In this document: positions 1 through 35,795 of the stretch, one piece after another | Layout: each line of letters starts with the position of its first letter | Position numbering within the stretch: position 1 is the first letter of the stretch | Source of the DNA: Chromobacterium sphagni | GTDB taxonomy: Bacteria; Pseudomonadota; Gammaproteobacteria; Burkholderiales; Chromobacteriaceae | Direction of reading: 5' to 3' | Assembly (NCBI RefSeq): GCF_001855555.1 | Contig: NZ_MKCT01000036.1 | Coordinates: 1 to 35,795 of the forward strand | DNA length: 35,795 nucleotides | Translations under genes and position numbers: made by a program | The notes under the pieces: generated by a model | What the model was told of the DNA's origin: nothing | Databases searched by the model: none | The model's input: the letters and a program-made list of their open reading frames with translations, nothing else

Positions 1-217
1 CCGCCAGTTCGCCGATATTGTTGGGGCCGAAGGTTTCGACGCGCGGAATCTTCAGGGACAGCGCGTCGAGCACCATCATGATGATTTCCGCGCGGTCCAC
101 CGAATTGGCGCCCAGGTCGGCCAGCCGGTCGCTGCCCTGGAAAGCGTGTCGTTCAAGATTCGGCAGGACGGCCCGCGTCTGCTCGACGATCAATTGAAGA
201 ATGTCTTCTTGTCTCAT
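1..217 (-). CDS. Free-standing acyl carrier protein of the HMGS (beta-branching) cassette type, 3' end outside window
   Basis: The gene starts at the ATG at 217-215 and reads off the left edge after 72 complete codons. The translation contains DLGANSVDRAEI, with the predicted phosphopantetheine-attachment serine at residue 39. LGANS-[IV]-DRAE is the signature I associate with donor ACPs of HMG-CoA-synthase cassettes (AcpK of bacillaene, MacpC of mupirocin), which carry the acetyl unit added to a beta-ketone during beta-branching. The start lies 4 bases beyond the stop of the PfaD-like gene, so the two are probably co-transcribed and coupled. In known clusters the decarboxylating KS, the HMG-CoA synthase and the enoyl-CoA hydratases sit beside this ACP, so they may lie left of the window; that is inference. 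The assignment agrees with the two tandem beta-branching ACP pairs in the PKS genes. Confidence 0.85.
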   Translation of the reverse strand, partial: MRQEDILQLIVEQTRAVLPNLERHAFQGSDRLADLGANSVDRAEIIMMVLDALSLKIPRVETFGPNNIGELA

Positions 218-221
218 GCGA

Positions 222-1609
222 TCACTTTGAGGGTTGGTGGAGGTCGGCGCCGGCCAGCGCGCCGAAACGCTGGTTCAGCCATTGGGCGGTGCCTTGCATG
301 ATGCGTTCTGCGATGTCGGCGACATGGCGGTTTTGCCAGCGCTCGATGGCTGTGCCTTTCACCCACTGGTTGAATGCGCCCAGGGCCGGGCCGCAGTGAA
401 TCTGGTAGTCGGTGAGCTGATCTTCTTCGCCTTGCAGGGCGAGCCGGGTGGAGTGGGCAAAATACCATTTGAAGATCATGGCCATTTTTCGCTTGGGGTT
501 GCGCGCCATCGCCTCGAACTGCTCCGGGTCGAGGCGGGCGTAGTGGCGCCGCGTCTCATCCCAGACCTGGTCGAACGAACGTCGGAAATACTTCTCCTGA
601 ATCTGCTGGCGGGTTTTCGGATCGATTTCTTCCAGAGAGCCGTGGCGCATGTAAAGCTCGTGCAGCTTGTTGGCCGGGACGGGAAGAACAGACCGCGCCG
701 CACCACCTGTATCTTCGCGCCGAGTTCGAACATGTCGCCGGCCGGGGCGTAGGCCGTATCCTGGACATCGATGTGTTGCAGCAGCTCTTTGACCGACTCG
801 CTGGTTCCCGCCTCGCATGTACACTGATTAATCGAGCCGGTTAGGATGAAGTCCGCGCCCAGCATGAAGGCGGCGGCCGCGGCATGGGGCGTGCCTATCC
901 CGCCCGCGGCGCCCATTCTTATCTTGCTGGAATATCGATGCTTCGCCGCCATTTCGTCCCGCAGGGCAAGCATCGCCGGCATCAGCACATAGGCCACCCC
1001 CTGGTCGGTGTGGCCGCCGGAGTCCGCCTCGACGCAAATGTCGTCGGCCATCGGGACCCGATCGGCCAAGCGGGCCTCTTCGGCATCAAGCAGGCCGGAG
1101 GCCGCCAGTTCGCGAACGATATTGTCGGGAGCCGGCTGCATGAAGAGCGCGGCGACTTCGGGGCGGGACACTTTCGCCAGGACATGATTGGGGGCGCGGA
1201 CGATTCCGTCGGCATCGACGGCGATGCCCTTGAGACGGTAGCGAACCAAGGCGGGAGTGATGCGCATATAGGCCGCGGCTTCGACGTGGCGGATGCCGTA
1301 TTCGAGATAGATCTGGACCGTGCGCAGTTCCTGTTCCGGCCGGGCGAGATCGGACAGCAGATTCATGCCATACGGCTGACCTGGGGCCAATTCGCTTTGA
1401 ATAAAACGAATGGATGATTCGATTTCTTCCGGGGACAGGCCGCCGGTGCCAAGGAAGGCCATCAGGCCGGCCTTGCCCATCGCCGTCACCAGCTCTTTCG
1501 AGGCGATGCCCTTATACATCGCGCCGGCCAGATAAGCGTATTTGACCCTGTAGTCGGCCCTGAACTCGGCGCTGCCCAATGTCCCAGCGGCAATCATCCC
1601 CATTCCCAC
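222..1609 (-). pseudogene. PfaD-type trans-acting enoylreductase, interrupted by one apparent frameshift
   Basis: PfaD-family proteins are FMN-dependent TIM-barrel enoylreductases that reduce alpha,beta-unsaturated thioesters in trans on PKS modules. The first part (1609 to about 677, roughly 311 residues) has YLAGAMYKGIAS, EADSGGHTDQG and GAAGGIGTPHAAAAAF, then DMFELGAKIQVVRRGLFFP, all family hallmarks. The second part continues in another frame, from about 675 to the stop at 222, with ANKLHELYMRHGSLEEID and EKYFRRSFDQVWDE. Joined, they give about 460 aa, normal for the family. One base seems to be missing near 672-680: CCCGGCC where CCCGGGCC would restore FFPSRANKL. No other lesion is visible, so a sequencing error is as likely as true inactivation. 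Left uncorrected, the protein would end with about 67 foreign residues (stop at 476). Start choice: GTG 1609, ATG 1603 and ATG 1597 are all in frame; GGGAG at 1613-1609 favours ATG 1603. The gene is divergent from the main PKS operon. Confidence 0.85.
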
Positions 1610-1757
1610 TCCCGTGCATCATTAGGATCACACATCAGAGAGTTTGCTGGTGGCGCAGCGCAAACATCTGAATCAGGTATTCACATGCCTACATAAATGC
1701 TTTTGTCATTTACAGCAGACCCCATCTTAACTTCCCGCACGGATGTCGCGCAAGGGG

Positions 1758-1806
1758 CAATGACAATTGTGCTAAAAGTGACTCACAATTTTTGCGATTG
1801 TCATTG
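1758..1806. promoter_or_regulatory. Cluster of inverted repeats (ACAAT/ATTGT half-sites), putative activator binding site
   Basis: CAATGACAAT (1758-1767) is the exact reverse complement of ATTGTCATTG (1797-1806). Nested inside, AATTGTG (1765-1771) pairs with CACAATT (1784-1790). In all, four copies of the pentamer ACAAT/ATTGT occur in 39 bases, starting at 1763, 1766, 1785 and 1797. This density of dyad symmetry in a divergent intergenic region fits a dimeric or multimeric regulator site. It lies about 135-180 bases upstream of the sigma-54-like element, a usual distance for enhancer-binding activators. The symmetry is seen directly; its role is inferred. Confidence 0.5.
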
Positions 1807-1940
1807 ATCCCGACGGGGACGGTAGCGAGGACTGGCCGGATTCCACGTCGGTTTCCGTTCCGCGATAGTATCCGGACGCGGTTTTCAGACGGATGATTCT
1901 TGTTGACGTAAGCATTTGCATTATGCATCATGAATCCATA

Positions 1941-1955
1941 TGGCATATTTGTTGC
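1941..1955 (+). promoter_or_regulatory. Putative sigma-54 (RpoN) -24/-12 promoter for the PKS operon
   Basis: TGGCATATTTGTTGC matches the sigma-54 consensus TGGCAC-N5-TTGC with the correct spacing between the GG and GC elements. The only mismatch is T for C at the sixth base. Transcription would begin around 1966-1968, leaving a leader of about 190 bases before the ACP start at 2157. The palindrome at 1917-1927 lies just upstream. One such match can arise by chance in a region of this size, so the call rests on the match together with its orientation, position and the upstream dyads. Confidence 0.45.
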
Positions 1956-2156
1956 CTGTGCCGCGCGGATTCATCCCGACGGCGTCCGGCGTGCCGCCTG
2001 CTTGTCATATCGGGACGAGCGTCTTTGGGAAGCGTGGACCGCGTGCTTATTCTGCGGCGTATTTTGTTTGATTGGTGGCAGGGTGTGGGATGGAATGATG
2101 GCAAGTCATTGCTGGATTTGCTTGTTTACTGTTGCACTTAACTTCAAGAGCCCGTC

Positions 2157-2423
2157 ATGCAAGAGAAAATCAGTCAATTCCTGTCGGAGCGCCTGCTGAT
2201 AGAGTTCGGCGGCGATATCGATGCCGACAGCGATCTGTTTCAGCTTGGTCTGATGGATTCCCAGGCTTATATCGAGTTGATCCAGTTTGTCGAAAAAGAG
2301 TTCGGCCTCCGCTTCACCGATGAGGAAGTGCTTTCCAACGTTCTGGTTTCGCTATCGGGGATCGTGTCCCTGGTATCGCAGGCTTTGCAGGACCAGGCAC
2401 GGCGCAGCGCCGTTCCGGAATGA
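2157..2423 (+). CDS. Free-standing acyl carrier protein of the starter-unit set
   Basis: This is an 88-residue carrier protein. The predicted phosphopantetheine serine is Ser35 in LGLMDSQAY, followed by the helical ELIQFVEKEFGLRF typical of ACPs. It differs from the LGANSxDRAE type on the minus strand and has no Trp at +6, so it is not a beta-branch donor or acceptor. Its stop overlaps the start of the acyltransferase gene by four bases (ATGA, 2420-2423), and an amidotransferase gene follows. An ACP next to a discrete AT and an AsnB-like enzyme suggests that it is loaded with malonate, which is amidated while ACP-bound and handed to KS1. That resembles the ACP/amidotransferase pairs of glutarimide polyketide clusters. 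The ribosome-binding site (around CAAGAG) is weak. ACP identity is firm; the starter role is inference. Confidence 0.85.
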   Translation: MQEKISQFLSERLLIEFGGDIDADSDLFQLGLMDSQAYIELIQFVEKEFGLRFTDEEVLSNVLVSLSGIVSLVSQALQDQARRSAVPE

Positions 2424-3316
2424 CGGTTTTCCTGTTTCCCGGACAGGGCGCGCAGGAACCGGCCATGTGCGATGCCGTGCGCCGACATCCGCAATTCCAC
2501 GAGCGCTATCAGACAATCTGCGACCTCGTCCAGACGGATGTCTTGCGCGAACTTGCCGCCGGCCGGGCGGAGATGTTGAACCAGAACCGGTTCAGCTCGC
2601 TGCTGACCGTGTTGGTCGGCACCTTGGCGTTGGAGCTTTTCAAGCAGCACTCGGATGTCGAGCCCGCCGCCTGCGCGGGATACAGCGTGGGGCAGTGGGC
2701 GGCGATGCATGCTGCCGGCATGATCGGTTACGAGGCCATGATAGCCGTCCTGGTCGAGCGGGCCCGCCTGATGGACGAGTACTCCGCAAGCGAACCCGGC
2801 GGCATGTGCGCGGTGATAGGCCTGAAGGAGGCCGAACTGGAGGCGCTGCTGGAGCGGCTGCGTTTGGATGGCTTCCCGGTCTTCATCAGCAATTACAACT
2901 GTCTGGGACAGTATTCCATCGCTGGTACCCTGCCGGCGATCGGGCAGGCGATGGAGAGCATCGCCGCGCTTCGGCCGAAAAAACTGTTGCAGCTGCCGGT
3001 CAGCGGGGCCTGGCACTGTCCCTTGCTCAAAACCGCCGAGTCCGGTTTTGAACGCTATCTGCAAGGCGTCGCGCTCGGCGAGCCGCGAATCCCCGTCATC
3101 GACAACGTCACTGGCGAGAGCCTTCCGGCGGACGGCGACTTGCTGCGCCGAAGCTTGTCCCGCCATCTCAGCCATCCCGTGCAGTGGAGCCGGGGGATCA
3201 AACAGCTGATCGCCGGCGGTTGTACTCAATTCATCGAATTCGGCCACGGCAGCCAACTGAGCAAGTTCGGTTTCTTCATCGACCGGGACGCCGATTTTCG
3301 CGGCTGGCGCGCCTGA
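2420..3316 (+). CDS. Discrete trans-acting (malonyl) acyltransferase
   Basis: This 298-aa protein has the normal length of a FabD-like acyltransferase. It opens with FPGQGAQ (residues 6-12). The nucleophile is Ser89 in GYSVGQ, an unusual form of GHSxGE in which Tyr replaces His and Gln replaces Glu. R114 in VERARLM aligns with the malonate-carboxylate-binding arginine of FabD, and His199 in SGAWHC matches the catalytic His of GAFHS, so malonyl specificity is likely. It is the only AT in the window, and the PKS modules lack one, so it may load all PKS ACPs, the free upstream ACP, or only the latter. The odd nucleophile motif and its place between ACP and amidotransferase leave a starter-dedicated role open. 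The start overlaps the ACP stop (ATGA). About 105 bases separate it from the amidotransferase. Confidence 0.88.
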   Translation: MTVFLFPGQGAQEPAMCDAVRRHPQFHERYQTICDLVQTDVLRELAAGRAEMLNQNRFSSLLTVLVGTLALELFKQHSDVEPAACAGYSVGQWAAMHAAGMIGYEAMIAVLVERARLMDEYSASEPGGMCAVIGLKEAELEALLERLRLDGFPVFISNYNCLGQYSIAGTLPAIGQAMESIAALRPKKLLQLPVSGAWHCPLLKTAESGFERYLQGVALGEPRIPVIDNVTGESLPADGDLLRRSLSRHLSHPVQWSRGIKQLIAGGCTQFIEFGHGSQLSKFGFFIDRDADFRGWRA

Positions 3317-3421
3317 GCCTAGGCGGGCCGACGCGGGCAGTGCCAACCGTGCGGCGAGCAGGCGCAGGATCAGGAGTTTTGTCAGCGGTTCTAAGAAGAC
3401 CCATCTTGGGAGGGAATGCCA
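3317..3421 (+). other. Short intergenic spacer between acyltransferase and amidotransferase
   Basis: This 105-base gap contains the 8-bp palindrome GCCTAGGC (3317-3324) just after the acyltransferase stop and the ribosome-binding site of the next gene. No convincing terminator is seen, so transcription probably reads through. Confidence 0.5.
3408..3413 (+). promoter_or_regulatory. Ribosome-binding site that decides the amidotransferase start
   Basis: GGGAGG at 3408-3413 is only two bases from the ATG at 3416, too close for initiation, but eight bases from the GTG at 3422. The GTG start also places cysteine at codon 2, as class II glutamine amidotransferases require. Both lines favour GTG 3422. 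Confidence 0.7.
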
Positions 3422-5386
3422 GTGTGCGGAATCGCGGGACTGTTTCATGAGGGGCTTCAGACCCAGGAGCGGGTCGATTGTCTGAAGAGCATGCTGGCGC
3501 GGATGCGCCATCGCGGTCCGGACGAGATGGGATACTACTTCGACGATGTGTCGGCCTTGGGCAGCGCTCGCCTGAGCATCGTCGACATCGCCGGCGGGCA
3601 GCAGCCGCTGGGCGATGAAGCCGGGCGCTACTGGATTGCGTTCAATGGCGAGATTTACAACTACAAGGAGCTGAGGGGCGAGCTTGAGGCGCGCGGCCGG
3701 CGTTTTGTCTCCCATTGCGACACGGAAGTGCTGCTGCAGGCCTGGATCGAATGGGGCGCGCAGTCGCTGAAACGGCTGAACGGCGCCTTCGCCTTCTGCA
3801 TATACGACCGGGTGGAGCGCTCCATCGTTCTCGCCCGCGACCGTTTCGGCAAGCGGCCGTTGTATTACCTGAACCAGTCCGGCGCCATCGTATTCGCCTC
3901 GGAATTGAAATGCCTTCTCGCCTATGAACCGTTCCGCTTCGCGTTCGACAGCGAACAGCTGGCCTCGATTTTCCGCATCTGGACGCCGCTGGACGAGCAT
4001 TGCGGCTTCTCGTCGGTACGGCAGGTTCCCGCGGGGGCCTATCTTTATGCGCACGGCCAGGGGGTGGAAACCGTTTGTTACGCGCCGCTGGAACTGGACG
4101 CGGAGCCGCTGGCGCTGGGCGAAGAGGAGGCCGCGGAGCAAGTGCGCGCGGCGCTGTCCGACAGTGTCGGCCTGCGTCTGCGCGGCGATGTCGAAGTCGG
4201 CACCTATCTCAGCGGCGGCATAGACTCGGCGATCATCACCGCGCTGGTCGGCGCACAATCGGCCGGGCCGGTCAAAAGCTTCTCCATACGCTTTGACGAA
4301 GACGAGTTCGACGAGTCGGGGGACCAGCAACTGCTGTCCTCGTTTTTCGGCACCCGGCACACCTCGCTCAGCATTGGCAGTCGGGATATCGTCGATGCGT
4401 TCCCCGACGCGCTATGGCATGCGGAAACGCCGGTTTTCCGGACGGCATTCGTGCCGATGTTCCTGCTGTCGCGGGAAGTGAACCGCCAGGGCATCAAGGT
4501 GGTTCTCACCGGCGAGGGCGCCGATGAGGCCTTTCTCGGCTACGACATTTTCAAGGAAACCTTGCTGCGCGCCGACTGGGGCGGCAAGGACGCCGACGCG
4601 CGCCAAGCCGGCCTGTCCCGCCTGTATCCGTATCTGCGCCAGTTCAACGAGCAGAACCGGGCGTCGATCTCCGCTTTCTTCGACCAGCTGTCGGGCAAGG
4701 AGTCGGAGGACTTCTTCTCGCACCAGCTCCGTTTCCACAACTCCCAGCTCTCCGCCCGCCTGCTGCGGCAAAAGCATGAGGCGCTGAAACCGTTGACGGA
4801 GCTGGTCGCTGCCGCCGGCGGGCGGTTTTCGCGCTTGAGCCAGGTGCAGCGCGCGCAGTGGCTGGAGTACAAGACCCTGCTGGGAGGGTACCTGCTGTCT
4901 ACCCAGGGCGACCGGATGAGCCTGGCCCACAGCGTGGAAAACCGCTGCCCGTTCCTGGATCCGGCCGTCGTCCGCCTCGCCTGCGCGGGCAACTTGAAGT
5001 TCGGCGACCCCTTCGATGAAAAGCATTTGCTCAAGCGGGCCTTCGCCGACCAATTGCCGGCCCGGCTGTTGAGCAAGCCGAAGCAGCCGTATCGCGCGCC
5101 CGACGCCAGCGCCTTTCTGGCGTGCCGACCGGATTATCTGGATGCGATCGGCTCGGAAAGCGAGCTGAAGAAGATAGACGCGCTGGATCCGAAGTTCTGC
5201 CTCGCCTTTGCCGACAAGCTGCTGTCGAAGCCGGTGGAGCGTATCAGCCAAGCCGAGAATCAAACCTTCCTGTTCCTGCTTTCGACGGCCTTGCTGCATC
5301 GCCGCTTTGTCGAGCGGAACGCCCCGGAGCCGTCGGCGATAGACGCGCTGCTGACCAGACGAATCGATGGACGGCTTTACGCATGA
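3422..5386 (+). CDS. AsnB-type glutamine-dependent amidotransferase (asparagine synthetase family), probable malonamyl-ACP forming
   Basis: The protein is 654 aa from GTG 3422, giving Met-Cys-Gly-Ile so that Cys2 becomes the N-terminal nucleophile after Met removal. The glutaminase half has RHRGPD, SIVDIAGGQQPL, NGEIYNY, DTEVLL and RDRFGKRPLYY. The synthetase half has the ATP-pyrophosphatase motif SGGIDS (264-269), TGEGADEAFLGY (from 363) and ENRCPFLD. In the family, ammonia from glutamine is passed to an adenylated carboxylate. AsnB-like enzymes in PKS clusters (OxyD of oxytetracycline; amidotransferases of glutarimide polyketides) amidate malonyl-ACP or malonyl-CoA to malonamyl. Here it follows a free ACP and an AT, and its stop overlaps the start of the first PKS gene (ATGA, 5383-5386), so starter formation is the likely job. 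A later tailoring amidation cannot be excluded. Family certain; substrate inferred. Confidence 0.88.
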   Translation: MCGIAGLFHEGLQTQERVDCLKSMLARMRHRGPDEMGYYFDDVSALGSARLSIVDIAGGQQPLGDEAGRYWIAFNGEIYNYKELRGELEARGRRFVSHCDTEVLLQAWIEWGAQSLKRLNGAFAFCIYDRVERSIVLARDRFGKRPLYYLNQSGAIVFASELKCLLAYEPFRFAFDSEQLASIFRIWTPLDEHCGFSSVRQVPAGAYLYAHGQGVETVCYAPLELDAEPLALGEEEAAEQVRAALSDSVGLRLRGDVEVGTYLSGGIDSAIITALVGAQSAGPVKSFSIRFDEDEFDESGDQQLLSSFFGTRHTSLSIGSRDIVDAFPDALWHAETPVFRTAFVPMFLLSREVNRQGIKVVLTGEGADEAFLGYDIFKETLLRADWGGKDADARQAGLSRLYPYLRQFNEQNRASISAFFDQLSGKESEDFFSHQLRFHNSQLSARLLRQKHEALKPLTELVAAAGGRFSRLSQVQRAQWLEYKTLLGGYLLSTQGDRMSLAHSVENRCPFLDPAVVRLACAGNLKFGDPFDEKHLLKRAFADQLPARLLSKPKQPYRAPDASAFLACRPDYLDAIGSESELKKIDALDPKFCLAFADKLLSKPVERISQAENQTFLFLLSTALLHRRFVERNAPEPSAIDALLTRRIDGRLYA

Positions 5387-8300
5387 AAAGCAAACGACGT
5401 GTCGCGCCGGCGGCGTCCGCTCAGGACGAAATCGCCGTCATCGGCCTAGGCTGCCGGTTTCCTCAGGCTGAAAATCCGCTGGTGTTCTGGGACAATCTGT
5501 TGCAGGGCAAAAGCGCGATCGGCCCGGTGCCCGAGGGGCGCTGGCGCGATCCGGAGCGGGCGCAGCCCTTCCGCGGCGGCTTCATCGCCGAAGCCGACTG
5601 CTTCGACGCGATGTTTTTCAAGATATCACCGAAAGAGGCCGAATTGATGGACCCCCAGCAGCGGATATTGCTGGAGGTTCTCTGGCATACGATGGAAGAT
5701 GCGGGTATCCGGCCGTCCACGCTGGCCGGCCGGAAGGTCGGCGTGTTCATGGGCGTTTGCAATAATGACTACGCCGATCTGCTGAACGAATACGGCCGCT
5801 ACGAAACGGGCCTTTACGGTTCCACCGGCACCTCGGGCTCGATTCTCTCCAACCGGGTTTCATTCGTATACGATTTGCGCGGGCCCAGCGTCACCGTGGA
5901 CACCGCGTGCTCCAGTTCCCTGGTCGCGGTGCATATGGCGGTGAAGGCGCTGCGGGCCGGCGAGTGCGAGGCGGCGCTGGCCGGCGGCGCGAACATCTGC
6001 TGGAGCCAAAGCCGTTTCCTGGCCTTTGGCAGCGCGGGCATGTTGTCGCCGGACGGCGTGTGCCGGACGTTCGACGCCCAGGCGAACGGCTATGTCAGGG
6101 GCGAGGGCGCCGGGGCGGTTCTGCTCAAGCCGCTGAGCCAGGCCATCCGCGACGGAAATCCGGTTTACGGCCTGATCAAGGGCGGGGCGATCAACCATGG
6201 CGGTCGGACCCGGGGCCTTACCGTGACCAGCCCCGAACAGCAGTCCCGCTTGCTGCTCGACGCCTACGGCGATGCCGGCGTGCCGCTGGACACCGTCGGC
6301 TATATCGAGGTGCACGGCACCGGCACGGCGCTGGGCGATCCGATCGAGTTCCTCGGCCTGAAGCAGGCGTTCGCCGCCCAGGCCGCAAGCCGGGCGGAGG
6401 TCGGGCTGCCGGTGAGTCAGGCGGCCGGATATTGCGCCTTGGGCGCGGTGAAAACCAATATCGGCCACCTGGAGGCCGCCGCCGGCATCGCCGGACTGAT
6501 CAAGGTCCTGCTGGCGCTGAAACATCGCAGCTTGCCGGCCAACCTCAATTTCCAGGCGCTCAACTCGCTGATCAAGCTGGACGGCTCGCCGTTTAGCATT
6601 CCCATCGAGACCCGGTCGTGGCCGGCCATGGCGCAGGGGCCGGACTTGCTGCCCAGGCGTGCCGGCGTCAGCGCGTTCGGCTATGGCGGAGCCTATGCCC
6701 ATCTGGTGGTCGAGGAGTGGGAGCCGGCGGCGGAGGAGGCAGTGGCCGAGCCGGACGGCCTGCCGCAACTGATAGTCTTGTCCGCGCCGAATATCGGCAG
6801 ACTGCGGGCACAGGCGGCCTCCCTGGCCGCCTTCTTGTCGCAGGACGGCGGGCGCATGGCCCTGGCCGATCTCGCCTATTCATTGCAGATCGGCCGCGAA
6901 GCGTTTGCCGAGCGGCTGGCCATCGTGGTGTCCGATGTTTCCATCCTGATCGCGCGACTGAATGCGTTCGCTGCCGGCGCCGATCAAGTGGATGACGGTT
7001 TTCGCGGCAAGGCGGCGCGGGAGGCGGCACCCCCGGCCGACTTGGCCGCAGACGCCGCCGGGCCGGCGTGGGCCTTGGTGGCCGAGCGCTGGGTGGCGGG
7101 CGCGGCTATCGATTGGCAGCGGCGGCTCGACGGCCGGCAGCGGCGGCTCAAGGCCTTGCCGCTGTATCCGTTCGAGCGCCGCCGTCATTGGGCGGCTCCC
7201 GCGGAACAGGCTGGACGGCAAGCCTTGTCGCCGGCCGCTGCCGAGCCGGCCAGATCGGGGAAGATCTTCCTGCAGCCGCTCGTTCCGGCGGTAGATGGCG
7301 AGGCCGGGAGAGTCGCCGGCTGCCAGCGCGCGGCGGCCGAGGCGCGGGTGGATGTCGCCAGGGCCGTTGTTCCGGTGTCCGCCGTCTCCGTTGCTGCCGA
7401 TGGCGAGAGGCTGGCCGAATTGGTGCGCGTCTTGACCGGCAGCCTCGCCGAGGCGCTGTATATGGACGTCGGCGAGCTGGAGGCGGACCGGCCATTTTCC
7501 GAGCTTGGCCTGGATTCCATCGTCGGCGTCGAATGGAGCCGCGCGATCAACAAGACGTTCGGCCTCAAGCTGCCGGCTACGCGTCTCTACGACTATCCGT
7601 CGATTCGCCGGCTTGCCGACTATCTGCTGTCGCTGCTGGCCGACGCCGGCGCGGCGGGCGGAGCGACGGCTGAGCCGCCGATGGCGGGCGCTGCCGGTGC
7701 GTCCGCGCCGGACGCCGGCCTGTCGCTGGCCGAGCTGGAGCAGGCGCTGAAGGCCAGCCTCGCCGAGGCGCTGTACATGGACCCCGCCGAGATCGACGCC
7801 GAGCGACCGTTCTCCGAACTGGGTCTGGATTCCATCGTCGGCGTCGAATGGGCCAGGGCGATCAACAAGCGTTACCGGCTGGCGCTGCCGGCCACCCGGC
7901 TGTACGACTATTGCAGCATCCGGCGTCTGGCCGCGCACCTGGCACAGGATTGCGGCGTCAAGCACCCTCAAGCCGCCGCTTCGGCGGCGGGCTCGGGCGC
8001 GGCGCCGGCGGATGGTGACCGCGCGCTGGTGGTGACGACCGTGCATACGCTGGATGAGGTCGAACTGAGCGCATGGCGCGTGCCCGCGCCCGGGCGCGGC
8101 GAGGTCGCCGTGGCGGTGCGGGCGTCGGCCATCAACTTCCCCGACGCCATGTGCGTGCAGGGGCTGTATCCGACCATGCCGGCCTATCCGTTCGTGCCGG
8201 GCTTCGAGGTGGCCGGCGTGGTGTCCCGGCTGGGCGAGGGGGTGGACGGCATCGCGGTCGGCGACGAGGTGATCGCGCTGACCGGCGCCGGCATGGGCGG

Positions 8301-11300
8301 GCATGCCAGCCAGGTGAACGTGCCGGCGGCCAATGTGATCCGCAAGCCGGCGAATCTGAGTTTCGAGGAGGCCTGCAGCCTGCCGGTGGTGTTTCTGACC
8401 GCGCACCACGCCTTCGAGGCGGCCAGGCTGTCCCGCGGCGAGAGCGTGCTGATCCAGACCGCCACCGGCGGATGCGGACTGGCGGCGATACAACTCGCCC
8501 GCCTGCGCGGCGCCGTCGTCAGCGGAACCTCCAGCAAAGAGGACAAGCTGGAGACTCTGCGCCGGCTTGGGCTTGAGCACGTTCTCAACTACCGGACCGC
8601 TTTCGATCGGGAGCTCCGCAAGCGGACGGACGGTCGCGGCGTGGACGTGGTGCTGAACATGCTGTCCGGCGCAGCGATCCAGCAAGGCCTGAATTGCCTG
8701 GCGCCTTGCGGCCGCTATCTGGAGATCGCCGTGCAGGCGCTGCGAACCAGCCAGCCCTTGGACCTGTCCCGGCTGGTGGAGAACCAGTCCTTTCACAGCA
8801 TCGATTTGCGGCGGCTGGCGCTCGAGAACGGGCAGGCTTGGGCCGAGGCGTTCGCGCCGCTGCTGCGTCTGTTCGAGACCAGCCTGCTGCTGCCCGTGGT
8901 CTCCAGAATCTATCCGCTGGCCAAGATCAAGGAGGCGCTGGCTTTCGTCGCTTCCGGCAAGCATATCGGCAAGGTGGTGATCAGCCATGCCGCCGAACAG
9001 GTGATCGATCGCGCCGAGCAGTGCGTCCAGGGCATGCTGGATCAGTGGCGCCGCGCCGCCGAGGCGGCCGGAGCGGCGCTGGCCGCCGGCGGCGCGAAAC
9101 CGGCGTCGGACGATATCGCCATCATCGGCGTGTCGGGGGCCTTCCCCGGCGCCAAGACGCTGGACGAATTCTGGGACATGCTGGCCGGCGGTCGGGACTG
9201 CATATCGGAAGTCCCGGCGCGGCGCTGGGCGATGGCGGGGTGCTACGATCCCCGCCCCGGAACGCCGGGGCGCAGCTACAGCAAATGGATGGGGGTGCTG
9301 GAGGAGGCGGATTGCTTCGATCCGCTGTTTTTCAATATCTCGCCGTTTGAAGCGCAATGGATGGATCCGCAGCAACGGCTGTTCCTCGAACATGGCTGGA
9401 GCTGCATCGAATCCGCCGGCATCGACCCCGACAGCCTGTCCGGCAGCGGCTGCGGAGTGTATGTGGGCTGCGTCCAGGGGGAGTATGGCCGGGCGGGCGG
9501 CCAGGCCGGCCTGACGGCCCAGGGGCTGATGGGCGGTTCCTCATCCATTCTGGCCGCGCGCATCGCCTACCATCTGAATCTGAAAGGGCCGTGTCTGGCG
9601 ATAGACACCGCCTGCTCCAGCTCGCTGGTCGCCATCGCCGAAGCATGCGACAGCCTGACCCTGGGCCGCGTCGATCTGGCGCTGGTCGGCGGCGTCAGCG
9701 TCTTGGCCGGGCCGGAGCTGCATATCATGGCCAGCGACGCCGGCATGCTGTCCAGCGGTGGGCGCTGCTTCACTTTCGACGCCCGGGCCGACGGCTTCGT
9801 GCCCGGCGAGGGTGTCGGCGTGCTGCTGCTCAAGCGCCTGGCGGACGCGCTGCGCGACCGCGACATCTGCCATGGCGTGATCAAGGGCTGGGGCGTCAAC
9901 CAGGACGGCCGCACCAATGGCATCACCGCGCCCAGCGTCAGTTCGCAAGCGGCGTTGCAAAAACAGGTCTATCAGCGTTTCGCCATCGACCCGGCAACGA
10001 TCTCGCTGGTGGAGGCGCACGGCACCGGCACCAAGCTGGGCGACCCGATCGAGGTGGAAGCGCTGACCGAGTCGTTCCGCTCGCATACCGACAGGCGCGG
10101 GTATTGCGCGATGGGTTCGGTGAAAAGCAATATCGGCCATTTGCTGGCCGCCGCCGGCGTGTCCGGCGTCATCAAGACGCTGCTGGCGATGCGGCACCGC
10201 ATGTTGCCCCCGACGATTCATTTTTCAGCGCTCAATCCGCATCTGGCGCTGGACGACAGCCCCTTCTACGTCAACACTGAGCTGTCGCCATGGCCGGCGC
10301 CGGCGGGTCGGCCGCGGCGGGCGGCGGTCAGTTCCTTCGGCTTCAGCGGCACCAACGCCCACCTGGTGCTGGAAGAGGCGCCGCCGCCGCCGCCCTGGCG
10401 CAGCGTGGCCGGCTCGGCGCTGATCGTGCTGTCGGCCAAGACCGGCGAACAGCTGCGGGCCTATGCCGGCCGGCTGGCCGACTGGCTGCGCGCGCAGCCG
10501 GCAGTCGATCTGGCCGCGCTGGCCCACACGCTGCAAAGCGGGCGCGCCGCGCTGCGCCACCGGCTGGCTTTCGTCGGCCATTCGCGCGAACAGATCGCCG
10601 ACGCGCTGGCCGATTTCGCCGCCGGCCGCGAGGTGGCGCAACTGGCGGTCGGCGAGGCGAAGCCGGGCGCCGCGGCGCGGGCGGCCGAGATGGACGCCGA
10701 GCCGCAGCGGCTGGCGCAAGACTGGGTGCGGGGCGCTGTGGCCTGCTGGCCGACGCCGGCCGGCGGCCGGCCGCCCCGGCTGAGTCTGCCGACCTACCCG
10801 TTCGCGCGCGAACGCTACTGGGTCGCGGCGGCGGCGGAGAGCGAAGAGAGCGCATCGAAAGAGCGCGCATCGACGGTTAGCCTGCTGGCGCGCGGCTGGG
10901 AAGCGGCGGCGGCCGGCGCGGCGCGGCGTTTCGGCCAGCGCCGGGTCCTGCTCGACGCCGCTTGCGCCGGGCGGGCGCCGGCGCGGGACGCGGCGGGCCA
11001 GGCGTTGCACTGCGAGACGCTGGCCGACGGCGGGAACGACGCGGCCGAGCGCTTCGGCGCCAGCCTGGAACATGTGTTCCGGCAGGTGCAGGACCTGCTG
11101 CGGTCCGGCCTGGAGGACGGCGCGCTGCTGCAGGTGGTGTTGGCGGACGACGGCGAAGACGGCTGGCTGCGCCAGGGTCTGTCCGGTCTGCTCAACAGCG
11201 CCAGCCTGGAGCATCCGGGCCTGCAGACCCAGCTGATTCGCGTCGATCCGGCGGCGGACGCCGGCGCGCTGGCCGAGGCGCTGCAAGCCGGCGCCGAGCG

Positions 11301-14300
11301 GCCGGCGCAGCGCGAGCTCCGCCATGGTCGCGACGGCTGCCGGGCGGCGACGCTGCGGCCGCTGGCCGCCGTCGGCGAGCCGTCGTTGCCGTGGCGCGAA
11401 GGCGGCGTCTATCTGATCACCGGCGGTCTGGGCGGTCTGGGCCTGCTGTTCGCCCGCGAGATTCTCGCCCAGCTCCAGGACGCCACGGTGATCCTGACCG
11501 GCCGTTCGGCGCTGGACGACGGGCGGCGGCGGCAAGTGGCGGCGCTGGGCGCGCGGGTGGCGTACCAGGCGCTGGACGTCGCCGACGGCGCGGCGGTGCA
11601 AGCCTGCGTGCAGGGCCTGCTGGCGCGGCATGGCCGGCTGAACGGCGTCCTGCACGCCGCCGGCGTGCTGCGGGACGGCTTCCTGCTGAACAAGCGGGTG
11701 GACGATCTGCGCGCGGTGCTGGCGCCCAAGGTGGCCGGTCTGGTCCATCTGGATCGGGCGACCGCGGTGCAGCCGCTGGACTTCTTCGCCGTCTTCTCCT
11801 CGATCGCCGGCGTGTTCGGCAATGTGGGACAAGGGGATTACGCCAGCGCCAACGCCTTCATGGACGCCTATGCCGAACGGCGGGCGGCCCAGGTGGCGGC
11901 TGGGGCGCGGCAAGGCCGCACGGTCTCGCTGTGCTGGCCGCTGTGGGCGGAAGGCGGCATGCGGCTGGACGCGGCCGGAGAAGCGGCACTGGCCGCCGCC
12001 GGGCTGACGCCGCTGGCGACGCGGCCGGGGCTGGACGCCTTCTACCGCGCGCTGGCGCAGCACGAACACGCGCGGCTGGTGGTGCTGAGCGGCGACGGCG
12101 CGCTGAGTCGGCCGGCCGAGCCCGCGCCCGAGCGCCATACCGAGCCGGCGGCGCTGCAGGCGCGGACGCTGCGGCAGTTGAAGAAGCTGTTCGCCGGCGT
12201 GACCCAGGTGGCGGTGGACAGGCTGGACGCCAACGAAGCGCTGGAATGCTACGGCATCGACTCGGTGTTGATCACCCGGCTCAACCGCGAACTGGAGTCG
12301 ATCTTCGGCGGCCTGTCCAAGACCCTGTGGTTCGAATACCGCACGCTGGGCGCGCTGGCGGCCTATCTGAGCGCGCAGCGGCCGGAAGCCTGCCTGCGCT
12401 GGAGCGGCGGCGAGACGGCCGCGCAACCGGCCGCGGGTCCGACGGCGCCGATGCGGCGCGAAGCGATGCCGGCGCCGACACCGACACGGCCGGACGGCGG
12501 CGCGGCGATCGCCATCATCGGCCTGAGCGGGCGCTACCCGCAGGCGCGGACGCTGGAGCAGTATTGGGACAATCTGCAGTCGGGCCGCGACTGCATCAGC
12601 GAAATCCCGGTCGAGCGCTGGGCGCTGGACAGCTTCTACTGCGCCGACCCCGAGCAGGCGGTGGCCAACGGCAAGAGCTACAGCAAATGGGGCGGCTTCG
12701 TCGACGGCTTCGCCGAATTCGACCCGCTGTTCTTCAACATCTCGCCGGCGGAAGCCGAAGGCATGGACCCGCAAGAGCGGTTGTTCCTGCAAAGCTGCTG
12801 GGACGTGCTGGAAGACGCCGGCTACACGCGGGAGCGGCTGGCGCGGGTCCACGACGGCCGGGTCGGCGTGTTCGCCGGCATCACCAAGACCGGTTTCGAC
12901 CTGTACGGTCCCGCGCTGTGGCGGCAGGGGACGGCGGTGTTTCCACACACCTCGTTCAGCTCGGTGGCCAACCGGGTGTCCTACTTCCTCAACCTGAACG
13001 GTCCCAGCCTGCCGATAGACACCATGTGCTCGTCGTCGCTGACGGCGATACACGAAGCGTGCGAGCACCTGAGGCGGGACGAGTGCGAACTGGCCATCGC
13101 CGGCGGGGTCAACCTCTATCTGCACTCCAGCAACTACGTGATGCTGTGCATGGCGCGGATGCTGTCGCGGGACGGGCAGTGCCGCAGCTTCGGCGCCGGC
13201 GGCAACGGTTTCGTGCCCGGCGAAGGCGTCGGCGCGGTGCTGCTGAAGCCGCTGGCGCGGGCCGAGGCGGACGGCGATCGGATCCACGGGGTGATCAAAA
13301 GCAGCGGCATCAACCACGGCGGCAAGACCCACGGCTACACCGTGCCCAACCCGGCGGCGCAGCGCCAGCTGATCGTCGATGCGATCGCCCGGGCCGGCAT
13401 AGACGCGCGGGCGATCAGCTATGTCGAGGCGCACGGCACCGGCACCGAGCTGGGCGACCCGATAGAGGTGGCGGGGCTGAGCCAGGCCTTCCAGGCGCAG
13501 ACGGCGGACACCCAGTTCTGCGCGCTGGGCTCGGTGAAATCCAATATCGGCCACGGCGAAAGCGCGGCGGGGATCGCCGGGCTGACCAAGGTGCTGCTGC
13601 AGATGCGGCACGGCCAGCTGGCGCCCAGCCTGCACGCCGACACGCTGAACCCGCACATCGACTTCGCGGGCAGTCCGTTCTTCGTGCAGCGCGAGCTGCA
13701 GGAGTGGAAGCGTCCGTTGCTGACGGTGGACGGCGTCGAGCGGGAGTATCCGCGAATCGCCGGCATCTCGTCCTTCGGCGCCGGCGGGGCCAACGCGCAT
13801 GTGATCGTCGAGGAATATGTCGACCGCCGGTCGTGGCCGGCGATTGCCGGGCCGGCGGCCATCGTGCTGTCGGCGCGGACCGAGGCGGAGTTGCGGACGC
13901 GGGCGCAGCAGTTGCTGGCGGCGATAGGGGGCTGGGGCGAGGGCGATCTGGCGTCGGTGGCGGCGACGCTGCAGCTGGGTCGGGAGGCGATGGAGCATCG
14001 GCTGGCGCTGCTGGTGGACGGCATCGGCGAGCTGGCGGGCAAGCTGGAAGCGCATCTGCGCGGCGATGCGGAAGTGGAGGGTCGCTGGCAGGGCGAGGTG
14101 AGGCGAGGCAAGGACGGGTTGGCGGTATTCGCCGAGGATGAGGATCTGAGCCTCGCGCTTGAGGCCTGGATGGGCAAGAAGAAGTATGACCGCTTGCTGG
14201 AGCTGTGGGTGAAAGGGCTGGCGCTGGACTGGGGTCGGCTGTATCCGCAAGGTCTGCCGGCGCGGATCTCCTTGCCGGGCTACCCGTTCAAGCGCGAGCG

Positions 14301-17300
14301 CTACTGGGTCGCGGCTGCGGAGACGGCGGCGGTCGAGACGGCGCGGCGGCTGCATCCGCTGGTGCACGAGAACGCCTCCACCGTGTATCGGCAGCGCTTC
14401 AGCAGCGTTTTCGGCGGCGGCGAGTTCTTCCTGACGGACCACGTGGTGCAAGGCCAGCGGGTGCTGCCGGGGGTGGCCTATCTGGAAATGGCGCGCGAGG
14501 CGGCGCGGATGGCGATGCGGCGGGACGACGAGGCCGAGCCGGCGATCGCGCTCAGCCACGTGATGTGGAGCCAGCCCATCGTTCAGGATGAGGCGCCGGC
14601 GCGGGTGCATATCGACCTGTCGGCGCAGGCGGACGGCCAGCTGCGTTTCGAGATTCACAGCGTCGATGGCGCCGGCGCGCGGGTGGTGCATTCGCAGGGT
14701 TATGCGCGGGCGGTGGAAGCGGGGCCGGCACCGAGGCTGGATCTCGCCGGCCTGTTGGCCGGCTGCGACAGCGTGCTGGAGGCGGAGCAGTGCTACGCTG
14801 CCTTCGACGCGATGGACATCCGCTATGGGCCGGGGCACAGGGCGCTGCTGCGAGTGCACGGCGGCGCCGACGCAGGCGGGCGCTACGCGCTGGGCCAGCT
14901 GTCGTTGCCGAGCGCGGCGGCGGCCGACGGCTATGCGCTGAATCCGGGGCTGTTGGACAGCGCGCTGCAGGCGATGATAGGCCTGAACGCCGGCGGCGGC
15001 CTGCTGCTGCCGTTCGCGCTGGAAGGACTGCAGGTGTTCGCCGCCAGTCCGGCGGCGGGCTATGTGCTGGTGCGCGAGGCGGCCGGCGGCGGAGCAGGCG
15101 TGCGCAAGCTGGACCTGGACGTGTGCGACCAGGACGGCGCGGTCTGCGTGAGGCTGCAAGGCTTGAGCAGTCGGGCGCGGCGCGAATCCGGCGTGCAATT
15201 GCTGGCGCGGCGCTGGCGGCGCCGACCGGCGGCGCAGGTCGAGGCGGCGGCGCAGCGCTGGCTGCTGGTGGACGCGGCGTGGGAGGGCGAGCTGGACCGC
15301 GTGCGGGCGGCGTGGCCGGCGGCGCGGATTTCGGTGTTGCGGCGCCGGGGCGACGGCGCGGCGGACGATTACGGCTCGGCGCTGGAGCAAGTGCTGGCGC
15401 TGGTGCAGGCCATGCTGCGCGAGCGCACATCGGAGGCCGCGCTATTGCAAGTGCTGCTGCGGTCGGACGCCGGCGACTGGATGGTGGGGGTGTCGGGGCT
15501 GCTGAAGAGCGCCGGGCGGGAGAATCCGCGACTGTCGGCGCAAGTGATAGAGCTGGAGCCGGGCGGCGACCTGCTGGCGGCGGTGCGGGACAACGCCGGC
15601 GGGGAGGCGGAGCGGGAGATCCGCTATCTGGACGGCGAGCGGCACTGCGGAGCGCTGGAAAAGCTGCCGGCCAGCGGTGGCGGCCCGCTGCCGTGGAAGG
15701 AAGGCGGGGTGTATTGGATCACCGGCGGCGCCGGCGGTCTGGGCTGGATCTTCGCGCGGGAGATCGCGGAGCGGCTGACGCGGGCGACGCTGGTGCTGAG
15801 CGGGCGCTCGGTCTTGAGCGACGAGCGCCGGCGGGAGCTGGCGGCGCTGGGGACGGCGGGGGTGACGGTGGAATACCGTCAACTGGATGTGGCCGACGGC
15901 GCGGCGGTGCGGGAGACGATCGCGGGGGTGCTGGCGGCGCATGGTCGGCTGGACGGGATTCTGCACGCCGCCGGCGTGTTGCGGGACGGTTTCCTGCTGA
16001 ACAAGCGGCAGGAGGATCTGCGCGCGGTGCTGGCGGCCAAGGTGGCCGGCCTGGTGAATCTGGACCAGGCGACGGCGGCGTTGCCGCTGTCGTTCCTGGT
16101 GGCGTTCTCGTCGACGGCGGCGGTGTACGGCAATGTTGGGCAGGGGGATTACGCCGGCGCCAACGGTTTCATGGACGGCTACGCGGTCTGGCGCAATCGC
16201 CTGGTGGAGCAGGGCGAGCGTCGGGGTCACACGCTGTCGATCAACTGGCCGTGGTGGTTGGAGGGCGGGATGCGGGTGGACGAGGCGACGGTGCGGCAGT
16301 GGCGCGATCGCGACGGTCTGGTGCCGCTGGAGACGCCGGCGGGCGTGGCGGCGTTCTACGGCGCGCTGGCCAGCGGGGAGGCCCAGGTTTGCGTGCTGTC
16401 GGGCCTGGCGCCGGTGCCGGCCATGCCGTCTAGGCCGGCGGTGGCGGTGTCGGCAGTGGTGGTCGACGATGCCGGCGCCGAGCTGTGGGCGAAAGCGGCG
16501 CTGTATTTCAGAAAGCTGCTGGCCTCAAGCCTGAAGTTGTCGCTGGACCGGATCGAGATGGATGCTCCGTTCGAAAAATACGGCATCGATTCGGTGCGGG
16601 TGATGCAGCTCACCGCTGAGCTGGAGAAGCATTTCGGCCCCTTGTCCAAGACCTTGTTTTTCGAGCATCAGGACATCGAATCGCTGAGCCGGCATTTCAT
16701 CGCCGCGCATTCCCGGCGGCTGATCGATGTGCTGGGGATGGCGGCGCCGGCGGCGTCCGGCGCGCAGGCGCCCGTCATGCCTCAGCCTGTCCTGCCGTCC
16801 TCTCCTTATCCGATGGCGTCTTTCCATCCGCGGATGATGAGCGCGCCGGTTCAGCGCCGGCACGAGGTCGCCATCATAGGCCTGAGCGGCCGCTATCCGC
16901 AGGCGCCGGACCTGGACGCGTTCTGGGACAATCTGCAGTCCGGCCGAGATTGCGTCGGCGAGATCCCGGCCGAGCGCTGGGACTATCGGCGCTACTTCGA
17001 CGAGCGCAAGGGCACGGCCGGCAAGAGCTATAGCAAATGGGGCGGCTTCCTGGACGGCGTCGACCAGTTCGATCCGCTGTTCTTCAACATCTCGCCGCGG
17101 GACGCGCAGTTCATGGACCCGCAGGAGCGGCTGTTCCTGCAATGCGCCTACCAGACGCTGGAGGACGCCGGCTATACCCGCGAATCGCTGAAGGCCTTGT
17201 CAGGGGAGTGCGGTGTATTCGTCGGCGTGATGTATGAGGAATATCAGTTGTATGGCGCCCAAGCCCAGATGACGGACAGGGCGTACGCGCTGAACGGCAA

Positions 17301-20300
17301 TCCGGCGTCCATCGCCAACCGCGTGTCGCATTTCTTCAGTCTGCATGGCCCCAGCCTGGCGGTGGACACCATGTGCTCATCGTCGCTGACGGCCATCCAT
17401 CTGGCTTGCCATAGCTTGGAGCGGGGCGAGTGCGCTCTGGCCATCGCCGGCGGCGTCAATGTTTCCGTCCATCCCAACAAGTATCTGGTCCTGAGCCAGG
17501 GGCAGTTCGTCTCCAGCAAGGGGCGTTGCGCCAGCTTCGGCGCCGGCGGCGACGGCTATGTGCCCGGCGAAGGCGTCGGCGCGGTGCTGCTGAAGCCGCT
17601 GGCGCGGGCCGAGGCGGACGGCGATCGGATCCACGGGGTGATCAAAAGCAGCGGCATCAACCACGGCGGCAAGACCCACGGCTACACCGTGCCCAACCCG
17701 GCGGCGCAGCGCCAGCTGATCGTCGATGCGATCGCCCGGGCCGGCATAGACGCGCGGGCGATCAGCTATGTCGAGGCGCACGGCACCGGCACCGAGCTGG
17801 GCGACCCGATAGAGGTGGCGGGGCTGAGCCAGGCCTTCCAGGCGCAGACGGCGGACACCCAGTTCTGCGCGCTGGGCTCGGTGAAATCCAATATCGGCCA
17901 CGGCGAAAGCGCGGCGGGGATCGCCGGGCTGACCAAGGTGCTGCTGCAGATGCGGCACGGCCAGTTGGCGCCCAGCCTGCATGCCGACACGCTGAACCCG
18001 CACATCGACTTCGCGGGCAGTCCGTTCTTCGTGCAGCGCGAGCTGCAGGAGTGGAAGCGTCCGTTGCTGACGGTGGACGGCGTCGAGCGGGAGTATCCGC
18101 GAATCGCCGGCATCTCGTCCTTCGGCGCCGGCGGGGCCAACGCGCATGTGATCGTCGAGGAATATGTCGACCGCCGGTCGTGGCCGGCGATTGCCGGGCC
18201 GGCGGCCATCGTGCTGTCGGCGCGGACCGAGGCGGAGTTGCGGACGCGGGCGCAGCAGTTGCTGGCGGCGATAGGGGGCTGGGGCGAGGGCGATCTGGCG
18301 TCGGTGGCGGCGACGCTGCAGCTGGGTCGGGAGGCGATGGAGCATCGGCTGGCGCTGCTGGTGGACGGCATCGGCGAGCTGGCGGGCAAGCTGGAAGCGC
18401 ATCTGCGCGGCGATGCGGAAGTGGAGGGTCGCTGGCAGGGCGAGGTGAGGCGAGGCAAGGACGGGTTGGCGGTATTCGCCGAGGATGAGGATCTGAGCCT
18501 CGCGCTTGAGGCCTGGATGGGCAAGAAGAAGTATGACCGCTTGCTGGAGCTGTGGGTGAAAGGGCTGGCGCTGGACTGGGGTCGGCTGTATCCGCAAGGT
18601 CTGCCGGCGCGGATCTCCTTGCCGGGCTACCCGTTCAAGCGCGAGCGCTACTGGGTCGCGGCTGCGGAGACGGCGGCGGTCGAGACGGCGCGGCGGCTGC
18701 ATCCGCTGGTGCACGAGAACGCCTCCACCGTGTATCGGCAGCGCTTCAGCAGCGTTTTCGGCGGCGGCGAGTTCTTCCTGACGGACCACGTGGTGCAAGG
18801 CCAGCGGGTGCTGCCGGGGGTGGCCTATCTGGAAATGGCGCGCGAGGCGGCGCGGATGGCGATGCGGCGGGACGACGAGGCCGAGCCGGCGATCGCGCTC
18901 AGCCACGTGATGTGGAGCCAGCCCATCGTTCAGGATGAGGCGCCGGCGCGGGTGCATATCGACCTGTCGGCGCAGGCGGACGGCCAGCTGCGTTTCGAGA
19001 TTCACAGCGTCGATGGCGCCGGCGCGCGGGTGGTGCATTCGCAGGGTTATGCGCGGGCGGTGGAAGCGGGGCCGGCACCGAGGCTGGATCTCGCCGGCCT
19101 GTTGGCCGGCTGCGACAGCGTGCTGGAGGCGGAGCAGTGCTACGCTGCCTTCGACGCGATGGACATCCGCTATGGGCCGGGGCACAGGGCGCTGCTGCGA
19201 GTGCACGGCGGCGCCGACGCAGGCGGGCGCTACGCGCTGGGCCAGCTGTCGTTGCCGAGCGCGGCGGCGGCCGACGGCTATGCGCTGAATCCGGGGCTGT
19301 TGGACAGCGCGCTGCAGGCGATGATAGGCCTGAACGCCGGCGGCGGCCTGCTGCTGCCGTTCGCGCTGGAAGGACTGCAGGTGTTCGCCGCCAGTCCGGC
19401 GGCGGGCTATGTGCTGGTGCGCGAGGCGGCCGGCGGCGGAGCAGGCGTGCGCAAGCTGGACCTGGACGTGTGCGACCAGGACGGCGCGGTCTGCGTGAGG
19501 CTGCAAGGCTTGAGCAGTCGGGCGCGGCGCGAATCCGGCGTGCAATTGCTGGCGCGGCGCTGGCGGCGCCGACCGGCGGCGCAGGTCGAGGCGGCGGCGC
19601 AGCGCTGGCTGCTGGTGGACGCGGCGTGGGAGGGCGAGCTGGACCGCGTGCGGGCGGCGTGGCCGGCGGCGCGGATTTCGGTGTTGCGGCGCCGGGGCGA
19701 CGGCGCGGCGGACGATTACGGCTCGGCGCTGGAGCAAGTGCTGGCGCTGGTGCAGGCCATGCTGCGCGAGCGCACATCGGAGGCCGCGCTATTGCAAGTG
19801 CTGCTGCGGTCGGACGCCGGCGACTGGATGGTGGGGGTGTCGGGGCTGCTGAAGAGCGCCGGGCGGGAGAATCCGCGACTGTCGGCGCAAGTGATAGAGC
19901 TGGAGCCGGGCGGCGACCTGCTGGCGGCGGTGCGGGACAACGCCGGCGGGGAGGCGGAGCGGGAGATCCGCTATCTGGACGGCGAGCGGCACTGCGGAGC
20001 GCTGGAAAAGCTGCCGGCCAGCGGTGGCGGCCCGCTGCCGTGGAAGGAAGGCGGGGTGTATTGGATCACCGGCGGCGCCGGCGGTCTGGGCTGGATCTTC
20101 GCGCGGGAGATCGCGGAGCGGCTGACGCGGGCGACGCTGGTGCTGAGCGGGCGCTCGGTCTTGAGCGACGAGCGCCGGCGGGAGCTGGCGGCGCTGGGGA
20201 CGGCGGGGGTGACGGTGGAATACCGTCAACTGGATGTGGCCGACGGCGCGGCGGTGCGGGAGACGATCGCGGGGGTGCTGGCGGCGCATGGTCGGCTGGA

Positions 20301-23300
20301 CGGGATTCTGCACGCCGCCGGCGTGTTGCGGGACGGTTTCCTGCTGAACAAGCGGCAGGAGGATCTGCGCGCGGTGCTGGCGGCCAAGGTGGCCGGCCTG
20401 GTGAATCTGGACCAGGCGACGGCGGCGTTGCCGCTGTCGTTCCTGGTGGCGTTCTCGTCGACGGCGGCGGTGTACGGCAATGTTGGGCAGGGGGATTACG
20501 CCGGCGCCAACGGTTTCATGGACGGCTACGCGGTCTGGCGCAATCGCCTGGTGGAGCAGGGCGAGCGTCGGGGTCACACGCTGTCGATCAACTGGCCGTG
20601 GTGGTTGGAGGGCGGGATGCGGGTGGACGAGGCGACGGTGCGGCAGTGGCGCGATCGCGACGGTCTGGTGCCGCTGGAGACGCCGGCGGGCGTGGCGGCG
20701 TTCTACGGCGCGCTGGCCAGCGGGGAGGCCCAGGTTTGCGTGCTGTCGGGCCTGGCGCCGGTGCCGGCCATGCCGTCTAGGCCGGCGGTGGCGGTGTCGG
20801 CAGTGGTGGTCGACGATGCCGGCGCCGAGCTGTGGGCGAAAGCGGCGCTGTATTTCAGAAAGCTGCTGGCCTCAAGCCTGAAGTTGTCGCTGGACCGGAT
20901 CGAGATGGATGCTCCGTTCGAAAAATACGGCATCGATTCGGTGCGGGTGATGCAGCTCACCGCTGAGCTGGAGAAGCATTTCGGCCCCTTGTCCAAGACC
21001 TTGTTTTTCGAGCATCAGGACATCGAATCGCTGAGCCGGCATTTCATCGCCGCGCATTCCCGGCGGCTGATCGATGTGCTGGGGATGGCGGCGCCGGCGG
21101 CGTCCGGCGCGCAGGCGCCCGTCATGCCTCAGCCTGTCCTGCCGTCCTCTCCTTATCCGATGGCGTCTTTCCATCCGCGGATGATGAGCGCGCCGGTTCA
21201 GCGCCGGCACGAGGTCGCCATCATAGGCCTGAGCGGCCGCTATCCGCAGGCGCCGGACCTGGACGCGTTCTGGGACAATCTGCAGTCCGGCCGAGATTGC
21301 GTCGGCGAGATCCCGGCCGAGCGCTGGGACTATCGGCGCTACTTCGACGAGCGCAAGGGCACGGCCGGCAAGAGCTATAGCAAATGGGGCGGCTTCCTGG
21401 ACGGCGTCGACCAGTTCGATCCGCTGTTCTTCAACATCTCGCCGCGGGACGCGCAGTTCATGGACCCGCAGGAGCGGCTGTTCCTGCAATGCGCCTACCA
21501 GACGCTGGAGGACGCCGGCTATACCCGCGAATCGCTGAAGGCCTTGTCAGGGGAGTGCGGTGTATTCGTCGGCGTGATGTATGAGGAATATCAGTTGTAT
21601 GGCGCCCAAGCCCAGATGACGGACAGGGCGTACGCGCTGAACGGCAATCCGGCGTCCATCGCCAACCGCGTGTCGCATTTCTTCAGTCTGCATGGCCCCA
21701 GCCTGGCGGTGGACACCATGTGCTCATCGTCGCTGACGGCCATCCATCTGGCTTGCCATAGCTTGGAGCGGGGCGAGTGCGCTCTGGCCATCGCCGGCGG
21801 CGTCAATGTTTCCGTCCATCCCAACAAGTATCTGGTCCTGAGCCAGGGGCAGTTCGTCTCCAGCAAGGGGCGTTGCGCCAGCTTCGGCGCCGGCGGCGAC
21901 GGCTATGTGCCCGGCGAAGGCGTCGGCGCGGTGCTGCTGAAGCCGCTGGCGCGGGCCGAGGCGGACGGCGATCGGATCCACGGGGTGATCAAAAGCAGCG
22001 GCATCAACCACGGCGGCAAGACCCACGGCTACACCGTGCCCAACCCGGCGGCGCAGCGCCAGCTGATCGTCGATGCGATCGCCCGGGCCGGCATAGACGC
22101 GCGGGCGATCAGCTATGTCGAGGCGCACGGCACCGGCACCGAGCTGGGCGACCCGATAGAGGTGGCGGGGCTGAGCCAGGCCTTCCAGGCGCAGACGGCG
22201 GACACCCAGTTCTGCGCGCTGGGCTCGGTGAAATCCAATATCGGCCACGGCGAAAGCGCGGCGGGGATCGCCGGGCTGACCAAGGTGCTGCTGCAGATGC
22301 GGCACGGCCAGTTGGCGCCCAGCCTGCATGCCGACACGCTGAACCCGCACATCGACTTCGCGGGCAGTCCGTTCTTCGTGCAGCGCGAGCTGCAGGAGTG
22401 GAAGCGTCCGTTGCTGACGGTGGACGGCGTCGAGCGGGAGTATCCGCGAATCGCCGGCATCTCGTCCTTCGGCGCCGGCGGGGCCAACGCGCATGTGATC
22501 GTCGAGGAATATGTCGACCGCCGGTCGTGGCCGGCGATTGCCGGGCCGGCGGCCATCGTGCTGTCGGCGCGGACCGAGGCGGAGTTGCGGACGCGGGCGC
22601 AGCAGTTGCTGGCGGCGATAGGGGGCTGGGGCGAGGGCGATCTGGCGTCGGTGGCGGCGACGCTGCAGCTGGGTCGGGAGGCGATGGAGCATCGGCTGGC
22701 GCTGCTGGTGGACGGCATCGGCGAGCTGGCGGGCAAGCTGGAAGCGCATCTGCGCGGCGATGCGGAAGTGGAGGGTCGCTGGCAGGGCGAGGTGAGGCGA
22801 GGCAAGGACGGGTTGGCGGTATTCGCCGAGGATGAGGACCTGAGCCTCGCGCTTGAGGCCTGGATGGGCAAGAAGAAGTATGACCGCTTGCTGGAGCTGT
22901 GGGTGAAAGGGCTGGCGCTGGACTGGGGTCGGCTGTATCCGCAGGGTCTGCCGGCGCGGATCTCCTTGCCGGGCTACCCGTTCAAGCGCGAGCGCTACTG
23001 GGTCGCGGCTGCGGAGACGGCGGCGGTCGAGACGGCGCGGCGGCTGCATCCGCTGGTGCACGAGAACGCCTCCACCGTGTATCGGCAGCGCTTCAGCAGC
23101 GTTTTCGGCGGCGGCGAGTTCTTCCTGACGGACCACGTGGTGCAAGGCCAGCGGGTGCTGCCGGGGGTGGCCTATCTGGAAATGGCGCGCGAGGCGGCGC
23201 GGATGGCGATGCGGCGGGACGACGAGGCCGAGCCGGCGATCGCGCTCAGCCACGTGATGTGGAGCCAGCCCATCGTTCAGGATGAGGCGCCGGCGCGGGT

Positions 23301-25221
23301 GCATATCGACCTGTCGGCGCAGGCGGACGGCCAGCTGCGTTTCGAGATTCACAGCGTCGATGGCGCCGGCGCGCGGGTGGTGCATTCGCAGGGTTATGCG
23401 CGGGCGGTGGAAGCGGGGCCGGCACCGAGGCTGGATCTCGCCGGCCTGTTGGCCGGCTGCGACAGCGTGCTGGAGGCGGAGCAGTGCTACGCTGCCTTCG
23501 ACGCGATGGACATCCGCTATGGGCCGGGGCACAGGGCGCTGCTGCGAGTGCACGGCGGCGCCGACGCAGGCGGGCGCTACGCGCTGGGCCAGCTGTCGTT
23601 GCCGAGCGCGGCGGCGGCCGACGGCTATGCGCTGAATCCGGGGCTGTTGGACAGCGCGCTGCAGGCGATGATAGGCCTGAACGCCGGCGGCGGCCTGCTG
23701 CTGCCGTTCGCGCTGGAAGGACTGCAGGTGTTCGCCGCCAGTCCGGCGGCGGGCTATGTGCTGGTGCGCGAGGCGGCCGGCGGCGGAGCAGGCGTGCGCA
23801 AGCTGGACCTGGACGTGTGCGACCAGGACGGCGCGGTCTGCGTGAGGCTGCAAGGCTTGAGCAGTCGGGCGCGGCGCGAATCCGGCGTGCAATTGCTGGC
23901 GCGGCGCTGGCGGCGCCGACCGGCGGCGCAGGTCGAGGCGGCGGCGCAGCGCTGGCTGCTGGTGGACGCGGCGTGGGAGGGCGAGCTGGACCGCGTGCGG
24001 GCGGCGTGGCCGGCGGCGCGGATTTCGGTGTTGCGGCGCCGGGGCGACGGCGCGGCGGACGATTACGGCTCGGCGCTGGAGCAAGTGCTGGCGCTGGTGC
24101 AGGCCATGCTGCGCGAGCGCACATCGGAGGCCGCGCTATTGCAAGTGCTGCTGCGGTCGGACGCCGGCGACTGGATGGTGGGGGTGTCGGGGCTGCTGAA
24201 GAGCGCCGGGCGGGAGAATCCGCGACTGTCGGCGCAAGTGATAGAGCTGGAGCCGGGCGGCGACCTGCTGGCGGCGGTGCGGGACAACGCCGGCGGGGAG
24301 GCGGAGCGGGAGATCCGCTATCTGGACGGCGAGCGGCACTGCGGAGCGCTGGAAAAGCTGCCGGCCAGCGGTGGCGGCCCGCTGCCGTGGAAGGAAGGCG
24401 GGGTGTATTGGATCACCGGCGGCGCCGGCGGTCTGGGCTGGATCTTCGCGCGGGAGATCGCGGAGCGGCTGACGCGGGCGACGCTGGTGCTGAGCGGGCG
24501 CTCGGTCTTGAGCGACGAGCGCCGGCGGGAGCTGGCGGCGCTGGGGACGGCGGGGGTGACGGTGGAATACCGTCAACTGGATGTGGCCGACGGCGCGGCG
24601 GTGCGGGAGACGATCGCGGGGGTGCTGGCGGCGCATGGTCGGCTGGACGGGATTCTGCACGCCGCCGGCGTGTTGCGGGACGGTTTCCTGCTGAACAAGC
24701 GGCAGGAGGATCTGCGCGCGGTGCTGGCGGCCAAGGTGGCCGGCCTGGTGAATCTGGACCAGGCGACGGCGGCGTTGCCGCTGTCGTTCCTGGTGGCGTT
24801 CTCGTCGACGGCGGCGGTGTACGGCAATGTTGGGCAGGGGGATTACGCCGGCGCCAACGGTTTCATGGACGGCTACGCGGTCTGGCGCAATCGCCTGGTG
24901 GAGCAGGGCGAGCGTCGGGGTCACACGCTGTCGATCAACTGGCCGTGGTGGTTGGAGGGCGGGATGCGGGTGGACGAGGCGACGGTGCGGCAGTGGCGCG
25001 ATCGCGACGGTCTGGTGCCGCTGGAGACGCCGGCGGGCGTGGCGGCGTTCTACGGCGCGCTGGCCAGCGGGGAGGCCCAGGTTTGCGTGTTGTCGGGTCT
25101 GGCGCCGGAACCTGAGCCCGAGACTTTAAGCGCGGGCGCGGATCCTTATTCGGATCTGATCGCAAAAATCGTCGCCGGCGTTCTGGACGAAAACGAACTG
25201 CGGGAGTGGCTTCTGGCATGA
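5383..25221 (+). CDS. Trans-AT polyketide synthase, modules 1-5 (module 5 lacks its ACP)
   Basis: This is a 6612-aa modular PKS starting at ATG 5383, which overlaps the amidotransferase stop. An open frame continues upstream, but that stretch is amidotransferase sequence in another frame. Domain order: KS1-ACP-ACP-ER, KS2-KR-ACP, KS3-DH-KR-ACP, KS4-DH-KR-ACP, KS5-DH-KR. All five KSs keep the Cys-His-His triad (C176, C1411, C2549, C3998, C5447) and none is followed by an AT, as expected for the trans-AT class. The KSs are followed by a flanking/docking subdomain ending near an LPxYPFxxxRxW motif. The last about 40 residues after KR5 look like a docking segment, and the missing module-5 ACP opens the next protein. 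Modules 3-5 come from a 4,347-bp tandem repeat with almost no divergence. The stop overlaps the next start (ATGA, 25218-25221). Confidence 0.95.
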   Translation: MKSKRRVAPAASAQDEIAVIGLGCRFPQAENPLVFWDNLLQGKSAIGPVPEGRWRDPERAQPFRGGFIAEADCFDAMFFKISPKEAELMDPQQRILLEVLWHTMEDAGIRPSTLAGRKVGVFMGVCNNDYADLLNEYGRYETGLYGSTGTSGSILSNRVSFVYDLRGPSVTVDTACSSSLVAVHMAVKALRAGECEAALAGGANICWSQSRFLAFGSAGMLSPDGVCRTFDAQANGYVRGEGAGAVLLKPLSQAIRDGNPVYGLIKGGAINHGGRTRGLTVTSPEQQSRLLLDAYGDAGVPLDTVGYIEVHGTGTALGDPIEFLGLKQAFAAQAASRAEVGLPVSQAAGYCALGAVKTNIGHLEAAAGIAGLIKVLLALKHRSLPANLNFQALNSLIKLDGSPFSIPIETRSWPAMAQGPDLLPRRAGVSAFGYGGAYAHLVVEEWEPAAEEAVAEPDGLPQLIVLSAPNIGRLRAQAASLAAFLSQDGGRMALADLAYSLQIGREAFAERLAIVVSDVSILIARLNAFAAGADQVDDGFRGKAAREAAPPADLAADAAGPAWALVAERWVAGAAIDWQRRLDGRQRRLKALPLYPFERRRHWAAPAEQAGRQALSPAAAEPARSGKIFLQPLVPAVDGEAGRVAGCQRAAAEARVDVARAVVPVSAVSVAADGERLAELVRVLTGSLAEALYMDVGELEADRPFSELGLDSIVGVEWSRAINKTFGLKLPATRLYDYPSIRRLADYLLSLLADAGAAGGATAEPPMAGAAGASAPDAGLSLAELEQALKASLAEALYMDPAEIDAERPFSELGLDSIVGVEWARAINKRYRLALPATRLYDYCSIRRLAAHLAQDCGVKHPQAAASAAGSGAAPADGDRALVVTTVHTLDEVELSAWRVPAPGRGEVAVAVRASAINFPDAMCVQGLYPTMPAYPFVPGFEVAGVVSRLGEGVDGIAVGDEVIALTGAGMGGHASQVNVPAANVIRKPANLSFEEACSLPVVFLTAHHAFEAARLSRGESVLIQTATGGCGLAAIQLARLRGAVVSGTSSKEDKLETLRRLGLEHVLNYRTAFDRELRKRTDGRGVDVVLNMLSGAAIQQGLNCLAPCGRYLEIAVQALRTSQPLDLSRLVENQSFHSIDLRRLALENGQAWAEAFAPLLRLFETSLLLPVVSRIYPLAKIKEALAFVASGKHIGKVVISHAAEQVIDRAEQCVQGMLDQWRRAAEAAGAALAAGGAKPASDDIAIIGVSGAFPGAKTLDEFWDMLAGGRDCISEVPARRWAMAGCYDPRPGTPGRSYSKWMGVLEEADCFDPLFFNISPFEAQWMDPQQRLFLEHGWSCIESAGIDPDSLSGSGCGVYVGCVQGEYGRAGGQAGLTAQGLMGGSSSILAARIAYHLNLKGPCLAIDTACSSSLVAIAEACDSLTLGRVDLALVGGVSVLAGPELHIMASDAGMLSSGGRCFTFDARADGFVPGEGVGVLLLKRLADALRDRDICHGVIKGWGVNQDGRTNGITAPSVSSQAALQKQVYQRFAIDPATISLVEAHGTGTKLGDPIEVEALTESFRSHTDRRGYCAMGSVKSNIGHLLAAAGVSGVIKTLLAMRHRMLPPTIHFSALNPHLALDDSPFYVNTELSPWPAPAGRPRRAAVSSFGFSGTNAHLVLEEAPPPPPWRSVAGSALIVLSAKTGEQLRAYAGRLADWLRAQPAVDLAALAHTLQSGRAALRHRLAFVGHSREQIADALADFAAGREVAQLAVGEAKPGAAARAAEMDAEPQRLAQDWVRGAVACWPTPAGGRPPRLSLPTYPFARERYWVAAAAESEESASKERASTVSLLARGWEAAAAGAARRFGQRRVLLDAACAGRAPARDAAGQALHCETLADGGNDAAERFGASLEHVFRQVQDLLRSGLEDGALLQVVLADDGEDGWLRQGLSGLLNSASLEHPGLQTQLIRVDPAADAGALAEALQAGAERPAQRELRHGRDGCRAATLRPLAAVGEPSLPWREGGVYLITGGLGGLGLLFAREILAQLQDATVILTGRSALDDGRRRQVAALGARVAYQALDVADGAAVQACVQGLLARHGRLNGVLHAAGVLRDGFLLNKRVDDLRAVLAPKVAGLVHLDRATAVQPLDFFAVFSSIAGVFGNVGQGDYASANAFMDAYAERRAAQVAAGARQGRTVSLCWPLWAEGGMRLDAAGEAALAAAGLTPLATRPGLDAFYRALAQHEHARLVVLSGDGALSRPAEPAPERHTEPAALQARTLRQLKKLFAGVTQVAVDRLDANEALECYGIDSVLITRLNRELESIFGGLSKTLWFEYRTLGALAAYLSAQRPEACLRWSGGETAAQPAAGPTAPMRREAMPAPTPTRPDGGAAIAIIGLSGRYPQARTLEQYWDNLQSGRDCISEIPVERWALDSFYCADPEQAVANGKSYSKWGGFVDGFAEFDPLFFNISPAEAEGMDPQERLFLQSCWDVLEDAGYTRERLARVHDGRVGVFAGITKTGFDLYGPALWRQGTAVFPHTSFSSVANRVSYFLNLNGPSLPIDTMCSSSLTAIHEACEHLRRDECELAIAGGVNLYLHSSNYVMLCMARMLSRDGQCRSFGAGGNGFVPGEGVGAVLLKPLARAEADGDRIHGVIKSSGINHGGKTHGYTVPNPAAQRQLIVDAIARAGIDARAISYVEAHGTGTELGDPIEVAGLSQAFQAQTADTQFCALGSVKSNIGHGESAAGIAGLTKVLLQMRHGQLAPSLHADTLNPHIDFAGSPFFVQRELQEWKRPLLTVDGVEREYPRIAGISSFGAGGANAHVIVEEYVDRRSWPAIAGPAAIVLSARTEAELRTRAQQLLAAIGGWGEGDLASVAATLQLGREAMEHRLALLVDGIGELAGKLEAHLRGDAEVEGRWQGEVRRGKDGLAVFAEDEDLSLALEAWMGKKKYDRLLELWVKGLALDWGRLYPQGLPARISLPGYPFKRERYWVAAAETAAVETARRLHPLVHENASTVYRQRFSSVFGGGEFFLTDHVVQGQRVLPGVAYLEMAREAARMAMRRDDEAEPAIALSHVMWSQPIVQDEAPARVHIDLSAQADGQLRFEIHSVDGAGARVVHSQGYARAVEAGPAPRLDLAGLLAGCDSVLEAEQCYAAFDAMDIRYGPGHRALLRVHGGADAGGRYALGQLSLPSAAAADGYALNPGLLDSALQAMIGLNAGGGLLLPFALEGLQVFAASPAAGYVLVREAAGGGAGVRKLDLDVCDQDGAVCVRLQGLSSRARRESGVQLLARRWRRRPAAQVEAAAQRWLLVDAAWEGELDRVRAAWPAARISVLRRRGDGAADDYGSALEQVLALVQAMLRERTSEAALLQVLLRSDAGDWMVGVSGLLKSAGRENPRLSAQVIELEPGGDLLAAVRDNAGGEAEREIRYLDGERHCGALEKLPASGGGPLPWKEGGVYWITGGAGGLGWIFAREIAERLTRATLVLSGRSVLSDERRRELAALGTAGVTVEYRQLDVADGAAVRETIAGVLAAHGRLDGILHAAGVLRDGFLLNKRQEDLRAVLAAKVAGLVNLDQATAALPLSFLVAFSSTAAVYGNVGQGDYAGANGFMDGYAVWRNRLVEQGERRGHTLSINWPWWLEGGMRVDEATVRQWRDRDGLVPLETPAGVAAFYGALASGEAQVCVLSGLAPVPAMPSRPAVAVSAVVVDDAGAELWAKAALYFRKLLASSLKLSLDRIEMDAPFEKYGIDSVRVMQLTAELEKHFGPLSKTLFFEHQDIESLSRHFIAAHSRRLIDVLGMAAPAASGAQAPVMPQPVLPSSPYPMASFHPRMMSAPVQRRHEVAIIGLSGRYPQAPDLDAFWDNLQSGRDCVGEIPAERWDYRRYFDERKGTAGKSYSKWGGFLDGVDQFDPLFFNISPRDAQFMDPQERLFLQCAYQTLEDAGYTRESLKALSGECGVFVGVMYEEYQLYGAQAQMTDRAYALNGNPASIANRVSHFFSLHGPSLAVDTMCSSSLTAIHLACHSLERGECALAIAGGVNVSVHPNKYLVLSQGQFVSSKGRCASFGAGGDGYVPGEGVGAVLLKPLARAEADGDRIHGVIKSSGINHGGKTHGYTVPNPAAQRQLIVDAIARAGIDARAISYVEAHGTGTELGDPIEVAGLSQAFQAQTADTQFCALGSVKSNIGHGESAAGIAGLTKVLLQMRHGQLAPSLHADTLNPHIDFAGSPFFVQRELQEWKRPLLTVDGVEREYPRIAGISSFGAGGANAHVIVEEYVDRRSWPAIAGPAAIVLSARTEAELRTRAQQLLAAIGGWGEGDLASVAATLQLGREAMEHRLALLVDGIGELAGKLEAHLRGDAEVEGRWQGEVRRGKDGLAVFAEDEDLSLALEAWMGKKKYDRLLELWVKGLALDWGRLYPQGLPARISLPGYPFKRERYWVAAAETAAVETARRLHPLVHENASTVYRQRFSSVFGGGEFFLTDHVVQGQRVLPGVAYLEMAREAARMAMRRDDEAEPAIALSHVMWSQPIVQDEAPARVHIDLSAQADGQLRFEIHSVDGAGARVVHSQGYARAVEAGPAPRLDLAGLLAGCDSVLEAEQCYAAFDAMDIRYGPGHRALLRVHGGADAGGRYALGQLSLPSAAAADGYALNPGLLDSALQAMIGLNAGGGLLLPFALEGLQVFAASPAAGYVLVREAAGGGAGVRKLDLDVCDQDGAVCVRLQGLSSRARRESGVQLLARRWRRRPAAQVEAAAQRWLLVDAAWEGELDRVRAAWPAARISVLRRRGDGAADDYGSALEQVLALVQAMLRERTSEAALLQVLLRSDAGDWMVGVSGLLKSAGRENPRLSAQVIELEPGGDLLAAVRDNAGGEAEREIRYLDGERHCGALEKLPASGGGPLPWKEGGVYWITGGAGGLGWIFAREIAERLTRATLVLSGRSVLSDERRRELAALGTAGVTVEYRQLDVADGAAVRETIAGVLAAHGRLDGILHAAGVLRDGFLLNKRQEDLRAVLAAKVAGLVNLDQATAALPLSFLVAFSSTAAVYGNVGQGDYAGANGFMDGYAVWRNRLVEQGERRGHTLSINWPWWLEGGMRVDEATVRQWRDRDGLVPLETPAGVAAFYGALASGEAQVCVLSGLAPVPAMPSRPAVAVSAVVVDDAGAELWAKAALYFRKLLASSLKLSLDRIEMDAPFEKYGIDSVRVMQLTAELEKHFGPLSKTLFFEHQDIESLSRHFIAAHSRRLIDVLGMAAPAASGAQAPVMPQPVLPSSPYPMASFHPRMMSAPVQRRHEVAIIGLSGRYPQAPDLDAFWDNLQSGRDCVGEIPAERWDYRRYFDERKGTAGKSYSKWGGFLDGVDQFDPLFFNISPRDAQFMDPQERLFLQCAYQTLEDAGYTRESLKALSGECGVFVGVMYEEYQLYGAQAQMTDRAYALNGNPASIANRVSHFFSLHGPSLAVDTMCSSSLTAIHLACHSLERGECALAIAGGVNVSVHPNKYLVLSQGQFVSSKGRCASFGAGGDGYVPGEGVGAVLLKPLARAEADGDRIHGVIKSSGINHGGKTHGYTVPNPAAQRQLIVDAIARAGIDARAISYVEAHGTGTELGDPIEVAGLSQAFQAQTADTQFCALGSVKSNIGHGESAAGIAGLTKVLLQMRHGQLAPSLHADTLNPHIDFAGSPFFVQRELQEWKRPLLTVDGVEREYPRIAGISSFGAGGANAHVIVEEYVDRRSWPAIAGPAAIVLSARTEAELRTRAQQLLAAIGGWGEGDLASVAATLQLGREAMEHRLALLVDGIGELAGKLEAHLRGDAEVEGRWQGEVRRGKDGLAVFAEDEDLSLALEAWMGKKKYDRLLELWVKGLALDWGRLYPQGLPARISLPGYPFKRERYWVAAAETAAVETARRLHPLVHENASTVYRQRFSSVFGGGEFFLTDHVVQGQRVLPGVAYLEMAREAARMAMRRDDEAEPAIALSHVMWSQPIVQDEAPARVHIDLSAQADGQLRFEIHSVDGAGARVVHSQGYARAVEAGPAPRLDLAGLLAGCDSVLEAEQCYAAFDAMDIRYGPGHRALLRVHGGADAGGRYALGQLSLPSAAAADGYALNPGLLDSALQAMIGLNAGGGLLLPFALEGLQVFAASPAAGYVLVREAAGGGAGVRKLDLDVCDQDGAVCVRLQGLSSRARRESGVQLLARRWRRRPAAQVEAAAQRWLLVDAAWEGELDRVRAAWPAARISVLRRRGDGAADDYGSALEQVLALVQAMLRERTSEAALLQVLLRSDAGDWMVGVSGLLKSAGRENPRLSAQVIELEPGGDLLAAVRDNAGGEAEREIRYLDGERHCGALEKLPASGGGPLPWKEGGVYWITGGAGGLGWIFAREIAERLTRATLVLSGRSVLSDERRRELAALGTAGVTVEYRQLDVADGAAVRETIAGVLAAHGRLDGILHAAGVLRDGFLLNKRQEDLRAVLAAKVAGLVNLDQATAALPLSFLVAFSSTAAVYGNVGQGDYAGANGFMDGYAVWRNRLVEQGERRGHTLSINWPWWLEGGMRVDEATVRQWRDRDGLVPLETPAGVAAFYGALASGEAQVCVLSGLAPEPEPETLSAGADPYSDLIAKIVAGVLDENELREWLLA
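5425..8985 (+). other. PKS module 1: KS - ACP - ACP (beta-branching pair) - ER
   Basis: KS1 spans residues 15-446 with Cys176, His311 and His362 (VDTACSSS, EVHGTGT, KTNIGH). Two similar ACPs follow, with phosphopantetheine Ser712 and Ser817, both in GLDSIVGVEW. Trp718 and Trp823 lie six residues after the serine, the known mark of ACPs that bind HMG-CoA-synthase cassettes. After the ACPs comes an MDR-type enoylreductase (about 879-1201) with INFPDAMCVQGLYPTMPAYP and the nucleotide-binding TGGCGLAA (from 1028). There is no KR, DH or recognisable Michael-branching domain. Expected chemistry: extend the starter, convert the beta-ketone to a branch, and let the ER saturate the new double bond. 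An ER placed after tandem branching ACPs is uncommon to my knowledge. Confidence 0.85.
9109..12390 (+). other. PKS module 2: KS - KR - ACP
   Basis: KS2 (residues 1243-1666, Cys1411) contains GGSSSILAARIAYHLNLKG, which resembles KSs that accept beta-branched chains and fits its place after module 1. KR2 has GGLGGLG at 2014-2020, FSSIAG, and Tyr2153 followed by YASAN, so it looks active. The Asp in HAAGVLRDG suggests a B-type, D-configured alcohol, an inference from general KR rules. The ACP serine is Ser2294 in YGIDSVLITRL, without the branching Trp. No DH is seen, so a beta-hydroxyl is expected. Confidence 0.85.
12505..16720 (+). other. PKS module 3: KS - DH - KR - ACP
   Basis: KS3 spans residues 2375-2812 (Cys2549 in DTMCSSS). 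Its N-terminal two thirds are unlike KS4/KS5, while the rest is virtually identical to them. This fits KS3 receiving a hydroxylated chain from module 2 and KS4/KS5 receiving enoyl chains. The DH has H3020 in HVVQGQRVLPG and D3192 in LLDSALQ, both catalytic motifs intact. The KR has GGAGGLG at 3448-3454 and Tyr3590 in GDYAGAN. The ACP serine is Ser3737 in YGIDSVRVMQL. The expected product is an alpha,beta double bond. Confidence 0.88.
13213..17559 (+). repeat. 4,347-bp tandem repeat, copy A
   Basis: The unit runs from the C-terminal third of KS3, through DH-KR-ACP and linker, to the N-terminal two thirds of KS4. GTGCCCGG starts at 13213 here and recurs at 17560, giving a period of 4,347 bp (1449 codons, in frame). 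Weaker likeness extends back to about 13185. By eye, copies A and B differ at only two bases: C/T at 13618 versus 17965 and C/T at 13635 versus 17982, both synonymous. Confidence 0.9.
16864..21067 (+). other. PKS module 4: KS - DH - KR - ACP, copy of module 3/5
   Basis: KS4 (residues 3828-4261, Cys3998) has GVMYEEYQLYGAQ and NKYLVLSQGQFVSSKGRC, which I associate with KSs accepting double-bonded chains. DH motifs fall at H4469 and D4641, the KR tyrosine at 5039 and the ACP serine at 5186. Each is exactly 1449 residues after its module-3 counterpart. The protein is indistinguishable from module 3 outside the KS N-terminus and from module 5 up to the end of the KR. It should add a second double bond. 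Confidence 0.88.
17560..21906 (+). repeat. 4,347-bp tandem repeat, copy B
   Basis: This is the middle copy, from the KS4 C-terminal third to the KS5 N-terminal two thirds. It differs from copy C at two bases that I could find: T/C at 18492 versus 22839 and A/G at 18597 versus 22944. Both changes are synonymous. Confidence 0.9.
21211..25108 (+). other. PKS module 5 (KS - DH - KR part), copy of module 4
   Basis: KS5 (Cys5447) matches KS4 residue for residue as far as I can see. The DH (H5918, D6090) and KR (Tyr6488) repeat those of modules 3 and 4. The likeness stops at the KR end near base 25108. There the ACP found in modules 3 and 4 is replaced by a short acidic tail (PEPEPETLS...) and the stop at 25221. 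The matching ACP is at the start of the next protein, so this is a split module. It should add the third double bond of a triene. Confidence 0.88.
21907..25108 (+). repeat. 4,347-bp tandem repeat, partial copy C (about 3.2 kb)
   Basis: The copy follows B from the KS5 C-terminal third to the KR5 end. Two C-to-T changes at 25090 and 25099 precede complete divergence at about 25109, where a protein C-terminus replaces the linker and ACP of the other copies. Confidence 0.9.
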
Positions 25222-28200
25222 ACTGGAATTCGCAAGATACCAACGGGAACGATGAAGTCGCCGAGTTGCACCGGCAGATCAAGGACCGCAGGCTGAGTCC
25301 GGCCGAGGCGGCGCAATTGCTGGAGAGCGTTCGCGCCTTGCTGCGCAGCAAGGCGGAGGCGGAGCCGTCGGCCGGCGCGATCGCCGATTTGTCAGACGCC
25401 GATGTGATGGAATATTTCCGGCAGCGGATCGCGGCGGGGCTGCAGCTGCCGGCCGGGCGGCTGGAACTGGACGAGCCGCTGGAGAAATACGGCATAGACT
25501 CCGTCGTCGTCATGCAGGTGACAAGCGAGCTGGAAACCGTTTTCGGCCCCTTGTCCAAGACCTTGTTTTTCGAATACCAGACGGTGGACGCCATCGGCCG
25601 GTATTTCCTCAATGCCCACCGGCCGGCGCTGACGCGCCTGCTTGGCAAAAGCGTGGCCGCGCCGCTCGCGCGCAAGTCGGCCGAAGCGCCGCGCTTGCCG
25701 CCGCGGCCGTCTCCGTCCCCGGCCCGATCCGGCGTCGCGCCATCGTCGCCTGTGCCGCCGCAGCCGGCGGCGGCCGAGCGTGCCGATATCGCCATCATAG
25801 GCCTGAACGGCCGTTACCCGCAGGCGCCGGACCTGGACGCGTTCTGGGACAATCTGCAGTCCGGCCGCGACTGCGTCGGCGAGATCCCGGCTGAACGCTG
25901 GGACTACCGGCTCTACTTCGACGAGCGCAAGGGCACGGCCGGCAAGAGCTATAGCAAATGGGGCGGCTTCCTGGACGGCGTCGACCAGTTCGATCCGCTG
26001 TTCTTCAACATCTCGCCGCGCGAGGCGCAGCTGATGGACCCGCAGGAGCGGCTGTTCCTGCAATGCGCCTACCAGACGCTGGAGGACGCCGGCTATACCC
26101 GCGAATCGCTGGCCGGGGCCAAGGTCGGCGTGTTCGTCGGCGTGATGTACGAGGAGTATCCGCTGTACGGCGGACTGCTCGCCGGCCAGGAGCCGCTGCC
26201 GGCGCTGGGCGGCAGTCCGTCCTCGATCGCCAACCGGGTTTCCTATTTCTGCAACTTCAACGGTCCCAGCCTGGCGCTGGACACCATGTGCTCATCGTCG
26301 CTGACGGCGTTGCATATCGCCTGCCAGAACCTGCGGCTGGGCGAGTGCGAGCTGGCGCTGGCCGGCGGGGTCAATGTCTCCATCCATCCGAACAAGTATC
26401 TGGCGCTGAGCCAGGGGCAGTTCGTTTCCAGCAAGGGGCGCTGCGCCAGCTTCGGCGAGGGCGGCGACGGCTACGTGCCCGGCGAGGGCGTCGGCGCGGT
26501 GCTGTTGAAGCCGCTGGCGCGGGCAGAGGCCGACCGCGACCACATCTACGGCGTGATCAAGGCCACCAGCATCAATCACGGCGGCCGCAGCAACGGCTAC
26601 TCGGTGCCGAACCCGAGCGCGCAGAGCGAGGTGATCGCTGCGGCGCTGGAGAGGGCGGGGGTGGCGCCGGGGGCGGTCAGCTATGTCGAGGCGCACGGCA
26701 CCGGCACCGAGCTGGGCGATCCGATAGAGATCGCCGGCCTGAGCAAGGCTTTCCGGCAACGCGGCGGGGAGGCGCTGCTGCAGACCTGCGCGATAGGCTC
26801 GGTGAAGTCAGCGATAGGCCATGGCGAAAGCGCGGCGGGGATAGCGGGGCTGACCAAGGTGCTGCTGCAGATGCGGCACGGCCAGCTGGCGCCCAGCCTG
26901 CATTCGCGGGAGCTGAACCGGCATATCGATTTCGGCAGCACGCCGTTCCGGGTGCAGCGCGAGTTGCAGGAGTGGAAGCGTCCGTTGCTGACGGTGGACG
27001 GGGTGGAGCGGGAGTTTCCGCGGATCGCGGGGATTTCATCGTTCGGCGCTGGCGGGGCCAATGCGCATGTGATCGTCGAGGAGTACCGGGCGCGGGAGGC
27101 GGAGCCGGCGGCGTCGGGGCCGGCGGTGATCGTGCTGTCGGCGCGCAGCGACGAGCAGCTGCGGCGGCAGGCGCGGAATTTGCTGGAGGCGATCCGCCGG
27201 GGGGGCTGGGGCGACGACAGGCTGGCGTCGCTGGCGCACACCTTGCAGAGCGGCCGGGAGGCGATGGAGGAAAGGCTGGCGGCGGTGGTGCCGGACATGG
27301 CGTCGCTGCGGGAGAGGCTGGAGCAGGCGTGCGCGGCGGATCCCGATCTGAGCGGCTGGAGCCGGGGGACCGCGTCGCGGGGGCGGGACATGCTGTCCTT
27401 GCTGGCCGACGACCAGGATCTGCAGCAATTGCTGCGTAAATGGGTGGCGGGCGGCAAGCTCCCGCGGCTGGCCGAGCTGTGGGCACAGGGGCTGGCGTTT
27501 GACTGGAGCTGCCTGTATCCGGCTGGCGGCCATCCCCGTCGTCTCAGCCTGCCCGGCTACCCGTTCGCCACCAAGCGCTATTGGGGCGGGAAGCGCGTCG
27601 AAGCGGCGGTGGACCAGCCGGCGCCGACCGCGGCACGCACATTGCCGGCGCTGGCGGAGCGCGGCGGATCGACGCCGTCGCCGCTGGCGCTGCCGGCGAT
27701 CACGCTCAGCCCGCTGGACCGGCCCGCGGCCGCCGCCGTCGCCGAACCGGCGCGCCAGGAGCCTCAAGCCGCGCCTAGGATCGATTCCAGCCTGCTGCGG
27801 GAACAACTGCGCGCCAGCCTGGCGCAGGCCTTGTGCGCGGAGCCGGACGAGCTCGATCCGGAGCGCCCGTTCAGCGAGCTGGGGCTGGACTCCGTGGTCG
27901 GCGTCGAGTGGAACCGTGAGATCAATAAGGTGTTCGGACTGTCGATGCCGACATCGGCGCTGTACGACTATCCAACGCTGACCTTGCTGGCCGGCCATCT
28001 GCGGCAATCTGCGGCGCCGGCGGACGGGGCGGAAGCTGTGGGCTCCCGGCCTGAGCCGGTGAGCCGGCGGGATGCGGCGCCGGTCGCGCCGTCGCCCAGC
28101 ATTGCGCCGGCCCTGACGGCAAGCCTGGCCGATGCGCTTTACGCCGAGGTGGCCGACATTCCACCGGACAGGCTGTTTGCCGATCTGGGCGTCGACTCGG

Positions 28201-31200
28201 TGATAGGCGTCGAGTGGGTGCGCAAGATCAACGAGACGCTGGGCGTCGATCTGAAGGCGACCGCGCTGTTCGAGCACCCGACGATCCGGCAGTTGGCCGC
28301 GCATGTGGCGGCGGAGCAGGCGGCGCAGCCGGCGGCGGCGGATCTGCCTGAGAGGCCGGTGCAGGTCGTCGAGCTTGTAGAGGTCGTTGCGGCTGTCGAG
28401 GCCGGGCCGCGGACCGCCGGCATCGCCGACGGCAGGATCGCCATCATCGGCGCTTCCGGCCGCTATCCCGACGCCGCGGATCTGGACCAATACTGGCGCA
28501 ATCTGGCGGCGGGCCGGGATTCGGTGCGCGAAGTGCCGGCGGCGCGCTGGGACATGCGCGAGCATTACGACGCCAAAGTGCCTTCGGACGGAAAAATATA
28601 CTGCCGCTGGCTGGGCGCGCTCGACGACGTCGATTGCTTCGATCCGCTGTTTTTCAATATCAGTCCGGCCGAGGCGGAGCTGACCGATCCCCAGCACCGG
28701 CTGTTCCTGGAGGAGTGCCACCAGGCCTTCGAGGACGCCGGCTATTCGCCGGCGCAGCTGGACGGCAGCAATTGCGGCGTCTATCTCGGCGTGATGGGTA
28801 GCGAGTACGCGCAGATCGTCGCCCGGCACCGCCGCGGCAGCGCGACCGGCAACAGCTCGGCGATAGGCGCCGGACGGGTTTCCTACCACTTCAATCTGAA
28901 GGGGCCGGCCATTCCGGTCGATACGGCCTGCTCGTCGTCGCTGGTGGCGATTCATCTGGCGGTGCAGGCCCTGCAAAGCGGCGCCGTAGACATGGCGTTG
29001 GCTGGCGGCGTCTCCCTGTATCTGCTGCCGGAAACCTATGTCCGCATGTGCGAGGCGGGCATGCTGTCGCCGGACGGCCGCTGCAAGGCCTTCGACAACG
29101 GCGCGGACGGCTTCGTGCCGGGCGAGGGCGTAGGCGTGGTGCTGCTCAAGCGGCTGCAGGACGCCGAGCGCGATGGCGACCATATTCAGGGGCTCATCAT
29201 CGGCTCGGCGGTCAATCAGGACGGCAAGACCAACGGCATCACCGCCCCCAGCATGAAGAGCCAGCGCGCGCTGATCCACGACATGTACGCGCGTAACGGC
29301 ATCGATCCGCACAGCCTGGGCTATGTCGAGGCGCACGGCACCGGGACCAAGCTGGGCGACCCCATCGAGCTGGCGGCGCTGGCCGCCGCCTTCGGCGACG
29401 GCGGTCGGCGGCAGTTCTGCGCGCTGGGTTCGGTCAAGAGCAATATCGGCCACGCGACAGCGGCGGCAGGGGTGGCTGGAGTACACAAGGTCTTGTTGTG
29501 CCTGCGGCACCGCCAGTTGGTTCCCAGCCTGCATTTCAGCCGGGAGAACGAGCATTTCCGTTTCGCCGGCTCGCCTTTCTATGTCAATACCGAGCTGCGG
29601 CCATGGCCGGACGCTGGCGCCGCGCCGCGCCGAGCGGGGATCAGCTCGTTCGGTTACAGCGGCACCAATGCCCATGTGGTGATGGAGGAGTATGTCGCGC
29701 CGCCGCGCCGCGCGCAGGCGGCCGGCCCGTTCTTCGTCGTACTGTCGGCCAGAACCGAGGCCCAGCTTGCGCGCCGCGCCGAGCAGCTGCTGGAGGAAAT
29801 CCGGCAGCGGCCGCTAAGCGACGCCGATCTGCCCGATCTCGCCTACACGCTGCAGACCGGCAGGGCGGCGATGGAATATCGCCTTGGCGTCGCCGTCGCC
29901 GACATCGCGTCGCTGGCCGGGGTATTGCGCGACTTTCTGCACGGACTGCCGCTGCCGGCGAACGCGCTACGCGGCTGCGTTTTCAGCCATGACGAGCCGC
30001 GGCCCGACGCGGCCGGCGGCAGCATGATGGCCCGCTGGATCGCCGGCCACGCCTGCGATTGGGACATGCTGTATCCGGCCGGACAGCGTCCAAGGCGCAT
30101 CCGGCTGCCCGGCTATCCCTTCCTCAAGCAGCGTTGTTGGGCCGACGCCGCCGAGCCGGTCGGCGCGATGGCGCCGGCGCGGCCGGCCGAGCCCGCCGTC
30201 GGCGAAGCGGTGCAGACCCTGCTGCCGTGCTGGGAGCTGTGCGAACCGCAAGCCCTGGTCCCGGCTGAGGGCAGACCGTCCATGGTTTTCCTCGGCGTCG
30301 TCCACGGGGCCTTGCGCGAGGAGCTGGCGTTGGCCTTCCCGCAGGCCCGCTTTCTTGCGGTGGCGCCGGAGGCCTCGATCGACGAGCTGGTCGGCGTCTT
30401 GGGCGCGCCGGGCGCTGTCGAGGCCTTGACCTGGCTGTTGCCGGCGGACGCGATCGACGCCGCCGACGATGGCCTGCACGCCGAACGGCAGGCGGCGGGG
30501 GTCCGCTTCGGCTTCCGCCTGCTCAAGGCGCTGCTGGCCCTGGGCTACGGCGGCCGGCCGCTGCGGCTGAATGTGGTGAGCTGGCAGACGCAGAGCATCC
30601 GTGACGAGGCGGTCTATCCGACGCATGCCAGCGTGCACGGACTGGTCGGCTCCCTGGCTAAGGAGTATCCGGGATGGTCGGTGCAACTGGCCGACCTCGA
30701 GCTTGGCGATCCGCAAGCGGCGCGCCGGCTGCGGGCATGCCTGGGCTTCGCCGCCGATGCTGGCGGCGACGCTCATGCCTGGCGGAGCGGCAACTGGTAT
30801 CGGCAGCAACTGTTGCCGGTAGACCTGCCCTTGGACAACACGCCCGCGCCGTTCCGGCAAGGGGGCGTTTATGTGGTCATCGGCGGCGCCGGCGGGGTGG
30901 GCGAGGCTTTCAGCGAGCATCTGATCCGCCGTTATCAGGCCAGGATGGTCTGGATAGGGCGGCGTGCCTACGACGCCGAAATCGCCGCTCGCTGCGATCG
31001 GTTGCAAGGCCTGGGTCCCCGGCCGCTTTACTTCCAGGCGGACGCGGCCGATCCCGCCGCGCTGGCCGGGGCGTGCGCGCAGATCCGCGCCAGGCTGGGC
31101 GCGATCCATGGGCTGGTGCATAGCGCGATCGTCCTGCAGGACAGGAGCCTCCAGGGAATGGACGAGCAACGCTTCATGGCCGGCTTGCGCGCCAAGGTCG

Positions 31201-31646
31201 ATACCAGCGTCGGCCTCGCGCGGGCCTTCGGGCAGGCGGGGCTGGACTTCGTGCTGTTCTTTTCATCGATGCAAAGTTTCATGAAGGCGCCGGGGCAAAG
31301 CAATTACGCAGCCGGCTGCGCGTTCAGCGACGCCTTCGCCCATCGGTTGGGCCAGGCCTGGGCCTGCCCGGTGAAAATCATGAACTGGGGATATTGGGGC
31401 GGGACCGGCATCGTCGCCGACGCCTCGTACCGGCAACGGATGGCGGCGATGGGAATAGGCTCGATCGAGCCTGAAGAGGGCATGGCGGCGCTGGAGCAGC
31501 TGCTGTGCTCGCCAATCAGGCAATTGGCGGTGGTGAAGCGCGCCGAGCTGGCGCCGGTCGCCGCCGAATTCGTGGAACCATGGGCCGGGCAGACGATTCT
31601 CGCGCCGCAGTCGGCGCCGGAGATGGAAACGATATGGAACGACTAA
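25218..31646 (+). CDS. Trans-AT polyketide synthase: module-5 ACP, module 6, module 7 (KS-KR)
   Basis: This is a 2142-aa PKS. ATG 25218 overlaps the upstream stop (ATGA), with GGGAG 11 bases before it; a GTG at 25206 is in frame but lies inside the ribosome-binding region. Order: N-terminal docking helices (about 1-50), ACP (Ser95), KS6 (188-623, Cys358), ACP (Ser892), ACP (Ser994), KS7 (1072-1492, Cys1238), KR (GGAGGVG 1889-1895, Tyr2030). No AT is present. It therefore starts and ends in the middle of modules: the ACP completes module 5, and the KR lacks an ACP, which the next protein supplies with a methyltransferase. The stop overlaps the next gene by 13 bases, so the three PKS genes look translationally coupled. 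Confidence 0.95.
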   Translation: MNWNSQDTNGNDEVAELHRQIKDRRLSPAEAAQLLESVRALLRSKAEAEPSAGAIADLSDADVMEYFRQRIAAGLQLPAGRLELDEPLEKYGIDSVVVMQVTSELETVFGPLSKTLFFEYQTVDAIGRYFLNAHRPALTRLLGKSVAAPLARKSAEAPRLPPRPSPSPARSGVAPSSPVPPQPAAAERADIAIIGLNGRYPQAPDLDAFWDNLQSGRDCVGEIPAERWDYRLYFDERKGTAGKSYSKWGGFLDGVDQFDPLFFNISPREAQLMDPQERLFLQCAYQTLEDAGYTRESLAGAKVGVFVGVMYEEYPLYGGLLAGQEPLPALGGSPSSIANRVSYFCNFNGPSLALDTMCSSSLTALHIACQNLRLGECELALAGGVNVSIHPNKYLALSQGQFVSSKGRCASFGEGGDGYVPGEGVGAVLLKPLARAEADRDHIYGVIKATSINHGGRSNGYSVPNPSAQSEVIAAALERAGVAPGAVSYVEAHGTGTELGDPIEIAGLSKAFRQRGGEALLQTCAIGSVKSAIGHGESAAGIAGLTKVLLQMRHGQLAPSLHSRELNRHIDFGSTPFRVQRELQEWKRPLLTVDGVEREFPRIAGISSFGAGGANAHVIVEEYRAREAEPAASGPAVIVLSARSDEQLRRQARNLLEAIRRGGWGDDRLASLAHTLQSGREAMEERLAAVVPDMASLRERLEQACAADPDLSGWSRGTASRGRDMLSLLADDQDLQQLLRKWVAGGKLPRLAELWAQGLAFDWSCLYPAGGHPRRLSLPGYPFATKRYWGGKRVEAAVDQPAPTAARTLPALAERGGSTPSPLALPAITLSPLDRPAAAAVAEPARQEPQAAPRIDSSLLREQLRASLAQALCAEPDELDPERPFSELGLDSVVGVEWNREINKVFGLSMPTSALYDYPTLTLLAGHLRQSAAPADGAEAVGSRPEPVSRRDAAPVAPSPSIAPALTASLADALYAEVADIPPDRLFADLGVDSVIGVEWVRKINETLGVDLKATALFEHPTIRQLAAHVAAEQAAQPAAADLPERPVQVVELVEVVAAVEAGPRTAGIADGRIAIIGASGRYPDAADLDQYWRNLAAGRDSVREVPAARWDMREHYDAKVPSDGKIYCRWLGALDDVDCFDPLFFNISPAEAELTDPQHRLFLEECHQAFEDAGYSPAQLDGSNCGVYLGVMGSEYAQIVARHRRGSATGNSSAIGAGRVSYHFNLKGPAIPVDTACSSSLVAIHLAVQALQSGAVDMALAGGVSLYLLPETYVRMCEAGMLSPDGRCKAFDNGADGFVPGEGVGVVLLKRLQDAERDGDHIQGLIIGSAVNQDGKTNGITAPSMKSQRALIHDMYARNGIDPHSLGYVEAHGTGTKLGDPIELAALAAAFGDGGRRQFCALGSVKSNIGHATAAAGVAGVHKVLLCLRHRQLVPSLHFSRENEHFRFAGSPFYVNTELRPWPDAGAAPRRAGISSFGYSGTNAHVVMEEYVAPPRRAQAAGPFFVVLSARTEAQLARRAEQLLEEIRQRPLSDADLPDLAYTLQTGRAAMEYRLGVAVADIASLAGVLRDFLHGLPLPANALRGCVFSHDEPRPDAAGGSMMARWIAGHACDWDMLYPAGQRPRRIRLPGYPFLKQRCWADAAEPVGAMAPARPAEPAVGEAVQTLLPCWELCEPQALVPAEGRPSMVFLGVVHGALREELALAFPQARFLAVAPEASIDELVGVLGAPGAVEALTWLLPADAIDAADDGLHAERQAAGVRFGFRLLKALLALGYGGRPLRLNVVSWQTQSIRDEAVYPTHASVHGLVGSLAKEYPGWSVQLADLELGDPQAARRLRACLGFAADAGGDAHAWRSGNWYRQQLLPVDLPLDNTPAPFRQGGVYVVIGGAGGVGEAFSEHLIRRYQARMVWIGRRAYDAEIAARCDRLQGLGPRPLYFQADAADPAALAGACAQIRARLGAIHGLVHSAIVLQDRSLQGMDEQRFMAGLRAKVDTSVGLARAFGQAGLDFVLFFSSMQSFMKAPGQSNYAAGCAFSDAFAHRLGQAWACPVKIMNWGYWGGTGIVADASYRQRMAAMGIGSIEPEEGMAALEQLLCSPIRQLAVVKRAELAPVAAEFVEPWAGQTILAPQSAPEMETIWND
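25390..25620 (+). other. ACP of split module 5 at the N-terminus of the second PKS
   Basis: Ser95 lies in YGIDSVVVMQV. The domain resembles ACP3/ACP4 (both share FGPLSKTLFFE after the serine) but is clearly diverged from them, unlike the KS-DH-KR part of the module. It has no branching Trp. The preceding about 50 residues are charged and helix-prone and probably dock with the C-terminal tail of the first PKS. Confidence 0.8.
25779..28320 (+). other. PKS module 6: KS - ACP - ACP (second beta-branching pair)
   Basis: KS6 has Cys358 and EAHGTGT. The usual KSNIGH is KSAIGH, with Ala532 in place of Asn; the catalytic His is kept. Its first about 100 residues nearly match KS4/KS5 at DNA level. The two ACPs have Ser892 in GLDSVVGVEW (Trp898) and Ser994 in GVDSVIGVEW (Trp1000), both with the beta-branching Trp. 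Unlike the module-1 pair, these two ACPs differ considerably from each other. There is no KR, DH or ER, so the beta-ketone should be branched, probably to a methyl-bearing olefin extending the triene. Confidence 0.87.
28431..31600 (+). other. PKS module 7 (KS - KR part)
   Basis: KS7 (Cys1238) contains TGNSSAIGAGRVSYHFNLKG, similar to KSs that follow beta-branching modules, matching its position after module 6. The KR has its nucleotide motif at 1889-1895 and Tyr2030 in SNYAAGCAF. The residue four after the Tyr is Cys2034 rather than the Asn of KR2-KR5. The NWGYWGG...GIGSIEPEEGM ending is one I associate with KRs paired with C-methyltransferases, and the next protein starts with one. Confidence 0.85.
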
Positions 31647-33050
31647 GCGTATTCGCAAGCCAGCCGCCGGCGTCGCAGCCGGCGCTGGCGAACAGCGACT
31701 TCACCGCCTTGCTACTGGACACGCTGTGGCGGCAACTGGAGACAATGGGTTTCGAGCTCGGCGCCGATGGCTGGCGCGCGCGGGCGCAGACGCTGCCGTT
31801 GTATTCACGCTGGCTGGGCGAAAGCGCCCGGATGCTGCGCGCGAGCGGTTATCCGTCCGCCAAGGCCTGCGACAGTCTGGACGCCTTGTGGCGGCGCTGG
31901 GAAACGCTGGGCCGGAGCGGATTTTTCGCCCAGGCCGGCCTGGCCAGGCAGGCCGAGCTGGTGGAGGGAACGCTGCGGGCGCTGCCGGACATCCTGAGCG
32001 GCAGACAGCGCGTGACCGACCTGCTGTTTCCGAACGCGTCGATGGCCAAGGTCGAGGGAATTTACAAGGCCAATGCCCAGGCCGATTATTTCAATAATGT
32101 GGTGGCTGGCGGCATCGGCGCGATCATCCGGGCCAGGCAGGCGCAGGGCGAGCCGTTCCGCCTGCGCATTCTGGAAATCGGCGGCGGCACCGGCGGCACC
32201 AGCGAGGTGGTCTTCGACACGTTGCGGCCGTTCCAGGATTGCGTGGAGGCCTATGTCTACACCGACATCTCCAAAGCCTTTCTGCTGCATGCCGAGGATG
32301 TCTACGGGCCGGGCAGGCCGTATCTGCGCTATCAGCTGCTCGACATCCAGCAGCCGGTGCGGGAGCAAGGCCTGGCCATCGGCGACTTCGATGTGGTGAT
32401 CGCGGCGAATGTGCTGCACGCGACCCGCAACATCCGGACGACGCTGCGCAACGCCAAGGCTTTGCTGAAGCGCAATGGCGTGTTGTTGGTGAACGAGATT
32501 GTCGAGAACAATCTATTCGCGCATCTGACTTTCGGCCTGACCGAGGGCTGGTGGCTGGTGGAGGACGCCGAGCTGCGCATCGAGGGTTGCCCGGCGCTGT
32601 CGGTCGACGGCTGGAGCGCCTTGCTGCGGGAGGAGGGTTTCGACCGCGTGCGCTGGCCCGCCGCCGAGGCCAGACGGCTGGGGCAGCAGGTTTTCATGGC
32701 CCGCAGCGACGGGCAGATTCGCCAGCCAGCCCATGTCGGGGCCGATCCCGCGCCCGCCGCCGCAAGCGCGCCGGCCCCCGAGGCGGCGCCCACGCCGGAC
32801 GACGAATTGAGCGAAAGCATCCGCGGCGCCATTGCCGAGCAGCTGCGCGTCAATCTGCGGTTGTCGGCCGGACAGATACATTACAGCGCACCTTTCGGCG
32901 ATTACGGCGTCGACTCGATTACCGGCGTCAAGCTGGTCCATCAGCTCAACGAGACGTTGGGCATAAGCCTGGAGACCTCCCATCTGTACGACTACAGCAC
33001 GATACGGAGCCTGGCGGAGCACATCCGGCTGAGCTGGGGTGAGCGGGTGG
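31634..33050 (+). other. Module 7 completion: C-methyltransferase - ACP
   Basis: The methyltransferase and ACP (Ser428) complete the KS7-KR7 carried by the previous protein, giving a predicted alpha-methyl-beta-hydroxy unit. The break lies between KR and MT, with no obvious long docking domain; the first about 25 residues of the third PKS are the only candidate. Confidence 0.8.
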
Positions 33051-35795
33051 GCGCGCGGCTGGCGACGAAGCGGGGCGGGGCCGCCGCCGGCGGGCCGGCG
33101 GTTGCCGCGACGGGGCCGGCGCTGCCGCCCCAGGCCGAACCCGCGCCGGCAAGCCCGGCGTGGCAGCCTTATCAGCCCATTGCGGTGATCGGCGTCAGCG
33201 GAACGTTCGCCGGGGCGGCCGATCTGGAGCAACTGTGGAGCCATCTGGCCAACGGCGACGATCTGGTGCGGCCGTCGACGCGCTGGCCGCTGGCGCAAGC
33301 GGCGGAGGGTTCGGCTGCCGGCAGATATGGCGGCTTTCTCGCCGACATCGACCGTTTCGACCCGCTGTTCTTCAATATCTCGGCCACAGAAGCCAAAACC
33401 ATGGACCCGCAACAGCGGCTGTTCCTGGAAGAGGCGTGGAAGGCGTTGGAGGACGCCGGCTATGCCGGAGACGGCGTGGACGCCAGTCGCTGCGGGGTCT
33501 ATGTCGGCTACAACGGCGCCGACTACCAGAGCCTGGTGGACGACGGCGCGCCGGCGCAGGCCATGTGGGGCAATGCCGGTTCGATATTGTCGGCGCGGAT
33601 TTCATATTGCCTGAACCTGCAGGGGCCGGCGATCACGGTCGATACCGCCTGCTCCAGTTCGCTGGTCGCCGTCCATCTGGCGTGCCAGGGGCTGTGGAGC
33701 CGCGAAACCGACTTGGCGCTCGCCGGCGGGGCCTTCGTGCAGTCTACGCCCGGCTTCTATTCGCTGGCCGGGCGGGCGGGCATGTTGTCGCCCTCCGGCC
33801 GCTGCCACACTTTCGACGCTCGCGCCGATGGCTTCGTGCCGGGCGAGGGGGTGGGGGTGGTGGTGCTCAAGCGCTTGCGCGACGCGGTCGACGACGGCGA
33901 CCATGTTCACGGGGTGATCCGGGGATCGGGGATCAATCAGGACGGCACCACCAACGGCATCACCGCACCCAGCGCCCTGTCCCAGGAAAGGCTGCAGCGG
34001 CAGGTCTACCAGACTTTCGGCATCGACCCCGCCGGCATCCAACTGGTGGAGGCGCACGGCACGGGAACCCGGCTTGGCGATCCGGTGGAGCTCAGGGCGC
34101 TGACAAACGCCTTCGGCCGCGCTTCGGCCGCGCGGAGCTATTGCGCGATCGGTTCGATCAAGACCAATCTGGGACACACCGCCGCCGCTGCCGGGATCGC
34201 CGGCCTGATCAAGCTGCTGCTGGCGCTGCGGCACCGGCAGATTCCGCCGTCCCTCCATTACGACTCGCCCAATCCGGCCATCGATTTCGACGGCAGCCCG
34301 TTCTATGTCAACACCGCGTTGAAAAGCTGGGAAGTGCCGGCAGGACAGGCGCGGCGCGCGGCGGTCAGCGCCTTCGGCTTCAGCGGCACCAACGCCCATG
34401 TGGTGGTCGAGGAGCATCTCGGCGCGCGCCGCGAGCACGCCGAGCGTCCGGGCTATCTGCTGGCGCTGTCGGGGCGGACGCCGGAGCAATTGCGGCAGCA
34501 GGCGCGCCGGCTGGCCGATTTCATCCGGGCCAGGCCAGACACGGACCTGGGCAATCTGTGCTTCACGCTGCTGCTGGGGCGCAAGCATCTGCAACACCGG
34601 TTGGCGTGCGCGGCCACCAGCCTGGAAGACCTGCTCACCAGCCTGGAGCAATGGCTGGCCGGGAGCGGCGCCGGGGGCGTCGTCGTCGGCCAGTTCCTTG
34701 ATGGCGAAAGCCGGGAGAAGGCGTCGCTCAAGCATTACGGCAGGCAGTGCGTTCAGGCCCTGGTGAACGGCGGCTTGGTCGCCGACGATTATCTGGAGCA
34801 GCTCCGCGCGGTGGGGGCGTTGTTGGTCGACGGTTATGCGATCGATTACGCCGCGCTGTTCGCCGGCGGTCAGTATGGCCGGCTGCCTTTGCCGACCTAC
34901 CCGTTCGCCGATGAGCGCTACTGGATCCATCCCGCGGGTCCGGGCGGCGGCTTGGCGCCGAAGCGCGGATCATCAGGCGCTGCCGGCCCGGATGCGGCGG
35001 CGTGGCTGGCGCGACAGGCTTGGCAGTCGCGGCAGGCGCCTGCCGGCGCCGGTGGCCAAGGGACCGGCCGCCATCTGCTGTGGCTGTTGGGGGACTTTCC
35101 TCCGGCCGCGCTGCATGCGTTGCGCGAGCGGGCGCCGCACATGGTGGCAGACCTTGTCGACATCGCCGGCGATGCGCTGGCGCAGCGCTTCGAGGCGGCG
35201 GCCTGCGCGGTGTTGGCCAGGATAAGGCGGGTGCTGGAGAGTCGACCGTCGCAGCCGGTGCGCATCCAGCTGCTCATCAATGCGGCGAGCGTCGGCCCCG
35301 GCTTCGGCGGACTGGGCGCGATGCTGAAAACCGCCAGCCGCGAGAATCCGCTGCTGGCGGCGCAGACCATAGAACTGTGCGAGCCAAACCAGACTGCCGG
35401 GCTGGCGCAAATGGTGCTCGACAACGCGGCCGATTTCGGCGCGGCCGAGATCCGTTATCGCGGCGGCGAGCGGCAGGTCAAGCTTCTGGAGCGGGTGATG
35501 GCCCTGGGCGGCGCGGACCGGGCCGCAACGCCATGGCGGGACGGCGGCGTGTATCTGATCACCGGCGGACTGGGCGGACTGGGCTATTTGTTCGCCAGCG
35601 CCATCGCCGGCGGCGCGCGGCAACCGACGCTGCTGCTCGTTAACCGCTCGGCGTTGACGGCGGAGGCCGAGCGGCGGGTGGACGCCCTGCGGAGGCTAGG
35701 GGCGCGGGTCGACTTCCAGCAGGCCGATGTGGCCGAGGCGGCCGCGGTCCGGCGCCTGATCGAACATGCCGAGCGCGCGCATGGCGGGCTGCACG
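31634..35795 (+). CDS. Trans-AT polyketide synthase: MT-ACP (module 7) and module 8 KS-KR, runs off window
   Basis: ATG 31634 lies inside the end of the previous gene (13-base overlap), and the frame stays open for 1387 codons to the right edge. Residues 1 to about 370 form a SAM-dependent C-methyltransferase with LEIGGGTGGTSE (180-191) and DVVIAANVLHATRNIR. An ACP follows with Ser428 in GVDSITGVKL, where the branching Trp is replaced by Leu. KS8 spans about 515-929 (Cys673, His808). After a flanking subdomain and a KR structural part comes the KR nucleotide motif GGLGGLG (1311-1317), and the window ends before the catalytic tyrosine. No DH is seen between KS8 and KR8. The methyltransferase should install an alpha-methyl on the module-7 intermediate. 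Confidence 0.93.
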   Translation, partial: MERLSVFASQPPASQPALANSDFTALLLDTLWRQLETMGFELGADGWRARAQTLPLYSRWLGESARMLRASGYPSAKACDSLDALWRRWETLGRSGFFAQAGLARQAELVEGTLRALPDILSGRQRVTDLLFPNASMAKVEGIYKANAQADYFNNVVAGGIGAIIRARQAQGEPFRLRILEIGGGTGGTSEVVFDTLRPFQDCVEAYVYTDISKAFLLHAEDVYGPGRPYLRYQLLDIQQPVREQGLAIGDFDVVIAANVLHATRNIRTTLRNAKALLKRNGVLLVNEIVENNLFAHLTFGLTEGWWLVEDAELRIEGCPALSVDGWSALLREEGFDRVRWPAAEARRLGQQVFMARSDGQIRQPAHVGADPAPAAASAPAPEAAPTPDDELSESIRGAIAEQLRVNLRLSAGQIHYSAPFGDYGVDSITGVKLVHQLNETLGISLETSHLYDYSTIRSLAEHIRLSWGERVGARLATKRGGAAAGGPAVAATGPALPPQAEPAPASPAWQPYQPIAVIGVSGTFAGAADLEQLWSHLANGDDLVRPSTRWPLAQAAEGSAAGRYGGFLADIDRFDPLFFNISATEAKTMDPQQRLFLEEAWKALEDAGYAGDGVDASRCGVYVGYNGADYQSLVDDGAPAQAMWGNAGSILSARISYCLNLQGPAITVDTACSSSLVAVHLACQGLWSRETDLALAGGAFVQSTPGFYSLAGRAGMLSPSGRCHTFDARADGFVPGEGVGVVVLKRLRDAVDDGDHVHGVIRGSGINQDGTTNGITAPSALSQERLQRQVYQTFGIDPAGIQLVEAHGTGTRLGDPVELRALTNAFGRASAARSYCAIGSIKTNLGHTAAAAGIAGLIKLLLALRHRQIPPSLHYDSPNPAIDFDGSPFYVNTALKSWEVPAGQARRAAVSAFGFSGTNAHVVVEEHLGARREHAERPGYLLALSGRTPEQLRQQARRLADFIRARPDTDLGNLCFTLLLGRKHLQHRLACAATSLEDLLTSLEQWLAGSGAGGVVVGQFLDGESREKASLKHYGRQCVQALVNGGLVADDYLEQLRAVGALLVDGYAIDYAALFAGGQYGRLPLPTYPFADERYWIHPAGPGGGLAPKRGSSGAAGPDAAAWLARQAWQSRQAPAGAGGQGTGRHLLWLLGDFPPAALHALRERAPHMVADLVDIAGDALAQRFEAAACAVLARIRRVLESRPSQPVRIQLLINAASVGPGFGGLGAMLKTASRENPLLAAQTIELCEPNQTAGLAQMVLDNAADFGAAEIRYRGGERQVKLLERVMALGGADRAATPWRDGGVYLITGGLGGLGYLFASAIAGGARQPTLLLVNRSALTAEAERRVDALRRLGARVDFQQADVAEAAAVRRLIEHAERAHGGLH
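33176..35795 (+). other. PKS module 8: KS - KR (partial)
   Basis: KS8 contains WGNAGSILSARISYCLNLQG and FVQSTPGFYSLAGRAGMLS. I associate this type with acceptance of alpha-methyl-beta-hydroxy chains, in agreement with module 7. KR8 is cut by the right edge, and the rest of the module is not visible. Confidence 0.8.

Follow-up and report, generated by a model that had tools for sequence, protein, structure and literature searches.

The window analyzed here (35,795 nt, the entire contig NZ_MKCT01000036.1, or C36, of Chromobacterium sphagni) carries a trans-AT PKS, with modules lacking an AT and separate ATs, in which a starter set of the glutarimide type directly precedes a first module organized KS-ACP-ACP-ER. 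We propose, with a probability of roughly 0.6, that a malonamyl start would be extended once, receive a beta-methyl branch through the HMGS route and be reduced in cis, delivering a 3-methylglutaramyl chain to KS2. Judging from gene content, this joining of glutarimide-type initiation to HMGS branching and cis reduction seems to be a new combination of known parts, found in no other cluster examined; AMT initiation together with a beta-branching ER module was found nowhere in the open-access literature searched, to which most subscription papers do not belong. The features concerned are listed in Table 1.

Table 1. Features of the window, with positions, strand and basis of assignment.
Feature	Position	Strand	Basis
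PfaD-type trans enoylreductase gene, two overlapping frames	222..1609	-	TIGR02814, pieces searched apart: 478 bits (3-309), 194 bits (303-444)
Free acyl carrier protein (starter ACP)	2157..2423	+	PF00550, 28.5 bits
Starter acyltransferase (AT), GYSVGQW / GAWH type	2420..3316	+	PF00698; clade of 11 ATs, support 1.0
AsnB-type amidotransferase (AMT)	3422..5386 (ORF listed from ATG 3416)	+	PF00733, 254.5 bits; GATase_7 (PF13537), 151.3 bits
PKS1: KS1-ACP-ACP-ER / KS2-KR-ACP / three KS-DH-KR modules (last module's ACP on PKS2)	5383..25221	+	start ATG 5383
KS1 (TACSSS), probable malonamyl-accepting KS	5413..6780	+	KS trees
ACP1a, beta-branching Trp (GLDSIVGVEW)	7417..7641	+	motif, PDB match
ACP1b, beta-branching Trp (GLDSIVGVEW)	7732..7941	+	motif, PDB match
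Cis enoylreductase (ER) of module 1	8062..8991	+	PF08240/PF00107/PF13602; top PDB match JamJ 5doz, 1.9e-46
KS2, receives module-1 product, not glutarimide KS3 type	9100..10374	+	KS trees, topology test
Further tandem ACPs with the Trp, second pair, module 6 (KR, DH, ER: none matched)	27807..28307	+	

The starter set

The three starter genes that an earlier note on this DNA had placed directly before module 1 (free ACP, AT and AsnB-type amidotransferase) were all recovered by their profiles. They thus adjoin the first PKS as in glutarimide-type loci, though the AT comes from another clade. The AMT probably starts at the GTG at 3422, which would give Cys as the second residue, and its stop is overlapped by the PKS ATG. 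Homologues of the AMT were surveyed on genome contigs (best 80 of 568 confirmed places), and the trees were built from AMT rows of at least about 450 residues and KS pieces of at least about 380. The AMT falls inside a clade of 51 PKS-linked AMTs (support 1.0, among the matches listed), is 51-52% identical to three aligned PKS-linked AMTs and, as at many AMT loci among the matches listed, has a free ACP beside it. At 1e-160 it is found in 2 of the 399 genomes of the order, one being this genome, and a set of 60 other relatives gave no match at 1e-100; viral contigs gave one distant match (28% identity) and the phage collection none. The osmolyte (NAGGN) and exosortase types of amidotransferase were both rejected for it, as TIGR03104 and TIGR03108 stay under their cut-offs and rows with 37-43% identity to the AMT sit outside the 51-row clade; the general asparagine synthase cut-off (TIGR01536) is exceeded, as expected for the superfamily.

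KS1 probably points the same way. It is sister to 40 AMT-linked, glutarimide-type KS1s among the matches listed (support 0.957 in one tree, 0.999 in another), and sister to 14 of those 40 in a mixture-model tree (SH-aLRT 93) built from 98 of the 172 KS rows. One has to keep in mind that its branch is long (0.99), that its highest identity in the mixture-model set (53%) is to L175_9191p, one of three other starter-side KSs (G622, G455 and G537), and that a grouping with these three instead is unrejected (p-AU 0.30). Given the AMT clade and this position of KS1, the starter is probably malonamyl, and the amide starter set read in the earlier note gains support from both, the second with the alternative grouping just given.

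The AT is not of the glutarimide type, being 27-33% identical to glutarimide ATs and placed in a separate clade. Its Ser, His and FabD-type Arg align with E. coli FabD; we take the roles of these residues from FabD, where the Arg binds the malonyl carboxylate. A canonical malonyl AT (TIGR00128 above cut-off; GHSLGEY...GAFH) is encoded on another contig of the genome, C13, which leaves the window AT free to serve the starter alone. Its clade would also suit the loading of another dicarboxylate, such as succinyl, giving an amide starter one carbon longer with the remainder of our proposal unchanged, and EtnB and GdnB, starter ATs of other trans-AT lines, are described in excerpts of PMC8302727 as probable succinyl loaders. 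We nevertheless consider this unlikely, as the aligned Arg speaks for malonyl and malonamyl systems are where the AMT and, probably, KS1 belong.

A probable branching first module without a B domain

Module 1 carries the beta-branching Trp in both of its ACPs, just as the earlier note described, within the motif GXDSX5W given for beta-branching ACPs in the part of PMC11425284 consulted. The best PDB match of the ACP pair is the mupirocin ACP didomain (2l22, 1.3e-27), followed by the CurA ACP (2liu). Among the 18 ACP serine motifs of the window, C97 and C87 taken together, 4 had the Trp under a first pattern, all of them in the window; a wider scan of ORFs of at least 200 aa on the window, the first 20 kb of C13, C87, C97, C101 and C73 returned the same four ACPs and one minus-strand ORF match on C13 with no ACP context. 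Modules 1 and 6 thus each hold a pair of the acceptor ACPs expected of HMGS systems. Domain profiles matched neither a DH nor a KR in module 1, and the ER consequently lacks a substrate unless a branching cassette makes the double bond. The same point, together with the DS and W retained in both ACPs, argues against branching being unused, that is, against tandem Trp ACPs or an ER that are vestigial, with an unbranched start or an ER acting elsewhere; we regard this reading as very unlikely.

The absence of a B domain after KS1, suspected in the earlier note, was confirmed with a profile built on 26 stretches that separate the second KS from the third in glutarimide-type loci. The KS1-ACP1 gap scored -0.6 bits with filters off, versus 171-431 bits when the 26 B regions were left out one by one, and with filters on no ORF matched on the six contigs just named, which rules out a hidden B domain. 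DH-bearing sequences scored far lower than B regions (27 bits for window DHs, filters off; 19-54 bits for reference PKS ORFs). The first block of glutarimide lines (KS-DH-KR-ACP-KS-B-ACP) is absent, KS-ACP-ACP-ER standing in its stead, and a topology test rejected KS2 as a glutarimide-type KS3, the KS after the B module (p-AU 0.0025). Among the matches listed, the 40 other KS1s of the clade have a DH next in 38 cases and are cut off in 2, and none of the 40 is followed by ACP-ACP-ER.

The HMGS cassette and the probable fate of the branch

As the window is an entire contig, the DNA left of base 1, where HMGS, ECH1 and ECH2 were to be sought, is absent from the assembly. All three are found on C13, in a PksG/PksH/PksI-like cassette: an HMGS (1.7e-195 to PksG), which is the single PF08540 match in the genome, an ECH1 (PksH, 3.7e-98) and an ECH2 of the PksI, or decarboxylase, type (6.3e-101, FHHEEVK end conserved). 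A KS-like fragment, candidate decarboxylating KS, is cut by the end of C13, and no donor ACP was identified for the cassette. We infer that C13 and C36 are parts of one cluster; an overlap test gave no match between the ends of C36 and the other contigs compared (for C13, the left end only), whereas 146 bases at one end of C101 recur within C36 and within C97. The cassette's presence in the genome fits a beta-branching first module with a cis ER, as does the location in the window of the Trp-flagged ACPs found.

From these genes, we infer the following route. The stand-alone AT would load the free ACP with malonyl, whose distal carboxyl the AMT would amidate with glutamine and ATP to give malonamyl-ACP. 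One extension by KS1 would place 3-oxo-glutaramyl on the tandem ACPs, where the C13 cassette (decarboxylating KS, HMGS, ECH1, ECH2) would add an acetyl-derived branch at the beta-carbonyl, then dehydrate and decarboxylate it. Reduction of the double bond by the cis ER would leave KS2 with 3-methylglutaramyl, H2N-CO-CH2-CH(CH3)-CH2-CO-S-. An amidase gene (PF01425) lies on C13 with the cassette on one side and the malonyl AT on the other; its product, which stays below every NCBIfam amidase cut-off listed, may later remove the amide.

The glutarimide preferred in the earlier note fares less well than its fallback, the 3-methylglutaramyl start, while its amide starter, its branching module with cis ER and the missing B domain are supported and the genome does contain an HMGS cassette. 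With a PksI-type ECH2 present, the branch should normally end as a methyl, which makes an amide with a saturated beta-methyl the likelier head group; it also counts against a glutarimide that the PKS contigs examined gave no B-domain match and that KS2 stands apart from the KS3s. To obtain one, ECH2 would have to be skipped, the carboxymethyl kept and reduced, and the amide closed with the activated acid into a 3-substituted glutarimide on the chain. The carbon skeleton fits, the AMT and KS1 side with glutarimide lines, and, in the portion of PMC12560621 available, module 11 of bongkrekic acid keeps a carboxymethyl despite an ECH2 in the same cassette. In that same account, however, it is the last module that keeps its branch, whereas module 1 loses the carboxyl of its own. 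The window proteins scanned included no match to an acid-activating enzyme, and a free carboxymethyl is not known to cyclize onto an amide unless it is activated. We thus hold this outcome to be quite improbable; if true, it would be a second, B-domain-free path to the glutarimide pharmacophore, arriving through beta-branching at what vinylogous Michael addition yields in known lines. The branch acid might also be kept and stay free, as an open-chain 3-(carboxymethyl)glutaramyl, for which module 11 of bongkrekic acid is again the precedent; the presence of ECH2 and the decarboxylated module-1 branch, the short-chain case (PMC12560621, in part), make this equally doubtful. The 3-methylglutaramyl start remains our preferred reading.

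Comparison with known systems

In glutarimide lines, an AT, an ACP and an asparagine-synthetase-type AMT are proposed to yield malonamyl-ACP (PMC7756379, PMC10574677 and PMC7756420, in excerpt), and the portions of the trans-AT literature examined assign malonamyl initiation to lines proceeding to glutarimide. The PKSs of 9-methylstreptimidone, cycloheximide, lactimidomycin, migrastatin and gladiostatin/gladiofungin share with the window the starter set and the AMT clade, and the window KS1 is probably sister to theirs. They differ in the first block, KS-DH-KR-ACP-KS-B-ACP in the part of PMC10574677 consulted versus KS-ACP-ACP-ER and no B here, in the AT clade and in gene order (AT-ACP-AMT in Streptomyces loci, ACP-AT-AMT here). 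A starter set of the same kind feeding a different first module would show the amide starter to be a portable unit placed before other chemistry; it would suggest that the starter-set AT was exchanged between lineages while the AMT and KS1 were kept, and it would give genome miners a class of false positives for glutarimide, namely AMT matches without a B domain.

Sesbanimide-type clusters of Magnetospirillum and relatives also combine an ACP and AMT starter with a beta-branching cassette, and similar loci occur among the AMT loci listed, but, as described in excerpts of PMC8262917, the cassette acts at module 5, for an exomethylene. KS1 is, moreover, followed by DH-KR in the 10 loci, among the matches listed, whose KS1 lies on the strand opposite to the AMT.

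HMGS branching with an ER is found in curacin and jamaicamide: JamJ is the nearest PDB relative of the module 1 ER, and the C13 HMGS is close to CurD as well as to PksG. Both are cis-AT cyanobacterial lines, and we know of no amide starter in either.

Bongkrekic acid offers one cassette for two modules, module 1 included, and tandem ACPs, whereas its first branch stays unsaturated and no amide starter is named in the part of PMC12560621 consulted. In aurantinin, the second carboxyl of the malonyl starter is masked before extension as a malonyl-ACP methyl ester, in a cluster with a beta-branching cassette; the mask is an ester, not an amide, and modules 3 and 4 are the ones held to be branched (PMC8302727, in excerpt). 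The hydrolase Art9 unmasks aurantinin at the end (same excerpt), a part that the C13 amidase could play here. If the product is indeed a substrate of this amidase, the amide would serve as a mask that can be taken off, like the aurantinin methyl ester.

Starter genes and their relatives

C36, one of the 104 contigs of this 4.74 Mb genome and identical in extent with the window, does carry the genes that the earlier note took for an amide starter set beside the PKS. They encode a free ACP, an AT and an amidotransferase (AMT) of the AsnB type, and stop and start codons overlap at ACP/AT and AMT/PKS1 (see the table). Among the matches listed, all 51 PKS-linked AMTs group together (support 1.0), with the window AMT branching off as sister to the remaining 50. 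AT-ACP-AMT-PKS loci of Streptomyces and relatives belong to this clade, as do ACP-AMT loci (Stappia, Magnetospirillum and others) that have an HMGS gene close by.

The window AT falls in a clade of 11 ATs among the matches listed (support 1.0), marked by the motifs GYSVGQW (GYSVGQF in L108; L118 unmatched) and GAWH or GGWH; Streptomyces-type AMT-adjacent ATs are 27-33% identical to it. The AT of the Algicola MAG contig L064 is another member. At the nine other loci of this clade no KS was matched in the flanking sequence covered (L108, L109 and L112-L118, from Accumulibacter, Obscuribacterales, Melainabacteria and other MAGs). Seven of these nine AT-AMT pairs have an ACP match nearby, and two of the three ACP-bearing ORFs scanned at such KS-less loci gave a weak GNAT match, below the Pfam cut-off. 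These loci perhaps transfer malonamyl onto a sugar or peptide, and the simplest reading, we infer, is that ACP-AT-AMT sets occur outside PKSs and were joined to a KS.

KS1 is sister to 40 KS1s of AMT-linked clusters among the matches listed, with support of 0.999 in the first tree and 0.957 in a tree of 172 KSs; in the mixture-model tree, which holds 98 KSs, it is sister to 14 of the 40 (SH-aLRT 93, not starred), and the topology test does not reject grouping it with three further KSs from the starter side (p-AU 0.30). The trees thus suggest a placement beside AMT-linked KS1s that is good but not final. An Algicola MAG contig (L064) carries a fused ACP-AT, an AMT and a KS1 of the same lineage, right behind which a run of N cuts the PKS.

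The first module and its probable branch

Domain and motif scans agree with the earlier description of module 1 as KS-ACP-ACP-ER with the branching Trp in both ACPs: GXDSX5W is present in these and in two module-6 ACPs, and in no further ACP on the six contigs scanned (window, first 20 kb of C13, C87, C97, C101 and C73). The best PDB match of the ACP pair is the beta-branching ACP didomain of mupirocin, and that of the ER is JamJ. The apparent absence of a Michael-branching (B) domain after KS1, also part of that description, stood up to a profile check, the KS1-ACP1 gap scoring -0.6 bits versus 171-431 bits for left-out B regions; on ordinary sequences the profile gave 27 bits (window DH domains) and 19-54 bits (reference PKS ORFs). 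Behind the 40 other KS1s among the matches listed, a DH follows in 38 (27 DH-KR-ACP, 10 DH-KR to the locus edge, 1 DH to the edge) and the sequence is cut off in two; ACP-ACP-ER follows in none.

A PF08540 search found one HMGS in the genome, on C13, with ECH1 and ECH2 following it; by similarity the three are PksG-, PksH- and PksI-like. The cut end of C13 holds a KS-like fragment. Because the Trp-flagged ACPs found lie in the window PKS, this cassette very probably serves it, although the two sit on separate contigs in the assembly.

A cassette with ECH2 would by default yield a beta-methyl branch, and the cis ER would make it a saturated one; given both, KS2 would receive 3-methylglutaramyl. 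For the HMGS-derived glutarimide head proposed earlier, the branch acid would have to be kept and activated, a route that we consider very unlikely. Carboxymethyl retention has a precedent in bongkrekic acid, where, according to the passages on these modules in PMC12560621, a single cassette leaves module 1 with a methyl branch and module 11 with a carboxymethyl one, ECH2 being able to act in vitro at the latter but inactive there in the native system. However, ECH2 is present here, and KS2 is unlike the KSs that follow the B module of glutarimide lines (KS3): forcing it to group with seven of these costs 97 log units (p-AU 0.0025), and the proposed head was not upheld. KS2 belongs instead to a set of 14 KSs (0.885 in the tree of 172; SH-aLRT 91 in the mixture-model tree) that includes C97_11019 (after an ER), window KS8 (after a KR-MT module) and window KS7 (after the other Trp-flagged ACP pair).

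Repeats and gene breaks

Successive copies of the tandem KS-DH-KR module are identical at 3208 and 3210 of 3214 bases in the part compared, identity starting near the KS active-site Cys motif; the tandem may have arisen by triplication not long ago, or it may be an artefact of assembly. The KS at C97 14403 lies at zero tree distance from window KS3. The C87 and C101 repeats hold a KR and KSs in broken frames, and the split of the PfaD-type gene may be genuine or may stem from an error in sequencing.

Features of the window and of related contigs (a slash marks a PKS protein boundary)
Feature	Contig	Position	Remarks
PfaD-type enoylreductase gene	window	222-1609 (-)	two overlapping frames
Free ACP, AT, AsnB-type AMT	window		directly before trans-AT PKS; domain matches
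PKS	window		KS1-ACP-ACP-ER, KS2-KR-ACP, KS3-DH-KR-ACP, KS4-DH-KR-ACP, KS5-DH-KR / ACP, KS6-ACP-ACP, KS7-KR / MT-ACP, KS8-KR (contig end)
Three tandem KS-DH-KR modules	window	13021-25108	period 4347 bases
Second copy of module 2-3 region	C97 (L037)	11655-16418	versus window 9745-14502; 96% identity, 4777 bases
Near-identical repeats	C87 (L036)	1-2466 and 7957-10423	99.8% to each other; 99.5-99.6% to C101 (L039)
Genes past ECH2	C13 (L035)		NACHT protein, DUF4180 protein, amidase, canonical malonyl AT, PPTase, second AT-like protein
Amidase gene (PF01425)	C13 (L035)	7169-8569	between HMGS cassette and malonyl AT

Novelty and the possible fate of the amide

The single parts are already known; their combination was absent from the loci compared and was not found in the literature searched. 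In the aurantinin lines, according to the passages on this step in PMC8302727, a malonyl starter is masked as a methyl ester and unmasked last by the esterase Art9. By analogy, we conjecture that the C13 amidase might strip the starter amide at the end: the mask is a methyl ester and its remover an esterase in aurantinin, whereas here they would be the starter amide and, as candidate, this amidase.
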